NCBI GenBank assembly: GCA_013152415.1
Contig: JAADGI010000017.1
Location: 62,001-126,000, forward strand
Direction: 5' to 3'
DNA length: 64,000 nucleotides
Source: Gammaproteobacteria bacterium
GTDB lineage: Bacteria > Pseudomonadota > Gammaproteobacteria > HyVt-429
The notes beneath the pieces are model-generated. The model worked only from the letters and a program-made list of their open reading frames with translations, did no database searches and was not told the origin of the DNA. The translations under genes and the position numbers were made by a program. Every line of letters starts with the position of its first letter. Position 1 is the stretch's first letter. Positions 1-64,000 of the stretch are shown here, piece by piece.

Positions 1-435
1 CCGGTTGCCTTCTGCGCAGTATCCCAAAAGCAGTTCCGTGCCTTGATAAACGCTCTTAAACCGATTACGTTTCTGAAATGCCGTCAACCCATCACCACGG
101 CGCCCTGGTTGTGGATAGAGCAGATGTAACACCGAAAGATCAAAGGCCAATGTAGGGGAATGCCACACCTGCTTAGCAGAACCCTGATAGACAATGCCCA
201 ACAGTACACCGTTATCCGTCGCCCCTGTGGCACGTAGTGCAAGAAATTGGGCGATGATGTCTTGAAACTCCTTGCTGCGCTCTGGATCAGCAACCACACC
301 TTGAGTGCTATCAAGGAGGCTGAGTTGGCCTTTATCGGTCAAAACATAGAAACCATTGAGCCCAAGAAGCAGGGTGGATATCGGATTGCTACCCGGTAAA
401 CCCACTTCCTGCAAAGGTGCATCTGCACTACTCAC
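1..435 (-). CDS. Partial CDS of unknown function, runs off the left edge
   Basis: An open frame of 145 codons reads leftward from a GTG at 435 to the window edge without a stop. The start is supported by an AAGGA ribosome site 8 bases upstream and by an in-frame TGA a little further upstream. The visible N-terminus (VSSADAPLQEVGL, then a hydrophobic stretch with LLLGLNGFYVL) is soluble-looking, with no clear signal peptide and no motif I recognise. An out-of-frame ATG-ATT-GGG-TGA sits just before the GTG and is probably incidental. The 3' part is missing, so the family cannot be assigned. That the frame is coding is likely from its length and composition, not certain. Confidence 0.5.
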   Translation of the reverse strand, partial: MSSADAPLQEVGLPGSNPISTLLLGLNGFYVLTDKGQLSLLDSTQGVVADPERSKEFQDIIAQFLALRATGATDNGVLLGIVYQGSAKQVWHSPTLAFDLSVLHLLYPQPGRRGDGLTAFQKRNRFKSVYQGTELLLGYCAEGNR

Positions 436-704
436 CCAATCATTCCTTATCCTTTCAGAAGGACCATGACACGATCAAAATACTCACCCTGGCTGACTCT
501 AGCGAAAACAGCGGACGACGCAAGGCCCGAGTACCCCATGCCGGGGCCTCAGGGGAAAGCGTACACCTACATAGTGGCTTATCGGCTGCAAAAAGAATGA
601 CTTTAGGGCACTACCCGCCACTGGGAAAGCAATGTGGACGAATGCCTCCTAAGCAGCTGATAGCGGGCAATTTGGGTGAAATGCGGGGCCAGACAAAGGC
701 AGGC

Positions 705-733
705 TTACGGCACCGGTCAGCCACATGTATAAT
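705..733 (+). promoter_or_regulatory. Predicted sigma70 promoter of the DUF411 lipoprotein gene
   Basis: A perfect TATAAT box lies at 728-733 with a weak -35 (TTACGG, 705-710) 17 bases upstream. Transcription would start near 740, downstream of the ATG at 725, which argues that the later ATG at 779 is the real start of the following gene. The rest of the interval 436-778 shows no convincing gene; the open frame from 417 has no homology I recognise. Confidence 0.5.
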
Positions 734-778
734 GCGCCCACTGCTTGCCACTACACATATTTCTGGAGCCTCAAACCC

Positions 779-1243
779 ATGCCCGTATCAAAAACAAGCC
801 TGGTTACAATCTTTAGATCACTCGCCATCGCGGTCCTGGTGACCGGGTTGGCAGCATGCCAACCTCAAGCCCAGCCCCAGGAGATCACCGTATATAAAAG
901 TGCCACCTGTGGCTGTTGCAAAAAATGGGTAACCCATCTACAAGATAACGGGTATACAGTGAAGGCCATCAATGTCGCCGACATCGATACCATCAAAAAA
1001 GAACAGGGTGTGCCTGGGCATTTGTCTAGCTGTCACACCGCACTGGTAGATGGTTACGTCATCGAGGGCCACGTGCCCGCAGCGGATATCAAGCGTCTGC
1101 TGGTAGAGCGGCCCAAGACCAAAGGCATTGCGGTGCCGGGAATGCCTATGGGATCACCGGGGATGAAAGGATCGCGCAAAGACAATTATAACGTTGTAAC
1201 CTTTAATGGGAACGGTGCCACAGGTGTTTTTGAACGGCACTAG
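779..1243 (+). CDS. DUF411 family metal-binding lipoprotein
   Basis: The 154-residue product begins with a lipoprotein signal (hydrophobic stretch, then LAAC with the lipidated Cys near residue 27), so it should be anchored to a membrane facing the periplasm. The mature part is a DUF411 domain: a thioredoxin-like strand (ITVYKSATCGCCKKW) with a CGCC cluster, then CHTALVDGYVIEGHVP, whose Cys and His are the usual metal-ligand candidates. Members are often found with copper-resistance genes and are thought to bind copper; that role is family knowledge, not shown here. The ATG at 779 is chosen because GGAG precedes it and the earlier in-frame ATG at 725 overlaps the predicted promoter. A hairpin follows the stop. 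Confidence 0.88.
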   Translation: MPVSKTSLVTIFRSLAIAVLVTGLAACQPQAQPQEITVYKSATCGCCKKWVTHLQDNGYTVKAINVADIDTIKKEQGVPGHLSSCHTALVDGYVIEGHVPAADIKRLLVERPKTKGIAVPGMPMGSPGMKGSRKDNYNVVTFNGNGATGVFERH

Positions 1244-1260
1244 TCAGAGGTTGAACAGAA

Positions 1261-1284
1261 CAGGTCGGCCTTCAGGCCGACCTG
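1261..1284. terminator. Palindromic hairpin between converging genes
   Basis: A perfect 11-bp stem (CAGGTCGGCCT and its complement) with a 2-base centre lies between the DUF411 stop at 1243 and the prc stop at 1290. There is no T-run on either side, so it may stop or protect transcripts from both converging genes rather than act as a classic intrinsic terminator. Confidence 0.6.
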
Positions 1285-1289
1285 CAGAA

Positions 1290-3392
1290 TCAACTCCCCA
1301 TGCCTTTGGCTGAAGCGGTTAGACGTTTGCCTGCGAACGTCACAAAATCTATTAAGATTTGCCCCCCCTCTTTCATCAAAGAATCTACCTCCTTGACGTT
1401 GCCATCTGCTTTTCCCGCATGCTCCTTGGTTTGATCTTCGTCCAAATCAGAGAGTTTATTCAAGGCCTTTTCTCCCTTGGCCAAACGACGCTTGTTTTCC
1501 AACTCCAGGCGACGTTGGTCACGTTCACGATTTTCACGCTTGCGGGTTTTTTCATTCAGGGATACCCGTTTTATTGCCTGCGTTTCCTTGAAAAAGGCCA
1601 GTCTATCGACAAGAAAAGTAAAGTCTGGATTCTGTGCGATACGCTGATAGTGCGCCTTACGCAATAAATCCCGCATGGGGTCCATTTGGTAATAGGTCAC
1701 GAATTTCACACCACCCACGGTATCCCACTTCAAAGCATTTTGCAGTGCACTTTCCCCCACGTCCTCATGATCATAGATTGGAGGGTAGACAATATCCGGT
1801 ATGACACCCTGGTTCTGAGTGCTGGCCCCGGAAATCCGGTAGAATTTTCCTTGCGTCAGCTTTAATTGACCATGCTTTAGTGGGTACAAGGACTGGACTG
1901 TACCCTTTCCAAAGGTCCGGCTCCCTACGATAATGCCACGACGATAATCCTGTATCGCACCGGCAAAGATCTCTGATGCCGAGGCACTCAGCCGATTGAC
2001 CATCACCACCAACGGCCCGGTATACGCCACCCCCGGATGGGGATCGTCTAAAATCTCTATCTTACCTGCGCTATCACGAATCTGGACCGTGGGCCCTCTA
2101 TCGATAAACAGGCCCAACATGGAATTGGCTTCCTGCAAAGAACCTCCGCTATTGTTACGCAAGTCCACCAGCAGTCCATCAATACCACTTTTGCTTAGCT
2201 CATTGATCAACCTATTTACATCTCGAGTGGTGCTTTTGTAGTTAGGGTCTTTTTCCTGCATCGCCTTAAAATCGAGATAGAAAGTAGGCACGGTAATGAC
2301 ACCAAGCTTGTAATTCTTACCCTCCCGCTTCAGGTCGAAGATCTGTTTATGGGCTGATTGTTCTTCGAGCTTAACCTTGTCACGAGTAATTTTAATAATT
2401 TTAGGGCTTTCACCAGATGACACATCACCCTTGATGATGCTAAGCCTTACAAGACTACGCTTGGGGCCACGAATTAATTGCACAACATCATCCAGACGCC
2501 AACCAATGATGTCCACCATCTCACCATCTTCGCCCTGACCCACCGCCACAATGCGGTCTGTCGCCCTCAACAACTTGGACTTGGCCGCAGGACCGGCTGG
2601 TACGAGGCGCACCACTTTCGTATACTCGTTGTCACTTTGCAGAACGGCACCAATACCCTCTAAGGACAAACTCATGTTGATATTGAAATTCTCCGAACCC
2701 AGGGGAGAAAAATATTCGGTATGAGGATCATAGGTGTGCGCAAATGCATTGATATAAGTTTGGAAGGCATCTTCACTGGTAATTTTTCGGGCGTGGCTCA
2801 AGCGGCTCTTGAAACGAGACTTCAACAACTTGCTGATCTCTGCGGGCTTCTTGTCAGCAAGCTTCAAGGCCAGAACATCGAACTTAAATCTTTTTCGCCA
2901 TAAATCATCCAGGGCCTCACGGTCCTTTGCCCAGTCTGCATCTTCTCGTTCAACCAACAAAGTCTCGTCAACACTAAAATCCAGGGCCTTTAAGCCTTTA
3001 TCCACCAGGCTATTAACATATTCCAGCCGATCTATGAGTCGCATTTGATAACGGTTAAACATCATAAATGCGGGCTTGAGGTCACCCCGCTTCAAGGCTT
3101 CATCCAGGGTGTAACGATAAGCTTCAAAATCGGCAATATCCGCTGCTGTAAAATAGATTCGTGAAGCGTCTAAATTTTTGATGTAGCGATCAAATACCTT
3201 GCTGGACAAAGCATTGTTGATGGGAATACGTAAGTAATGCGCCTGACTGAGATAACCTACCACCGCATCATTGGTAGAAATGTGCTCTTTCAATGGCTTT
3301 AAATCAGCAACCGCAACGCCAGAGACGAGCATCGTCAAGACCAGACTCAGGCCGGGAAGCATAAAGCGCCAATGTGTATTCAATTTATTCAT
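1290..3392 (-). CDS. prc: Tail-specific (C-terminal processing) protease Prc
   Basis: Periplasmic serine protease of family S41A that degrades proteins with exposed hydrophobic C-termini and processes envelope proteins and peptidoglycan hydrolases. The 700-residue product has a signal peptide (MNKLNTHWRF, then a hydrophobic core ending in VAVA), a long helical N-terminal domain, a PDZ domain (about residues 230-330), the S41 protease core and a charged C-terminal domain typical of Prc. The Ser-Asp-Lys centre is visible as S471 in SASASE, D482 and K496 in FGKGTVQS, with the same spacing as E. coli Prc. The ATG at 3392 is preferred to the TTG six bases upstream; neither has a good ribosome site. 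Length matches the family. Confidence 0.96.
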   Translation of the reverse strand: MNKLNTHWRFMLPGLSLVLTMLVSGVAVADLKPLKEHISTNDAVVGYLSQAHYLRIPINNALSSKVFDRYIKNLDASRIYFTAADIADFEAYRYTLDEALKRGDLKPAFMMFNRYQMRLIDRLEYVNSLVDKGLKALDFSVDETLLVEREDADWAKDREALDDLWRKRFKFDVLALKLADKKPAEISKLLKSRFKSRLSHARKITSEDAFQTYINAFAHTYDPHTEYFSPLGSENFNINMSLSLEGIGAVLQSDNEYTKVVRLVPAGPAAKSKLLRATDRIVAVGQGEDGEMVDIIGWRLDDVVQLIRGPKRSLVRLSIIKGDVSSGESPKIIKITRDKVKLEEQSAHKQIFDLKREGKNYKLGVITVPTFYLDFKAMQEKDPNYKSTTRDVNRLINELSKSGIDGLLVDLRNNSGGSLQEANSMLGLFIDRGPTVQIRDSAGKIEILDDPHPGVAYTGPLVVMVNRLSASASEIFAGAIQDYRRGIIVGSRTFGKGTVQSLYPLKHGQLKLTQGKFYRISGASTQNQGVIPDIVYPPIYDHEDVGESALQNALKWDTVGGVKFVTYYQMDPMRDLLRKAHYQRIAQNPDFTFLVDRLAFFKETQAIKRVSLNEKTRKRENRERDQRRLELENKRRLAKGEKALNKLSDLDEDQTKEHAGKADGNVKEVDSLMKEGGQILIDFVTFAGKRLTASAKGMGS

Positions 3393-3456
3393 TAGCAAGT
3401 CAATTTGTTAGGTTAGTGGAATCTGATAAAACGGCGTGGGTATACAGCATATCACC

Positions 3457-3476
3457 AAAAACCGGGGTCTGCCCCG
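3457..3476 (-). terminator. Intrinsic terminator downstream of the EipA-like gene
   Basis: Read on the minus strand, a CGGGG/CCCCG stem with a CAGA loop is followed after one base by TTTTT. It lies about 75 bases past the stop of the DUF1134 gene and before prc, so the two are probably separate transcripts. Confidence 0.6.
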
Positions 3477-3549
3477 AAATCCGATCCGGAAACAGAGGCC
3501 CTAAGATAACCCACAAGAAGCATTCAACCAGACCTCCCCAGATTGTAGA

Positions 3550-4122
3550 TCAAAACGGGACCCAGGACTTCTTTCTGGTAAAATGCAGATACCCCACATT
3601 GGCGCCGTAGCGCCAACCCACCCCCAGGCGGATAGGTGCTAATACTATATCGTTTCGCTCTGCATAGCTTACCCCCAGGCCGCCGACAAAATACAAGCTG
3701 CCCTCCACCCCCGGATATCGATGAAACAGGTCATTTACCTCTAACAGATTGTAAACCAGGATAAAGACCTTGGCCGCACTACCCCCTATTTCAAAACCCA
3801 CTGAGGGACCCTTCCAATGCACCTTCCGCGTCAGCCCACTTTTGAGCACTAATGTACCATTTCCATATCGGACGCCCACTACCACTGCACCACCGGCCTC
3901 TTCACCCTTAATATATCCATTCGGTTGACCCCGTTCCTTGAACGCCTTCTCAAGGATCTTTGCCAGACCTTCGGCGCCTTCACCAAAGAAGACCTCGGCC
4001 TCTTTTAGAACGGTTTCCTGATCGTAGGTGTCTGCTTCACTTATTTTCTCCTCACTCATAGCCGACAGGGGAAGCAGACACAGCCACCCGATCAACACTC
4101 CAACAGATATTATTTTATACAT
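3550..4122 (-). CDS. DUF1134 / EipA-like envelope protein
   Basis: The 190-residue product has a signal peptide (MYKIISVGVLIGWLCLLPLSA) and a DUF1134 domain recognisable from the run KGPSVGFEIGG, VYNLLEVNDLFHRYPGVEGS, YFVGGLGVSYAERND and VLAPIRLGVGWRYGANVGYL near the C-terminus. The family includes EipA of alphaproteobacteria, a small periplasmic beta-barrel protein needed for envelope integrity; whether the role is the same here is inference. The start at 4122 follows an excellent AAAGGAGG ribosome site, so an upstream extension of the frame to 4365 is rejected. It is transcribed away from the C92-like gene at 4309, with the promoters presumably in the 186-base gap. Confidence 0.9.
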   Translation of the reverse strand: MYKIISVGVLIGWLCLLPLSAMSEEKISEADTYDQETVLKEAEVFFGEGAEGLAKILEKAFKERGQPNGYIKGEEAGGAVVVGVRYGNGTLVLKSGLTRKVHWKGPSVGFEIGGSAAKVFILVYNLLEVNDLFHRYPGVEGSLYFVGGLGVSYAERNDIVLAPIRLGVGWRYGANVGYLHFTRKKSWVPF

Positions 4123-4308
4123 GCGACCTCCTTTGAGGGCCTTAAAAGACTCGTGTGGTCGTGCTGGTGGCAACAATTCTATCTGTATTGAGCCACGCGG
4201 GTCACGTCCATACCCACATAAAAAGACACGAAACCGACAGGCCACAGCCAAGCCGCGACAGGCTGCACTGAAACGAGCCCTGTGGTAGGGTTTGGACAAA
4301 CCCATTGA

Positions 4309-5106
4309 GTGACCAATATCGTGCTGGAATGGTGCGCCAAAAAAATAGGTGACTGGATAGCCCACTACCTGGAAAAACCTTTACGGGCTTACCAACCCTT
4401 CTCTACCAATGACACCGCCACCTTACAGAGGTTCCTGCAACCGGGGGATGTACTGTTGGTGGAGGGCAACTACCGCATCAGCATAGCCATAAAATATCTG
4501 ACACAGTCCACCTGGTCCCATGCCGCATTGTATGTAGGCAAACCACAGGATCACCGCGCATCACCCAAAAGTGAGGACAATAGCCTGGTTGAGGCCCTGG
4601 TATCCACGGGGGTCGTGGCCGCCCCCTTGTCCAAATACGCACAGTTTAATACCCGTATCTGCCGCCCGGTGGGACTGACCGATGAAGACAGGGATAAACT
4701 CATACAATTCGCCCTGGACAGTATCGGCAAAAAATATGACCTCAAAAATATATTCGACCTGGTGCGCTATCTGTTCAAACCACCAATACCCGTTCATTGG
4801 CGGCGCCGTATGTTGGCCCTGGGAAGCGGTGACCCCACCCGTGCGATATGCTCAACCCTCATTGCACAGGCTTTCCAATCCATACGTTATCCCATTCTAC
4901 CGAGCATTGAGAAACGAAAGTCCTGTGATAAAGAGAAGTGCCGGCATGCCGATCTGGAAGTACTGCACATACGGCATTACAGTTTATTCACACCCAGAGA
5001 TTTTGATATTTCACCTTATTTTCGCACCATTAAGCCCACGATAGAGGATGGATTTGACTATCGAAAGCTGGAATGGGCCGATCACCCTGACTCCGGCAAG
5101 ACTTGA
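4309..5106 (+). CDS. YiiX/YebB-like permuted NlpC/P60 cysteine hydrolase
   Basis: The 265-residue protein has the order expected of circularly permuted papain-like hydrolases (peptidase C92 type): an N-terminal LQPGDVLLVEG strand, a WSHAALYVG histidine motif, then RAICSTLIAQAF with the candidate nucleophile Cys. Relatives act on cell-wall amide bonds or lipids; the substrate here is unknown. No signal peptide is evident, so a cytoplasmic or membrane-peripheral location is possible. The frame opens immediately after an in-frame TGA at 4306-4308, so the GTG at 4309 is the earliest possible start and another GTG at 4321 is an alternative. The next gene, xni, starts 21 bases downstream, suggesting cotranscription. 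Confidence 0.8.
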   Translation: MTNIVLEWCAKKIGDWIAHYLEKPLRAYQPFSTNDTATLQRFLQPGDVLLVEGNYRISIAIKYLTQSTWSHAALYVGKPQDHRASPKSEDNSLVEALVSTGVVAAPLSKYAQFNTRICRPVGLTDEDRDKLIQFALDSIGKKYDLKNIFDLVRYLFKPPIPVHWRRRMLALGSGDPTRAICSTLIAQAFQSIRYPILPSIEKRKSCDKEKCRHADLEVLHIRHYSLFTPRDFDISPYFRTIKPTIEDGFDYRKLEWADHPDSGKT

Positions 5107-5127
5107 GCGGCACACCAGGACTTAGCA

Positions 5128-5901
5128 ATGGACATACGGGTATTGCTCATAGACGGTCTGAACGTATTGCGCCGGGTGTATGAAGCACAACCGGATAAAG
5201 GCAGCCCTGCCTCCAGCAATCACAGCGTGGATGGCAGTCTTGGCATGACCCATAAAATAAGGTCTGTGGTTGAACCAACCCACCTGTTGTGGGTATTTGA
5301 TGGCGAGCCCCCCACTTGGCGTCACAAGCTCTATCCGCAGTATAAGGCGAATCGACCCCCCACCCCCCAAGGTGTGAAGGATGCCGCCACGAGCTTGGGC
5401 CCGGCTTTATCTCAGGCAGGGATGGCCCACCTTAGCGTTGCCAATATCGAAGCAGACGACACTATCGCCACCATCGTCCGCAAATTAGATGCCCAGGACA
5501 TCGATACGGTCATTGCCTCCACCGACCAAGGTTACTGCCAACTCCTAAAAAACCGCATCCGCCTCTACAATCATGTGAAAAGAGAATTCCGCAACGGCCA
5601 GTGGGTCAAGGAACATCTTCATGTTCCGGCAAAGCTGTATACGGCACTCATTGCACTGGCAGGCAGCGCCTCCGACAACATACCCGGGATGCCGGGTATC
5701 GGGGTCAAGACCGCGGCCACCTTACTCACAAAGTATGGCTCTATCGACGCAATATTGAGCGCGAGCGAGGAACTCCCTGCAAAGACACGGGACTCATTAC
5801 TGTTACACGGATCAGAACTTGGCAGGTACCTGAAACTCGTTACCCTGAGAGATGACATCCAAATGACCCTTAACCTCAAGGAAATGAGATTAAGAATTTA
5901 A
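5128..5901 (+). CDS. xni: 5'-3' exonuclease / flap endonuclease of the Xni family
   Basis: The 257-residue protein matches the PolA N-terminal nuclease family. It shows LLIDGLN at the start, FDGEPPTWRHKLYPQYKANR, EADDTIATI, STDQGYCQLL, and the helix-hairpin-helix SDNIPGMPGIGVKTAATLL that grips flap DNA. Stand-alone size (about 250 residues) and loss of some acidic positions (STDQG where PolA has DKD) favour the Xni/ExoIX group over a Pol I fragment. The role would be flap removal in DNA repair or replication. It follows the C92-like gene by 21 bases, and converges with the dsbA-like gene across a short hairpin. Confidence 0.88.
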   Translation: MDIRVLLIDGLNVLRRVYEAQPDKGSPASSNHSVDGSLGMTHKIRSVVEPTHLLWVFDGEPPTWRHKLYPQYKANRPPTPQGVKDAATSLGPALSQAGMAHLSVANIEADDTIATIVRKLDAQDIDTVIASTDQGYCQLLKNRIRLYNHVKREFRNGQWVKEHLHVPAKLYTALIALAGSASDNIPGMPGIGVKTAATLLTKYGSIDAILSASEELPAKTRDSLLLHGSELGRYLKLVTLRDDIQMTLNLKEMRLRI

Positions 5902-5903
5902 AG

Positions 5904-5920
5904 TGGCTTGCGGCAAGCCA
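5904..5920. terminator. Short hairpin between converging xni and dsbA-like genes
   Basis: TGGCTTG, a 3-base loop and CAAGCCA form a 7-bp stem directly after the xni stop and 8 bases before the end of the oppositely oriented dsbA-like gene. It may serve both transcripts. Confidence 0.5.
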
Positions 5921-5927
5921 TTAATGT

Positions 5928-6635
5928 TCAGAGGCTAACACCTGGAAGTGGATCATTTTTTTGCGCATAAGGTCGGACACCATGAACACTGGTGTGGGCC
6001 GCCTCGCGCAACCTCTCCATTGACACCGTCCCGATCAGAATCTTGCTGCCCACCGCGTAAGTCGGTACACCCTGTAGGTGCATCTCTCGGGCTGCCTTTT
6101 GGTTTGTGGCCAAACGCCTTATGTAGCGGGAATCTGACCATGCCCGAGTAACAACATTGCCCGGCACACCAACCTGGTTGGCGATGTCCCGTAATACCTT
6201 TTCATCACCAATATTTCTGCCGGAAATCAGGAACGACTGAAATAGAGCATTGTGCAGACGATAAAATACGTCACGGCCTGCCTCTTTAGCTGCCTCTGCC
6301 AACAACAAGGCCTTTTGTGAATTTGTTGTAAAATCATGCCTGGTCAGATCAATACCTTCCTCCTCAGCCATGATCTTCAGACCCACCATCATGTCCTTCC
6401 AACGACTTGGTGAGTAACCCAATGCCCTGATGGGCATACCCTCTGGGGGGGTCTGCGGATGAATCTCAACACCGCACCAGTTTATATTGAGATCGTAATC
6501 TTCATTCAGTCTAAGTAGACGGAGACTGCCGACATAACAAAACGGGCAGATATAATCAGAAAACACACTGACCTTAAGTTGGGGCTTGTTTACAGTACTC
6601 ACTGCGGTCACGGCACCGATAGTAGACGACACCAA
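5928..6635 (-). CDS. DsbA family (FrnE-like) thioredoxin-fold oxidoreductase
   Basis: The 235-residue protein begins its conserved part with LKVSVFSDYICPFCYVGSLRL, a CPFC redox motif in the DsbA/FrnE setting. It continues with the helical insertion (FRLHNALFQS-like stretch YRLHNALFQSFLISG, then IGDEKVLRDIA) and ends with the cis-Pro loop in GVPTYAVGSKILIG. There is no signal peptide, so it is probably a cytoplasmic disulfide or thiol oxidoreductase of the FrnE type rather than periplasmic DsbA. The start is uncertain: TTG at 6635 and GTG at 6632 are the earliest, and none has a good ribosome site. It diverges from ppc. Confidence 0.85.
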   Translation of the reverse strand: MVSSTIGAVTAVSTVNKPQLKVSVFSDYICPFCYVGSLRLLRLNEDYDLNINWCGVEIHPQTPPEGMPIRALGYSPSRWKDMMVGLKIMAEEEGIDLTRHDFTTNSQKALLLAEAAKEAGRDVFYRLHNALFQSFLISGRNIGDEKVLRDIANQVGVPGNVVTRAWSDSRYIRRLATNQKAAREMHLQGVPTYAVGSKILIGTVSMERLREAAHTSVHGVRPYAQKNDPLPGVSL

Positions 6636-6922
6636 GTAGTCTAAATCGCCGAACGTCTAGATAAAAGGGTTAATGGGTGCCATTATCATTTTAAGTGGCA
6701 CCCTATGTAAGACCATCACATCATGGGCTTGCCGCCCCATTTCATTTGGACCTGACACGGACACCGATACCTTGAATTGCCGGGTCAAGGCCCGGCCCAC
6801 AGGGGCGATGACCCGACCTGCAACAAAAACCAAGGATTTAGCCAACGAAGTCCGCACGAATATCGGCGCATTTTATGGTATCTTCCCGGCCCCGCCACCT
6901 CGGCACTACAGTCTCGTAGCGT

Positions 6923-9742
6923 ATGACTCCCTCTTCATCACCCAATCCGACAGATGATCGCCAACTGCGTTCACGAGTCAAGTTATTCGGCAACCTGCTG
7001 GGTCAAGTGCTGCACACCCATGCGGGTATCGATGTACTGGCTGCGGTCGAGGCCCTGCGCAAAGGCTATATACGTCTGCGCAAGGAAGAACACCCTGGTC
7101 TACGCCTGAAACTTGACAGGCTAATCGCCAAACTGGATCCCGAAACCCTGACCCATGTTTTACGATCATTCAACATCTATTTCAGCTTGGTGAATACGGC
7201 TGAAGAGGCCCATCATCATCAACAACGCCGACGCCAGGTACGACAGGGCCAATCTTTGTGGACCGGCTCTTTTCACCACACCATCGAAGAATTCAAGGAC
7301 CAGGGTATTACTGCGGAACAATTACAGACCCTGCTAAATAACACGGCCTATATTCCGGTATTCACAGCCCACCCCACCGAAGCAAAACGCCGCACCATAC
7401 TTGAGGCCTTGCGACGCATCTTTCTCACCAGCCAGACACTTGAGGAACCCGGCCTCAACAAGACTCGCCGTGCTGAGATTACCCAGAATCTGAAAAATCA
7501 TATCCAGATACTATGGAAAACAGACGAAGTACGGGTTCACCGGCCTGAGGTGCAGGATGAGATCCGCAATGGCCTGTATTTTTTTCGTGAGTGTTTATTT
7601 CATGCCGTGCCAGAGATATATAGAAATCTGGATCGTGCGATTCATCGTTACTATGGAGGAGACGAAACCGGCAGGCCCCTGATTTCAGTGCCCAGCTTTC
7701 TGCGCTTTGGCTCCTGGATCGGCGGTGATCGCGATGGCAACCCCAATGTAAAACCCCAAACTACAGAATTGGCACTACGCCTACAGTCCCGCGAAGTCCT
7801 TAGCGAATACATAAGGCGTGTTACCGAACTTGGCCATATCCTGACTTACTCCAGCCAGTTGGTAACCCCCTCCCAGGCCCTGCTAAACAGCCTGAGTGTG
7901 GATGAACAGGCTTGCACGGAAGTCTTCAAAGATCGGCCTAACATGTACAGCCATGAGCCCTATCGACGCAAACTACACCTCATGCGTTGTCGCCTGGAAT
8001 GCAATCGACAGGACTGCCAGTCTCGACTCGAGGGCAAAGCTATCACACCGTCTTCAATTGCCTACACCTCAGAACAAGATTTTCTCGACGACTTGGTGCT
8101 CATAAGCGAGTCACTTGTCACCCACGGTGATGGCAATATTGCCGAACGAGAACTGAAGGATCTAATTCGCTCGGTTGAGAGCTTTGGTTTTTACCTGGCT
8201 AAGCTGGACATCCGCCAGGAGTCCAGCCGACACACCGATGCTGTCGGTGAGATCCTCAACCAACTAGGGCTGAGCAACAACTATCACTCACTCCCGGAAT
8301 CACAGCGACTCCAGATTCTGGACTCGGGCTTACGTGAACAGACCGTTCCCGACCTGGACCGGGAATCGCTCAGCGAGGCGAGCCAGGAAACCCTGGCCGT
8401 TTTTGGCGTCATGAATACCATGCGCAGCGAAATCAGCCCACAGGCCTTTGGCAGTTATGTCATCTCAATGACCCACGCCGCCAGCCATATTTTAGAGGTC
8501 ATGTGGCTGGCTCGATTTGCTGGACTTGCCGGACACCAAGGGGGTCAGTGGCACTGTAATATCAACATTTCACCCCTGTTTGAAACCATTGAAGACCTGT
8601 CACACATTGATACGGTACTGTCATCACTGCTGGGCAACACAACCTATGCCGCACTATTAAAAATCTCAGGCAACACCCAGGAGATCATGCTGGGCTACTC
8701 CGACTCCTGCAAGGATGGTGGTATTTTAGCTTCAAGCTGGAATCTCTATGAGGCCCAAAAAAAGATCATCGCACTGGCCAAACAACACAACATCAATTGC
8801 AGACTGTTCCACGGCCGTGGCGGCACCATCGGCCGTGGTGGTGGCCCGACCCACGAATCTATCCTGGCGCAACCCCCCAACACCGTCCAGGGACAAATCA
8901 AGTTTACTGAACAGGGGGAAGTGCTGTCCTATAAATACAGCAACCGTGAGACCTCTATATTTGAACTCACCATGGGTATTACAGGGTTGCTCAAGGCCAG
9001 CTGCGGTATCGTCAAACCCCTGCCCGATGATCGTGGCCCTTACCTGAATATACTGAGTGGGCTTGCCAAATTCGGTGAACAGGCCTACCGCCAACTCACC
9101 GATGATACCGAAGGCTTTCAGGACTACTTTTACGAAGCCAACCCGGTGTCCGAAATAGGGCTGCTCAATATCGGCTCGCGGCCAAGCCACCGTGCCAAAC
9201 AGGACCGCTCCAAGGCCTCTATACGCGCCATACCCTGGGTCTTTGGTTGGGCACAGTCCCGCCACACCCTGCCAGCCTGGTATGGCATCGGTAGCGCACT
9301 GGAACAATGGCGCCGTGAGGGCCCTGATCGTCTGGCTTTGCTACAAACGATGTATCAAGAGTGGCCCTTCTTTCATTCACTGCTTGCCAACACACAAATG
9401 GCCTTATTTAAGGCAGAGATGGATATCGCCCATGCCTACGCCGGACTGTGTGTGGAGGACGCCACCCGCGATCGGGTCTATTCACTGATCCACCAGGAAT
9501 ACCAACGCACCATTACACAAGTGCAGGATGTAACGGGGGTTGACCGGCTTCTGGGTGAAACCCCTGCCCTGGCTCTGTCCCTGAGTCGGCGTGAGCCCTA
9601 TCTGGACCCCATAAATCACATTCAAATCACCCTGCTGGAACGGGTACGGCAAGAAACGGCTGTAACCGAGACCTCCCCTTGGCTCCACCCCCTATTGCGC
9701 TCCATCAATGCCATATCTGCGGGGATGCGCAACACCGGATAG
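6923..9742 (+). CDS. ppc: Phosphoenolpyruvate carboxylase
   Basis: Carboxylates phosphoenolpyruvate with bicarbonate to oxaloacetate, the main anaplerotic step into the TCA cycle. At 939 residues it has full family length. Hallmarks are visible in order: FTAHPTEAKRRT with the catalytic His at residue 150, GSWIGGDRDGNP, GYSDSCKDGG with the lid lysine, FHGRGGTIGRGGGP, and the family-typical C-terminal end MRNTG. The ATG at 6923 is supported by the conserved N-terminal region soon after it. No partner genes adjoin; the gap of 287 bases to the divergent dsbA-like gene holds its promoter. In an autotroph it would feed biosynthesis from C3 products of carbon fixation. Confidence 0.98.
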   Translation: MTPSSSPNPTDDRQLRSRVKLFGNLLGQVLHTHAGIDVLAAVEALRKGYIRLRKEEHPGLRLKLDRLIAKLDPETLTHVLRSFNIYFSLVNTAEEAHHHQQRRRQVRQGQSLWTGSFHHTIEEFKDQGITAEQLQTLLNNTAYIPVFTAHPTEAKRRTILEALRRIFLTSQTLEEPGLNKTRRAEITQNLKNHIQILWKTDEVRVHRPEVQDEIRNGLYFFRECLFHAVPEIYRNLDRAIHRYYGGDETGRPLISVPSFLRFGSWIGGDRDGNPNVKPQTTELALRLQSREVLSEYIRRVTELGHILTYSSQLVTPSQALLNSLSVDEQACTEVFKDRPNMYSHEPYRRKLHLMRCRLECNRQDCQSRLEGKAITPSSIAYTSEQDFLDDLVLISESLVTHGDGNIAERELKDLIRSVESFGFYLAKLDIRQESSRHTDAVGEILNQLGLSNNYHSLPESQRLQILDSGLREQTVPDLDRESLSEASQETLAVFGVMNTMRSEISPQAFGSYVISMTHAASHILEVMWLARFAGLAGHQGGQWHCNINISPLFETIEDLSHIDTVLSSLLGNTTYAALLKISGNTQEIMLGYSDSCKDGGILASSWNLYEAQKKIIALAKQHNINCRLFHGRGGTIGRGGGPTHESILAQPPNTVQGQIKFTEQGEVLSYKYSNRETSIFELTMGITGLLKASCGIVKPLPDDRGPYLNILSGLAKFGEQAYRQLTDDTEGFQDYFYEANPVSEIGLLNIGSRPSHRAKQDRSKASIRAIPWVFGWAQSRHTLPAWYGIGSALEQWRREGPDRLALLQTMYQEWPFFHSLLANTQMALFKAEMDIAHAYAGLCVEDATRDRVYSLIHQEYQRTITQVQDVTGVDRLLGETPALALSLSRREPYLDPINHIQITLLERVRQETAVTETSPWLHPLLRSINAISAGMRNTG

Positions 9743-9766
9743 TCGCAAGGGCTGGATACCTTGAAC

Positions 9767-9795
9767 TTGACACACCGCCCCGACTGTACTATGTT
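9767..9795 (+). promoter_or_regulatory. sigma70 promoter of the tusA-tetR unit
   Basis: A consensus -35 box TTGACA (9767-9772) and a -10 box TATGTT (9790-9795) are separated by 17 bases. The -10 lies inside the palindromic operator, so a bound repressor would block RNA polymerase directly. Confidence 0.75.
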
Positions 9796-9816
9796 AGTGA
9801 ACGTTCACTAACATAG
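9789..9816. promoter_or_regulatory. 28-bp perfect palindromic operator, probably for the TetR regulator
   Basis: The 14-base half site CTATGTTAGTGAAC is followed immediately by its exact complement. The core GTGAACGTTCAC resembles known TetR-family sites. It covers the -10 box of the promoter, 104 bases before the tusA-like start, and a TetR gene is the second gene downstream, which points to autoregulation. Confidence 0.8.
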
Positions 9817-9919
9817 CTTGAGTCCGGGTCTATTGCAGGGGTTTCCCCCGACCTTGGCCCCCTTGAATACCCAGGCTGTCACTTTCCAACCTAACATCCA
9901 TATTCAGGAGAATCTATCC

Positions 9920-10150
9920 ATGGCCGAATTTGATGCCGAGCTTGATGCTCGCGGCTTAAACTGCCCCCTACCCATCCTGCGTGCAAAGAAGGCGATTAAT
10001 GAACTCAACGCAGGACAGATCCTCAAAATCATCGCTACCGATCCGGGGTCGGTGAAAGACTTCGAGGCCTTCTGCAAGCAGACCGGAAACGACCTTATGT
10101 CCTCCGAAGAAACCGGCGGCGAGTTCGTCTTCTCCATCAAAAAGGGTTAG
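9920..10150 (+). CDS. TusA family sulfur carrier protein
   Basis: The 76-residue protein has the TusA/SirA fold signature: LDARGLNCPLPILRAKKAI with the persulfide-carrying Cys in NCPLP, then DPGSVKDFEAFCKQTG and the final strand EFVFSIKKG. TusA-type proteins pass sulfane sulfur as a cysteine persulfide. In sulfur oxidisers they feed the sHdr or Dsr systems, and elsewhere they serve tRNA thiolation. The ATG at 9920 has AGGAG nine bases upstream. The gene sits behind a TetR-type operator and 112 bases ahead of a TetR regulator, so its supply of sulfur carrier appears regulated. DsrE2, a common partner, lies far away at 48.3 kb. Confidence 0.92.
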   Translation: MAEFDAELDARGLNCPLPILRAKKAINELNAGQILKIIATDPGSVKDFEAFCKQTGNDLMSSEETGGEFVFSIKKG

Positions 10151-10262
10151 CCCTCCGGGCTCATGGTGCGCAATCCGCCGACAACAACCGCGGCGGATCG
10201 CGCATCCTCCCAATCTCTCTTCACTACAGCAAACCCACCTTCACTACTTTAAGCCCCTCCAG

Positions 10263-10895
10263 GTGACCAAACGACTCAAGGCAACCGAACGCAGGGCCAC
10301 CATATTGGCAGTGGCCAAAGTATTATTTGCCGATAAGGGTTATCACGGTGTCTCGGTTGACCAGATCGCATCCCGCCTGGGCGTCAGCCCTGCCATTCTC
10401 TATCAGCACTTTGTCTCAAAGGAGGCATTGTTTGAAGCCGTGCTCACAGATATTGCCGGCAGAAGGGAAAGTTACGTTGATGCTGTGGTACAAGAACCCC
10501 ATGATTTCGCCAGTGTGCTCATTCGGATGGCCCGTATCTATGTGAACAGTGTTGCCCGGGACCCCGACTATCTGATCATGGAAATGCACAGCGTACTCGA
10601 AGGCTCTACAGTGGCCAAACAATTTTTTGAGAACCGCTGGAAATCTTTTTCTGATTACATCGAATTTAGTCTCGCCGAGTTGAACAAGGACGGCAAAGTC
10701 AATGCTGTCAATCCAAAGGCAGCGAGCCTCATGTTCCAGGGCATGTTACGTGAGGCGCTCTACGCCAAGTGTATCTATAAATCAGAACAATACCGGGATT
10801 TTGATCTCGAAAACCTGATCCATCATCTAATCGTATTATTCCTCAATGCCATCGGCTACCAGGAAAAACCTGCTCAGTTGAAAAAAACAGCCTGA
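10263..10895 (+). CDS. TetR/AcrR family transcriptional regulator
   Basis: The 210-residue protein opens with a classic TetR helix-turn-helix: ATILAVAKVLFADKGYHGVS, then VDQIASRLGVSPAILYQHFVSKEALFEAVL. The variable C-terminal ligand-binding domain follows. It most likely binds the perfect palindrome at 9789-9816 and represses its own unit with tusA. The ligand is unknown. Start is a GTG at 10263 with a weak ribosome site, chosen because the HTH begins at the usual distance. The 200 bases after its stop show no gene. Confidence 0.93.
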   Translation: MTKRLKATERRATILAVAKVLFADKGYHGVSVDQIASRLGVSPAILYQHFVSKEALFEAVLTDIAGRRESYVDAVVQEPHDFASVLIRMARIYVNSVARDPDYLIMEMHSVLEGSTVAKQFFENRWKSFSDYIEFSLAELNKDGKVNAVNPKAASLMFQGMLREALYAKCIYKSEQYRDFDLENLIHHLIVLFLNAIGYQEKPAQLKKTA

Positions 10896-11097
10896 ATAGC
10901 ACCCCATCCACATTACTGCCCAGCGGTAGAACGCTATCGGCCACGTTGGCAATACCATCAACTCACAAGGCCGTGCTATGCAACTGGATCACCGCTATTG
11001 TGTCCTGGCCTGTGCAAAGTTTTATTACACTTAACATACCCAAGCGCCTACACTTATAACTAACCGCTGGCACACAAAAACCACGACAACTATTACT

Positions 11098-11400
11098 ATG
11101 GACCCCCTGCTCGGATTGATTATCTTCGCCGCCCTGCTGTGGCTGTGGCACAACAATCTACGTGCCAGGGAGTTGGCGATAGCGAGCGCCCGCCGTATGT
11201 GTCAAAACGCGGATGTCCAGCTGTTGGATGCCACCGTGGTACTAAGCTGGTGGGGCATCAGACGACGAGGCAGGCGATTCTTTCTGTGCCGCCTGTATTA
11301 TTTTGACTATACTAATTCCGGTGTTGAGCGCCGTCGGGGAGTGATCACCCTCATTGGCCAACAACTGGACACGGTACAACAACTGCCCGACACCCATTAG
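11098..11400 (+). CDS. DUF3301 family small membrane protein
   Basis: The 100-residue product has one N-terminal membrane helix (LLGLIIFAALLWLWHN), then RARELAIASARRMCQNADVQLLDATV, a basic stretch (GIRRRGRRFF) and a beta-rich end with RRRGVITLIGQQLDTVQQL. This pattern is the DUF3301 family of gammaproteobacteria, whose function is not known. The polar domain should face the cytoplasm or periplasm from a single anchor; topology is not resolved. It stands alone between tetR and the converging JAMM protease gene. Confidence 0.82.
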   Translation: MDPLLGLIIFAALLWLWHNNLRARELAIASARRMCQNADVQLLDATVVLSWWGIRRRGRRFFLCRLYYFDYTNSGVERRRGVITLIGQQLDTVQQLPDTH

Positions 11401-11559
11401 CTTCGAGATTTTGATGCTCTGAAATAAATACGGTGGCCATGAAGTTGCATCGACCAATTGCCCCCCGGCAAAACCACCATTGCGTCATCAATGGCGTTAA
11501 GGTTACAACAATCTTTCTCCTTTACATCTTGCGGCCTGCGCATTTAAACCCGTCGACAG

Positions 11560-11979
11560 CTACGGAGCTCCCACTTCGATATCCACCTGAACAAAAACAC
11601 CATTGATCATCCGGTAGGCCCCCAGTGCAAAACTGCCCTGGCCCTGCAAAAAGATGATCAAGCAATAGGCTTGCGGGTATTGGTGCCGGCTGATATCACG
11701 TTCTGAAGGTTGCGCAGAACCATTAGGATGGGAGTGATAGATCGCAAACAATTCTTCACCTTGCTGGCGCATGTTGCGAAACGCGTCTATCAGTTGGCGG
11801 GGGTCCATTTCGAAGCGGTGGCAGGCTTCATCTGCCACATTGTTAATGGGATATGGGTTGGCGACAACCCCGTCCCGGACGGCCAGTAGCCCACAGATTT
11901 CTTTTTCCGGCGATACCTGGGCATGATTATAGAGCGTATCAACAATGACTGTGGGCAAATGAATACTATCGACGGTCAC
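11560..11979 (-). CDS. JAMM/MPN (M67 family) metallopeptidase
   Basis: The 139-residue protein carries a JAMM zinc-protease motif: a glutamate in KEICGLL near residue 27, then YHSHPNG, SAQPSERD with the zinc-binding histidines and aspartate. Bacterial members cleave isopeptide or thioester-linked ubiquitin-like sulfur carriers, as Mec does with CysO in Mycobacterium, or process ThiS/MoaD-like proteins. The start is set at the GTG at 11979 because its GTGA overlaps the TGA of moeB by 4 bases, a sign of translational coupling; the longer frame from 12027 would intrude 52 bases into moeB. No ubiquitin-like carrier gene is visible beside it. Confidence 0.85.
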   Translation of the reverse strand: MTVDSIHLPTVIVDTLYNHAQVSPEKEICGLLAVRDGVVANPYPINNVADEACHRFEMDPRQLIDAFRNMRQQGEELFAIYHSHPNGSAQPSERDISRHQYPQAYCLIIFLQGQGSFALGAYRMINGVFVQVDIEVGAP

Positions 11980-12716
11980 GAGCACACCGGACACTTGGGG
12001 TCCTTTGCCAACTTCACGGTGCGCCATTCCATGCGCTCGGCATCAAGCAGCATCACTCGCCCCACCAAAGGTGACCCAATATCGAGCAAGACCTTGATGG
12101 TCTCAGTGGCTTGAATGGACCCCATAATTCCCACCACTGAGCCCATCACCCCGGTCTCAGAACAAGTCTCGGCCAACTCCTCCGTATCTTCATAGAGACA
12201 GCGATAACAAGGGCTGTCGTCCCGGTCGAGGCGAAACACCGATACCTGACCTTCCATACGGATCACCGCCGCTGAGACGAGGGGTTTGGCCTGCTGTTTA
12301 CAGACGCGATTGAGTTGAAAGCGGGTGGTAAAATTATCACTGGCATCCACTACAATATCGACACCGTGCACAAGCTCGGCAAGCAGATCGTCATCGAGCC
12401 TCTCTTTGTAGACCCTGACAACGATCTCCGGATTCAAGGCCTCAAGATGGTGGCGTGCTGCATCCACCTTGTCTCGGCCCACATCGCTGGTAGTAAACAG
12501 TATTTGCCTTTGTAAATTACTGAGGTCCACCTGGTCATCATCACTGAGTATCAACTCACCCACACCGCTGGCAGCCAGGTACATGGCCACCGGTGAACCC
12601 AGCCCCCCCATGCCTACGATGAGCACCGCTGCTTGGTGCAGACGGATCTGCCCCTCAATACCACATTGGGGCAACATGATCTGGCGGCTGTAGCGCAATA
12701 ATTGTTCGTCATCCAT
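11976..12716 (-). CDS. moeB: MoeB/ThiF/HesA family E1-like adenylyltransferase
   Basis: The 246-residue protein activates the C-terminal glycine of a ubiquitin-fold sulfur carrier (MoaD, ThiS or a relative) by adenylation. Visible features are the start RYSRQIMLPQCGIEGQ, the nucleotide loop GMGGLGSPVAMYLAASGVG, the DDDQVDLSNLQRQILF segment, the TCSETGVMGSVVG region, and two CxxC zinc pairs (CYRC and CPVC). ATG at 12716 is well placed. The gene is translationally coupled to a JAMM protease. MoaD/MoaE or ThiS are not nearby, so the carrier it charges cannot be told from context. Confidence 0.9.
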   Translation of the reverse strand: MDDEQLLRYSRQIMLPQCGIEGQIRLHQAAVLIVGMGGLGSPVAMYLAASGVGELILSDDDQVDLSNLQRQILFTTSDVGRDKVDAARHHLEALNPEIVVRVYKERLDDDLLAELVHGVDIVVDASDNFTTRFQLNRVCKQQAKPLVSAAVIRMEGQVSVFRLDRDDSPCYRCLYEDTEELAETCSETGVMGSVVGIMGSIQATETIKVLLDIGSPLVGRVMLLDAERMEWRTVKLAKDPKCPVCS

Positions 12717-13049
12717 TATCTAAAACCTCGGTGTCAATTGCGGAGTGGATTCCGGCAGGGCTGCGCCCAAGCATAGCAATGAGCCTATTCCAATGCCCAC
12801 AACAACAATCAAATGGGCTCAGTTGGATGGCTCAATTCTGGACTTTATCCGCCATCAAAGCCTTCAGGATAAGCCCGTCCAACCCCCGAAGCCCCACCGC
12901 CTGGCCGCAGGGACCACCCAACCCCTACCTAATAAGGTGAAACAACTTTACATTTAACCGACAAGCCGCTAAATATGTTAAATAAATTCGTATTTTGGGC
13001 AATGTATTTGGCATTTGGGCCTGGTGAATTGATAAAGGAGTAACGGAAC
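12717..13049. other. Intergenic region between moeB and the subtilase gene
   Basis: The gap of 333 bases holds the divergent promoters. A frame at 12745-12957 could encode a 70-residue Pro/Gln-rich peptide, but it has no convincing ribosome site or recognised family. The last 100 bases are AT-rich and end in a strong AAAGGAG site before 13050. Confidence 0.5.
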
Positions 13050-15173
13050 ATGCGTGGGGGTGGATCGATACATATTTTGGCTAGAGCCACTTGGCTCGTG
13101 CTGTGGGCACTCTTTTTGCCTTTTGGCAGCGCCCAAGGTGCGGCGCAGATTGCCATTATTGATACCGGCGTCAGCATTACCAACGAACTGGCCGGCAAAA
13201 TCTCCAGTGGTGGGTTTAATTTTGTAGACAACAACTCGGATACCACCGACCTCGACGGTCACGGCACCATTGTCGCCACCATTGCCCTGCAAACCGCCGG
13301 TAGTGCAGAGATTCTGCCCATCAGGGTCCTGTCTACCTTTGGGGGCACTGCAGTAGACATCAACGGCGGTATCCGGCATGCCGCAGCCCGATCTCAAGTC
13401 AGGGTATTGAACCTGAGCCTGGGTGGCCCCTACACGGACCCTGGCATAGCCCGGGCCCTACTCGATTCAGCCCGAGCCGGTCAGATTGTGGTCATCGCCG
13501 CCGGTAACGGTGTAACAGGGGACAGTGGAAATACGCAAGGACTCCCGAACCCCGTATTTCCAGCCCAGCATGCTGCAACCCTGGGGGGACTCGGGATCAT
13601 TGCCGGGGCATTAAATGCCACAGGATCAATCGCCGATTACAGTAACCGCGCCGGAGATTTCAAGGATGTCTACATGGTGGCCAACGGTGTCTTCGGAGGT
13701 TTTGACCCGATAAATTTTCCCACTGACCCTACCATCGGAACAGAGGGGACATCCTTCGCCGCCCCTCGGATATCGGGTGCGGCCCTGGCCATTCTCAATG
13801 CGGCCCCCCATCTAACCGGTAATCAGGTGGTGGAAATCCTGTTTTCTACTGCGACCGACCTCGGTGCAGCAGGAGTGGACAGCGTCTATGGCCAAGGCGC
13901 CCTCAACCTCACTGCGGCCCTGGCACCTGTTGGTGGCATAGCCGCCCCCACCGCAAGCAAGACCAATGGCGGGAGCGTGCCTGTTGTCGCTTCCGCGCTA
14001 CTGGTCGGTGCCGCAGCCTACGCCTTTTTACAGCGCAACCCTAAGGCCAAGTCCGCTCTTGTCCTGGACCAATACGAAAGGCCCTATGTGATTGACTTGG
14101 GCAAAATGACCCAGGCCCGGGATGATAAACCCGGATTACAGGCCTTAATGAGTTCCTTCCGCTATGAAAACGCATGGATGGATGTGCCAGTGGGTAGTCG
14201 ACACACATTGAGTATTCGCGCCGCCAGCATAAAAGACATCCAGACATTTAATGCCTCTGATTATTTTGCGAACCGCAGAGAAAATGAAGAACGCCGCCCG
14301 GATGTGGCCATGTCAATTAGCGGCAAGCCTTCTAAAAACCTGCAGTACCGCTTCGATCTGAATCAAGATCCACGCAAGGGTTATGGCGCCTTGGGTATTC
14401 AGTCCAAGACCTACACCCAATTCCTGTCAGAACGTACTTTTACCGCACCCTATATGGGGTTCGCCGATCGTGGCAACAGTATGCACGTCGGTTACAAACT
14501 GGGTTCTCGTTCACACCTAAAACTGGGCTTGGCAAGTATCAACGATGGACTTGTCAACGGGCTAAAAAGCTCGGCTATGATGATGGAAGGTTCTTATCAG
14601 TTATCCGATGCCGCCACCCTTTCCCTGCAACTGGGCCAGCTGTCCGAGCAAGGCAGCTTGTTTGGGGGCTCCTCTGGCGGTGTGTTCGGTGTCGACAGCA
14701 CCAATACCTCCGCAGTAGGAATCAACGGCCGCTATCAAATAACCGATAATATGGCCGTCATCGGCAGCTATACCCGTGGATACACCAAGGTGGTCGATGC
14801 CAAAAACAGCCTGTTGCACAATTTCTCATCGGTCCAAAGCCAGGCCTACGGCATGGGTCTGGTTGCCAATGATGTGTGGCGAGGGGGCGATCGGTTTGGG
14901 CTCGCAGTATCACGGCCACTACGGATCATCGGCGGTAAAGTCGACTTCACTGTACCCCAGGCCCGAGATATCGCAGGTAATGTGTACTCGGAAACAGATC
15001 GTGTCAGCCTAAGACCGGAAGGTAACGAACTCGATCTGGAAGCGTCTTACAACTGGACCGTGGGCAAGAAAACACACCTGGCCACCTACTTCCTGTATCA
15101 AAACGAGCCCCTAAACCTCAAGGATAACGGCAGGAGCCGAACCCTGTACGGTGTCATACGTCGAGCTTTCTGA
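13050..15173 (+). CDS. S8 subtilisin-like serine protease, probable autotransporter
   Basis: The 707-residue product has a signal peptide (LARATWLVLWALFLPFGSAQG) and a compact subtilase domain with Asp in IAIIDTGV, His in DLDGHGTIVA, the oxyanion-region stretch IAAGNGV and Ser in EGTSFAAPRISGA. After about residue 290 comes a hydrophobic stretch (VPVVASALLVGAAAYAFL), then a linker and a C-terminal region of alternating strands ending in a terminal Phe (YGVIRRAF), as in outer-membrane barrels. It is therefore likely a surface or secreted autotransporter protease. The catalytic Asp lies within about 10 residues of the predicted cleavage site, so there is no N-terminal pro-domain. The AAAGGAG site fixes the start. 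Confidence 0.85.
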   Translation: MRGGGSIHILARATWLVLWALFLPFGSAQGAAQIAIIDTGVSITNELAGKISSGGFNFVDNNSDTTDLDGHGTIVATIALQTAGSAEILPIRVLSTFGGTAVDINGGIRHAAARSQVRVLNLSLGGPYTDPGIARALLDSARAGQIVVIAAGNGVTGDSGNTQGLPNPVFPAQHAATLGGLGIIAGALNATGSIADYSNRAGDFKDVYMVANGVFGGFDPINFPTDPTIGTEGTSFAAPRISGAALAILNAAPHLTGNQVVEILFSTATDLGAAGVDSVYGQGALNLTAALAPVGGIAAPTASKTNGGSVPVVASALLVGAAAYAFLQRNPKAKSALVLDQYERPYVIDLGKMTQARDDKPGLQALMSSFRYENAWMDVPVGSRHTLSIRAASIKDIQTFNASDYFANRRENEERRPDVAMSISGKPSKNLQYRFDLNQDPRKGYGALGIQSKTYTQFLSERTFTAPYMGFADRGNSMHVGYKLGSRSHLKLGLASINDGLVNGLKSSAMMMEGSYQLSDAATLSLQLGQLSEQGSLFGGSSGGVFGVDSTNTSAVGINGRYQITDNMAVIGSYTRGYTKVVDAKNSLLHNFSSVQSQAYGMGLVANDVWRGGDRFGLAVSRPLRIIGGKVDFTVPQARDIAGNVYSETDRVSLRPEGNELDLEASYNWTVGKKTHLATYFLYQNEPLNLKDNGRSRTLYGVIRRAF

Positions 15174-15189
15174 GCTCACTTACACTAAT

Positions 15190-15210
15190 GAAAACGAAAG
15201 TTAGCCGACA
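15190..15210 (+). repeat. Dispersed intergenic repeat, partial copy A
   Basis: These 21 bases (GAAAACGAAAGTTAGCCGAC plus A) are identical to 34730-34750, where they form the left arm of a hairpin. The copy starts 17 bases after the subtilase stop, and its right arm is degenerate or lost. The rest of 15174-15389 shows no gene. Confidence 0.75.
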
Positions 15211-15389
15211 CCCTTCATCAGCACATACAGCAGCGGAGACGCTTGACCGACTGTGTTCCCGTTGATCATGGTCACATGACATCAAGACTGATTCGGTGAA
15301 GCCCGCTCTCGCTTCCACCCCACAAATGAATACCAGAACCTGAAGCCCCTGCGTTAAAACAATCAACGCACGACCGCCCAAATAATGGG

Positions 15390-15917
15390 CTACCCCTGGC
15401 GATCAGGCCTGCCATTAAAAAGCAAAGGGGCGAGCTCCAGAAGTGCATGCTGATAAACTTCACGCTTGAATTTAACTATCTCATCCAGTGGAAACCAATA
15501 ATTCACCCAACACCACTGATCAAACTCTGGGCGCTCGCTGGCATTCAGACAAATTGCCGACTCATCAGCAGTCAACTTGAGCAAATACCAACGTTGCTTC
15601 TGGCCCCGAAATACCTGTTTGCAACCGCTGCGTTGATATCGTTCTGGCAAATCATATCGTAACCAGTCACGAGTGCGCCCAATAACGTGAACTTTCATTT
15701 CACTAAGGCCCGTTTCTTCTTGCAGTTCCCGAAACATAGCCTGCTCCGAAGTCTCGTCTGCCTGAATCCCACCCTGGGGAAATTGCCAACCATCATGCCG
15801 AATCCGACGCGCCCAAAATACCTGGCCTTGGGGATTGGAAAGTACAATACCTACATTGCGCCGATAGCCATCGGCATCCAGGGTTTGATCTTCTGGGTAA
15901 GTCTGAACCATTGCCAT
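15390..15917 (-). CDS. rppH: RNA pyrophosphohydrolase (Nudix)
   Basis: RppH removes pyrophosphate from 5'-triphosphorylated RNA and triggers RNase E-dependent mRNA decay. The protein shows DADGYRRNVGIVL near the start, WQFPQGGIQ and the Nudix box GGIQADETSEQAMFRELQEE, then WLRYDLPERY and GQKQRWYLLKL, all typical of RppH. Start is uncertain: ATG at 15917 is given, but ATG at 15911 has a better-spaced GAG, and GTG/TTG at 15932/15935 are possible; the family usually begins only a few residues before DGYR. It diverges from the HAD phosphatase at 16133, a common arrangement in gammaproteobacteria. Confidence 0.94.
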   Translation of the reverse strand: MAMVQTYPEDQTLDADGYRRNVGIVLSNPQGQVFWARRIRHDGWQFPQGGIQADETSEQAMFRELQEETGLSEMKVHVIGRTRDWLRYDLPERYQRSGCKQVFRGQKQRWYLLKLTADESAICLNASERPEFDQWCWVNYWFPLDEIVKFKREVYQHALLELAPLLFNGRPDRQG

Positions 15918-16132
15918 GCTCGCAGGTAGCACCAATATCCATTCATCTTCTGTTATTCATATGGGAAATTCAAGCCACCCGGCAAGGATACCGGGCGCGG
16001 CACCGTCATCGCAGCAAACACCTGCCACCCTGTCTCTGTCACCGCCACCCACAGGACTATGCCGACAAGCCGGTTTCTAAATATCCTGTTAGAATGCCGC
16101 CTCCAATATAGAAGCCAGAGAAACCACCCACA

Positions 16133-16786
16133 TTGAGCCTTGCCATATTCGATCTCGACAACACCTTGATTCGGGGTGACAGCGATTACCAATGGGGACA
16201 GTTTCTGATTGCCAAGGGAGTGGTCGACCCAGACTACGCCAGACGCGAGCACGACCGCTACTACGCAGACTATCTGGCGGGTAACCTGGACATCTACGCA
16301 TTCCTCAGCTTTCAACTAAAACCCCTGGCAGACAATGACCGTTTGACCTTGGAGGCGTGGCGACAGGAATTTATCAATCACCATATGCTCAAACTCATTA
16401 CCGATGCCGCCCAACAACTCGTCGATGATCATCGAAAAAAAGGTGACACTCTAATGATCATTACTGCCACCAATAGCTTTCTCGCCCAACCCCTTGCCGA
16501 CGCGTTTGGCATCACTCACCTCATTGGTACCGATCCAGAAGAAAAGCAGGGCCAGTTCACCGGCAAGGTCATGGGTACACCCAGCTACCGAGAAGGAAAG
16601 GTGGAACGCCTCAATCACTGGATGGCCGGCCATGGTGAGGACCTCATCAACAGCTGGTTCTACAGTGACTCTCACAACGACTTGCCACTTTTGGATCTAG
16701 TCGAACACCCGGTGGCGGTAAACCCAGATGACATACTTGCCGCCCACGCCCACAAACGAGGCTGGCCGATCATTGATCTGGACTAA
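16133..16786 (+). CDS. HAD-IB family phosphatase (SerB-like)
   Basis: The 217-residue protein begins almost at once with the HAD motif I FDLDNTLIRGD; the two aspartates are the nucleophile and acid/base. Motif II lies in LMIITATNS, the lysine is in REGKVERL and motif III in YSDSHNDLPLL. A helical cap follows motif I, placing it in subclass IB with SerB-like phosphatases. Substrate is a small phospho-metabolite, not identifiable here. The only start that keeps motif I at the usual position is a TTG at 16133. The FecCD permease begins 3 bases after its stop, so they may be cotranscribed. Confidence 0.88.
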   Translation: MSLAIFDLDNTLIRGDSDYQWGQFLIAKGVVDPDYARREHDRYYADYLAGNLDIYAFLSFQLKPLADNDRLTLEAWRQEFINHHMLKLITDAAQQLVDDHRKKGDTLMIITATNSFLAQPLADAFGITHLIGTDPEEKQGQFTGKVMGTPSYREGKVERLNHWMAGHGEDLINSWFYSDSHNDLPLLDLVEHPVAVNPDDILAAHAHKRGWPIIDLD

Positions 16787-16789
16787 ACC

Positions 16790-17770
16790 ATGATCACACG
16801 CCGGTTTGGCCTAAGCCTTAGCCTCATACTGGTCTCCCTCGCCGCTGTGCTGCTATCCCTTGGCCTGGGCAGTGTCGCTATAAGCCCTGATTCCCTCTTT
16901 AGTCTTTTGACCGGTTCCGGTACTCCACTTGAGCGTACTATCGTCCTTGATCTACGGCTGCCCCGCACCCTCAGCGCCTTTGCCGTAGGCGGCCTACTCG
17001 CCCTGGCGGGGGCGCTGTTACAAGTGCTGCTGCGCAATCCACTTGCCGACCCATACGTACTAGGAGTATCGGGAGGTGCATCGGTGGCCGCGCTGACTGC
17101 CCTGCTACTGGGCTGGGGCACCGCATGGGTCAGCACAGGCGCGTTCCTGGGTGCGCTCTTCTCCATGGCCCTGGTATTCGGCCTGAGCCGATCTCGAGGG
17201 CCCTGGACACCCACGCGCCTATTGCTCACCGGGGTGGTCATCGCCGCCGGCTGGGGGGCGCTCATCAGCCTGTTGCTGGCCCTGTCACCCGACACCCATG
17301 TACGTAGCATGTTGTTCTGGCTGATGGGGGACATGAGCTACGCCCGTCACCCCCTGCTGGGCCACGTGGTCTTGTGGCTGGGACTCATATTGTGCCTACC
17401 CATGGCACGCTCCCTCAATCTTTTGATCCGTGGTGAATTGACTGCCGCATCTCTGGGGATTCGGGTCAGTCGATTACGCCTGGCGATCTATATACTTTCC
17501 TCGGTGTTTACCGCCGCTGCCGTGACCCTGGCCGGTGGAGTTGGTTTTGTGGGGCTTATCATTCCACACATACTCAGACTGATCTCGGGCAACGACCACC
17601 GCAGACTGTTACCCCATTGTGTGTTATTGGGGGGTAGTTTTTTGGTGATTGCCGACACCCTGGCACGCACCATCATGGCCCCCCAACAATTGCCAGTGGG
17701 TGTGATTACCGCACTCATGGGGGTCCCTGCATTTTTATGGCTGTTAGGCCAGGGGCAACAACGGCAGTAG
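16790..17770 (+). CDS. FecCD/BtuC family ABC transporter permease
   Basis: The 326-residue integral membrane protein has the BtuC/FecCD pattern: LDLRLPRTLSAFAVGGLLALAG early on, RNPLADPYVLGVSGGASV, and the ATPase-coupling and gate region AGGVGFVGLIIPHILRL followed by GNDHR. It would import cobalamin or a ferric siderophore as a dimer. No ATPase, binding protein or TonB receptor gene adjoins it: upstream is the HAD gene and downstream is a pseudogene scrap. It is thus either an orphan subunit using an ATPase encoded elsewhere or a remnant of a disrupted operon. Confidence 0.92.
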   Translation: MITRRFGLSLSLILVSLAAVLLSLGLGSVAISPDSLFSLLTGSGTPLERTIVLDLRLPRTLSAFAVGGLLALAGALLQVLLRNPLADPYVLGVSGGASVAALTALLLGWGTAWVSTGAFLGALFSMALVFGLSRSRGPWTPTRLLLTGVVIAAGWGALISLLLALSPDTHVRSMLFWLMGDMSYARHPLLGHVVLWLGLILCLPMARSLNLLIRGELTAASLGIRVSRLRLAIYILSSVFTAAAVTLAGGVGFVGLIIPHILRLISGNDHRRLLPHCVLLGGSFLVIADTLARTIMAPQQLPVGVITALMGVPAFLWLLGQGQQRQ

Positions 17771-17879
17771 CATGAGTTCGTGCCAAAGCCCAGCCTATAT
17801 TACCGGCCAACGATCATGTCAAATTAGCATGGAGCAGCGCCAAAAATAGGCCCTATTGAAACTTAAATTAAGTTGTTGC

Positions 17880-17972
17880 CGCGAAGTTGCCGGCAAGATG
17901 CTGCGAGAACTGGAGCAACAGGGCCTGATTCAGACCCAGGGCAAGAAAATTATAATCTACCGTCATCCCTAG
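17880..17972 (+). pseudogene. C-terminal remnant of a CRP/FNR-family regulator
   Basis: These 31 codons read REVAGKMLRELEQQGLIQTQ, then GKKIIIYRHP and a TAG stop. This is the recognition helix and wing that end CRP-family proteins (compare SREMVSRVLNNL in the intact regulator at 22.2 kb, from which it differs clearly). Upstream, the frame continues only into KLKLSCC with no cNMP domain, so the 5' part is gone. It lies between the FecCD permease and the adenylate cyclase. The remainder of 17771-17998 has no gene I can support. Confidence 0.7.
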
Positions 17973-17998
17973 GTGGAGGCCGGGGAAACCCCCCTTTG

Positions 17999-20236
17999 TT
18001 ACTTGGTCGTATGGGTATAAACCCCATCCCACTGGGTCCCCGGCGGCTGGACATGGAAGTGGCTAATGCGATCGCAATAAACCTTATAGATCAAACGTTG
18101 CGGATAAGCCTTCTGTAAATTCAAGAACTGCAGCTCGGCCTGATCCCACCGTTGAGCCCGATAGTGTTCCAAGCCATTACGATACAAAATCAACTCATCC
18201 AGCACCTCCTGACTAAGCTCAGACTGCTTGCCGATGGGCTCATAGATCACCACTGGCTTGTCCTTGCCCTTCACCCTCACCCGATCCAGTTCCCGGTAAA
18301 CAAAATCCGCTACCGCATTGCGGGTGTATTCACTGACGATGATGGTGACACCATATTGTTTTGTCAGGCCTTCCAGCCTGGAGCCCAGATTCACGGCGTC
18401 ACCGAGCACGGTATAGGCCATGCGAAAGGCCGAGCCCATATTACCCACATTCATCTCCCCGGTATTAAGGCCAATGCCCACTTTTATGGGCGGCCACCCT
18501 CGCTCAGCAAATTGCTCTTGTATCTCCTGTAAACGGGCATCCATGGCCATGGCGGCCTCAAGGGCAAATCTGGCATGATCCGGGTTGTTCAGAGGTGCCC
18601 CCCAAAAGGCCATGATGGCATCCCCCATATACTTGTCGATGGTGCCACGATACTGGTGAATAACTTCCGTCATCGGGGTCAAAAAGGCATTCATCAAGTC
18701 GGATAGTTCCTCTGGGTTTAACCCCTCGGAGATCGTGGTAAAACCACGCACGTCAGAGAACAACACGGTCATCTCCCGTCGCTCGCCTTGCAACGAATAG
18801 CGTTGTGGATCTTTACTCATCTCCTCCACCAGTTCCGGTGGCACGTATTGCCCGAACAGACCACCGAGCTGACGCTTGCTGCGTGACTCCACAAAGTAAC
18901 CGTAAGATGTATTGTGCATAAACAAGACCATGATCAGCAGCAGTGGTGATGCCAGGGGCAATACAAAATTGGAATACTGCCATACCATCAGATTGAGTAT
19001 GACCGTAACGGCAAAGACCGTGAACGCAAACAGGGTGCTCCAGACAGAGTTAAGCAAGGGTAATATCAACGCCAACATCAACCCTATCACCACCAGAATA
19101 ACGAGTTCGGCTCCCAGGGTATAGGCAGGCCGATGTTGAAAACGATCGTCAAGAATAGCCGATACCAGGTTGGCATGAATCTCCACTCCGGGATAGATCT
19201 TTTGCACCGGGGTATTGCGCAAGTCGAGCAGGCCCGGAGCGGTGGTGCCGATCAGGGCAATGGTCCCTTTCAGCTTCACATCACCAGGCACAGTCTGGTT
19301 TAACACTTGCGTCGCCGAAACATAAGGGAAACTACCCTGACGCCCACGGTAAGGCACCAAAGTAGCCGCATCGGCATCCACCGGAATCTTGTGCTGACCC
19401 AGACCAATCCACTCCATACCATTATAATTTTTCCCAATCCCAAAACCTTTAGCGAATATTGCGCGCACCGGTTGACGTAAATAGAGTCGCGCTACCGCCA
19501 AAGAAAGGGATTCATATACCGCACCTTGATATTCCTGGAGCATGGGCACACGCCGAAAGACACCGTCAATGCTGGTCGTGGGATTATCAAAAAAACCACC
19601 TGCTGCGGCGGCTTGTTGCAGAACAGGGATGTTTCCCCCATAGCTCGAAGCAGACTTAAAACTCAAACTATTTTTTGGAAAACTACCTGCGGGAAATACA
19701 GGTAACGGCAAGGCCCCCGAGCTCACGCTGCGACTGGAATCCTGATTGAAATAATAACCCAGCACCACCGGACGTCCCTGCAAACCTTCAGCAAATACCT
19801 TGTCGTGATCGAGGAGAGGCCGGATACGCTCCAGGGCCGGGGTCAAAGCTTGATAGGCCGGGTCCGCAATCAATCCTTCCAACTGTTTGAGGATAGGGTT
19901 TTCATCCTTTTCCGCGAACACAACGTCAAACCCCAACACACGAATCTGATAATGATCAAAAAGTACGTCAACCAACTTGCGTAGCTTGTCGCGATCCCAG
20001 GGCCATCGTCCCTCCGCCGCCAGGCTAGCCTCATCTATATCAATGATGACGATGCGCTTATCTACGGTTTCAGGCAGGGTAAGGTTCAGACGTGCGTCAT
20101 AGGTCAATGCCTCCAATTGACGAATCAAACTGACATCGACCCAACCCACAAGATGTGTGAGAAAAAACAGGATGATGGCCAGACTGATCCCAATACGGGT
20201 CAGCTGACGCCTCCACTGACTGATCCACGCCTGCAT
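17999..20236 (-). CDS. CHASE2-domain adenylate/guanylate cyclase
   Basis: The 745-residue membrane protein has an N-terminal helix, a large periplasmic CHASE2 sensor (about residues 40-330; IVIIDIDEASLAAEGRWPWDR is typical), three membrane helices (about 345-430) and a class III cyclase domain. Metal-binding aspartates lie in VLFSDVRGFT and KYMGDAIMAFWGAP. The lysine of DKYMGD and the aspartate of VLGDAVNLGSR fit adenine recognition, and N and R of VNLGSRLE are the transition-state residues, so it looks catalytically intact and should make cAMP. ATG at 20236 follows GGAG. It diverges from tpsB; a CRP regulator lies two genes away. Confidence 0.94.
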   Translation of the reverse strand: MQAWISQWRRQLTRIGISLAIILFFLTHLVGWVDVSLIRQLEALTYDARLNLTLPETVDKRIVIIDIDEASLAAEGRWPWDRDKLRKLVDVLFDHYQIRVLGFDVVFAEKDENPILKQLEGLIADPAYQALTPALERIRPLLDHDKVFAEGLQGRPVVLGYYFNQDSSRSVSSGALPLPVFPAGSFPKNSLSFKSASSYGGNIPVLQQAAAAGGFFDNPTTSIDGVFRRVPMLQEYQGAVYESLSLAVARLYLRQPVRAIFAKGFGIGKNYNGMEWIGLGQHKIPVDADAATLVPYRGRQGSFPYVSATQVLNQTVPGDVKLKGTIALIGTTAPGLLDLRNTPVQKIYPGVEIHANLVSAILDDRFQHRPAYTLGAELVILVVIGLMLALILPLLNSVWSTLFAFTVFAVTVILNLMVWQYSNFVLPLASPLLLIMVLFMHNTSYGYFVESRSKRQLGGLFGQYVPPELVEEMSKDPQRYSLQGERREMTVLFSDVRGFTTISEGLNPEELSDLMNAFLTPMTEVIHQYRGTIDKYMGDAIMAFWGAPLNNPDHARFALEAAMAMDARLQEIQEQFAERGWPPIKVGIGLNTGEMNVGNMGSAFRMAYTVLGDAVNLGSRLEGLTKQYGVTIIVSEYTRNAVADFVYRELDRVRVKGKDKPVVIYEPIGKQSELSQEVLDELILYRNGLEHYRAQRWDQAELQFLNLQKAYPQRLIYKVYCDRISHFHVQPPGTQWDGVYTHTTK

Positions 20237-20480
20237 TACACACTCCAACAGCCACACCGACCTTTATTGTGGGCAGCGAAGCCCCCTCGCTCTTGAGGCA
20301 AAAGCTGCCTGACTCTAGTGCTCAATCTCACCGAACCCCAGTTTTGCCCACCCTCTTTAGGTATTTGGCCCAAATTTTCTGATTTTTAGGGTTTTTTTCC
20401 TAGAATTTAATGTAATATTAGCATAAAACCTATTGATTATTCAGGCATAATAACCCTAGCTACGACCCAAGATTATATCC

Positions 20481-22049
20481 GTGAAGCCACTCTATAACAT
20501 ATTGATTATCATCACCGGGATGCTGGTCTACCCTCTGAGCAGCGCTGGGGACAATCATGACTTGCGGTTTGAGGTGGCCCGGTTTGAGGTTCAGGGGGAC
20601 AATCCCCTGTCTACGAAACAAACCAATGCGGTTTTGGATCCTTTTTTAGGAGAACATGCCGGACTCGAGGGCCTCCAGGCGGCTACCGCTGCCTTAGAGC
20701 AGGCGCTACGATCACGGGGCTTCACCTTCCACCAGGTTAACCTACCACCCCAGTCTCTGGACCAGGGGACTATTCGGCTCGAGGTGGTGGCAGTAGAACT
20801 CGGCGATATCCTCGTCGAAGGCAACGAGTATTTTTCAGACGAAAATATCCGCGCCAGCCTGCCACAACTCAAACCCGCGATCCGCGATATCAATACCCGG
20901 CGTCTGGGGCGTAGTCTGGCCCTGGCCAACCGCCATCCGGGTAAAAAGGTCCGCCTGAACTTTGCCGCCGGCACCCAACCAGGGACCGTCGATGCACGCA
21001 TCCGGGTCAAGGATCAAAATCCCCTGCGGGTTTTTAGCTGGCTGGACAATACCGGCAACAAGGAAACCGGCGACACCCGATTGGGCGTGGGGATACAGCA
21101 CAGCAACCTATTCGACCGCGATCAAATTGCAACCGTGACCTACACCACCTCACCGGAGGGTATGGATAAAGTCAGCCAATTCGGCGGCCAATATCAGATT
21201 CCACTTTATGATATCGGTGGCTTGCTGGATATTTTTGCTGCCAAATCGGATATCGACAGCGGTACTGTGGCTGAGGTCTTTGAAGTTGCTGGCCGGGGCA
21301 CCGTGCTCGGTGCCCGCTACACCCACTTCTTCTCCAAGCAAAAACGCTACTCCCATGAGATGGCACTCTCTGTTACCGACAAACTGTTTGAAAATGATGT
21401 AAATTTTCAAGGTGTGCCGGTGGGTGCGGATGTACGTACCCGGCCCATGGAACTGCGTTACAGTGGTCGATGGCAAGGTGAGGGTGTCAACGCCGGTTTC
21501 TATATGGGTTATGCCCGTAACCTCCCTGGGGGCTCAAATAGCAATACCCAAGCCTATGAGGCCTCCCGTAGTGGCAGCGACAACAACTGGTCAGTGCTGC
21601 ATATTGGTGGCAAAGTGGATCGGGCACTGCAAGGCTGGAATGTACTTGGGCGCTTTGATGCCCAGTACGCCTCTATGCCCTTGGTTGCTGGTGAACAACT
21701 GGGACTGGGGGGCATCAATTCAGTGCGTGGCCTGGAAGAAAGAGAGGTATCCGGCGACCGGGGCTACCGTATTGGTATGGAACTCTGGTCACCACCGCTG
21801 AAAAAAACCGGGTTACAGGCCCTGAGTTTTCTGGAAGGAGGGCGTATCACCCTGAAAAATCCCCTACCCGGTGAAATTACGACTGAGAAAGTGGCGAGTA
21901 TTGGCCTCGGATTGCGTTGGTCCTGGCAAAATCATCTCAGCCTACGCCTGGATTGGGGTCGTATACTCAACGGCACCAACAGGTCCAATACAACGGGTTC
22001 CAAACCGGGAGACAATAAGGTGCATTTTAATTTAGGCTATCGGTTCTAG
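20481..22049 (+). CDS. TpsB family two-partner secretion transporter (ShlB/FhaC/HecB)
   Basis: The 522-residue outer-membrane protein should export the TpsA exoprotein at 22.9 kb. It has a signal peptide (MKPLYNILIIITGMLVYPLS), two POTRA-like regions (about residues 30-185; FTFHQVNLPPQSLDQGTIRL and NEYFSDENIRASL), and a 16-strand-type barrel ending in HFNLGYRF with terminal Phe. The conserved VRG of the pore loop is present in INSVRGLEERE. Start is GTG at 20481 with a weak ribosome site. The AT-rich upstream gap of 244 bases separates it from the divergent cyclase gene. Confidence 0.93.
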   Translation: MKPLYNILIIITGMLVYPLSSAGDNHDLRFEVARFEVQGDNPLSTKQTNAVLDPFLGEHAGLEGLQAATAALEQALRSRGFTFHQVNLPPQSLDQGTIRLEVVAVELGDILVEGNEYFSDENIRASLPQLKPAIRDINTRRLGRSLALANRHPGKKVRLNFAAGTQPGTVDARIRVKDQNPLRVFSWLDNTGNKETGDTRLGVGIQHSNLFDRDQIATVTYTTSPEGMDKVSQFGGQYQIPLYDIGGLLDIFAAKSDIDSGTVAEVFEVAGRGTVLGARYTHFFSKQKRYSHEMALSVTDKLFENDVNFQGVPVGADVRTRPMELRYSGRWQGEGVNAGFYMGYARNLPGGSNSNTQAYEASRSGSDNNWSVLHIGGKVDRALQGWNVLGRFDAQYASMPLVAGEQLGLGGINSVRGLEEREVSGDRGYRIGMELWSPPLKKTGLQALSFLEGGRITLKNPLPGEITTEKVASIGLGLRWSWQNHLSLRLDWGRILNGTNRSNTTGSKPGDNKVHFNLGYRF

Positions 22050-22172
22050 TGCACGAAAAACAAACAAGTCCACCGCAAACGGGTAGAATAAAAAATAGTC
22101 TGAACCACCCAACACCTTGGGAAATATCTTTATTCTGTACTCATGGCATCTTCGTGCCTTTACAGCGAGTTT

Positions 22173-22808
22173 TTATTTCAAGATGGCAATCGCCTTGCCG
22201 CGCATATCGATAACCTCATCCGCCTTGAGATTATTGAGTACCCGGCTCACCATCTCCCGCGACGCCCCCACCATAGCGGCAATCTCCAGTTGGGTGATCG
22301 GCTCTGTGATTAACTCACCGTTTTGCTGTAATGCCAATCTCCGCAACAAACGATCAACCCGCCCCTGGACATCCAGCAAGGCAAAGTCCCTGAGATTATC
22401 GTTAAGATTCCGGATCCGTTTGCTCAGGGCCCGCATCAGACTAATAGCGATCTCGGGGGTGCTGCCCAGACAATTCACAAAGTCGGCCTTGGAAATGATA
22501 CCCAATTCGGAGTCTTCCACTGCGGTGACCGTCGCCGACCGGGGTTCACCGTCGATCAGGGCCAGTTCTCCAAAATATTCCCTGGGTCCCAGATTGCCCA
22601 ACACCAATTCCTTGCCATCATCCCCGCACACCATGACCCGCACCTTCCCGGACAGAACTACGTACAGGGCATGGGGTTTATCACCCTGGCGCATCAACAC
22701 CGAGTTCCGGGGCGCATGTTTGATCACGCCGTGACCGGCAATGGCCTTAATCTCACTATCCGTAAGATCGCAGAAAAGGGATATTTGCTTGAGTAATGTA
22801 AAATGCAT
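22173..22808 (-). CDS. CRP/FNR family cyclic-nucleotide-responsive regulator
   Basis: The 211-residue protein has a cNMP-binding domain (residues 10-125) whose phosphate-binding cassette is intact: YFGELALIDGEPRSATVTA. A dimer helix (about 125-150) follows, then a winged helix (QLEIAAMVGASREMVSRVLNNL). No FNR-type N-terminal cysteines are present, so cAMP is the expected ligand. It lies opposite in orientation between tpsB and tpsA and diverges from tpsA across a 131-base gap, well placed to control the exoprotein promoter. The adenylate cyclase of the same locus is the likely source of its ligand; that link is inference. Confidence 0.93.
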   Translation of the reverse strand: MHFTLLKQISLFCDLTDSEIKAIAGHGVIKHAPRNSVLMRQGDKPHALYVVLSGKVRVMVCGDDGKELVLGNLGPREYFGELALIDGEPRSATVTAVEDSELGIISKADFVNCLGSTPEIAISLMRALSKRIRNLNDNLRDFALLDVQGRVDRLLRRLALQQNGELITEPITQLEIAAMVGASREMVSRVLNNLKADEVIDMRGKAIAILK

Positions 22809-22939
22809 GGATCAAACAGCGCTTGACCGTCCGGAACCATAAACCACCGAATCAGCCAAAAATGTGTATTTTTTCACAGACTTTCTCCTCTCGTCATACT
22901 ATATATTACAGTAGCGCGGGCTCATACTGAGAATACGGC

Positions 22940-25900
22940 ATGAATTTAAAAACTAAGGACTACCTCGGCCACGCCGATGGGGTTGCTGGCATAAGCCGCA
23001 GCCTGCTGGCCATCGGCCTTATTGGTCTGTTTCAAGGCCCTGCCCTGGCCAACCCCAGCGGTGCAACGGTGGTGCATGGGGACGTCTCCTTGTCCCAACC
23101 CGACGCCCAGACCCTGAATATCACCAATTCCCCTGGTGCCATTATCAATTGGCAGGACTTTTCCAACAAACCTGGGGAGATCACCCGCTTTTTACAGCAA
23201 AATAAGGCCAGCGCCGTACTCAACCGTGTGGTTGGCCAGGACCCCTCGCAGATCCTGGGCAGTCTGCTATCCAACGGCAAGGTTTTTCTGATCAACCCCA
23301 ATGGTATTGTCTTCGGTGCCGGTGCCCGTGTGGACACCGCCGGCTTGATCGCTTCATCTCTAAATCTTTCCGATGCGGATTTTATTGCCGGTCAGTACAA
23401 CTTTGAGGGTGGGGCCAACGCCGGAGCCGTCATCAACCGCGGTTTTATCAAATCGAGCAAGGGAGGCGAGGTCTTACTCATCGCCCCCAATGTGGAAAAC
23501 AGCGGCATCATTCAGGCCGAGGATGGCACGATCTTGCTGGCCGCCGGGCAAAAACTGACTCTCACCAGCCTGGATGTAGACTACATCAGTTTTGATATCC
23601 AGGCCCCGGACAACAAGGCCCTCAATGTCGGTAGCCTGCTCGCCAATGGGGGTGCCGCCGCCATGCTGGCCGGCACAGTACAACAACGCGGTCGTATTGA
23701 GGCCACGCGACTTAGCCGTGATGCCGATGGCCGTATTCGTCTCATCGCTCAGGACACACTTGAGGTAAGTGGCACCGTCACCGCCAATGGAAACAATACT
23801 GCGGCCGGTGGCAATATTCAGATGACCGCCAACACGGTCACCTTGAACAACGCACGGGTCCTGGCCTCCGGGAAATCCGGTGGGACTGTACTGGTAGGGG
23901 GAGATTTTCAAGGTGGCGGTAAACTCACCAACGCACAAAACACCACTATTGATACTCAGTCTACTATTCATGCCAGCGCCACCGGGAACGGCGATGGTGG
24001 CAAAATTATTGTCTGGTCCGACGACACGACCACCGTCAACGGTACCCTCAAGGCCAGGGGCGGCCCCACCGGTGGTGACGGTGGCTTTATCGAGACCTCG
24101 GGTAAAAAGACCCTTGAATTCAGCCGCCCGGCAGACGTCAGCGCCCCGAAGGGAAAGGCCGGCACCTGGCTGTTGGACCCGGAGAATATCGACATCGACA
24201 GCGGCAAGGCCACCAGCATCGAAACCGCTCTCAACCAAGGCAGTAACGTGTCCATCAAAACCTCCGCCACCGGTAGCGGTGAGGGCAATATCACCGTCAG
24301 CGCCGGTATCGCCAAGACCGAGGGCGCGGATGCCAGGCTTGGCCTGGAGGCCCATGGGCGTATCGACGTTAACGCCCCTATCAGCTCGACCGCTGGGAAA
24401 TTGGATGTGGCCCTGCGTGCCGGGACCGGCATTGCCATCAACAGTTCAATCGCCACCAATGGCGGCAGTGTCAGCAGCTTGATTACAGGTGCCGCAGATA
24501 ACACGGCTGGCACGAGCAACACGACGGATGCTGGAACCGATCCAACGTCCACCGAAGTGACCAATATTGAGACGGCGAATACAAGCACCGACCCAATACC
24601 AGAATCCACAACCCACCCCGATGGCGGCACTCTTAGCACAAACGCTATTGTGGAAACCGTCGACACCGCCGGTACGGACTCATCAACGCCCGGTAATATC
24701 AGCACTGAGGTGGGTATCACCGATACGGCTACCCTCGCCGATAACAACACCACCATTGAAATCGAGACGGGTGCCACCACCGTGTCGAGTACTGACGTCA
24801 CCGACATCACGGTGACAACAGATACCGCCATAGACAGTGATATAGCAGCCTATACAGACATTGCTGTTGGCACCTCACCCTCCAACGACGCAACCGTTGT
24901 GGAAATCACCAATACGACCACCACAGTGGCAAACACCGATGCCACAGCTGAGGCTGTGACGGACGTGAGCATCCCATCGGAAATAGACGTTACCAACACC
25001 GAGACCATCGTTACGGTGGCCGATACTACAAACACAAGCAACCAATCTGAAATCAACGTCAACGGAGAAATTATTACCGACGGTGGCGGCATCACCCTCG
25101 ACAGTGGTGATACGGGGACCACGCTTGTTTACGGCACCCTGGATGCCTCCAACACGGACACGGGCGAAACCGGCGGAGACATTCGTGTCTTGGGTGATAA
25201 GGTCGGCATCACCGGTGAGGCCAAACTGGACGCCAGCGGCGATGCCGGTGGCGGTGAAATTCTCATTGGTGGCGACTTCCAGGGTAAAGGCGAGACCCGC
25301 ACCGCCGAGTTCACCTATGTGGGTAAAGACGTCAGCATTAAGGCCGACGCGGTCAGCGAAGGTGATGGGGGCAAGGTGATCCTGTGGTCCGACAACACCA
25401 CACGCTACTACGGCAATATTTCCACCCAGGGTGGCAGTCAATCCGGTGATGGGGGATTGGTGGAGGTGTCCGGCAAAAAGAACCTGATCTTCCTGGGACA
25501 GGTGGACACCACGGCGGCCAATGGGGCCATCGGCACCCTATTGCTCGACCCGGATGACATCAATGTCGGGGCAACGGGCACCAGCTTCACCACCGAAGAT
25601 AACGCACCCACAGATGGCACACTTTCTTTCACCGAGGCGGCAGGCGGTTTGAATATCCTCGCCAGCTCACTGGATGCGGTAAGTGCCAGTATCATCTTGC
25701 AGGCAAACAACGATATCAACTTTAATTCAGCGGTCACACTGACCACAACCGGTGCCAGCCTCACCGCACAGGCCGGCAACGACATCAACGTACTCGCCGA
25801 TATCACCACCAATGGGGGTGATATCACCTTAAATGCCAACGATCCTGCCGGTACCCAGAGCGGTACGGGGATCGTCAAGGTCAGTGCCAATTTGGACACC

Positions 25901-28273
25901 ACATCAGCTGGGGGGGCATCGGCCGGTGCCAATGTCACCTTATCCACCAGTGGCGGCACGGGCAAAGACGTCGACAGCGATTCACGCTTTGAGGGAATCT
26001 ACCTGAACGGCACTATCAAGGGCGGCACCGGTGGAACTGTCGATCTGGATACCGGCGGTGGCGCTGCCATCTCCAGTAGTGCCACTAATCCCAGGATTAT
26101 TGCCGACACCATCAAGCTGCAAACCGGAGCGGGTACCGGACCCATCGGCGATGTAGGTCAGTTTATTTACACCCAGTCTGCAGGGACCACGACCACAATA
26201 GACATCGGGGGTGCCTCCAACAAGGCCACGGGGGTATTTATCAATCACAGCGGCGGGCTGATCGTCAATACGCTGGAGATCGCCTCACCAGTACAACTCA
26301 AGGCCACCGGTAACCTGAGCTTCAACAACACCAACGTCACAACCATAGACACCGGTGGCAACGAACTGATCCTCGACAGTGGCGGAACACTGACCTTAGC
26401 TGGGGGGGCGTTGACGGGGAAACAGATAGAACTGAGATCTGCGAACTCTTTTGCTGTCACTCAGGATGTCACTGCCACCGGTAGCGGAGCGGGAGATAAC
26501 GTCACCCTTGAGGTCACCGGTGCCGGCAACCAACTCGATATCTCCATTGGCAAAACCGTCAGCAGCAACAAGGATGTCTCTCTCATCGCAGATAATATGT
26601 CGATCAGCGGCACTGTGAATGCCACTGATTTTGTCTACATCAAACCGACCACTACCAGTAGCGACATCGAACTGGTGAGCTCCGTCGGTAATGGACTCGA
26701 CATCATGGTCTCTGATTTGGCGAATGTCACTGCGGGTGATACCTTGATCATCGGTGACAAAAACTACACCGGTACCACCCGGGTCCTCTCAGCACTCAGT
26801 TCCAGCGGCATCAATGCCTCCACCCTGAAGCTGGCTAATCAAAATATCAGCATCGGTGCAGCAATCGATTTTTCGACCGGTAATGAGAATCTCAGATTCT
26901 TGACCGGCAGCGGCACAACCAGCGTCGGTGCCGATATCAACACCGGGTCGGGCGTCATCAATGGCGATGATTTTAGCTTCGGCAATGCCGGCACATTCAG
27001 CATCACCGGCAGCTTTAACGCCACCGGTGCCGTCAGCTTCAGCAATGTGTCCGGAACAGCCAACTTTGCCAGCAACTACACCGCCTTCTCCACCTCCTTT
27101 AGCAACGGTACCGCAAATTTTAATGGTACCAGCAACTCGACCAGCACCCTGAATTTAAATGGCGGCACTCTGGGGGGCTCCGGCAACTTTTCCAGCGGTA
27201 CGACTACCTGGACCGCCGGTATCATGACCGGTGCCGGTACTACGACATTCAATGGGCCCACCACAATCAACCCACCCACGCTTTCGGTGATCATCGTGGA
27301 TGGCCGTACCGTAGAAAATAACGGCACCATGACCTGGACGACCGGCGGAAATATCCGCCTGGATAATGGTGCTATCTTCAGAAACAATAACGGTGGAACA
27401 TTTGATATCCAGAATAATGGTCAAATCTTCACTTCTACGGGTGCCGCCCCCCTGGTCGATAACCTTGGGATATTCAAAAAGACAGGCGCAGGAGGGACCA
27501 CCCAGATAGCGGTTTCGATGCAAAACAGCGGACTCATCTCTGCGGAGAACGGCACATTACAGCTAACGGGGGCCACCTTTCTCAACCAGGCCAGTGGTGT
27601 AATACAGGGCACAGCCATCTTTGATGGCTCAGGCACAACGCTCACCAACAACGGTGCCTTCAGTCCCGGCACCTCGGCCGGCACGCTGACCTTGATAGGT
27701 GGCCTACCGGGCACCGGTACGCTCAATATCGAGCTGGGTGGAACCGGTGCCGGGCAATTTGATGTGCTTAATGTCCCATCAGGATCGGCCGCCATTAATG
27801 GCACGCTGAATATTGCCTTGATTAACGGATTCACACCGAACGTGGGCGATACCTTCGATATCGTCACCGCCGCCAGTCTCGGAGGACTGGGGGCAAACAT
27901 AAACGGACCAGACGGCTATACCTTTGTCCTGGTTGATGCCGGAGGTGGTATCGCCCGCTTGCAGGTCACGGGTATACCGGCGGTGACAGATGGGGTGGCC
28001 ACACCAACCGACCCCGTTATCGCCAACCCCATTACTACCGCGGCCATCGACCCGACACCGGTCATTGATGCCTTTACCGATTCACTGGTGGTATTACTCG
28101 ATACCACCAACCTCGAAGACCCTAACCTGGGTACACTGCTGGGCAACGATGACAACACCAGCGATGACGAAGAAGGCATTACGAAGGCACAAAAAAACCA
28201 AGACGAAACCGACGCCTCAAACACTGACAGCAAACCATCGCCGAAGAAGGTGCTGTCCTGTAGCGTGGGATAA
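22940..28273 (+). CDS. TpsA exoprotein, filamentous-haemagglutinin-type adhesin
   Basis: The 1777-residue product is a secreted two-partner-secretion substrate for the adjacent TpsB. An extended signal peptide ends near ALA (residue 37). The TPS domain follows, with NPSGATVVHGDVSLSQ, ITNSPGAIINWQDFS and the hallmark LINPNGIVFG. The rest is a Gly/Thr/Asn-rich beta-helix. A Thr/Asp-rich low-complexity stretch (about residues 517-713) is flanked by two copies of a roughly 100-residue module (VGGDFQGGG and IGGDFQGKG starts, LLDPENI and LLDPDDI ends). The only cysteine is five residues before the stop (VLSCSVG), suggesting a C-terminal anchor or crosslink. Start ATG at 22940. Confidence 0.93.
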   Translation: MNLKTKDYLGHADGVAGISRSLLAIGLIGLFQGPALANPSGATVVHGDVSLSQPDAQTLNITNSPGAIINWQDFSNKPGEITRFLQQNKASAVLNRVVGQDPSQILGSLLSNGKVFLINPNGIVFGAGARVDTAGLIASSLNLSDADFIAGQYNFEGGANAGAVINRGFIKSSKGGEVLLIAPNVENSGIIQAEDGTILLAAGQKLTLTSLDVDYISFDIQAPDNKALNVGSLLANGGAAAMLAGTVQQRGRIEATRLSRDADGRIRLIAQDTLEVSGTVTANGNNTAAGGNIQMTANTVTLNNARVLASGKSGGTVLVGGDFQGGGKLTNAQNTTIDTQSTIHASATGNGDGGKIIVWSDDTTTVNGTLKARGGPTGGDGGFIETSGKKTLEFSRPADVSAPKGKAGTWLLDPENIDIDSGKATSIETALNQGSNVSIKTSATGSGEGNITVSAGIAKTEGADARLGLEAHGRIDVNAPISSTAGKLDVALRAGTGIAINSSIATNGGSVSSLITGAADNTAGTSNTTDAGTDPTSTEVTNIETANTSTDPIPESTTHPDGGTLSTNAIVETVDTAGTDSSTPGNISTEVGITDTATLADNNTTIEIETGATTVSSTDVTDITVTTDTAIDSDIAAYTDIAVGTSPSNDATVVEITNTTTTVANTDATAEAVTDVSIPSEIDVTNTETIVTVADTTNTSNQSEINVNGEIITDGGGITLDSGDTGTTLVYGTLDASNTDTGETGGDIRVLGDKVGITGEAKLDASGDAGGGEILIGGDFQGKGETRTAEFTYVGKDVSIKADAVSEGDGGKVILWSDNTTRYYGNISTQGGSQSGDGGLVEVSGKKNLIFLGQVDTTAANGAIGTLLLDPDDINVGATGTSFTTEDNAPTDGTLSFTEAAGGLNILASSLDAVSASIILQANNDINFNSAVTLTTTGASLTAQAGNDINVLADITTNGGDITLNANDPAGTQSGTGIVKVSANLDTTSAGGASAGANVTLSTSGGTGKDVDSDSRFEGIYLNGTIKGGTGGTVDLDTGGGAAISSSATNPRIIADTIKLQTGAGTGPIGDVGQFIYTQSAGTTTTIDIGGASNKATGVFINHSGGLIVNTLEIASPVQLKATGNLSFNNTNVTTIDTGGNELILDSGGTLTLAGGALTGKQIELRSANSFAVTQDVTATGSGAGDNVTLEVTGAGNQLDISIGKTVSSNKDVSLIADNMSISGTVNATDFVYIKPTTTSSDIELVSSVGNGLDIMVSDLANVTAGDTLIIGDKNYTGTTRVLSALSSSGINASTLKLANQNISIGAAIDFSTGNENLRFLTGSGTTSVGADINTGSGVINGDDFSFGNAGTFSITGSFNATGAVSFSNVSGTANFASNYTAFSTSFSNGTANFNGTSNSTSTLNLNGGTLGGSGNFSSGTTTWTAGIMTGAGTTTFNGPTTINPPTLSVIIVDGRTVENNGTMTWTTGGNIRLDNGAIFRNNNGGTFDIQNNGQIFTSTGAAPLVDNLGIFKKTGAGGTTQIAVSMQNSGLISAENGTLQLTGATFLNQASGVIQGTAIFDGSGTTLTNNGAFSPGTSAGTLTLIGGLPGTGTLNIELGGTGAGQFDVLNVPSGSAAINGTLNIALINGFTPNVGDTFDIVTAASLGGLGANINGPDGYTFVLVDAGGGIARLQVTGIPAVTDGVATPTDPVIANPITTAAIDPTPVIDAFTDSLVVLLDTTNLEDPNLGTLLGNDDNTSDDEEGITKAQKNQDETDASNTDSKPSPKKVLSCSVG
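23885..24200 (+). repeat. TpsA internal module, copy 1
   Basis: Encodes roughly residues 316-420 of the exoprotein: VGGDFQGGG, then GDGGKIIVWSDDTT, GDGGFIETSGKKTLEF and WLLDPENIDI. The protein pattern recurs at 25250-25570. Confidence 0.75.
25250..25570 (+). repeat. TpsA internal module, copy 2
   Basis: Encodes roughly residues 771-877: IGGDFQGKG, GDGGKVILWSDNTT, GDGGLVEVSGKKNLIF and LLLDPDDINV, matching copy 1 in order and spacing. The two copies bracket the Thr/Asp-rich segment. Confidence 0.75.
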
Positions 28274-28284
28274 AATACACGAAT

Positions 28285-29667
28285 ATGCCTGATGCCCCTT
28301 ATAAAGTATCCCCTATCACACTGCTAACCGTGGTCGCAGTGCTCGTATTTGGATTACACCCCCCTACCGCTTACGCGGAGGCTGCAATAGGCAAACTGCT
28401 TTACAGCAAAGGTGTGGTATCCGGCCAAATGGAGGGCCGCTCCATCCGTATTCTGGGCCGCGACTCTGATATTTACCTGAAAGACACCCTCACCACCGGC
28501 AAAAGAAGCTTTGCCGTAATGGAATTCTCTGACGGCACCAAACTCACTGTGCGACCGGGTAGCATCCTTAAGGTCGAGGACTACGCCCACGGCGACAAAC
28601 GCGAGACCGCGGTTTTTAGCCTGATCAAAGGTGGACTGCGTGCCATCACCGGCTTGATTGGTAAACTCAACCCGGGGGGATATAGCGTACAGACTCCCGT
28701 TGCCACCTTGGGCATCAGAGGAACAGAATTTGACGCCCGAATCTGTGCCCAAGACTGTGCCACCGAAGAAAAGGCGGCCAAGCCAATCGAGGTGGTCACA
28801 CAATCCAAGGTCATCGCCCGTGTCGCCTTGCGCAAGGGTGGGCTCAAGGGCCGAGACATCACCGGCAAAATCCGCGATATTGCTACCGGTGGCCCGGTTT
28901 ACAAGGGTGATACCTTAATCACCGCCAAAGATGCCTTTGCGGTGATTGCGTTTCGGGATGACACCCGCATCACCCTTCAACCGGACACTGAGTTTGTGGC
29001 CCAAGACTACCGCTACCAGGTTGATCAACCTGGTGCCAGCAACGTGCTATTTAATCTCATTAAAGGTGGACTACGCGCCGTTACCGGGGCCATCGGCAAA
29101 CTCAACCCCAGCGGATTCAAGGTCCGTTCCCCTACCGCCACTATCGGCATACGCGGTACCGGATTTGATTTTTATCACAGCAACCCCACCCACGCCTGGG
29201 TATGGTTAGGAGAAATCACCTTTGAGTCGGCTTCTGGCACCTTAGTCTTAACCGAAGGTCAGACCGTGTTTCTACCCAGGCTCAACGCTAAACCCATAAT
29301 CCTCAACAAACTACCGGTTTTTATCCAAAAACAACCCGGGCCCAGGCCCGATAAGATCAAAATTGATCTGGATAAGATGTTTGGGGCAACCCAACAACAG
29401 GAGATCAAACCCGGTCTATGGGTGTTTGTTCACGACGGACATGTGCGGGTCAATAGCAAGCAAAAGGGCAATAAGAATATTGACCTGGGAGCCGGTGAAG
29501 GTGCTTTTGCTGATGGCGATGATGTCGTGCGTGTGGAAATAATCCCGGCCTTCATGCTCCAGGATATATATCCACGACCCGGCCAGCTTGACCCCAGGAC
29601 TCTGAAATTACTCGGCACCCTCAAGGGTGAACTTAGCAATAAGAATGTCGAGTGTGAGGTAAAGTAG
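28285..29667 (+). CDS. Secreted protein with two tandem FecR domains
   Basis: The 460-residue protein has a signal peptide (TLLTVVAVLVFGLHPPTAYA) and two FecR-type repeats. Repeat 1 runs from GKLLYSKGVVSGQ through FAVMEFSDGTKLTVRPGS to FSLIKGGLRAITGLIGKLNP and VATLGIRGTEFD. Repeat 2 has FAVIAFRDDTRITLQPDTEF, NLIKGGLRAVTGAIGKLNP and TATIGIRGTGFD. No sigma/anti-sigma helix or membrane anchor is seen, so it is not a classical iron-sensing FecR; such periplasmic FecR-domain proteins often accompany TPS and CHASE2 genes. The gene starts 11 bases after the TpsA stop and is likely cotranscribed. A pair of cysteines (ICAQDC) sits after repeat 1. Confidence 0.88.
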   Translation: MPDAPYKVSPITLLTVVAVLVFGLHPPTAYAEAAIGKLLYSKGVVSGQMEGRSIRILGRDSDIYLKDTLTTGKRSFAVMEFSDGTKLTVRPGSILKVEDYAHGDKRETAVFSLIKGGLRAITGLIGKLNPGGYSVQTPVATLGIRGTEFDARICAQDCATEEKAAKPIEVVTQSKVIARVALRKGGLKGRDITGKIRDIATGGPVYKGDTLITAKDAFAVIAFRDDTRITLQPDTEFVAQDYRYQVDQPGASNVLFNLIKGGLRAVTGAIGKLNPSGFKVRSPTATIGIRGTGFDFYHSNPTHAWVWLGEITFESASGTLVLTEGQTVFLPRLNAKPIILNKLPVFIQKQPGPRPDKIKIDLDKMFGATQQQEIKPGLWVFVHDGHVRVNSKQKGNKNIDLGAGEGAFADGDDVVRVEIIPAFMLQDIYPRPGQLDPRTLKLLGTLKGELSNKNVECEVK

Positions 29668-29795
29668 ATCTTCTGCCTCGGTTAAGGGCAGATCAAACAC
29701 ATGCGGCTATCCTGTTAATGTTCCCTCTTTCTGCGAGGCTTTGGTGCCCTGCAAAGAGACAAAAAGCACTAGCGGCCACCACCAGGGACAACAAG

Positions 29796-30533
29796 ATGGA
29801 GACGCTGTTCATGCACCCAACAGATGATGATGTCTACCCCAGAAGGTCATCGACCTGGCACCGCATCCTGACAACCTTCATTCTGGTGCCAATTTATATT
29901 AGTAGTTTTCCTGCCTCAGCAGAATCAACTGTGGCCGGACACGTGTTGACCGGAAACGTACAAGCCACTGATAAGAGCCACTCACAGAACCGCGAAGTTG
30001 CCGGTGGCGAGGCATTTATGAGTGGCGAAACCCTCTCCACACAAGACAAATATGCAGTAATCGGCTTCAGTGACGGCACCAGGATAACCCTACGCCCCAA
30101 TACCGAATTCGTTATCACTGTCTACCACTATGGCCAGGGTCAAAGTGAAGCACTATTTAAGCTAAACACGGGCGGCATAAAAGTTTCCACGGGTAAAATT
30201 GCTGAAAATACGCCGTCAAAATTTCGCGTGAGTACACCCTATGGTAACCTCACGCTACCTGATCCCGATATTAAGGGATTGGTCTGTACCAAAGGTTGCG
30301 ACTACGATGCCGCTGAACCCAAAAATAATAACACTCACACCGGACATATTGCCTTTAGTAAAGGCCACGTCACCATCACCCGCAAGGATCACACCCCTGT
30401 TACAAGCAAAGCGGGCAACAAACTTGAAAAGGGCGACACCATAGTGGTTGGTCGTGATGGCCTTGCGGTACTGGTCCTTACCAATGGCCAACGCAAAACC
30501 CTTAAATCCGACGAAAGCTATACTATAAAGTAG
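29796..30533 (+). CDS. Secreted FecR-domain protein
   Basis: The 245-residue protein has an N-terminal hydrophobic signal (ILTTFILVPIYISSFPASA), one FecR-like repeat (YAVIGFSDGTRITLRPNTEF, LFKLNTGGIKVSTGKIAENTPSKFRVSTPYGNL broken over about 40 residues) and a final SH3-like segment ending KTLKSDESYTIK. The GIRGT ending of typical FecR repeats is replaced by LTLPDPDIKGLVC, and a CTKGC pair follows. Start ATG at 29796 has AGGGA seven bases upstream; ATG at 29811 is an alternative and the longer frame from 29718 lacks a ribosome site. It appears to be a diverged paralogue of the preceding gene, probably in one operon with tpsA. Confidence 0.8.
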   Translation: METLFMHPTDDDVYPRRSSTWHRILTTFILVPIYISSFPASAESTVAGHVLTGNVQATDKSHSQNREVAGGEAFMSGETLSTQDKYAVIGFSDGTRITLRPNTEFVITVYHYGQGQSEALFKLNTGGIKVSTGKIAENTPSKFRVSTPYGNLTLPDPDIKGLVCTKGCDYDAAEPKNNNTHTGHIAFSKGHVTITRKDHTPVTSKAGNKLEKGDTIVVGRDGLAVLVLTNGQRKTLKSDESYTIK

Positions 30534-30708
30534 ACCACACAACAGACAAGACAGCACTCATACCAGGCTTTATGTCCGCTGCTCGGAGAGCCCATTTAAA
30601 GTCAACGACCCTGAATCTATTCAATCTCATTGGGACCGACATCATTGTCAATAAATTCACCTGTGGGATAAAATTAAATAAAACAATAAACCGGGAGGAG
30701 ATCACCCT

Positions 30709-31854
30709 ATGACGTCCAGCCACGACATAGCAGGAATAATTAAGCTTCACCACGCCATCATACTTGCGTTTAGTCTGTTTACCTGGAGCCACCCGGTATG
30801 GAGCCAGGATGACACGAAACAGGGGGCACAAATATACCAAAAGAACTGTGCCACCTGTCACAACACCGGTAATACCGGTGCACCCACTCTTAACGATACA
30901 GCCAATTGGGATAGCCGTCTTAATTGGCCCCTCTGGGTCACCAACCGACGTGCGATAAATGGCTACGGCACCATGCCCGCCCGCGGCGGCAACGATACCC
31001 TGTCAGATCAAGACGTTAAGGATGCGGTGGCTTATATGATTGCGCGCATAGAAGCAGGGCCACAAAAAGAAATTGAAAAACCAAAAAAAATACCTCGCCG
31101 TAACCAGAATAAGGCAAAACCAAATAACAACAAATACCACCAAACACCGAAAGACCAGGACATCCCCAAAGATAGTTACGGCAATGAAGTCCGCTTGGGC
31201 AAAAAGATATTTACTCAAACCTACAAGTACGCGCGTCGCTACGTTGGTAACGGTATGAGCTGTGCCCACTGCCATTTGGATGCGGGCCGTAAGGCCAATG
31301 CTGCTCCAATGTGGGCAGCCTATGGCATGTATCCCGCCTACCGACGTAAGAGCAATCGTACCAATACTCTGGAGGAACGCATCCAACAATGCTTTCGATT
31401 TAGTCTAAACGGTATCTCCCCGGCCCTGGATGCCCCGGAATTGCGCGCACTTACAAGCTATATGCACTTCCTTTCCAAAGGTGTGCCAGTAGGAGTAAGT
31501 ATGCCGGGACGAGGTTACCCACAAGTCAAAAAGACCGGATTCGACCCCAACCCTGCTCGCGGCAAAGAAGTCTATAAAGCCAAGTGTGTGTCCTGTCACG
31601 GTACAAAGGGGAGGGGCAAGGACAGACCTGGGGGGGGCTACATATACCCACCACTATGGGGCAATGATTCATATAACAAGGCTGCGGGCATGCACCAGAT
31701 CGAACTTCTGGCCAGTTTCATCAAGGCCAACATGCCCAAAAATAAGGAAGGGTCCCTGAGCAACCAAGAAGCCCTGGATGTGGCGGCATTTATCAATGCC
31801 CAGTTACGCCCTGGAGATCCCCGCAAGGGCCTTATCCAGAGTCTATTGGACTGA
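30709..31854 (+). CDS. tsdA: TsdA-like thiosulfate dehydrogenase with extra N-terminal cytochrome c domain
   Basis: The 381-residue periplasmic protein has a signal peptide and three heme sites: C47ATCH, C185AHCH and C293VSCH. Residues 150-380 match TsdA, which oxidises two thiosulfates to tetrathionate: AHCHLDAGR, PMWAAYGMYPAYR, the Cys in IQQCFRFSLNG (C228) that would be the unusual axial Cys ligand of the active-site heme, and the C-terminal heme domain with PPLWG and RPGDPR. The N-terminal 110 residues form a separate class I cytochrome c joined by a Lys/Asn-rich linker, perhaps a built-in electron acceptor. GGAGG precedes the ATG. The stop overlaps the SulP start by one base. Confidence 0.85.
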   Translation: MTSSHDIAGIIKLHHAIILAFSLFTWSHPVWSQDDTKQGAQIYQKNCATCHNTGNTGAPTLNDTANWDSRLNWPLWVTNRRAINGYGTMPARGGNDTLSDQDVKDAVAYMIARIEAGPQKEIEKPKKIPRRNQNKAKPNNNKYHQTPKDQDIPKDSYGNEVRLGKKIFTQTYKYARRYVGNGMSCAHCHLDAGRKANAAPMWAAYGMYPAYRRKSNRTNTLEERIQQCFRFSLNGISPALDAPELRALTSYMHFLSKGVPVGVSMPGRGYPQVKKTGFDPNPARGKEVYKAKCVSCHGTKGRGKDRPGGGYIYPPLWGNDSYNKAAGMHQIELLASFIKANMPKNKEGSLSNQEALDVAAFINAQLRPGDPRKGLIQSLLD

Positions 31855-34703
31855 TGAATCCTATGAAGCTCACGGTAATGCGTCGATTCTTTCCCTTTAT
31901 GCAGTGGCTACCCTCTCTTGGACGTGCCAACTTACGCCCGGACATGGAGGCAGGACTCGTCGGGGCAATTTTAATCCTGCCCCAGGCCATTGCCCTGGCC
32001 ACTCTCGCCGGCATGCCCCCGGAATATGGCATCTACACCAGCATCTTCCCGGTCATCGTTGCCATGTTTTGGGGATCATCATGGCATACCCTGTCTGGAC
32101 CCAATACAGCAGTCTGTGTATTGATTGCCTCATCGGTGGCCCCCTTCGCTGCTATCGGCAGCGAGCAATATATTGGTTTTGTGCTGGCACTGACGTTCAT
32201 GGCAGGCCTTGTGCAGCTGGCGGTGGGAAGCTTGCGACTGGGGGCCATACTCGATTTCGTATCTCACACCGTGATTTCCGCCATCGTCCTGGCGGTAGGC
32301 CTGATCATTATTGTATTTGCTGCCAATGCCCTGCTGGGGGTACTGAGCAACCTGGATGAACCCTTTTACATCAGGCTCTACCAGATCATCTATGATATAC
32401 CCCGGGCCAATGGCTATGCCCTGTTGGTGGGTGGGCTCACCATTATCGCCGGCCTGATATCGCGATATTACTGGCGACGTTACGCCCTGGTCATTGCTGT
32501 GGCTGTGGGTATGCTGGTGGCAGGGACCATCAATCTGCTGGTGGGGTCGGCCACCAGTGAATTGGAACTACTCGGTACCCTCAGCATCTCTGCACTGCCC
32601 TTTTCTGCACCCCACTTCGACTTAAATTCCATGGCGGTACTCAAGGCGCTGGTAACCAGCGCCCTGTCCATCGCCTTTCTGGGCCTGATGCAGACCATTG
32701 TGATCTCGCGTTCTATTGCCGCCAAATCGGGGCAACTTATCGAGACCAACCAAGAGATTATTGGCCAGGGCCTGTCCAACCTGGTGGCACCGTTTATCTC
32801 CAGCTTCGCAGGTTCTGGTTCCTTCAATCGCAGCGCAGCACACTACGATGCTGGCGCCAAGACGCCCATGGCCGCAGTTTATGCCTCATTCATTTTGTTA
32901 TTGGTGGTACTCGTCGCCGCCAAACTAATCGCTTATATTCCCTTGGCCGCTGTAGCCGGTGCCCTGATTCTAGTCGGTATCGGCCTTATTGATACAAAAG
33001 AAATCAAACAGGTACTGCGCTCACGCCAAGAGGCAGTCATTTTCTTTATGACCTTTATCAGCGCCCTGGTCCTGGGACTCAACGCGGGGGTCTTTGTTGG
33101 CGTGCTGTCATCACTGGTGATCTATCTTTGGTACGCCTCTACACCCAATATTGTACTCGAAGAACAGACCGCCCGGGATGGTCGACGAGTGAACATCGTT
33201 ACCATTGATGGTGGACTGTTTTTTGGATCGGTGCGTCATGTTGAACGTGTACTCGCCAACCTGGGCGAAAGAGATGGATACAACGGTAGCCTGATCATCC
33301 GAACAGACCATATGACCTATCTGGATGTACCGGGTGCCACCTTGATTGCCTCTGAGGCCAAACGCCGACGCGAGCACCAGGGACATCTCTATATTTTTGT
33401 TACTCGTGAAAAGATATTAAGTGCTCTGAGCCAATCCACATTTTTTAGTGAATTTGGTGAGGACCATATTATTCAACGCAACCAAGACCACCCCATGAAA
33501 GACGTGCTATACCCTTCGCGGATGAAGAAACCCACCAATGAAATACAAGCTACTGATTTGAAGAAAAAATCCAGCACCACATCACAAGCTCATTCTAAAG
33601 ACTTAAATGAAACCACGGCATTAATCTCAAGTCTGCAAAATACGAAACTCTTTTCCTTGCTCAGTACGCAACAGATCGAAGCCTTACTCAAAGAATCACC
33701 GACACAACAAGGCAACAAGGGGGCAATCATTACTGACCCCGAGGTCCCTATATCCGAACACTTTGTGCTATTAAAAGGTCGCGTTGATGTCGAACGCCTG
33801 TGGTCACTCCCCAAAGGTGGCGCTAAACGTTCTACCAGTGTCATGGACCCCGACCAAGAGGCTTCGGGTATCGCCGTTCTACAAGCATCGGGGCATGGTG
33901 TGCGTATCACCGCTAACAGCGCAATCACCTACCTTTTGATCGACTGTGAGAAATTTGACGAGCTTTTGGGCTGGAACCAACAGCTCGCCGATATGACGGA
34001 AACTGATCCGGAAACATCACGCCGCATGTCACTTATCAAACATACCGCTCTATTTCGCCAACTTCCGCTAGAAAATCTCAAGCAGGCACTACAGAGTATG
34101 ACCCCCCGAGACGTAAAGGGAGGAGAAACCATTATCCGCCAGGGTGAGACCGGTGACAGCTACTTTCTGATTGAGAGTGGAGAAGCCGGGGTGTGGAAAA
34201 AAGATACCTTTAGCGATGAAACAGTCTATGCCAACACCATCGCACCTGCGGCACGGCTAGGCCCGGGAGATGGTTTTGGTGAAGAGGCTTTGTTACAAAA
34301 TGGATTTCGAAGCGCCACTGTGATGATGGCCACACCGGGCCGGTTGCTGGTGATGGACAGACAACACTTTGACGCCTACATCCGACCTTCCTCTATCATA
34401 GAAATCGTCCCCAGTGAGGCCATCAGATTTATCGAGGGTAACAAGGTGCAATGGCTCGACTGCCGATACGATCTGGAATATTCCGAGGCCCACATCCCCA
34501 ATGCCCTGCATATGCCATTAGATCAATTAAGAGAACAACTTGTGGACCTTGATCGGACCAAACCCTGCATCGTTTATAGCCGCAATGAGCGCCGCAGCCG
34601 TGCCGCTGCATTCTTACTCACCGAACATAACTTTAAGGTCAAGGTATTAAAGGGCGGGATCATGCTTTGGCCTTACGACCTCGAAAATGAGAAAATCGAA
34701 TAA
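31854..34703 (+). CDS. SulP transporter fused to STAS, two cNMP-like domains and a rhodanese domain
   Basis: The 949-residue protein begins with a SulP anion transporter (about residues 15-410; GAILILPQAIALATLAGMPP, SGPNTAVCVLIAS, AGSGSFNRSAAH), followed by a STAS domain (about 425-540). A Lys/Thr/Ser-rich linker leads to a degenerate cNMP fold (about 580-690, SGIAVLQ in place of the cassette), a canonical cNMP domain (about 700-825; GFGEEALLQNGFRSATV) and a rhodanese domain (about 838-945). The rhodanese loop reads VYSRNERRS, with Ser909 where the persulfide Cys belongs. Substrate is probably sulfate. It is translationally coupled to the tsdA-like gene, and its last 350 residues resemble the next gene. 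Confidence 0.92.
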   Translation: MNPMKLTVMRRFFPFMQWLPSLGRANLRPDMEAGLVGAILILPQAIALATLAGMPPEYGIYTSIFPVIVAMFWGSSWHTLSGPNTAVCVLIASSVAPFAAIGSEQYIGFVLALTFMAGLVQLAVGSLRLGAILDFVSHTVISAIVLAVGLIIIVFAANALLGVLSNLDEPFYIRLYQIIYDIPRANGYALLVGGLTIIAGLISRYYWRRYALVIAVAVGMLVAGTINLLVGSATSELELLGTLSISALPFSAPHFDLNSMAVLKALVTSALSIAFLGLMQTIVISRSIAAKSGQLIETNQEIIGQGLSNLVAPFISSFAGSGSFNRSAAHYDAGAKTPMAAVYASFILLLVVLVAAKLIAYIPLAAVAGALILVGIGLIDTKEIKQVLRSRQEAVIFFMTFISALVLGLNAGVFVGVLSSLVIYLWYASTPNIVLEEQTARDGRRVNIVTIDGGLFFGSVRHVERVLANLGERDGYNGSLIIRTDHMTYLDVPGATLIASEAKRRREHQGHLYIFVTREKILSALSQSTFFSEFGEDHIIQRNQDHPMKDVLYPSRMKKPTNEIQATDLKKKSSTTSQAHSKDLNETTALISSLQNTKLFSLLSTQQIEALLKESPTQQGNKGAIITDPEVPISEHFVLLKGRVDVERLWSLPKGGAKRSTSVMDPDQEASGIAVLQASGHGVRITANSAITYLLIDCEKFDELLGWNQQLADMTETDPETSRRMSLIKHTALFRQLPLENLKQALQSMTPRDVKGGETIIRQGETGDSYFLIESGEAGVWKKDTFSDETVYANTIAPAARLGPGDGFGEEALLQNGFRSATVMMATPGRLLVMDRQHFDAYIRPSSIIEIVPSEAIRFIEGNKVQWLDCRYDLEYSEAHIPNALHMPLDQLREQLVDLDRTKPCIVYSRNERRSRAAAFLLTEHNFKVKVLKGGIMLWPYDLENEKIE

Positions 34704-34729
34704 ATCGAGATCGTCAATTACATACTAAG

Positions 34730-34790
34730 GAAAACGAAAGTTAGCCGACATCCGCTGATAAAGGATGTCGGCTAACCAATGAACTCATTA
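34730..34790. repeat. Dispersed intergenic hairpin repeat, full copy B
   Basis: A 14-bp perfect stem (GTTAGCCGACATCC at 34740-34753 and its complement at 34763-34776) with a 9-base loop lies 36 bases after the SulP stop. Its left flank matches 15190-15210 exactly, and its loop, right arm and right flank (ATGAACTCAT) match 45774-45810. Confidence 0.8.
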
Positions 34791-34849
34791 GCAACACCAT
34801 TGGCCATAATATGAAATAGCCTGGTATTAACAAGAGGGAGACGACCCAA

Positions 34850-35944
34850 ATGAAAAAATTATTCAACCGACTCAAAGCGGAGAAGTTGTTTTCCATGCTG
34901 ACTGAGAAACAGCTCAATACAGTGCTGGAACATAGCAAAATCTACAATGCCGAAGCCAAGGATATAGTCTTCCCTCCTGACAAAGCAATCACCCACTACC
35001 TCGTTATCATTGATGGAGAACTTGCTTGTGAACGCCAATATACCAACGCCGATGGCCAGCAAGAGATCCGCCGCAGGGTGCTGAAAGGCTGTGAGGCAGA
35101 AGGTGAGATCGCTGTACTCACCGCTGCGGGTCGCGGTTGTGCCGCAAGTGCCTTAACCCCTCTTCGTTACATGCTGATTGAAGGTGATCTAATCGATGTA
35201 TTTCTTGGCTGGAACCAGCAGGTGTCCCGTGCCATTGTCAATGACCCCAAACTCGCTCACCGCGCTGGACTCGTTAAACAAGTTAATGTCTTTCATCAAT
35301 TGCCTCTGGAGAACATTCAAGCAGCCTTCAAACGCATGTCAACAATCAAAGTGGATGCTGGAAATACTGTAGTAAAAGAGGGAGACAGCGGAGACTGCTA
35401 CTATGTGATCGAAACCGGCACTGCGGAGGTATGGAGAACCGACCCCTTCACCGACGAAACCAGTCTGGTTGCAGAATTCGGCCCCGGAGATGCCTTTGGG
35501 GAAGAGGCCTTGCTGCAAAACGCGATGCGTAACGCCACCGTCAAAATGACATCGCCAGGAAGTCTGCTGGTACTCCAAAAATCTGACTTTGATGAATTGG
35601 TACAGCCCAATTTTCTTGAAGAAATCGAGGCCGATGTGGCCCGGAATATGGTCGATCAGGGTAAGGCAAAGTGGCTGGATTGCCGCTACGAAATGGAATA
35701 TGAAGAATCTCGTATACCCAATGCCCCCCTTATCCCCCTGGACCGAATTCGAGAAAATACCCACAAACTGGATCCCGATTCCACCTACATCGTCTATTGC
35801 CGTAGCGGCCGACGAAGCAAGGCCGGGGCATTCTTGTTGCGCGAGCGAAATATCAAGGCCCTATCCATGATTGGCGGTATCAGCAATTGGCCTTTTGAAA
35901 TCGATGCCGAAGCCATAGACACCCCCAGCACCGAGACTCAGTAA
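34850..35944 (+). CDS. cNMP-cNMP-rhodanese protein
   Basis: The 364-residue soluble protein has the same layout as the C-terminus of the preceding SulP fusion. A degenerate cNMP fold (residues 1-125; EGEIAVLTAAGRG keeps Gly-Glu but not the Arg spacing) is followed by a canonical cNMP domain (about 135-255; DAFGEEALLQNAMRNATV) and a rhodanese domain (about 268-355) with an intact loop VYCRSGRRS and Cys317. It should bind a cyclic nucleotide and carry sulfane sulfur. It lies between sulfur genes, before soxYZ, and the cyclase at 18-20 kb could supply its ligand. The start has GGGAG upstream. It was probably the source, or the product, of a duplication linked to the SulP fusion. Confidence 0.9.
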   Translation: MKKLFNRLKAEKLFSMLTEKQLNTVLEHSKIYNAEAKDIVFPPDKAITHYLVIIDGELACERQYTNADGQQEIRRRVLKGCEAEGEIAVLTAAGRGCAASALTPLRYMLIEGDLIDVFLGWNQQVSRAIVNDPKLAHRAGLVKQVNVFHQLPLENIQAAFKRMSTIKVDAGNTVVKEGDSGDCYYVIETGTAEVWRTDPFTDETSLVAEFGPGDAFGEEALLQNAMRNATVKMTSPGSLLVLQKSDFDELVQPNFLEEIEADVARNMVDQGKAKWLDCRYEMEYEESRIPNAPLIPLDRIRENTHKLDPDSTYIVYCRSGRRSKAGAFLLRERNIKALSMIGGISNWPFEIDAEAIDTPSTETQ

Positions 35945-36086
35945 CTGGGAGCCTTAATAGAAACCAGAACCCATCAGACCCTGGAGACCCAAACCCCCAA
36001 AGTCTAGCAATAATTCACATATTTTCCTTATGCCTATTACTGATGGAATAAAATTACCCTCTGGTGGCGTCTATCTAAGTGAATTT

Positions 36087-36105
36087 TAGGGGAACCCCTA
36101 TTTTT
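36087..36105 (+). terminator. Weak intrinsic terminator upstream of soxYZ
   Basis: TAGGGG, AA, CCCCTA followed by TTTTT. Realistically a 5-bp stem with a 4-base loop. It lies 142 bases past the cNMP-rhodanese stop and 86 bases before soxY. Confidence 0.5.
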
Positions 36106-36191
36106 GGCCCAATCGTAGGTAGTAAGTGACTTTCACGAGCCCATCACCGCGGAATAGCCAATACCATCAGCAATCTCAAGGAGATGAATCA

Positions 36192-36662
36192 GTGAGCGAA
36201 ATAAAACGCAGAACCTTCCTCAAGGGCAGCATGGCCGGAGGGCTGCTCGCCGTAGCGGCCGGAGCCGGTCTACTGCGCCCTACTCAAGTTATGGCCGCCC
36301 AATGGCCCGACAGCGCCTTCAATGCCCGTAGTGTGGACGTAGCAATCAATAGCTTATACGGCAGTTCGAATATCATAGACAGTAAGGCCATTAAAATTCG
36401 TGCTCCGCTACAAGCTGAAAATGGCGCCAAGGTGCCTATTCAGGTCCTCACCGATATGCCCGTAGATTCAATCTCTGTCTTTATCAAGGAAAATGTCATG
36501 CCCTTGGCCGGTCGTGCCAACTTGAAAAATGCCAGTGGCTTTTTTAGCACCCGCATCAAGATGGCCAAGAGTTCTGACGTCATAGCCGTTGTCAAGTCGA
36601 ACGGCAAACTCCATTCGGCCAAACTCGCCATTAAAGTAACCGTGGGCGGCTGCGGCGGCTAA
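36192..36662 (+). CDS. soxY: Thiosulfate carrier protein SoxY (copy 1)
   Basis: The 156-residue periplasmic protein carries sulfur intermediates covalently on a Cys in its C-terminal swinging arm, here GGCGG at the very end (C154). A Tat signal is present (KRRTFLKG, then a long Ala/Gly/Leu stretch), as expected because SoxYZ is exported folded. The Ig-like SoxY domain follows. A GTG start at 36192 has AAGGAG eight bases upstream; the frame opens earlier at 36126 without support, and an ATG at 36184 stops after three codons. SoxZ follows 35 bases later. This pair is about 60% like the second pair at 51.5 kb by eye, so it is a paralogue, not a recent copy. Confidence 0.95.
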   Translation: MSEIKRRTFLKGSMAGGLLAVAAGAGLLRPTQVMAAQWPDSAFNARSVDVAINSLYGSSNIIDSKAIKIRAPLQAENGAKVPIQVLTDMPVDSISVFIKENVMPLAGRANLKNASGFFSTRIKMAKSSDVIAVVKSNGKLHSAKLAIKVTVGGCGG

Positions 36663-36697
36663 CCCACTTCGAAGATACAGGACAGAGGAATACAATC

Positions 36698-37015
36698 ATG
36701 GCAAGAAAGACAAAAATACGTACCCGTATGCAAGGCGGTAAGGTCGAAGTGTTGATTCTGGTTACCCACCCTATGGAGACTGGCCTGCGCTCTGACAAAA
36801 AAACCAAACAAAAAATACCGGCCCATTTTATCCAGACGGTGGATGTCGCCCTGAATGGAAAATCCATGGCCAGCGCAGAATTAGGTATCGGTATTTCTAC
36901 CAACCCACTACTAGGATTCCGTCTCAATTCAGCAAAAAATGGAGACAAGCTGCAAGTTAAATGGAAGGATAACCAAGGCGAGACGGGTGTTATCGACAGT
37001 AAGGTCGATCTCTAA
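36698..37015 (+). CDS. soxZ: Thiosulfate carrier subunit SoxZ (copy 1)
   Basis: The 105-residue protein has the SoxZ Ig-like fold: VLILVTHPMETGLRSDKKTK, IPAHFIQTVDVALNGK and LQVKWKDNQGE. It pairs with SoxY and is exported with it, having no signal of its own. The gene lies directly after soxY and is followed by a strong hairpin, so soxYZ copy 1 forms a two-gene transcript away from soxXA and soxB. Confidence 0.95.
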   Translation: MARKTKIRTRMQGGKVEVLILVTHPMETGLRSDKKTKQKIPAHFIQTVDVALNGKSMASAELGIGISTNPLLGFRLNSAKNGDKLQVKWKDNQGETGVIDSKVDL

Positions 37016-37072
37016 ACTCTCATAGAATCCATATCAATCCAATACTGGGCTCATCGGCATTAATATACCTGC

Positions 37073-37104
37073 AACATAAAACCACCTATGGGTGGTTTTA
37101 TGTT
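37073..37104 (+). terminator. Intrinsic terminator of soxYZ copy 1
   Basis: A 14-bp perfect stem (AACATAAAACCACC and its complement) closed by TATG, with the T-rich side GGTGGTTTTATGTT. It lies between soxZ and bcp. Confidence 0.75.
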
Positions 37105-37162
37105 CACCCAGATCTGTGGAAGACAGCAAAACCTATTTATCAAACTTTCTTTAGGAGCACTC

Positions 37163-37630
37163 ATGGCCCAAGCCAAGATAGGGAAACCGGTCCCGGCCAT
37201 TTCACTTGAGGCCACCGGTGACCAAAAAATAGAACTGGCCCAGCTAAAGGGTAACAACATTGTTTTGTATTTCTATCCAAAAGATAATACATCGGGATGT
37301 ACCACTGAAGGAACAGACTTTCGTGATAATCACTCTGAATTTAAACGCCTCAAAACTATCATTCTAGGCGTTTCCCGTGACAGCGTCCGTTCCCATGAGA
37401 ACTTCAAGAAAAAATACAATTTCCCCTTTGATCTGTTGTCTGATCCTGAAGAAGAACTATGCAAGGCCTTTGCTGTCATCAAAGAAAAGAACATGTATGG
37501 TAAGAAATACATGGGGATAGAACGCAGCACCTTTATCATTGACAATAAGGGCGTGCTTCGTCAGGAATTCAGAAAGGTCAAGGTAAAAGGACACATCGAA
37601 GAGCTATTAGAGGCAATAAAGGGACTTTAA
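37163..37630 (+). CDS. bcp: Thioredoxin-dependent peroxiredoxin (Bcp/PrxQ)
   Basis: The 155-residue cytoplasmic enzyme reduces peroxides using a Cys in YPKDNTSGCTTEGTDFRD. The resolving Cys of the CxxxxC type is absent here (CTTEG follows), so it would be a one-cysteine or atypical member. FDLLSDPEEELCKAF and GIERSTFIIDNKG are further PrxQ features. The ATG at 37163 has TTAGGAG five bases upstream, so the longer frame from 37088, which overlaps the terminator, is rejected. Confidence 0.93.
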   Translation: MAQAKIGKPVPAISLEATGDQKIELAQLKGNNIVLYFYPKDNTSGCTTEGTDFRDNHSEFKRLKTIILGVSRDSVRSHENFKKKYNFPFDLLSDPEEELCKAFAVIKEKNMYGKKYMGIERSTFIIDNKGVLRQEFRKVKVKGHIEELLEAIKGL

Positions 37631-37837
37631 ACCCACCCGTAAAATACACGGGATGAAATCACAACTTGAGTAACACTCCAAGCCCCTGGTGCGATGACAC
37701 TCTCGCAAAGGCGCAAAGAAAAACAGCTACAGTAGAAAATAATTCTTTAGCATGCTTATGGCCTAGCAAGGCCGATCACTCCTCCAGAACACCCACAAAT
37801 TCTACAGGGAACGACTGCGTACAAGGGGTGGGGGTAC

Positions 37838-38251
37838 TTATTTGTCTCCAGTCAAGCGCTCGTGGTGGGATTGAAACAAGGCCTCTAAATCATCAATCAC
37901 CTCTTTTGCAGATCGTCCTTCCATGACATGCTGGGTCACCAGGGTAGTTGATTCATTCATGAGATCGGTAGCGTCTATCATCGGATAGGTAACAGTAAGA
38001 CGCTGAATGGCCTTGACCACAGTTTCTTCCCCTGGCCGAGAGATCGGTAACGGCTCCTTCGCCACAGTGTCTTTGCGCTCTCCATTTTCCCGGCTATACA
38101 AAAACTCGGCAAAATCTAATAAGCCGGCCCGTTTGCTATTCGACAAACCCCGGAATATTGTGGCCAAACGCTGCTCAGGATTCTCGCCCATACTCTTCTC
38201 ATTACCGGACAACACCAGACTGTCTATTCCGCTGATTCGTTCACCCATCAT
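37838..38251 (-). CDS. Small protein of unknown function coupled to the LysR regulator
   Basis: The 137-residue product is soluble and mostly helical: QRLATIFRGLSNSKRAGLLDFAEFLYSR early, then ISRPGEETVVKAIQRLTVTYPMID and VTQHVMEGRSAKEVIDDLEAL. I do not recognise the family; the LLDFAEFL phrase recalls small regulatory or antitoxin-like proteins, but that is weak. Its start (ATG at 38251, or 38248) overlaps the end of the LysR gene by 11 bases, implying translational coupling and a shared role. A later ATG at 38191 is also possible. The preceding interval 37631-37837 shows no gene. Confidence 0.65.
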   Translation of the reverse strand: MMGERISGIDSLVLSGNEKSMGENPEQRLATIFRGLSNSKRAGLLDFAEFLYSRENGERKDTVAKEPLPISRPGEETVVKAIQRLTVTYPMIDATDLMNESTTLVTQHVMEGRSAKEVIDDLEALFQSHHERLTGDK

Positions 38252-39155
38252 CACCGGTCTTTTGTTTTTCACAATGATCGTGAGCAAAACCCATGAATTC
38301 TTCCATGGCCCGCAGGCGAAACTTCTGACGCTGATAGACCAGGGTAAAGGGTCTAACCAACGGAGGATCAAGCTTGACCGTCGCCAATGTTTTTAGGCCG
38401 ATTTCCTTAGTCAAGGTGGCTTCTGAAATAATGGAAAGACCAAGACCCGCCTCCACCGCACTCTTAACCGACTCTGGGCTACCAAATTCCATAGCTATGT
38501 TCATCTGGCTCAAGCTAGTGCCATTTTCTTCAAAATAACTTGAGATAACATCACGTGTGCCTGAACCCTCTTCCCGGCATAGAAAGGGATAACCAACCAA
38601 GTCTGCCGCACTAATTGAAGTCCGCCCCGCCAGCTTGTGGTCATTAGGGCAAATCAACACCAAATTATCGTGCCAACAAACTTCCACAACCAAATTCTTA
38701 TTGCTCACCGGTGATTCGACAATCCCTATATCAACCTCATTATTTTCCACCATGTGGACAATGCCTATAGAGTTGGACACTCTGACACGGATTTTAACCT
38801 CGGGAAATTGTTTTTGGAATTCTCCGAGTAAAGCAGGTATCACATATTCTGCGATTGTAGTGCTGGCCCCAATCAACAGCAGACCCATAACATCCCCGGT
38901 CAAACGCCGCACCTCATTATCCATTTCGTTGTACAGGGCGATGATACGATCAGCGTATTGGTAAACCTGCTCACCGGCATCGGTCAGGCTGATTTTGTTG
39001 TGGGTACGATCAAATAACCGGGTGTTGAAATATTCCTCCAATTGCCGGATTTGAAAAGTGACCGCCGGTTGGGTCATGTGCAAAGAATCTGCTGCCTTGG
39101 TAAAACTCAGCAAACGAGCGACGGTAAAGAAGACTTGCAGGCGGCGATCAGCCAT
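38241..39155 (-). CDS. LysR family transcriptional regulator
   Basis: The 304-residue protein has an N-terminal winged helix (LQVFFTVARLLSFTKAADSLH, TQPAVTFQIRQLEEYFNTRLF) and a periplasmic-binding-like effector domain (LLIGASTTIAEYVIPALLGEF, FLCREEGSGTR, VEAGLGLSIISE). The sequence type is close to CysL/CbbR-like regulators. In this sulfur-oxidising context a role in sulfur or carbon-fixation genes is possible but cannot be shown; no cbb genes are in the window. ATG at 39155 follows GAGGTG. The downstream small gene overlaps its stop. The upstream gap to 39422 holds its promoter and no other gene. Confidence 0.92.
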   Translation of the reverse strand: MADRRLQVFFTVARLLSFTKAADSLHMTQPAVTFQIRQLEEYFNTRLFDRTHNKISLTDAGEQVYQYADRIIALYNEMDNEVRRLTGDVMGLLLIGASTTIAEYVIPALLGEFQKQFPEVKIRVRVSNSIGIVHMVENNEVDIGIVESPVSNKNLVVEVCWHDNLVLICPNDHKLAGRTSISAADLVGYPFLCREEGSGTRDVISSYFEENGTSLSQMNIAMEFGSPESVKSAVEAGLGLSIISEATLTKEIGLKTLATVKLDPPLVRPFTLVYQRQKFRLRAMEEFMGFAHDHCEKQKTGDDG

Positions 39156-39422
39156 GGAATGTCACCTCGGCAAAAGAGGACGAGTCTTACTTATCGGGAC
39201 GCCGAAAACAAGCAAAAAAATAGCCTTTCAGAAAAACCTGGGGGCCATTCAAGCTAAATGGGCTCCCACCAAGACACCCAGGCCACAAAAAATGATGGGG
39301 CTTACTGCAAGCAAACAACACCTCCTCCCTCATTATATACATTCTTTGCCTCTACCCCACAAAGAGAAAGAGGGCACCGAGGCTCATACCTTTATGCAAA
39401 ATGCTATTATAACGCTACACAT

Positions 39423-40559
39423 TCAAAAGCCATCCAACTTCAAACGCAGGTCCGTTGGGCTACTGGCATGGTCCAGAGCGACCTCTTCGCTAATTTCACC
39501 CTGACGACACAACATAAATAGGCTCTCATCAAAGGACAACATCCCCTCTCCCAAGCTGCCTTTTTTGATCATATCGTTGATTTCCTTACCTTTGAGAGGA
39601 TCCAGAATGAGTTCACGAATCAACGCAGATACGGTCATCACCTCTGTAGCCACAACTCGCCCTTCTCCATCATGACGGGGCAACAAACGCTGCGCCACAA
39701 CTGCATATAGATTTTGCGCGATCTTGGACCGTATGGTGGGCTGTGCCGTCGCCGGAAACACTGAGATCATACGGGTAATGGTCTCTGCCGCTGCCGGTGC
39801 ATGCAGTGTAGTAAAAACCAGGTGCCCCGTTTCAGCTGCAGTGAGCGCAATCTCCATGGTCTCATAGTCACGCATCTCACCCAACAATATGACGTCCGGG
39901 TCCTCACGCAAAGTGGCGCGCATGGCACCGGCAAAATTATTGGCATCCACTCCAATTTCCCGTTGCGAAATAATAGAACGCCGCTCCGTAAATAAAAACT
40001 CAATAGGGTCTTCAATGGTTAATATGTGCTTGGCATATTTGTCATTAATCTCGTTGATCAGCGATGCCAGAGAAGTGGACTTACCCGAGCCCGTGGCACC
40101 GGTAAAAATAACCAGCCCCCGCTCCAGGTCGACAAGGCGGTTTACAATATCGGGCAACCTCAGTTCATCGGGTTTCGGGACATTGGTGTTGATAACCCGC
40201 AGGGCCATGGCGACAGAACCACGTTGGTAGTACACATTCACCCGGACCCGGCCAATGCCCTTCAAACCAATAGACAGGTCCACTTGGTAGTCTTCCTGAA
40301 ACTGATCCCAGTGACTGGGTGCCATAATGGTCTGGGCCAGTTCCTCCATGAAGGTCAGGGTCAACATGGGATATTCATTGACTGGCCGCAACACCCCATC
40401 AACCCGGAGAATGGGGGGGGCCTTGGTGCGCAAATGGATATCCGACGCCTTTTCACGATTGGCGTGATCCAGAATCGCACTGAGAAATCGCAGCGGGTTA
40501 CCCAGCTGCGCCGGATTCTGTGCAGACACACCTGCTTGTGGGTTATTCGTCTCAGACAT
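39423..40559 (-). CDS. PilT/PilU family type IV pilus retraction ATPase
   Basis: The 378-residue cytoplasmic hexameric ATPase has an N-terminal PAS-like domain (SDIHLRTKAPPILRVDGVLRP) and the secretion ATPase core: Walker A FTGATGSGKSTSLA, Asp box TIEDPIEF, Walker B EDPDVILLGEMRD and His box ETGHLVFTTLHA. GEMRD and the AAETGHLVF stretch are PilT-like, while the C-terminal FDESLFMLCRQGEISEEVALDHA is PilU-like, so the paralogue is not decided. Start ATG at 40559; the earlier TTG at 40580 is less likely. No other pilus gene is adjacent; it diverges from the TolC gene. Confidence 0.9.
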   Translation of the reverse strand: MSETNNPQAGVSAQNPAQLGNPLRFLSAILDHANREKASDIHLRTKAPPILRVDGVLRPVNEYPMLTLTFMEELAQTIMAPSHWDQFQEDYQVDLSIGLKGIGRVRVNVYYQRGSVAMALRVINTNVPKPDELRLPDIVNRLVDLERGLVIFTGATGSGKSTSLASLINEINDKYAKHILTIEDPIEFLFTERRSIISQREIGVDANNFAGAMRATLREDPDVILLGEMRDYETMEIALTAAETGHLVFTTLHAPAAAETITRMISVFPATAQPTIRSKIAQNLYAVVAQRLLPRHDGEGRVVATEVMTVSALIRELILDPLKGKEINDMIKKGSLGEGMLSFDESLFMLCRQGEISEEVALDHASSPTDLRLKLDGF

Positions 40560-40771
40560 AACGGGGTATTCTGCTCCCAACGATCATCATTATTTACAAT
40601 GCAATACCACCCTATTACCCGGCGGCTTCTTTCCCTCAACCGGCAACGCTAGCATAGTAGATGAGCTCCTTGGGCACCAGCTTGGCCTCTGCTACAACAT
40701 GTGCCGCCCCTCCCGGATTAGCGCCGGGAATACAGTATAATCAGCAAGCTAGGTATTGCTCGGAGAGACTC

Positions 40772-42118
40772 ATGAAATGGCTTGTTAATTCCCCCATCAT
40801 CCTGTTGTTATGGGCCCATAGCAATGTGGCTGTCCACGCAGCTCCAATGACAATGCGTGATGTGACCCACTATGCGCTCGAACACAATCCTGCCTTACAT
40901 GCCGCAGAAGCGGCATCGAATGCATCCCGCTACCGTCACAGGGCAGCCAAGGGGCAGCGACTCCCCAGGCTGGACCTGAGCTATGTCGTACGCAGGAGTA
41001 ACAATCCGTTGGATGTATTTGCCGACAAACTCAATACCCGCCAGCTCACATCGGCTGATTTTGACCCGCTCCAGCTGAATAATCCGGATATTAGCGAGAT
41101 TCACAACACCCGCCTGAACCTGAGTCTGCCAATTTACACCGGGGGCCGGTTGGGCGCACAAATCCGCCAGGCCGGTGAAGTGGCCTCCGCACACAAATAT
41201 CGTTACCTGCGCCAACGGGATTTCATCATCTTCCAAACCCAGGCGGCCTACCATGCGCTGGGGGCGGCCATTCGCGCCACTACCATCACCCGAGACGCAC
41301 TGACTGCGGCCAAAAAACATGCCAAGACCACCCGCAAATTGGTCCGTGATGGGCGCATAGTACTGTCGGACAAGCTCACCGCAGAGGTCTACCAAGCCTC
41401 CATGCGCGGCATCCACCAACAGGCCCTGACACAACGCCAACTTGCGGAGAGCCACCTCAGGCGGGTCATGGGCTTACCGCCACAAGACCCCCTGCAGATC
41501 CCCACCTGGTCCAAACCCGATGCCTCAATCAACATAGAAACCCGTGACAAGGTGACGCAACGGGCACTGACAAAGAGACAGGATTTGTCAGCCATGCAAG
41601 CTTTAATACGAGCCAGTGAAGCAGGCCTGCGCGTCGAACAGGCCGCCTACAAACCTCGCGTTGATCTCATCGCCAGCAACGACTGGTTTGCCAGTAATCC
41701 TGCCCTCTCCAACCGCTCCTGGCGAGTGATGGGGGCAGTTCAACTGAATCTGTTTGCGGGTGGCAGCCACAACAACAATATCGCTGCCGCGCACCACGAG
41801 GCCACAAACCGGCAGCTCCAGCTAAAAAACCTGGAACTGGATATACTGGATGAAGTTCAGCAGGCCTATGAGCGGCTAAACAGCGCCATACTGCGTTACC
41901 AAATTGCGATCGCCAATGTCACCAAGGCCAACAAGACCGTTGGCCTGGTCAACGAACGCTACGGCCAAGGGCGCACCCTGCTGATCGATTTGCTCCAGGC
42001 AGAACGTACCCTGCTTGAAACACGCAACGAGGCCCTGGCCTCTGCCCTGACCATAAAAACCCAATGGGCTGCCCTGCATCTGGCCAGCGGCAACATCGCC
42101 GACCCCCCAGTGAGATAA
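40772..42118 (+). CDS. TolC family outer-membrane efflux protein
   Basis: The 448-residue protein has a signal peptide (LLLWAHSNVAVHAAP) and two outer-membrane-factor repeats: long helices with ALEHNPALHAAEAASNASRYRH, LSLPIYTGGRLG and, in the second half, VQLNLFAGGSHNN, typical of the TolC beta-to-helix joints. It should form the trimeric exit duct for the RND pump encoded by the next genes. ATG at 40772 has GGAGAG seven bases upstream, and a TATAAT box at 40736-40741 lies before it; the longer frame from 40661 is rejected. It begins a three-gene unit with spacings of 18 and 17 bases. Confidence 0.92.
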   Translation: MKWLVNSPIILLLWAHSNVAVHAAPMTMRDVTHYALEHNPALHAAEAASNASRYRHRAAKGQRLPRLDLSYVVRRSNNPLDVFADKLNTRQLTSADFDPLQLNNPDISEIHNTRLNLSLPIYTGGRLGAQIRQAGEVASAHKYRYLRQRDFIIFQTQAAYHALGAAIRATTITRDALTAAKKHAKTTRKLVRDGRIVLSDKLTAEVYQASMRGIHQQALTQRQLAESHLRRVMGLPPQDPLQIPTWSKPDASINIETRDKVTQRALTKRQDLSAMQALIRASEAGLRVEQAAYKPRVDLIASNDWFASNPALSNRSWRVMGAVQLNLFAGGSHNNNIAAAHHEATNRQLQLKNLELDILDEVQQAYERLNSAILRYQIAIANVTKANKTVGLVNERYGQGRTLLIDLLQAERTLLETRNEALASALTIKTQWAALHLASGNIADPPVR

Positions 42119-42136
42119 CACCAACGAGATAACATC

Positions 42137-42508
42137 ATGCAACACAACATCCATAGCTGGCGCATACTACTGCTACTGGGCACCTTGCTCGGCCCCGTGG
42201 CCTGTAAACAGGATATTCCAACGACGAGATATACATCTGGGCCAGCGTTATCACGTCCCATTTTCACGACTCAAGCACCGGTTGATGAAAAAAATATCGT
42301 GATACCCGGCAATGCCCTGGTCATGCGTGGCGGCATCCCCGGTGTCTTTGTCCTCAGCGACCAGGACCTGGCACGCTTTCGTATGGTCAAACCGGGCAAA
42401 CAGCGGGATGCCTACACCAGCATCGTCAGCGGACTTCACCACAACGAGCAATTGGTGACAGGTGACCTGTCGGCCGTTCGGGACGGGTCCCCCATCATTG
42501 TCAAATAA
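42137..42508 (+). CDS. Truncated RND periplasmic adaptor (C-terminal domain only), lipoprotein
   Basis: The 123-residue product has a lipoprotein signal (LLLLGTLLGPVACK, lipidated Cys near 23) followed, after about 30 residues, by a segment matching only the C-terminal membrane-proximal part of RND adaptors: IVIPGNALVMRGGIPGVFVL, ARFRMVKPGKQ, IVSGLHHNEQLVTG. The hairpin, lipoyl and barrel domains of a normal 350-400-residue adaptor are absent. Because the signal peptide is retained and the frame is clean with good spacing in the operon, this may be a functional mini-adaptor formed by internal deletion rather than a pseudogene. A full adaptor elsewhere in the genome could also serve the pump. 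Confidence 0.75.
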   Translation: MQHNIHSWRILLLLGTLLGPVACKQDIPTTRYTSGPALSRPIFTTQAPVDEKNIVIPGNALVMRGGIPGVFVLSDQDLARFRMVKPGKQRDAYTSIVSGLHHNEQLVTGDLSAVRDGSPIIVK

Positions 42509-42525
42509 TAGCGGATACATCAGCC

Positions 42526-45500
42526 ATGCCAGACGACACCAACACAAACAAGCATAAACTGAATATTGCAGGCAAGATTGCCCGGACCTTTATTGATAAC
42601 AAACTTACCGTCCTGGTCATTCTCTTTTCATTACTGGCCGGCATCTTTGCCTTCTGGGCCACTCCCCGGGAGGAAAACCCAAGGATCGTGGTGCCCGCCG
42701 CCAACATCATTATCAACAAACCGGGGGCCTCACCCACTGAAGTGGAACAACTTATCGTCAAACCGTTGGAGGCCATCCTGCAAGGCATGAGTGGCGTCGA
42801 ACACACCTACGGTATGGCCATGAATTCTCAGGGCGTGGTGTCGGTGCAATTTTACGTCGGTGAAGACAATGAAGCGTCGTTGGTAAAACTATACGACCGC
42901 ATTATGAGCAATCTGGACCGCATCCCACCGGGGACCCAGCAACCTTTGATCAAACCGGTCAATGTGGACGATGTCCCCATCCTGACCGTGTCATTGTCTT
43001 CCCAGGACCTGGACGGCCAGCAACTAAGACGCATTGCCCTGGATGTTCTTGAGTACCTGCGACGCGTAGACGACACCTCTGTGTCCGTATTGCATGGTGG
43101 CCAGCGTCGACAGATCAACGTGGATCTGGACCTGGAACGTATGCACGACTACAACATCACGCTATTGGACATCAAACGGGTGCTGCAGGCCGCCAATGTT
43201 GAGATTGCCTCCGGCACCCTTGTCAGCCATAACCGTGTCAGCACGGTTCAGGCCGGTGCCTTCCTGCGTAGCGCCGATGATGTGGCCGACCTGGTGGTGG
43301 CCTTGCATCAACACCGCCCCGTGTTTCTCAAAGACATCGCCCGGATCACGGACGGCCCCGGCGAAATCAAACAACTGCATCGTATTGGCTACGGTCCCGC
43401 CTATACCGGCCAACGCCCACAAGACTATGAAGTCCCGGCGGTCACCATCGCCATAGCCAAACGCAGCGGCACCAATGCGGTCACTGTCGCCGATCGGGTA
43501 TTAAAGGAGCTGCACCATATACGCGACAGCGTCATCCCCGACAACGTGACCATCAATATCACCCGCAATGACGGTGCCCGCGCCAACGATGCCGTCAGCA
43601 CACTGCTGGAACACCTGGCCATCGCCATCGCCACCATCATTTTGCTGCTGGTATTGTTCCTGGGCTGGCGAGCCGCCGGGGTGGTCACCCTCACCATCCC
43701 ACTCATCCTGTTTATTACCCTGGCGATCGGGATGCTCGCCGGCCAAAGTATCAACCGCATCACGCTCTTCGCCTTGATCCTGTCATTGGGGCTGCTGGTG
43801 GACGATTCCATCGTAGTCATCGAAAATATTTTCCGCCATTACAGCCGACAGGGCGCGGATCGTATCAAGGCTGCGGTGACTGCGGTCAACGAAATCGGCA
43901 CCCCCACTAACCTCGCCACCTTCGCCGTCATCCTGGCGTTCCTGCCCATGCTGTGGGTCACCGGCATGATGGGGCCTTACATGGCACCTATTCCCTTCAA
44001 CGTCCCGATCGCCATGCTCACCTCCCTGCTCATCGCCTATACCGTGGCGCCCTGGGCCGCACGGCGCTGGTTGCAGACCCGTGATGCCATACAACATGCC
44101 GAGCACCCACCCAGTGCCCTGGAAAAGGCCTATGGCACCCTGCTGCAACGCCTCCTGGCCTCGCCCGGACTGCGCCGGAAATTCTGGTTCGGGGTCATGG
44201 GCCTGATGGTCCTCACCCTCATCATGCCGGCCCTGGGACTCGTCAAATTCAAGATGCTGCCCAAAAATAATACCAACACCTTCAATATCACCCTCGATAT
44301 GCCGGAAGGCACCAGCCTGGAGGAAACGGATCGCGTAACACGGCGAGTCGGCGACATCCTGCGCCAACACCCATCGGTGGAAACCTACGAACCCACCGTT
44401 GGACGGGGGGGGGTCATCGACTTCAACGGCCTGCTGCGGGGCAGTGGCCTCAAGGTGGGCAGCCATGTGGCGGAAGTCAGGGTCAATCTGTACGACAAAC
44501 ACAAACGTGACCAATCTTCCATCGATATTGTGCTCGACCTGCGCGCACCCATGGCCGACCTGGCCAAAGAAACGGGGGCCAACATCAAGCTGGTGGAGGA
44601 CCCGCCCGGCCCGCCGGTGCGCGCCACCCTCCTGGCAGAACTTTATGGCGAGGACTATCAACAACTCCAGACCCTGGCCAGGGAGATCCGGACTCAGGTC
44701 TTTGCTAGCACCGACGATGTGGTCGATATTGACGATTCCGTTCCCGCCGAGACCACTGAATACCGGCTCATGGTGGACAGCGGCAAGGCCCTGCTGGCGG
44801 GGATACAGCCCGCCCAGGTTGCCGATACCCTGCACGGTTTCCTGGCCGGGCGTCGCGTGGGTACCGTACACCTGGAAAATGAGAAAGAACCCGTCCCCAT
44901 CCATTTACAAATCCCCGCCGCCGACCGCATTGAGCCGTCGGACCTGGGACAGATCTTCTTCACCAATCCACAGGGCAAACAGGTATCGCTCAGTGCGCTG
45001 GCCAGCCCGCAGGCACGTATCGCCCCCAAACACATTTTGCACAAGGACCAACGGCCCGTGGTTTACGTTACCGGTGAACTGGCCAAGACCAGCCAGGTCT
45101 ATGCCGTGCTCCGTATGTGGAACTACTTGAAAGACCATCCCCTGCCCAGCGGGGTCAAACTCAAACAGTTTTTTATGGCCGCCCCCGACAGCACCGGCAT
45201 CAGCCTGCGCTGGGACGGTGAGATGCGCCTGACCCTGGATGTGTTCCGTGACCTGGGTTCCGCCTTTGCCTTGGCCATCATCCTGATCTACCTGATCCTG
45301 GTGGGCTATTACCGTTCCTTTGCCATCCCATTTATCGTCATGGGGGCCATCCCGTTAACGGTTATCGGGGTCTTGCCCGGTCATGCCCTGGCCGGACAGT
45401 ATTTTACCGCGACATCAATGATCGGCATGATTGCCCTGGCCGGTATCGTGGTGCGTAATTCATTGCTGCTCATCGACTTTATACTCGCCCACCGGCGTCA

Positions 45501-45735
45501 TGGACACAGCCTGGAGGATGCTATCCTGCAGGCAGGCACCACCCGCCTGCGCCCCATCCTGCTCACCGCCGGAGCGATTATCCTCGGCACCTTTATCATG
45601 GTCTTTGACCCGGTCTTTGGCGGCCTGGCCATCTCCCTGATCGCCGGCACCTTCGCCTCCACCCTGCTGACCCTGCTGGTCATCCCGTTAGGCTACTACG
45701 TGTATGCAACCCGGGGGCAGGCCCCAAAGACCTGA
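42526..45735 (+). CDS. RND family efflux permease
   Basis: The 1069-residue inner-membrane pump has the AcrB-type layout: helix 1 near residues 20-40, then PREENPRIVVPAANIII, a large periplasmic loop, helices 2-6 around residues 360-500 with GLLVDDSIVVIENIFRH, a second loop and a final helix bundle with AGIVVRNSLLLIDFI. The paired acidic residues in VDDSIVVIEN fit proton relay. Sequence type is nearer to the MdtB/heavy-metal-unrelated HAE-type (multidrug) pumps; substrate unknown. The upstream genes supply the TolC duct and a reduced adaptor. The stop is followed by repeat copy C. Confidence 0.93.
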   Translation: MPDDTNTNKHKLNIAGKIARTFIDNKLTVLVILFSLLAGIFAFWATPREENPRIVVPAANIIINKPGASPTEVEQLIVKPLEAILQGMSGVEHTYGMAMNSQGVVSVQFYVGEDNEASLVKLYDRIMSNLDRIPPGTQQPLIKPVNVDDVPILTVSLSSQDLDGQQLRRIALDVLEYLRRVDDTSVSVLHGGQRRQINVDLDLERMHDYNITLLDIKRVLQAANVEIASGTLVSHNRVSTVQAGAFLRSADDVADLVVALHQHRPVFLKDIARITDGPGEIKQLHRIGYGPAYTGQRPQDYEVPAVTIAIAKRSGTNAVTVADRVLKELHHIRDSVIPDNVTINITRNDGARANDAVSTLLEHLAIAIATIILLLVLFLGWRAAGVVTLTIPLILFITLAIGMLAGQSINRITLFALILSLGLLVDDSIVVIENIFRHYSRQGADRIKAAVTAVNEIGTPTNLATFAVILAFLPMLWVTGMMGPYMAPIPFNVPIAMLTSLLIAYTVAPWAARRWLQTRDAIQHAEHPPSALEKAYGTLLQRLLASPGLRRKFWFGVMGLMVLTLIMPALGLVKFKMLPKNNTNTFNITLDMPEGTSLEETDRVTRRVGDILRQHPSVETYEPTVGRGGVIDFNGLLRGSGLKVGSHVAEVRVNLYDKHKRDQSSIDIVLDLRAPMADLAKETGANIKLVEDPPGPPVRATLLAELYGEDYQQLQTLAREIRTQVFASTDDVVDIDDSVPAETTEYRLMVDSGKALLAGIQPAQVADTLHGFLAGRRVGTVHLENEKEPVPIHLQIPAADRIEPSDLGQIFFTNPQGKQVSLSALASPQARIAPKHILHKDQRPVVYVTGELAKTSQVYAVLRMWNYLKDHPLPSGVKLKQFFMAAPDSTGISLRWDGEMRLTLDVFRDLGSAFALAIILIYLILVGYYRSFAIPFIVMGAIPLTVIGVLPGHALAGQYFTATSMIGMIALAGIVVRNSLLLIDFILAHRRHGHSLEDAILQAGTTRLRPILLTAGAIILGTFIMVFDPVFGGLAISLIAGTFASTLLTLLVIPLGYYVYATRGQAPKT

Positions 45736-45773
45736 CTGTGCCGCCAAGCGCACAGGGATGTGTCGACCGCATT

Positions 45774-45810
45774 CCGTTGATAGCGATGTCGGGCAACCGA
45801 TGAACTCATG
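45774..45810 (+). repeat. Dispersed intergenic repeat, degenerate copy C
   Basis: CCGTTGATA, then GATGTCGG and AACCGATGAACTCAT match the loop, right arm and right flank of the hairpin at 34754-34790 with a few substitutions. It lies 38 bases past the RND stop, again just after a CDS. Confidence 0.7.
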
Positions 45811-45830
45811 GATTAACGGCAAGTGCAGAC

Positions 45831-45856
45831 AAAAAAAGGGGCGCATAGCGCCCCTT
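45831..45856 (-). terminator. Intrinsic terminator of the SCP2-like gene
   Basis: On the minus strand a 9-bp stem (AAGGGGCGC and complement, 3-base loop) is followed by a run of seven Ts. It begins 28 bases past the stop at 45885. Confidence 0.85.
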
Positions 45857-45884
45857 ATGGAAAACGTGGTGTGTAAACTTTAAA

Positions 45885-46424
45885 TCATGGACAAGCCGTA
45901 GTCTCGCTGGGCACCTTCCCCACCAACAGTAGAAAGTTTTTGAACGGCCCCATATTCTTCATGGCCTCCCACATGGGGCCCTCGAAGCCCAAACGCCCGA
46001 ACATCATCGCCTTCATGGGGCCGTACTCCCCCTTACCCATCTCGATCCAGCGCTGGGTCTTGGCGTACATCACATAATCGACACCACTGTCCAACTTTTG
46101 GTGTTGCACGGCGCCGCCATAGGTACACATGGCCTTACCCTCTTTCTCGGAGATACTCACCTCCACCCGTGGGCTCTTTTCACAATCATCACGATAAAAA
46201 TGGATGATCTTGTAACCTCGACCCTTGTCGTTTCCCGACCAGCCGGATTTAGCCAACTCCTCGGTCAACACCGGGTCGCCATTCCAGGCCTCACAGGCCG
46301 CGGTGGCCCAATCTGCTGACATCATCAGCGGACCTTCTGCCTGGGCCGGTATTGCAATCGCCAGCAAAAAGAATCCCAGACCCATCTGCCGCAGTACTGC
46401 CGAATTCAATTTTAATCTCATCAT
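45885..46424 (-). CDS. Secreted SCP2-like (sterol-carrier-type) protein
   Basis: The 179-residue product has a signal peptide (LGFFLLAIAIPAQAEG) and a small alpha/beta domain. The C-terminal stretch MKAMMFGRLGFEGPMWEAMK, then FKNFLLLVGKVPSE, resembles SCP2-type lipid-binding folds, in which a hydrophobic tunnel holds an acyl chain. The periplasmic location and the FadL-type gene just upstream suggest a role with fatty-acid or hydrocarbon uptake, but this is inference. ATG at 46424 follows GGAGG. A terminator separates it from the FadL gene, so it has its own promoter. Confidence 0.6.
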   Translation of the reverse strand: MMRLKLNSAVLRQMGLGFFLLAIAIPAQAEGPLMMSADWATAACEAWNGDPVLTEELAKSGWSGNDKGRGYKIIHFYRDDCEKSPRVEVSISEKEGKAMCTYGGAVQHQKLDSGVDYVMYAKTQRWIEMGKGEYGPMKAMMFGRLGFEGPMWEAMKNMGPFKNFLLLVGKVPSETTACP

Positions 46425-46513
46425 GACTGTCCTCCACCTCAATTTTGATCCCGTACCCTATGGCCAGAACCTGTTTATCGTATGAGTATATTCTTCTACG
46501 CTTAAATAGCTGG

Positions 46514-46546
46514 AGAAAAAAAGGGCCATGGTCTCCCATGGCCCTT
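46514..46546 (-). terminator. Intrinsic terminator of the FadL-type gene
   Basis: On the minus strand an 11-bp stem (AAGGGCCATGG and complement, 4-base loop) is followed by TTTTTTTCTC. It begins 36 bases after the FadL stop at 46582. Confidence 0.9.
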
Positions 46547-46581
46547 CATCGTATCTCCTAACCGATTAAGCGGTATCCAAC

Positions 46582-47877
46582 CTAGAACTTGAAGTCCACC
46601 GAAAGTGAATACTGCTTCATCTTAAGTTCAATGGTCTCAGCCGGATTCAGCATACTGGGGCCAGAAACAGAATTGCTTGGAGCGTACATGACGGCCACAT
46701 TAATTTGCTTGCCGTTATTCAGGTCCTTGCCGAAGCCAAAGGTAAAGTGATTTTCCACCACCCCTGGGGCCAGAATATTGAGGGTGACCTCAGACGGATC
46801 GATAGGCTGACTGCCGGTGGCAAAGCCCGCTCGCCAAGTCCAACCGCCACTCACCTGACGTTGATAACCAATCTTGAAGGCGGTCATATCACTCCAACCA
46901 AAACCGGCACCGGCGCTGCCACCAAGACAATTGGCGGCGACACCCGCCATACAACCGGTAGTCAGCACCGAACTGGTGTTACCTACCGCATCCACGTCGG
47001 AATACCAGATCTGCTGGATATCGAAGGTCACCGCAGACTTGTTGTCGGGTTTGAAGGCCATACCGACGGTAGCAGTGGCGGGAATATCGAACTCACCAGC
47101 CTTGGGGTACAGACCGGCATACTTACTGTCGAACTTATTGCTGATCTTGGTCTGATAAGAAGCTCCAAGACTAAACTGCGAGTTCACCTCGGCCAGGATA
47201 CCGATCTTGCCACCAAAGCCCCAAGTGCTGTCTACACCGGTGTTGGATAGCTTAGTAGGTGCAACCGAAAACCCACCGAAGGCCGCCAGACCATCTGCCT
47301 TAAACCGGGAGTGGTTGATGATGCCGGTAATACCGACGGCTACCTTGTCATTCAGCTTACGGGCATAGGTGGTATTGATAAACAATTGTTTATAGTCGAT
47401 ACCCGCATTGGGGTCACCGGCACCACCGCCACCAAACGTCCCTGCGCCGAATGCAGTATCGGCATCGGCATACTCTGAATTCATGCCGCCATTACCGAAC
47501 ACGGTGACACCAATGGAACTGTTTTTGTCTAACATCTTGTTATAGGCAAAGTTCGGGATCAAAAAGATCTCGTTATCGCTCTGCACCGGCCCACCCACGA
47601 AGGGTGGAAAGGAACCGTTAGTGCCGGTAACGGTGTATTCACGAATAGGGCTGAATGCTGTAACACCAACAACACCGTTATCGCCCGTCAAGACCATACC
47701 GGCGGGATTGATGGCACCAATCATAGCATCCTGGGCCAGGGCCACACCGGCACCCCCCATACTGCTCTGAATGGCCCCATAGCCATGTGAAAAATAACCC
47801 AGTGTCGCGTTACTGGCAGGTGCCACGAGACCCAGTGCAGCGGCCACAGCGAACGTGAGAGTTGTTTTTTTGTTCAT
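46582..47877 (-). CDS. FadL/OmpP1/TodX family outer-membrane transporter
   Basis: The 431-residue protein has a signal peptide (TLTFAVAAALGLVAPASNA), the FadL N-terminal hatch (GYFSHGYGAIQSSMGGAGVALAQDAMIGAINPAGM, split here only by family convention) and a barrel ending in LSVDFKF with terminal Phe. Such proteins import long-chain fatty acids or hydrophobic compounds, and a homologue class occurs in many sulfur oxidisers. The start has a strong GAGGAGG site. It lies upstream of the SCP2-like gene, each with its own terminator. Confidence 0.93.
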   Translation of the reverse strand: MNKKTTLTFAVAAALGLVAPASNATLGYFSHGYGAIQSSMGGAGVALAQDAMIGAINPAGMVLTGDNGVVGVTAFSPIREYTVTGTNGSFPPFVGGPVQSDNEIFLIPNFAYNKMLDKNSSIGVTVFGNGGMNSEYADADTAFGAGTFGGGGAGDPNAGIDYKQLFINTTYARKLNDKVAVGITGIINHSRFKADGLAAFGGFSVAPTKLSNTGVDSTWGFGGKIGILAEVNSQFSLGASYQTKISNKFDSKYAGLYPKAGEFDIPATATVGMAFKPDNKSAVTFDIQQIWYSDVDAVGNTSSVLTTGCMAGVAANCLGGSAGAGFGWSDMTAFKIGYQRQVSGGWTWRAGFATGSQPIDPSEVTLNILAPGVVENHFTFGFGKDLNNGKQINVAVMYAPSNSVSGPSMLNPAETIELKMKQYSLSVDFKF

Positions 47878-48296
47878 TTGTAAGTTCCTCCTCGGTAAAA
47901 ACGGTCAAAGGGTGTCACCACCCAATTGTTAAGGGTCCGCCAAAAATGATGGCCCATGCTAAATAAAATGCAACCGGATTACTTTTAAAACCACCCTCTG
48001 CCCAACCTTGTAAGTGGCCAGGTCAGAAGAATTGATGGAAATCATGGACCTATAACATTGGCGTGTCAATATATAATTGTATACTAACATAAGGGTATTT
48101 TGTCCTGGCTGACCCAGTGTCCTCCAGGCTGGAATACTGCCGAAATTGCTGGGTCCATAATCAATCTGACACCCATTCTTGGCATCACCACCTGCAATAT
48201 AACGATAAGTCCACAGTGAAAATATGACTCAACATAAAAAAGGGTGCTGTTTTATGGCACCCCTTCTCATCTCCAGGCAGTCCAAGCTGCTGGTTG
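47878..48296. other. Intergenic region with the dsrE2 terminator
   Basis: The 419 bases hold the FadL promoter side and, at 48235-48265, a minus-strand hairpin (GGGTGC/GCACCC, loop of about 9 bases, then TTTTTT) ending dsrE2. An AT-rich stretch near 48070-48095 could be a promoter. No gene is supported. Confidence 0.6.
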
Positions 48297-48779
48297 TTAT
48301 ATGTAGAGACTGATATCCGCGTCCCCGGCAAAACCGAGAAACATGGAAGCGCCGGCAAACTCCACCCCGTCAATAAACTCGCTGGGGCCAAAATCAAACA
48401 AGTCCACGGTCATCTGACAACCAATCAACTTAACATCGGCCTCTATACACAGGCTGCGTAGCTCCTCCACGCTGGCTATACCCTTGGATTTCATCCGGGA
48501 TTTCATCATCACCGTCATCATGCTCTGCATACCCGGCAAGGCCTGCAACAGCACCGGCATAGGCACCGTCACCGGTCCCATCTTCATGGGCATTCCCGGA
48601 TTGCCAAGGGAACTGATCTTGAGTTTGAGATTTTTACGCAACAGCTGGAGACCGTAGAAGGTGAAAAAAATCTGCACCTCAAATCCCAGGGCGGCGGCCG
48701 TAGACGCCAGGATGAAAGGCGGGTAGGCCCAATCCAGTGTGCCCTTGGTCGCAATAATTGCCATCTTCTTTTCTGCCAT
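48297..48779 (-). CDS. dsrE2: DsrE2 family sulfur-trafficking protein
   Basis: The 160-residue protein has the DsrE/DsrF-like fold with the DsrE2 membrane-associated segment: KMAIIATKGTLDWAYPPFILASTAAALG, FYGLQLLRKNLKL, Met/Pro-rich PGMPMKMGPVTVPMP, and LIGCQMTVDLFDF with the conserved Cys. In sulfur oxidisers DsrE2 works with rhodanese and TusA to move persulfide sulfur in the cytoplasm. Here it stands alone: no rhd or tusA adjoins, and the nearest tusA is at 9.9 kb. The start has GGAGGTG eight bases upstream. Confidence 0.92.
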   Translation of the reverse strand: MAEKKMAIIATKGTLDWAYPPFILASTAAALGFEVQIFFTFYGLQLLRKNLKLKISSLGNPGMPMKMGPVTVPMPVLLQALPGMQSMMTVMMKSRMKSKGIASVEELRSLCIEADVKLIGCQMTVDLFDFGPSEFIDGVEFAGASMFLGFAGDADISLYI

Positions 48780-49192
48780 AATTTCACCTCCAATAGTGTT
48801 ATGTTGTCACTCACCCGCCAAGCTGTATTTTCTACCCACCATGGTTTTGCTCCTCCAAACTGCACCAGCGGCTACCCAAATGTAGACTGGGTTCAACCCG
48901 TGACTCCAAATCCCGTCATCTCGACTGACACCCGGCGGCCAGTCTAGTACATATATTAGCAAATCAGCAAATACTTTTTTAATAATATTATGTTAGCTTC
49001 TTGGGGTGTGCCTTGCTGTTCAGCAATGCTCTGTTTTTCGCTACAGTAGGGCCAAGGCGTGAAACCAACGCTTTCGACCCAAGGTCCGCAGTCTGTACGG
49101 CCTGGGTAAGGGAACGGCTTAACCACACAAGAGTCGAACGATAAACAGCGAGTAACACTTACATACTTTTAGACAAAGGCAGCCAGCGTCCC
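48780..49192. other. Intergenic region between dsrE2 and bepA
   Basis: The 413 bases separate divergent genes and must hold both promoters. An AT-rich segment at 48958-48995 is the likeliest site. I see no gene, RNA or strong hairpin. Confidence 0.45.
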
Positions 49193-50632
49193 ATGATGAC
49201 AAACACACGACACCTGAGTTTTCTGATCACCCTTTTTATGGTCGTCATCACCCCGGCAGGGGCCCAAATTGGCGACCTACCTGACTTGGGGGATCAATCC
49301 GCTGCCATTATATCCGCAGCCGAAGAACGTGAACTGGGTGAAAATTTTATGCGTTCGGCCCGCCATCAACTGCGCTTTTTGGATGACCCCGAGCTTAATG
49401 CATACATCCAGTCACTGGGCTACAAATTGGCCAAACTCAGTGGCTCCAGGCAAAAATTCCATTTTTTTATCATTAACGACAATAGCCTCAACGCCTTTGC
49501 AGTACCCGGGGGCTTTATCGGGGTGCATACCGGATTGATCTTGACGACCCAGACCGAGGCCGAACTGGCCTCAGTGCTGGCCCACGAAACCGCCCATATC
49601 AGCCAGCGCCACCTGGCGCGAATGATTGCCCGGTCTAAGGAAAAAAGCTCCCTGCCCACTATCGCCACCCTCATTGCCGCCGCCATGCTCGGTGGTCAAG
49701 CCGCCGAGGCAGCCATCGCCATGACTGCCGCAAAATCGGTCAAAAACCAACTCGATTACACCCGGGAATTTGAGCGTGAGGCGGACCGTGTCGGTATGCA
49801 AATACTGGCCAAGGCCCAATTTGAACCCCGCGCTATGTCCAGTTTTTTTCAACGTCTGCAGACTTCTTCCCGAATCTACGACATGGGGGCCCCAGAGTTT
49901 TTACGCACCCACCCCGTTACCTCCAATCGAATCGCCGAGGCCCGCGCACGGGCCGACCGCTATCCCAAGTCATTTACCCAGGATAGTGCGGCATTCCACC
50001 GCTTCCGTGTCCGCGCACGGGTACTATCGAGTGACGACCCAGAACAGACAGTCAAATATTTTATCGGCGGCCTTAAATCTGGAAAATTCACTAATGAAAA
50101 TGCCTACCGCTATGGCTATAGCTTGGCCTTACTCAAGGCCAACCGCCTTGGTGAGGCCAACAAACAAGTGGCACTGTTACTATCACGCAACCCAGGCGAG
50201 ATTGATTATCAAATGCTTAAGGCCGACATCGACTTGGCTATGGGGCGCCTGAGTGCATCCCTTGACCTGCTGACCCGGGCCCACCAATCCTATCCACATA
50301 ACCCTGTCATCAACCAACGTTATGCGTCAGCTCTATTGCGAGGCGGACAGGCGGACAAGGCCAAGCAATTGCTGCGTAAGGTATTGCGTAAACACCCAAA
50401 CAATCCGGTACTCTACGAAATGCTTGCCGATGCCGCCGAAAATAGTGGCGACCCCTTGACCTCTCATCGCGCCTTGGCAGAATTCTATTATTTGAGCGGC
50501 AATGCCCACGCCGCTATTGATCAACTCAAAATCGCAAGTCGCTATACCAGGGGAAACTTTTATGATCAGTCCGGTGTGGATGCACGCATGCAGGAAATAA
50601 AAGACGAAATAACGCGCTATCAAAGCCACTGA
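49193..50632 (+). CDS. bepA: M48 family periplasmic metalloprotease/chaperone BepA
   Basis: BepA degrades stalled LptD/BAM substrates and helps outer-membrane assembly. The 479-residue protein has a signal peptide (LSFLITLFMVVITPAGAQ), the zinc motif HETAH in ASVLAHETAHISQRHLARM, the third ligand in FEREADRVGMQ, the active-site plug region HPVTSNRIAEARARAD, and a TPR C-terminal half (about 300-470; INQRYASALLRGGQADKAKQLL). Length is typical. ATG at 49193 (a second ATG is the next codon). It stands alone, ended before a small opposite-strand gene. Confidence 0.95.
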   Translation: MMTNTRHLSFLITLFMVVITPAGAQIGDLPDLGDQSAAIISAAEERELGENFMRSARHQLRFLDDPELNAYIQSLGYKLAKLSGSRQKFHFFIINDNSLNAFAVPGGFIGVHTGLILTTQTEAELASVLAHETAHISQRHLARMIARSKEKSSLPTIATLIAAAMLGGQAAEAAIAMTAAKSVKNQLDYTREFEREADRVGMQILAKAQFEPRAMSSFFQRLQTSSRIYDMGAPEFLRTHPVTSNRIAEARARADRYPKSFTQDSAAFHRFRVRARVLSSDDPEQTVKYFIGGLKSGKFTNENAYRYGYSLALLKANRLGEANKQVALLLSRNPGEIDYQMLKADIDLAMGRLSASLDLLTRAHQSYPHNPVINQRYASALLRGGQADKAKQLLRKVLRKHPNNPVLYEMLADAAENSGDPLTSHRALAEFYYLSGNAHAAIDQLKIASRYTRGNFYDQSGVDARMQEIKDEITRYQSH

Positions 50633-50700
50633 TGACAGCATCTTTGGCGGAGCCAAAACTGAGCCCCGATTAGGTGGGCTTGGCAAAAACTGCCACTACG

Positions 50701-50994
50701 CTAGACGGAGAACCGAAAACCGGAGCGTTCCTTAATAGCAAACATTGTTTGGCTGCCAACCGTGACACCCATAGGCAATCTCACTATATTAGTAATTTCT
50801 AATATTTCGATATGACGCTCCCCGGTTTTTACTTCTTTGGTGATCGGGTTGCGCTCGTCAATTTGGTGTGGTATTTCTTCTCGTGGACCAATTGAAAGCA
50901 GTTTCAACTGCAAACCCGAGTCCAACAGGAAATCCAGCCGTATACTAAGAAGATAACGATTTTGGTCCCTGTAAATTCTGGTTTTATTGTTCAC
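50701..50994 (-). CDS. Hypothetical protein divergent from soxX
   Basis: The 97-residue frame has a GTG start at 50994 with AGGGA nine bases upstream and a composition like real genes: RYLLSIRLDFLLDSGLQLKLLSIG, then HIEILEITNIVRLPMG and a Phe-rich end. It could be a small beta-rich regulatory protein, but I recognise no family. The start is only 35 bases from soxX, transcribed the other way, so the promoters would overlap. It may be a real small gene or chance. Confidence 0.45.
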   Translation of the reverse strand: MNNKTRIYRDQNRYLLSIRLDFLLDSGLQLKLLSIGPREEIPHQIDERNPITKEVKTGERHIEILEITNIVRLPMGVTVGSQTMFAIKERSGFRFSV

Positions 50995-51029
50995 AACTAT
51001 TATTCCCTATTTTTAACGAGGAGGATGTA

Positions 51030-51446
51030 ATGCGGAAATCCAGCACTTTCATTACCACCCTTGGTGCAGTTGCACTGATGATGGGTGGGATGGCAACTGC
51101 ACCGCAGGCAGTCGCGGTCGGCGAAATGCCGAGCAAGAAGGTCTGTAAATCAAAACCCAAAGACCCTGTGGTCGCGGGTGGGTGCATCGCCACTGACCGC
51201 AAAAAAGGCAATTGCATGGCTTGCCACAGCTTTGCCGGACTAGAGAAGACCCGATTGCAAGCCGGTAACGTTGGACCACCTCTCGTCGCCATGAAACAAC
51301 GCTTCAAAGATAAGAAGAAACTGCGTGCCCAAATCTGGGATGCCACCAAGGCCAACCCGCAGTCCATGATGCCACCATTTGGCAGGCACAAAATCTTGTC
51401 TGAGAAAGACATTGATCTGATTACCGCGTGGGCGCTTAGCCTGTAG
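51030..51446 (+). CDS. soxX: SoxX, monoheme cytochrome c subunit of SoxAX
   Basis: SoxAX oxidatively joins thiosulfate to the SoxY cysteine. The 138-residue SoxX has a signal peptide (LGAVALMMGGMATAPQAVA), one heme site C62MACH, and the MMPPFG loop whose Met is the distal heme ligand. GAGGAGG precedes the ATG. It begins the soxXYZA operon. Confidence 0.96.
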   Translation: MRKSSTFITTLGAVALMMGGMATAPQAVAVGEMPSKKVCKSKPKDPVVAGGCIATDRKKGNCMACHSFAGLEKTRLQAGNVGPPLVAMKQRFKDKKKLRAQIWDATKANPQSMMPPFGRHKILSEKDIDLITAWALSL

Positions 51447-51502
51447 TGGCAAACAGATTTCAGTAGTAGCACAATTACACAGCTATGTAGGAGAAGGTAA
51501 CA

Positions 51503-51970
51503 ATGAAACGTAGAACGTTTATGAAGGGCAGTCTCGCGGGAAGCGTACTGGCGGTCGCCGCCGGTAGCGGCCTGCTTAAGCCCACCGATGTCCTGGCAGC
51601 AGGATGGCCGAAGGGGGCGTTTGACGCTCAAACCGAAGCCGATATGCTGAGCAGCCTTTATGGTTCGAGCAGCGCGGCCGCTAGCGGAAAAATCCGTATC
51701 AAGGCCCCGATCCAGGCAGAAAATGGTCGCGTGGTACCGGTCAAGGTACAGGCCGACTTGGCTAATGTGGAGGCTATCGCCGTCGCCGTCGCCAAGAACC
51801 CACGCCCCCTCGCCACCAGCGTCAATCTGAGCGGTGGTGCAACCGGCTATTACAGCACCCGCATTAAAATGGGCAAGACCTCCAAGGTCACTGCCTATGT
51901 TAAAGCTGGCGGCAAGCTGCACACGGCTTCCAAGACGGTGAAAGTAACCGTTGGCGGCTGCGGCGGTTAA
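51503..51970 (+). CDS. soxY: SoxY (copy 2)
   Basis: The 155-residue carrier has a Tat signal (KRRTFMKGSLAGS), the SoxY domain and the C-terminal arm GGCGG (C153) that bears the sulfur intermediate. It lies between soxX and soxZ. It differs from copy 1 at 36.2 kb in many positions (for instance TEADMLSSLYGSSS against RSVDVAINSLYGSSN), so the two are distinct paralogues, possibly with different loads or partners. Confidence 0.96.
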   Translation: MKRRTFMKGSLAGSVLAVAAGSGLLKPTDVLAAGWPKGAFDAQTEADMLSSLYGSSSAAASGKIRIKAPIQAENGRVVPVKVQADLANVEAIAVAVAKNPRPLATSVNLSGGATGYYSTRIKMGKTSKVTAYVKAGGKLHTASKTVKVTVGGCGG

Positions 51971-52004
51971 ACCGGGCTTACGCTTAACATACGAGGACTA
52001 CGAA

Positions 52005-52316
52005 ATGGCTAGACTGACAAAGATCAAAACCAGGAAACGTGGTGATTCCACAGAAATCCTGGCACTGGTAAACCATCCTATGGAAACCGGTAGGCGCAAG
52101 AACAAGAAGACCAAGCAAAAGGTTCCGGCGCACTACATCCAGAAAATGTCCTTCGAACTCAATGGTAAGGTGGTTGCAGAAGCAAACTTGGGACCTGCGG
52201 TCTCCAAGAATCCTCTGACTGCCATCACCATTAAAGGCGCCAAAGCTGGCGACAAAGTGAAGGTGAGCTGGACCGATAACAAGGGTGAAAGCGGCGGTGC
52301 CACAGGGGCCGTATAA
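52005..52316 (+). CDS. soxZ: SoxZ (copy 2)
   Basis: The 103-residue protein has the SoxZ fold (LALVNHPMETGRRKNKKTK, VPAHYIQKMSFELNGK, VKVSWTDNKGE). ATG at 52005 follows GAGG; the upstream in-frame extension from 51951 overlaps soxY and is rejected. The order soxX-soxY-soxZ-soxA is the usual one. Confidence 0.95.
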   Translation: MARLTKIKTRKRGDSTEILALVNHPMETGRRKNKKTKQKVPAHYIQKMSFELNGKVVAEANLGPAVSKNPLTAITIKGAKAGDKVKVSWTDNKGESGGATGAV

Positions 52317-52387
52317 CTTTTCAAGCTTATTATGGGGATCGCCGGATGACTACGATCCGGCGACATTCCAGCCTTAGGAGGAAAATA

Positions 52388-53206
52388 ATGAAGAAGCTTA
52401 TTATTGCAGTAACGGCTTTTGGACTTTTAGCGCTAGGTTCGCTATCGGTTCAGGCCAGCCCTCAAAGTGACCTGAAGGCATTTCAGGGATACTTCAAGAA
52501 AAAGTTCCCCAAAATCAAATTTGACGATTACTCAAATGGTCTCTATGCCCTCCCCGAGGCCGCCGACCGGCGCGCTGAATGGGAAGCTATCGAGGAGTTC
52601 CCGCCCTACGAGATTGACATCGCCAAAGGCAAGAAGTTTTGGGTCGCAAACAAACTGGGCACCTGTTTCAAAAACGGAGGCCAAGGCATCGCTCAAAACT
52701 ATCCCTACTGGGACAAAAAAACCAAGATGGTCCGTACTGCGGAGCTGGACATCAATGCCTGCTTGAAACGACAAGGCAAAAAGGCCATCAAGAAAGGCAA
52801 ACTGGCAACCGTGACCGCCTATTTCTTTTACATGGCGCGGGGCAAGCGGATCAAACTTGATTTGTCGGATCCTGGTGCCATCGCTGAATACGAAAAAGGC
52901 AAGCACTTCTTCTGGGCCAAGCGTGGCCAGTTGAACTTCTCTTGTGCCAACTGCCATATCGGCGGATCGGGCAAGCGGGTCGGGGGTAACATCCTGAGTC
53001 CAGCCCTTGGACACGGTACCGGATTCCCGGCCTACCGATCCAAATGGGGTGGTCTGGGCACCATTCACCGCCGCTACAAGGGCTGCAACAAGCAAGTACG
53101 GACTGCGCCATTGAAGCAGAACCATAAAACGTACCGTGCACTGCAACTGTATGAAACATACATGAATACAGGCCTGCCTTTGACAGCACCCAGCAACCGG
53201 TTCTAA
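52388..53206 (+). CDS. soxA: SoxA, monoheme-type cytochrome subunit of SoxAX
   Basis: The 272-residue protein has a signal peptide and a single heme site C186ANCH. The active-site cysteine is C233 in RRYKGCNKQ, which takes a persulfide ligand in known SoxA. The first heme of diheme SoxA is missing; C93 and C125 remain and could form the disulfide seen in monoheme SoxA. AGGAGG lies just before ATG 52388. A strong terminator ends the operon. Confidence 0.95.
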   Translation: MKKLIIAVTAFGLLALGSLSVQASPQSDLKAFQGYFKKKFPKIKFDDYSNGLYALPEAADRRAEWEAIEEFPPYEIDIAKGKKFWVANKLGTCFKNGGQGIAQNYPYWDKKTKMVRTAELDINACLKRQGKKAIKKGKLATVTAYFFYMARGKRIKLDLSDPGAIAEYEKGKHFFWAKRGQLNFSCANCHIGGSGKRVGGNILSPALGHGTGFPAYRSKWGGLGTIHRRYKGCNKQVRTAPLKQNHKTYRALQLYETYMNTGLPLTAPSNRF

Positions 53207-53229
53207 CACCTACTGCAAATGGGTACGAG

Positions 53230-53258
53230 GCCCGGCCCCAGTGGCCGGGCTTTTTTTT
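53230..53258 (+). terminator. Strong intrinsic terminator of soxXYZA
   Basis: An 8-bp GCCCGGCC stem with a 5-base loop is followed by eight Ts. It lies 24 bases past the soxA stop. Confidence 0.95.
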
Positions 53259-53419
53259 ATCCCTAAAATACATAGAAATCCAACACAAACCACATATAGT
53301 TGGAATAGCCCCAGACCCTGTAGCGTCCTATATCGGGGTAACATACACAAAAGTGCGTTACACTGCCCCCGGCTAATTATTACAACAGACCGATTGATAT
53401 TGATGATGGAGTCAAGAAA

Positions 53420-55168
53420 ATGAGCCTTTCCCGACGTGAATTCCTTCAGTTGCTGACCGCAGCCAGTGCCGCAGGATTCGCCCTGCCAGGCTGCGACAAC
53501 AGTAGTACCACTACTGCGCAGACCGCAACCCAATCTGCTACGCCGACCGACCCTTATGAGCTAAAATCGTTTGGCAATGTCTCTTTTATGCACTTTACCG
53601 ACTGCCATGCGCAGCTACTACCATTGCATTTCAGAGAACCCAATATCAATTTGGGTTTAGGTAATGCCTATGGCAAAGCCCCCCATCTGGTCGGTAACAA
53701 ATTCCTGAAACATTTCGGCATCAAACCCGGTACGCGTGAGGCCTATGCCTACACCTACCTGGACTATGTCGAAGCTGCGCGCCAATACGGCAAGGTCGGT
53801 GGTTTCGCCCACCTCGCCACCCTCATCAAACAGATCAGGGCACAGCGCCCCAGCGCCCTACTGCTGGACGGCGGCGACACCTGGCAGGGTTCGGCCACCG
53901 CCCTGTGGACCCAGGGCCAGGATATGGTCGATGCGAGCAAACTGCTCGGTGTGGACATCATGACCGGGCACTGGGAATTCACCTATGGAGCCGAACGGGT
54001 ACAAGAGATCATTAAGAATGACCTTGATGGGCAGATCGAATTTTTGGCACAGAATGTGGTGGAAACCACGTTTGAAGACCGAATTTTTAACCCTTATACC
54101 CTCAAAGAGCAGAATGGCATCAAGATCGCCATCATCGGTCAGGCCTTCCCTTACACACCGATCGCCAATCCTCGCTACATGATCCCGGATTGGAGCTTTG
54201 GCATTCGTGATGAGGCCCTGCAAGAACTGGTGGATGAGGTGCGGGGGAAAGGTGCCCAGGTTGTGGTGGTCTTATCCCACAACGGGATGGATGTAGACCT
54301 CAAGATGGCCAGCCGAGTGACCGGCATTGATGCCATTATGGGCGGTCACACCCATGATGGTGTACCGGCACCCAGTATTATCAGCAACTCAACCGGCAAG
54401 ACTCTGGTCATTAACTCGGGATCAAACGGTAAATTTCTCTCGGTGCTGGATTTCGATGTCAAAGGTGGCAAGGTCAGCGACTATCGGTTCAAGATGCTGC
54501 CGGTATTCTCCAATCTCATCAAGGCCGATGCCCAAATGGCTGCCTATATCGACAAGGTCCGTGCGCCCTACAAGGCCAAGCTTGAGGAAAAACTGGCCAT
54601 CACCGACAGCCTGCTGTATCGACGGGGCAACTTTAATGGCACCTTTGATCAACTGATCCTGGATGCCCAAATAGAGGTCCAGGGTGCTGATATGGCGTTC
54701 TCTCCGGGATTTCGTTGGGGCGTAAGCCTGCTACCGGGAGAGGCCATCACCCGTGAGGCCTTAATGTCCCAGACCGCCATCACCTACCCCAAGGCCACAC
54801 TCAACACAATAACGGGCGAAAATCTGAAGGTCATCATGGAGGGTATCGCCGACAATCTGTTCCACGAAGATCCCTACTATCAGATGGGTGGAGACATGGT
54901 ACGAACCGCCGGATTAAAATACACCATTGACCCCACCGCAAAGATGGACCACCGAATCAGCGATATGGAAATAAACGGCTCGGCGGTGGAGGCTAGCAAG
55001 GAATACACTGTTGCTGGCTGGGCTGCAGTTAATCCAGTACCGGAGGGTCGCCCCATCTGGGAAGTCGTTGAGGAATACCTGAAGGACATCAAGGTCGTCA
55101 AAATAGACAAACCTAATGTGCCAAAACTAAAAGGATCCAGCGGCAACCCAGGTATTGCGAATATTTAA
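53420..55168 (+). CDS. soxB: SoxB, dimanganese thiosulfohydrolase
   Basis: SoxB hydrolyses the terminal sulfonate from the SoxY-bound intermediate. The 582-residue protein has a Tat signal (SRREFLQLLTAASAAGFALP), the metallophosphoesterase motifs MHFTDCHAQLLP, LLLDGGDTWQGSA, TGHWEFTYG, LSHNGMDVD and GGHTHDG, and the C-terminal 5'-nucleotidase domain. It has its own start after the soxA terminator and ends at another strong terminator, so it is a separate transcript in the same cluster. No soxCD is seen. Confidence 0.97.
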   Translation: MSLSRREFLQLLTAASAAGFALPGCDNSSTTTAQTATQSATPTDPYELKSFGNVSFMHFTDCHAQLLPLHFREPNINLGLGNAYGKAPHLVGNKFLKHFGIKPGTREAYAYTYLDYVEAARQYGKVGGFAHLATLIKQIRAQRPSALLLDGGDTWQGSATALWTQGQDMVDASKLLGVDIMTGHWEFTYGAERVQEIIKNDLDGQIEFLAQNVVETTFEDRIFNPYTLKEQNGIKIAIIGQAFPYTPIANPRYMIPDWSFGIRDEALQELVDEVRGKGAQVVVVLSHNGMDVDLKMASRVTGIDAIMGGHTHDGVPAPSIISNSTGKTLVINSGSNGKFLSVLDFDVKGGKVSDYRFKMLPVFSNLIKADAQMAAYIDKVRAPYKAKLEEKLAITDSLLYRRGNFNGTFDQLILDAQIEVQGADMAFSPGFRWGVSLLPGEAITREALMSQTAITYPKATLNTITGENLKVIMEGIADNLFHEDPYYQMGGDMVRTAGLKYTIDPTAKMDHRISDMEINGSAVEASKEYTVAGWAAVNPVPEGRPIWEVVEEYLKDIKVVKIDKPNVPKLKGSSGNPGIANI

Positions 55169-55182
55169 AATATCTTGAACAC

Positions 55183-55209
55183 AAAAAGGGCTCCTCGGAG
55201 CCCTTTTTT
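55183..55209 (+). terminator. Intrinsic terminator of soxB
   Basis: AAAAAGGGCTCC, TC, GGAGCCCTTTTTT form a 12-bp stem with a built-in T-run, starting 14 bases past the stop. It may act in both directions. Confidence 0.9.
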
Positions 55210-55277
55210 ATTGTGCTTAAGCACCTAAGTTTGGTTCACTCCACCCCCCGAATTGCCAGCAATCCCTTCCATGGGCT

Positions 55278-55460
55278 TCACTTAATATTATTCCTGGCGA
55301 CCTCTTTTACATATATGCGTTTCAGGTTCCACACCAAGCAGACCAGACTCCATTCGCCTTGCACCGCAACCACCCCGCGAAGATGAAATTGCCGAAAGCC
55401 CATCACCTCCTTGATAATGCCGAATGCCGTTTCCACCGTAAACTCGCACCTACTGTAGGT
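55278..55460 (-). pseudogene. C-terminal remnant of an IS1182-type transposase
   Basis: The last 57 or so codons of a minus-strand frame read TVETAFGIIKEVMGFRQFHL, then GEWSLVCLVWNLKR, a typical C-terminal end of IS1182/IS4-like DDE transposases (EPVFGIIK-type motif, with the last catalytic Glu of DDE-type enzymes in VETAF). The upstream part of the frame (to 55655) no longer resembles a transposase, and no terminal repeats are seen. It marks an old insertion next to the AT-rich acyltransferase gene. Confidence 0.7.
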
Positions 55461-55982
55461 TATCTTGTAAAATTTTATTACACAATACACTTGCTCTGGA
55501 TTGATCTTTCGATAAAGATTTAATTTAATACGATCAAATACCAGAGCGTGGCCCTCCTTCTGACAACCCCACTGTATTAGCACATAGCCCCTCAAGAGCA
55601 ACTTGCTAAGTAACGCATGGTACCCCATGACCAAAACAGAAATACGTACAAGCACGTATATTTACCTAAAAATTCAGGCTCTACAGAAGAATTTATGGAT
55701 AAGGACGGGGTTCATGTATTCGAAACTTACTTGATGGTATATTGGCTTTTGGAGAAAACACCGAAATACTTTTCACACATCATTTTGTAATGGGTCAACA
55801 GGCCTTACAAAATCTGGCGAAGCATACATCATGGACGAAACCGCAACGACCCCCCTTTCCCTCCTGGAGAGGGGACTAGGGTTCATATCTACCCACAAAT
55901 TTTCTTGTAGGGCCAAAATTTATAACTCATATTTTCGCTATTTATTTGTGAGCGTAGAATAGCGCCCACAAAAATCACCGCC
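55461..55982. other. AT-rich intergenic region, possibly insertion debris
   Basis: The 522 bases between the transposase remnant and the acyltransferase are AT-rich, with no gene I can support. Short open frames have no recognised homology. It presumably contains the acyltransferase promoter. Confidence 0.4.
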
Positions 55983-58019
55983 ATGCCAAATTTGATGAGA
56001 AAATCACAATATCTACCTGAAATTGATGGCTTGCGCGCAATTGCCGTTATTAGTGTGCTGCTCTTTCACCTTGACTTTAAAGCTTTTAGCGGTGGGTATA
56101 TTGGGGTAGATGTTTTCTTTGTGATTAGTGGATTTCTTATCACACGCATTATCAGAAACGAGATATTATCAACTGGGGCATTCAGCTTTAGAAATTTTTA
56201 CATCAGAAGAGCACGAAGATTATTACCTGCATTATACTTCACCCTAAGTCTAAGTTTCATCTCAGCATTCCTACTTTTCTCCCCACAACAACTTCAGCGA
56301 TTTAGTGGAGCCCTAATATCATCTATTGTTAGTCTATCCAATTTTTATTTTTGGAATGAAGCCGGATATTTTGATACTGAAACCCACTACAAGCCTTTAC
56401 TACATACTTGGTCTCTAGGTGTTGAAGAACAGTTTTACCTTGTCTGGCCACTAATCCTTGTTTTTCTGTTAACAAAGATACCTGGAAAATCAGCACCCAT
56501 TGTTCTTGTCATGGGTGGCATATTCAGTTTACTTTTAAATTTCATATTTGCTGATGGACAAAGTAGCTTTCTAACATGGGTTTCTCCAACTATTGCAAAA
56601 TGGTTTGAAGATGGCCCATCTACAATTTTTTTCCTTGCACCATTCCGTGTTTTTGAGTTCGTAATTGGAGCTTGTATTGTTTGGCTAATCAAATATCAAA
56701 CTAAGAGCAAAATAATTTCTGAAATGATGCTTATTATCGGTCTGGGCATGATTACTTATCCCGTCTTTACTTACACCGAAGAAACATTATTTCCCTCGTT
56801 CAATGCTATTTTGCCCTGTGTCGGGGCTGGACTGGTTATATTTTCTAGCCATGCCCAATATTCAGGAAAATTGCTGCGCAATCAATTTACCAGAGGTCTG
56901 GGATTGATTAGCTACTCACTTTATCTTATACATTGGCCCATCATCGTTTTTTACAACTACTGGAAGATAGACAATCTAAACCTGACCGAAAAGTCCACAA
57001 TAACTGTCGCGTCAGTGCTAGCAGCAGCATTAATGTATCGTTTAATCGAGCAACCCTTCAGACGTCAATCCAATTTTATAAATCAGCTGTCAATGGGAAG
57101 TTTTGCTCGTGCCAATGCACTACTCGCTCTCGTTATTGCTCTTCCCGCAGCAAGTGCATGGGCATTTGGAGGTTGGGCCTGGCGAGTTCCTGTATTGACG
57201 ACCGAAATTAGCGCCCAAATTGCAAACAGCCGCCAATTCCAGAAAGATAACTACGGAGGGGAAGGTTTCCCTGATATTGGCTGGATAAGGGGTCAGTCAC
57301 CTGCCGACATTGTCTTAATGGGTGATAGTCACGGCCGTCATTATGCTTATGGTATTGATAAGGTACTATCAGAGAAAACGGGGCTATCAGTATATAGCGT
57401 TACCGGGCTATCCTGCTTCCATCTGCCGGGGCTGACCAGAGTGACAGGAAAAGGCCCAAATTGGGACACAAAATGTCCTGGGCGAGTAGAAAAAGCATTG
57501 CGTATAATTTACGAAAGCCCAAAGACAGTCGTTATACTGTCCCATAGCTGGGAAAGCCAATTGAAAAGAGCTGGATTACTTCACAATGGCAAAAGAAGTG
57601 ATGTGACCCCTACTACTGAAGATATTATCTCATCGATTGTTGAGTTTAAACGACTGATCGGAGACAGGACTCTTGTCATAATTGGAAACGTCCCTAAAAC
57701 CGGTGGTTCCGCACCTCTGGAATTGCTAACAAGGCCCACATTTATTCCTACGTACACAAACGCCAGCCCCCTCTTCAAACCACGAACCAAAGGCAGTGGT
57801 CTAAAATTCAATCGGGTTCTGAAGGCCTATGCAAAAAAAACGGGGCTTTACATTTTTCTTGACCCCTATGATGCGCTCTGTGATCAGGCGCGATGCAACA
57901 ACTTGGCCCCATCAAGCAGGCTGCTATACAGCGACAGGAGCCATCTGTCTAAGGTGGGGTCAGAATACGTCATAGATTATTTTAAAGATGAACTAAAAAA
58001 GGCACTTAGACTGAACTAA
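55983..58019 (+). CDS. OafA/YrhL-type acyltransferase with SGNH domain
   Basis: The 678-residue membrane protein O-acetylates a surface polysaccharide. Residues 10-370 are the acyltransferase 3 domain: EIDGLRAIAVISVLLFHLD with the catalytic His, GYIGVDVFFVISGFLITR, RRARRLLPAL, LHTWSLGVEEQFYLVWP and about ten membrane helices. Residues about 440-678 form an SGNH hydrolase domain with GDSHG (447-451) and the His of SDRSHLS near the end. Its AT-rich sequence and codon use contrast with neighbours, and a transposase remnant lies before it, both suggesting horizontal acquisition. Confidence 0.93.
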   Translation: MPNLMRKSQYLPEIDGLRAIAVISVLLFHLDFKAFSGGYIGVDVFFVISGFLITRIIRNEILSTGAFSFRNFYIRRARRLLPALYFTLSLSFISAFLLFSPQQLQRFSGALISSIVSLSNFYFWNEAGYFDTETHYKPLLHTWSLGVEEQFYLVWPLILVFLLTKIPGKSAPIVLVMGGIFSLLLNFIFADGQSSFLTWVSPTIAKWFEDGPSTIFFLAPFRVFEFVIGACIVWLIKYQTKSKIISEMMLIIGLGMITYPVFTYTEETLFPSFNAILPCVGAGLVIFSSHAQYSGKLLRNQFTRGLGLISYSLYLIHWPIIVFYNYWKIDNLNLTEKSTITVASVLAAALMYRLIEQPFRRQSNFINQLSMGSFARANALLALVIALPAASAWAFGGWAWRVPVLTTEISAQIANSRQFQKDNYGGEGFPDIGWIRGQSPADIVLMGDSHGRHYAYGIDKVLSEKTGLSVYSVTGLSCFHLPGLTRVTGKGPNWDTKCPGRVEKALRIIYESPKTVVILSHSWESQLKRAGLLHNGKRSDVTPTTEDIISSIVEFKRLIGDRTLVIIGNVPKTGGSAPLELLTRPTFIPTYTNASPLFKPRTKGSGLKFNRVLKAYAKKTGLYIFLDPYDALCDQARCNNLAPSSRLLYSDRSHLSKVGSEYVIDYFKDELKKALRLN

Positions 58020-58147
58020 TACGCCACCTAGAAACAGATAGCCACAAACCATCCTTATGCTATCACGGCCCTGGTACCAACTAGCACCCTACCATAATCA
58101 GAGTGAGAGACATTGTTTTTAGGGATGGTGACCACTTGTCGAAAATA

Positions 58148-58223
58148 TGGTGGGCCGTGCTGGGATCGAACCAGCGACCACCTGATTAAAAGTCGGGTGC
58201 TCTACCGACTGAGCTAACGGCCC
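58148..58223 (-). tRNA. tRNA-Lys (anticodon TTT)
   Basis: The complement reads GGGCCGT acceptor, TTAGCTCAGT D arm, anticodon loop CTTTTAA, TTCGATCC T-arm loop region, ACGGCCC acceptor and an encoded ACCA 3' end. All four stems pair. A possible promoter lies on the minus strand at 58337-58365 (TATAAT at 58337-58342 with GGGACA 17 bases upstream). Confidence 0.97.
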
Positions 58224-58343
58224 AAATACATGAAAATATTACAGCGCCCTTGGCACATCTATAGGCTGTATCAAACCCCAGCCCCACCCACTCTGGAACA
58301 GCCAAAAAGGTGGGTTAGCAAAATCCTGGAGGCCGGATTATAC

Positions 58344-58371
58344 CTTCACGGGACGGCTCTGTCCCGTGAAG
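58344..58371. terminator. 11-bp hairpin after yeeE
   Basis: CTTCACGGGAC, a 6-base loop and GTCCCGTGAAG, 12 bases past the yeeE stop. No clear T-run follows on the minus strand, and the hairpin overlaps the possible tRNA-Lys promoter. Confidence 0.55.
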
Positions 58372-58382
58372 ATGACGAAAAA

Positions 58383-59618
58383 TTAAACCGCTTCGAGCTT
58401 GCGCATGGCCTTGGGTAGTATGCGCATATCCACCAAGGAACTGACCAGTGCAGAGTAAAAGCTGGCCTCGGCCTCATACACCATCCGGTAATATTGAATC
58501 TTCATGGTTAGGGCACTGCCAAACAAGATGAAGACAAATACCAATATTGACCCAAGGGCCAATGTGGATACGCCAGTAATGGCCTGACCGACGGTGCAAC
58601 CCATGGCCAACACCCCACCCACACCCATCAATGCCGCACCAATAACATGCTTTAAAAAGTCACCAAATGAAGCGAACCACTCAATGCTGAATCGTTTCGC
58701 AAAAATAGCGTATAAAAACGATCCCACAATAACACCGAACAGGGCCATGACCCCAAAGTTGATGAAGCTGACTTCAGTTGGACTCGACAGATAGCGCCAG
58801 GTATCACCCGCAGGACTGATAAAAGTATAGGATTGGGCCATCACCCGACTTGGAATTTCGTCGGCAAATTCCGCGTAGGCCTTCCATTCCTCACCCATGG
58901 AGCCCGCTGTAATGTACCAGCCCGCAACAATCACCGAACCAATGACAAATCCAGCGAGTACATTATCAAATCGACTGCGAAAATCTGTGGATATAAACAC
59001 AAATATCGCTAAGGCCAGGACAATTAAACCACCCAACACAAAATGCAACATAGAGGGGTCCTCCATGCCGACCACACCACCGATAATAGCGCCAAGCTCC
59101 TGACTCTGAATACCTAATGCAGCTAAATCCACGGTAGTGGGTTGAATCCAGGGCATGAAATAGTTGGTAAAAATACCTTCACCCGGCGCCAGGGGGTCCT
59201 CCCCCCACAACATCATGTATGCAAAGGCAGCAATAATGGCAAGCACAACAATAGATTTGATATTACCACCACCGATACGCACCAAAGTTCGCTGGCCACA
59301 GCCACTTGCCAAAGTCATACCAATACCAAACAAGGTGCCCCCCAAGACGTACCGCAGCCAGGCAAAATTAGCAGTGCGATAGGGCGGGAAGGTCGATGAA
59401 CCCAGATCAATCTTTCCCGTATACTCGAGCAGCAGCACCCCGCCTAGGGCCACGGTCATGGCGAACATCCACGCCCGCAAGCGTCCAGTGTCCCCCATAT
59501 TGACCCAGTCGGAAACCGCGCCCATGGTGCAAAAGTTTGTTTTAAACACCACCGCGCCCATAAACATCGCGATCAAAAATATAAGCAGTAGAACCTGTAA
59601 ATGGATGGTAAATTCCAC
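58383..59618 (-). CDS. YeeE/YedE family membrane transporter of sulfur compounds
   Basis: The 411-residue protein has about ten membrane helices with paired repeats and the conserved cysteine motifs of this family: FKTNFCTMGAVSD, LASGCGQRTLVRIGGGN and MAMGCTVGQAITG (GVGGVLAMGCTVGQAITG region). The bacterial homologue TsuA imports thiosulfate through such cysteines, so thiosulfate or a related sulfur species is the likely cargo here. A GTG at 59618 has GAGG eight bases upstream. Between it and queC is a strong hairpin ending just 20 bases before the start. Confidence 0.9.
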   Translation of the reverse strand: MEFTIHLQVLLLIFLIAMFMGAVVFKTNFCTMGAVSDWVNMGDTGRLRAWMFAMTVALGGVLLLEYTGKIDLGSSTFPPYRTANFAWLRYVLGGTLFGIGMTLASGCGQRTLVRIGGGNIKSIVVLAIIAAFAYMMLWGEDPLAPGEGIFTNYFMPWIQPTTVDLAALGIQSQELGAIIGGVVGMEDPSMLHFVLGGLIVLALAIFVFISTDFRSRFDNVLAGFVIGSVIVAGWYITAGSMGEEWKAYAEFADEIPSRVMAQSYTFISPAGDTWRYLSSPTEVSFINFGVMALFGVIVGSFLYAIFAKRFSIEWFASFGDFLKHVIGAALMGVGGVLAMGCTVGQAITGVSTLALGSILVFVFILFGSALTMKIQYYRMVYEAEASFYSALVSSLVDMRILPKAMRKLEAV

Positions 59619-59637
59619 GATTTGTCACCTCAGAAAA

Positions 59638-59661
59638 ACGCCGCTCCATAAAGGGCGGCGT
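59638..59661 (-). terminator. Terminator-like hairpin before yeeE (queC terminator or attenuator)
   Basis: On the minus strand ACGCCGC, a 10-base loop and GCGGCGT are followed by TTTTT. It lies 82 bases past the queC stop and only 20 bases before the yeeE GTG. There is no room for a promoter after it, so yeeE must be read through it. Confidence 0.8.
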
Positions 59662-59742
59662 CAGAAGAATTTTGTCTATTTTACTGGCTTAAGGACACAC
59701 GATCCAGCCGTATATACTCCTTTAATATCAGTAGCTTATAAA

Positions 59743-60432
59743 CTATCTGTCAGGACTATAGCAGGTCGGATCGGATACCCCGGCCTCGGCGAATCCCGTG
59801 GCGCGCAAACGACAAGAGTCACAACGTGCGCATCCTCGACCCTTCTGGTCCGGTGTGTAGCAAGAAATCGTCTGCGCATAGTCCACACCAAGTCGCACCC
59901 CATGTTTGATGATCTCGGCCTTGCTCAAGTTGATTAAAGGCGCATGAATTTCAAAGCCCTTGCCCTCAATGCCTTCGCGGGTACCGAGATTGGCAACACC
60001 CTCGAATGCCTGGATAAACTGCGGCCTACAGTCTGGGTAGCCTGAATAATCCACCGCATTGACACCAATAAAAATATGGTTTGCGTGTAGCACCTCGGCC
60101 CAAGCCAGGGCCATGGATAGAAACACGGTATTGCGTGCTGGCACATAGGTGATCGGTATACCTTGGCTTGGTATACCGGGTATCTCGATATCCTGATCAG
60201 TTAATGCTGAGCCCCCCAATTGGCCTATGGGTAAACTGAGCACTCGATGTTGCCGAGCGTCAAGCTGTGCTGCGATTACCCGAGCCGCTTCCAACTCCAC
60301 TGCATGGCGCTGACCATAGTCAAAACTCAAGGCGTAACAGTCAAAGCCCTGCTCACGAGCCAAGGCCAAGGTGGTTGCAGAATCCAACCCCCCGGAAACC
60401 AAGACCACGGCCACAGGACTATCAACGCCCAC
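59743..60432 (-). CDS. queC: 7-cyano-7-deazaguanine synthase QueC
   Basis: Converts 7-carboxy-7-deazaguanine to preQ0 with ATP and ammonia, for queuosine in tRNA. The 229-residue protein has [17 protein letters not shown] (PP-loop), [30 protein letters not shown], and the zinc cysteines in [21 protein letters not shown]. Start is a GTG at 60432 overlapping the end of queE by 11 bases. Confidence 0.97.
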
Positions 60433-61114
60433 GGGTGTCTCTCCACAATAATTTATGGAGCTGTATCTGCATACGTACAGGCAGGTGATCCTCCAGTATC
60501 CACTCTGCCAAATGAGTAGGATTCAATTTTTTGTCTACCGGAGAAAACAACACTTCACATATTGATGACAAATCATATTCTCTTAGTGTTTCTCTCGCCC
60601 ATTCATAGTCAGCACGATCAAGCAACACCATTTTAACCTGGTCTTTTGACCCAAGAAACTGGATATTTTCATGGCAATTCCGATCCCCTTCCCCAGATCC
60701 CGGTGTTTTAATATCCATTACAATAGACACCCGTGGGTCAATATCCTTCAATGTTACTGCACCGCTTGTCTCCAGAGAGACTTTATAACCTTCACCACAC
60801 AAGGCGGTGAGCAATGGGCGACTCTGAGATTGCACCAGTGGCTCACCACCGGTAACGGTGATATAGAGTGGATCATAGCCTGCAACTTTGGCCAACACTT
60901 CATGAATACTTAACCATTCACCACCACGGAAGGCATAACGGGTATCACAATATCCACAACGCAAAGGACAGCCGGTCAAACGTATAAAAACTGTAGGGAC
61001 ACCGACAGTCCTGGACTCCCCCTGAAGAGAATAGAATATTTCTGTAATACGCAATCGGCCAACGGCAACATCAACTCGCGTATCGACATTATTTTTTGAA
61101 TATAGCGAGACCAT
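60422..61114 (-). CDS. queE: 7-carboxy-7-deazaguanine synthase QueE
   Basis: Radical SAM enzyme that contracts the ring of 6-carboxytetrahydropterin. The 230-residue protein shows [28 protein letters not shown], the cluster motif [10 protein letters not shown] (Cx3Cx2C), TGGEPL and [10 protein letters not shown]. queE-queC are coupled. ATG at 61114 is given; a later GTG preceding DVAVGRLRI is possible. The upstream gap holds an inverted repeat. Confidence 0.96.
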
Positions 61115-61163
61115 AATGGCTTACTTGATAACAGATCAGCGGCGCCCAATCTCATCGGGACAT

Positions 61164-61232
61164 TTTGCCACAGAGGCACAGAGAAAAAGAAAGTGGTTTT
61201 TAACGCTGTGTACTCCGTGCCTCTGTGGCAAA
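61164..61232. repeat. Inverted repeat with 20-base arms
   Basis: Arms TTTGCCACAGAGGCACAGAG (61164-61183) and CTCCGTGCCTCTGTGGCAAA (61213-61232) pair except for one base. A 29-base loop separates them. It sits between queE and cpoB, whose transcripts run the same way; a cruciform, mobile repeat or terminator function cannot be told apart. Confidence 0.75.
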
Positions 61233-61285
61233 GATACACCCACAATTAGAGTAACCTCAGAGAATACGTGGGTCTCGCACTAAGA

Positions 61286-62023
61286 CTAAGGCATGTCCTT
61301 CTTCAGACGCCTTTTAGCTGAGATCGCCACCTGGGTATCAGGATATTGCTCGATCAGGTTCTCCAGAGTTTGGTGACCCTCTTCAGTCTTATCCAGCTCT
61401 AACTGGCTGTAACCAATCTTGAGTAAGGCATCAGGATATTTTTGGCTGTCTGGATACTGCTTGGTGAGTTTCTGAAACTCGACCAATGCAGTCTCAAAGT
61501 CCCGAGTAACGTAGTTGGCCTCGGCAATCCAATACTGGGCGTTTGGCGCAAATCGGCTGTGTGGATATCGTTCCAAAAATGCACTAAATGATTTTATTGA
61601 GTCACCATAGCGACTTTGTTTGAGCAAACCAAAAGCAGCATCATAGGCCTGCTGTGCCTGATCATCGTCACCGCTATCTTCTGTTGCCGATCTCAGGTCA
61701 TTACCCTGGGTCTGGGATACAAACCTGGCCTGTTGACCCGCAGTTGTGCCAGCCAACCGTTCCCGCTGTCTCAGGCGACGATCCAGATCATCATACAGTT
61801 CACGCTGGCGTCGTTTGAGCGCATCCAGGGTATTTTGCTGCATCTCAACCTGATTACGTAATTGCTTGAGTTCGGCTTGCAGGTCCTCAGTTTCCACCAA
61901 CAAATCGACCGTCCGATTACCTGTATCAGATGTGCTGCCCCCGCTACTGGCACAACTTGAAAGTATCAAGGCCGTACCAAGTGCCAAACCAGTGCGCAGC
62001 AAAATAAAATTACCGATCCTCAT
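61286..62023 (-). CDS. cpoB: Cell division coordinator CpoB (YbgF)
   Basis: Last gene of the tol-pal cluster; CpoB coordinates PBP1B activity with Tol during constriction. The 245-residue protein has a hydrophobic lead with LILSSC, which could be a lipoprotein signal, a coiled coil (LQAELKQLRNQVEMQQNTLDALKRR region), and a C-terminal TPR domain (AYDAAFGLLKQSRYGDSIKSF, AQYWIAEANYVTRDFETALVEF). ATG at 62023 overlaps pal by 14 bases and follows GAG; the longer frame is rejected. Confidence 0.93.
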   Translation of the reverse strand: MRIGNFILLRTGLALGTALILSSCASSGGSTSDTGNRTVDLLVETEDLQAELKQLRNQVEMQQNTLDALKRRQRELYDDLDRRLRQRERLAGTTAGQQARFVSQTQGNDLRSATEDSGDDDQAQQAYDAAFGLLKQSRYGDSIKSFSAFLERYPHSRFAPNAQYWIAEANYVTRDFETALVEFQKLTKQYPDSQKYPDALLKIGYSQLELDKTEEGHQTLENLIEQYPDTQVAISAKRRLKKDMP

Positions 62024-62522
62024 AGAGAATCTCGACGCGTCTATTGAGTTGCCATGCCGACTCGCTATGACCCAAAGCAACGGGGCGTTCCTCACCATAG
62101 GATGTGGCGGTAATACGGTCTGCGGCAAGCCCATAGGCCTGCATCAATTTGGCCACGGCCCTGGCACGCCTCTCACCCAACGCCAGGTTATATTCCCGGG
62201 TACCACGCTCGTCGGCATGACCTTCGAGAGTGAGCGCAATTCCTGGGTTGTCAACCAGGTAGGCAGCGTGGGCGGAGACAATGGCTCGGTTCTGATCATC
62301 CACCGCCGCTCTATCGAACTCAAAATAGACCCGGCGCTGGGAGGCCCTATCCACTGACCCACCACCAAACTGTTCTCCAGCAACACCTTCACCATTCTCC
62401 GCGGTGCCCGTGCTCACACCACGCTCATCTACAGAGGCGTCAGATTTTTTATTTTTATTACCACAGCCAGACAGACCTATGACTAATATCAAGGGTACGA
62501 GCAACAAAATCTTCTTATTCAT
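62010..62522 (-). CDS. pal: Peptidoglycan-associated lipoprotein Pal
   Basis: The 170-residue outer-membrane lipoprotein has LLLVPLILVIGLSGC with the lipidated Cys near residue 20, and an OmpA-like domain that binds peptidoglycan: VYFEFDRAAVDDQNR, LEGHADERGTREYNLALGERRA and ITATSYGEERPVA. It follows tolB by 13 bases. Confidence 0.97.
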   Translation of the reverse strand: MNKKILLLVPLILVIGLSGCGNKNKKSDASVDERGVSTGTAENGEGVAGEQFGGGSVDRASQRRVYFEFDRAAVDDQNRAIVSAHAAYLVDNPGIALTLEGHADERGTREYNLALGERRARAVAKLMQAYGLAADRITATSYGEERPVALGHSESAWQLNRRVEILYEDR

Positions 62523-62535
62523 GATTTACACTCCT

Positions 62536-63843
62536 TCAGAACTTACGATTATACGGTGACCAGGCCGGTTCTCTAACATCCCCTTTGAGGAATCTGAGTA
62601 CTTGCTTGACCCGTCCGTCCGCCGATACGGCCGCCAGTACCCCACGGCCCCCCTGCTCAGTGGCATAGAGTATCATCCGGCCATTGGGAGCAAAACTAGG
62701 GGATTCGTCCAGGGTGGCCTGGGTGAGGACATGCATGGTATTTCGTCGCAAATGCAGCACTGCGATACGGTAACGCCCTTTGGTTGCGCTGACCAGGGTA
62801 ATGGACTGGCCATCCGCCGCATAGCTGGCCCGAGCATTATACTCGCCCTCAAAGGTGACACGCTGAGGCTTGCCCCCACCCACCGAAATACGGTAAATCT
62901 GCGGCTTTCCGCTACGATCGGAGGTGAACACGATGTGACGGCCATTGGGTGACCATGCCGGCTCGGTGTCGATGGCATGATGGTGGGTCAGGCGACGTAA
63001 CTGGCGGCTGCGTGGCGACAAAATATAGATCTCTGGATTGCCGTCTCGGGATAGCACCAGGGCCAGCCGCTTACCGTCCGGTGACCAGGCCGGTGCGCTA
63101 TTGAGGCCACGAAAGTCCGCTAAGCGTTTGCGGCTGCCATCGGCCAGAGTTTGCACATAAACCATCGAGCGTCGCTTCTCGAAGGAGACATAGGCCAGCC
63201 GCTTACCGTCCGGTGACCAGGCCGGTGACATGATGGGTTCCCCAGAGTCCAGCACCGTTACCGGTTCATAACCGTCGGCATCGGCGACCTGTAACAAAAA
63301 TCGCCTTTGGCCACTGCCACGTTGTTCTACCGTTACATAGGCAATACGGGTATCGAAGGCCCCAGGTTCACCGGTCAACTTCTCGTAGATGATATCACTG
63401 ATTTGATGGGCCACCTTGCGCATTTGCTTGGCCTTGATCACATAGCGATAACCTGCCAACTGTTTTCCCTTAAAGACATCAAACAATTGAAACTGTACTT
63501 GGTAACGATCTTTACCCACACGCTGCACCTTGCCCACAGCAAGTGCCTCGGCCTTGATAAGACGCCAATCCTTAAACTTTACCCCCGCCTGATCATATGG
63601 CCGTGATAGAAAATCCTCCTTGTCAAGACTTTCAAAACGGCCACTACGATTAAGATCTGCACCAATAATCTTAGCCAGGTCCTGTGGAGGCTTGCCCTCA
63701 CCCTGCCAGCCAAAGGGCACAATGGCAATCGGTACGCCGGCCTCGATGCCCTTGGTGATCTCAATCTTCAGGATCGCCATGGCCTGGTAGGCCCACAACT
63801 GCAAACCTACCCCCAACAATATCATTGTAATTAATTTTCTCAT
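62536..63843 (-). CDS. tolB: Tol-Pal system protein TolB
   Basis: The 435-residue periplasmic protein has a signal peptide, an N-terminal alpha/beta domain ([35 protein letters not shown] region) and a six-bladed propeller seen as repeated [29 protein letters not shown] and [15 protein letters not shown] motifs. It links TolA with Pal. It starts at ATG 63843, 20 bases after the tolA stop. Confidence 0.97.
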
Positions 63844-63863
63844 GAGCCTTTATGTCTACCCTT

Positions 63864-64000
63864 TCATTGCGGATCAAATTCGAAATCGATTACGCTAAAA
63901 AATTCAGCCAGCTCCGGATTATCGGGCAATGGCAATGGTGTAGCCTTTTTTACCGCATTCTCTACAGATCGATCAAATATTGCATTACCACTTGAGCGCA
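63864..64000 (-). CDS. tolA: TolA C-terminal end (partial at window edge)
   Basis: The last 44 codons read SSGNAIFDRSVENAVKKATP, then LPDNPELAEFFSVIDFEFDP and a Gln before TGA. This is the TolA domain III end, the part that binds TolB and Pal. The rest lies beyond the right edge. Confidence 0.9.
   Translation of the reverse strand, partial: RSSGNAIFDRSVENAVKKATPLPLPDNPELAEFFSVIDFEFDPQ

Follow-up and report, generated by a model that had tools for sequence, protein, structure and literature searches.

A gammaproteobacterial SulP-STAS protein fused to tandem cNMP folds and a Cys-less rhodanese domain, encoded beside a predicted TsdA-type thiosulfate dehydrogenase

In the plant SulP transporter AtSULTR4;1, the E347Q substitution nearly eliminates the dependence of transport on the pH gradient; the acidic residue is missing from every human SLC26 member except A11 (PMC8298490). 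Rhodanese domains can also work without catalysis, as in USP8, where a non-catalytic rhodanese serves as an interaction domain (PMC12057046). The cytoplasmic entry of thiosulfate and tetrathionate in sulfur oxidisers is poorly understood: the responsible transport systems were called unidentified in the organism of PMC4175335, and SoxT transporters are one recent answer (PMC11582611). SulP-STAS-cNMP proteins, non-catalytic rhodaneses and TsdA are each already known. In the literature we searched, we found no description of the SulP-cNMP-rhodanese fusion or of its pairing with TsdA, and no paper describing the cNMP-rhodanese cassette.

We analyzed a 64,000-nt stretch of a Gammaproteobacteria bacterium genome (contig JAADGI010000017.1, positions 62,001 to 126,000; hereafter the window). 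The fusion gene (31854-34703, forward strand, as are all features below unless stated) is a single intact open frame of 949 residues, and the protein finds only this one locus when used as a query against the genome's own contigs. Four domains lie above the curated Pfam cut-offs: Sulfate_transp at residues 27-400 (31932-33053; 4e-71, 240 bits), STAS at 445-539 (33186-33470; 2.5e-6, 27.6 bits), cNMP_binding at 752-843 (1e-16, 61 bits) and rhodanese at 853-939 (34410-34670; 2e-17, 64 bits). The Sulfate_transp and STAS domains place the predicted protein in the SulP/SLC26 family. A first-pass annotation of this DNA had read the frame as SulP, STAS, a degenerate cNMP fold, a canonical cNMP domain and a rhodanese; the open frame, Pfam and AF2/Foldseek comparisons bear out this order. 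The same annotation was silent on a Cys-bearing paralogue of the tail, on the conserved upstream TsdA gene and on the altered SulP site.

A domain-architecture search for SulP-cNMP-rhodanese fusions, which the annotation had proposed, recovered 11 full fusions among 840 genomes, that is, in 10 genomes besides the window genome. All are Gammaproteobacteria (G000, the window genome; G002, G001, G186, G046, G360, G265, G383, G125, G039 and G241), and Pfam confirmed the domain content of six of the 11. The nearest named relative found for the organism, at 87% identity, is Acidiferrobacteraceae bacterium HyVt-429 (L031; genome G002), a member of the same genus. The cNMP-rhodanese cassette is more widespread, with matches at 1e-15 in 167 of 369 gammaproteobacterial genomes, and several unrelated enzymes carry it too, among them giant FGE-sulfatase proteins and a pyridine-nucleotide-disulfide oxidoreductase.

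Directly upstream lies a gene for a 381-aa triheme cytochrome (30709-31854) whose stop codon shares one base with the SulP start codon (TGATG). An N-terminal monohaem domain precedes a region of TsdA type: the last 240 residues match the PDB entries 4v2k, 4wq7 and 5lo9 at 1e-49 to 1e-58, and the haem-ligand Cys motif ERIQxCFxxSLNG is retained. Judged by its haem domains, the Cys motif and the match to solved TsdA structures, this gene is predicted to encode a TsdA-type thiosulfate dehydrogenase. A TsdA homologue is the next gene upstream in 10 of the 11 fusions, the exception being the most divergent fusion (G125), which has no TsdA. Outside the genus these homologues are 59-69% identical over the TsdA part, and TsdA is single-copy in nine of the 10 genomes with the linked pair. 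Three close relatives carry neither the fusion nor TsdA: G003, from the window's bacterial family; G292, from the genus of G186 and G046; and G155, from the genus of G265. Around the other SulP loci that we checked, no TsdA lies within 1.5 kb. By this adjacency and the joint absence in relatives, the TsdA and fusion genes behave as an inherited unit.

A stand-alone paralogue of the tail follows the fusion gene and is succeeded in order by soxY (36126-36662, with a GGCGG end), soxZ (36698-37015) and a Bcp-type peroxiredoxin gene. The window also encodes SoxA, SoxB, a second SoxZ, TusA, DsrE2 and a YeeE-type sulfur transporter, and dsrA, dsrB, dsrE, dsrF, dsrC and a DsrL-like gene lie elsewhere in the genome. 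By its gene content, the organism is predicted to be a gammaproteobacterial sulfur oxidiser. In two relatives the fusion has DsrE-like neighbours, which we weighed as partners in a sulfur relay and rejected: both start with export-signal-like segments and so place no cytoplasmic sulfur relay beside the tail.

The SulP domain departs from cation-coupled transporters of the plant SULTR and BicA type at the position of the acidic TM8 residue. Position 280, which corresponds to Glu347 of AtSULTR4;1 and to an Asp in BicA, is Gln in the window protein and is Gln or, once, Leu in all 10 fusions aligned; each of the 14 remaining SulP rows that were scored from the same genomes has Glu or Asp there. 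The positions of AtSULTR4;1 Tyr116 and Ser392 hold Leu (Leu48, in place of the aromatic residue) and Asn, while Gln112 and Arg393 are retained as Gln44 and Arg326. Taken with the behavior of the E347Q variant, Gln280 points to an exchanger or facilitator with no cation coupling and disfavors an H+- or Na+-driven importer. Loss of the acidic residue fixes neither substrate nor direction.

An uncoupled site would also suit efflux down a gradient. We considered a sulfate or sulfite exporter serving a cytoplasmic reverse-Dsr pathway, which would release the end product, with the tail throttling export and the link to TsdA reflecting thiosulfate co-regulation only. The dsrAB and related genes of this genome, whose products make sulfite in the cytoplasm, favor such a role. 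However, TsdA is absent from the relatives without the fusion, a pattern that would link the transporter to TsdA and not to Dsr as such, with Dsr content scored in the window genome, and we regard the exporter as rather unlikely.

Behind the STAS domain, the protein adds what we predict to be two consecutive cNMP folds. The first (approximately residues 590-725; 33621-34028) falls below the Pfam threshold in the window protein. An AF2 model of the tail, built from an input alignment of four sequences, has a mean pLDDT of 70-90 for most blocks of this region, and Foldseek aligns 265-290 columns of the model to the tandem CNB domains of PKA-R and PKG (E ~1e-16). Global TM-scores for these two-domain chains stay low, at 0.24-0.41 by query or target, as is expected when domains differ in orientation. 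The rhodanese part was poorly modelled (pLDDT below 50 in places) and was left out of use. The model thus supports a cNMP fold at approximately residues 590-725, although one in which the alignment (ASGIAVLQASGHGVR) places neither the Glu nor the Arg of the phosphate-binding cassette.

The second cNMP domain (approximately residues 726-845; 34029-34388) retains both cassette residues in FGEEALLQNGFRSATV (residues 808-823), as it does across the fusions, and its best PDB sequence matches are of PKA-R type. In PKA, the cassette Glu and Arg hold the phosphate; an intact cassette does not always mean that a cyclic nucleotide is bound. We propose that the second domain is binding-competent and a candidate cAMP or cGMP site. 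Class III cyclases are encoded in the genome, including a CHASE2-class III adenylate/guanylate cyclase in the window (18002-20257, reverse strand) that is a possible source of the ligand. With the intact cassette, these cyclases make a cyclic-nucleotide-regulated anion transporter plausible.

For gating alone a smaller tail would do, and the cNMP-rhodanese cassette is used alone and on other enzymes. Both observations would fit a transceptor, a protein with transport in second place that mainly senses anion flux or cyclic nucleotide and relays its state to the stand-alone cNMP-rhodanese protein or to other partners. We think this improbable: the SulP domain is intact, retains Gln44 and Arg326, and is strongly constrained (dN/dS 0.084).

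The rhodanese domain keeps its fold by Pfam but lacks the active-site Cys of catalytic rhodaneses. Its loop reads VYSRNERRS, with Ser909 (codon AGC, 34578-34580) in place of the catalytic Cys, as the first-pass annotation had noted. HyVt-429 has the identical codon and loop, which rules out a sequencing or assembly error. Ser is nevertheless no family trait. G000 and G002, the two members of this genus, are its only carriers; the nine fusions from outside the genus all have Cys, as does each stand-alone cNMP-rhodanese scored. The annotation had asked whether Ser is conserved across homologues and had allowed that homologues might keep Cys, making Ser a local error. The answer divides at the genus boundary: homologues beyond it do keep Cys, and within it Ser is conserved and no error. 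The annotation had also suggested that the domain senses or docks. Because the Cys is absent, the fused rhodanese is predicted to be unable to hold a persulfide; sensing of a sulfur signal is unsupported for this copy, and a docking or allosteric role fits better.

The stand-alone paralogue (34850-35944) begins 146 bases downstream of the fusion gene and encodes a 364-aa cNMP-cNMP-rhodanese protein that is 39% identical to fusion residues 590-949. Its loop, VYCRSGRRS, keeps the Cys, with TGC at the codon that is AGC in the fusion. Among fusion-bearing genomes, such a paralogue adjoins the fusion only in the two members of this genus. A hairpin between the two genes was considered as a conserved regulatory element and set aside, as it is absent in HyVt-429.

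The window SulP domain is 68-71% identical to those of five sister fusions, which are 69-84% identical among themselves. Between the fused rhodanese and the five sister fused rhodaneses, identity falls to 41-45%, whereas the paralogue's rhodanese is 64-72% identical to them. The free copy is closer to the sister tails than to the one beside it and so lies nearer the ancestral state. In trees, the stand-alone pair falls among the fused tails. We infer a tandem duplication of the tail, in which the stand-alone copy may derive from a fused tail. Tree resolution is low and every placement tried for the stand-alone copy passes the AU tests (p 0.16-0.30), so the order of events is likewise inferred.

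The stem branch of the fused tail is long (1.06-1.12, against ~0.6 for the stand-alone copy), and the Cys and the first cNMP cassette are gone, as might be expected of a relic decaying after duplication in a genus where only SulP matters. Selection speaks against this. Between the two species (window genome and HyVt-429, a single pair; Nei-Gojobori method), dN/dS is 0.097 for the fused rhodanese, 0.038 for the second cNMP domain and 0.084 for SulP, and it lies at ~0.04-0.12 across all tail domains at a tail dS of ~0.85. Such low values mean that purifying selection constrains the Ser rhodanese, which is not decaying. The loop is also identical in both species, and decay, already disfavored, is in our judgment very improbable.

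We give about an even chance to the following reading as a whole: an uncoupled sulfur-oxyanion exchanger or facilitator partnered with TsdA and under PKA-like tandem cNMP control, with sulfurtransfer moved to the free copy in this genus. An SLC26/SulP-type protein would move a sulfur oxyanion (candidates are thiosulfate, tetrathionate, sulfite and sulfate) through the inner membrane with no cation coupling, in partnership with the periplasmic TsdA encoded directly upstream. The cytoplasmic PKA-R-like unit, consisting of a cassette-less first fold and a binding-competent second, would set transport activity through STAS according to the cyclic nucleotide. The ancestral terminal rhodanese, equipped with Cys and probably catalytic, could accept sulfane sulfur, or monitor it, at the transporter's cytoplasmic mouth. 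The two copies of this genus may interact and divide the labor: the free copy retains the Cys and, probably, the task of sulfurtransfer, and the fused Ser909 copy would be a non-catalytic docking or allosteric domain.

A bolder version, which we consider unlikely, makes the locus a cyclic-nucleotide-gated import module. Periplasmic TsdA would make tetrathionate, the SulP exchanger would import tetrathionate or thiosulfate, and the tail would pass it on to the rhodanese and TusA/Dsr, with this transfer split in one genus between a Cys-less docking tail and a free sulfurtransferase. Being inherited jointly with TsdA, the transporter is a concrete candidate for the route by which thiosulfate and tetrathionate enter the cytoplasm. 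The adjacent gene pair is also a natural experiment, presenting the tail with and without the catalytic cysteine side by side.

Compared with known systems, the fusion shares the full Sulfate_transp and STAS domains with AtSULTR4;1, BicA, SLC26Dg and SLC26A11 but adds a 360-residue tail to the layout of SulP/SLC26 transporters. It matches AtSULTR4;1 at Gln112 and Arg393 and differs from it at Glu347 (Asp in BicA), Tyr116 and Ser392. A SulP-STAS-cNMP protein from the window's bacterial family (L023, genome G003) likewise has a cNMP domain behind STAS; unlike the fusion, it has one cNMP domain and no rhodanese, and it keeps the acidic coupling residue. The tail resembles the PKA regulatory subunit in its two consecutive cNMP folds, and the model aligns over both CNBs, but its first CNB lacks the cassette and the tail sits on a transporter and regulates no kinase. 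The fused rhodanese has its fold in common with GlpE/PspE-type single-domain rhodaneses, with Cys replaced by Ser only in this genus. Finally, the upstream gene differs from described TsdA and TsdBA systems in its N-terminal monohaem fusion and in directly preceding a SulP gene.

The paralogue downstream of the fused gene carries, in its first cNMP fold (window 34850-35260; GEIAVLTAAGRGCAAS), a Glu and an Arg at the spacing of the phosphate cassette. This suggests that the fold may still bind nucleotide, in contrast to that of the fused copy. Two additional stand-alone cNMP-rhodanese genes lie in tandem on contig C33 of the same genome (locus L073, 4810-7022), and both keep the loop Cys.

The cNMP-rhodanese cassette was also found on other proteins. 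At two loci it is joined to a C-terminal FGE-sulfatase domain within very long proteins of 1860 aa (L094, 5733-11315) and 1879 aa (L095, 4281-9920), and at a third to a pyridine-nucleotide-disulfide oxidoreductase (803 aa; L096, 199-2610). We noticed that many gammaproteobacterial genomes have open frames of 1300-1900 aa surrounding this cassette.

Between the fused gene and the paralogue, the intergenic stretch (z of -4.3) holds a perfect 14-bp inverted repeat with a 9-base loop (window 34740-34776). The repeat is not present at the corresponding place in HyVt-429, a genome of the same genus, and one imperfect copy occurs elsewhere in the window's own genome. The window lacks the ~5 kb that separates the paralogue from soxYZ in HyVt-429 (locus L031, 7709-12129), where two long frames of 798 and 555 aa gave no Pfam matches. 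A second sox set, soxZ-soxA-soxB (window 51951-55165), lies ~15 kb from the soxYZ pair at 36126.

Closely upstream of the TsdA homologue are genes for a 1777-aa filamentous-haemagglutinin-like protein and then two FecR-domain proteins (window 22940-30533). The TsdA homologue itself (window 30709-31854) has an extra monohaem cytochrome domain at its N-terminus, which, while not seen in most other relatives, is common to the window, HyVt-429 and G241, another genome with a SulP fusion.
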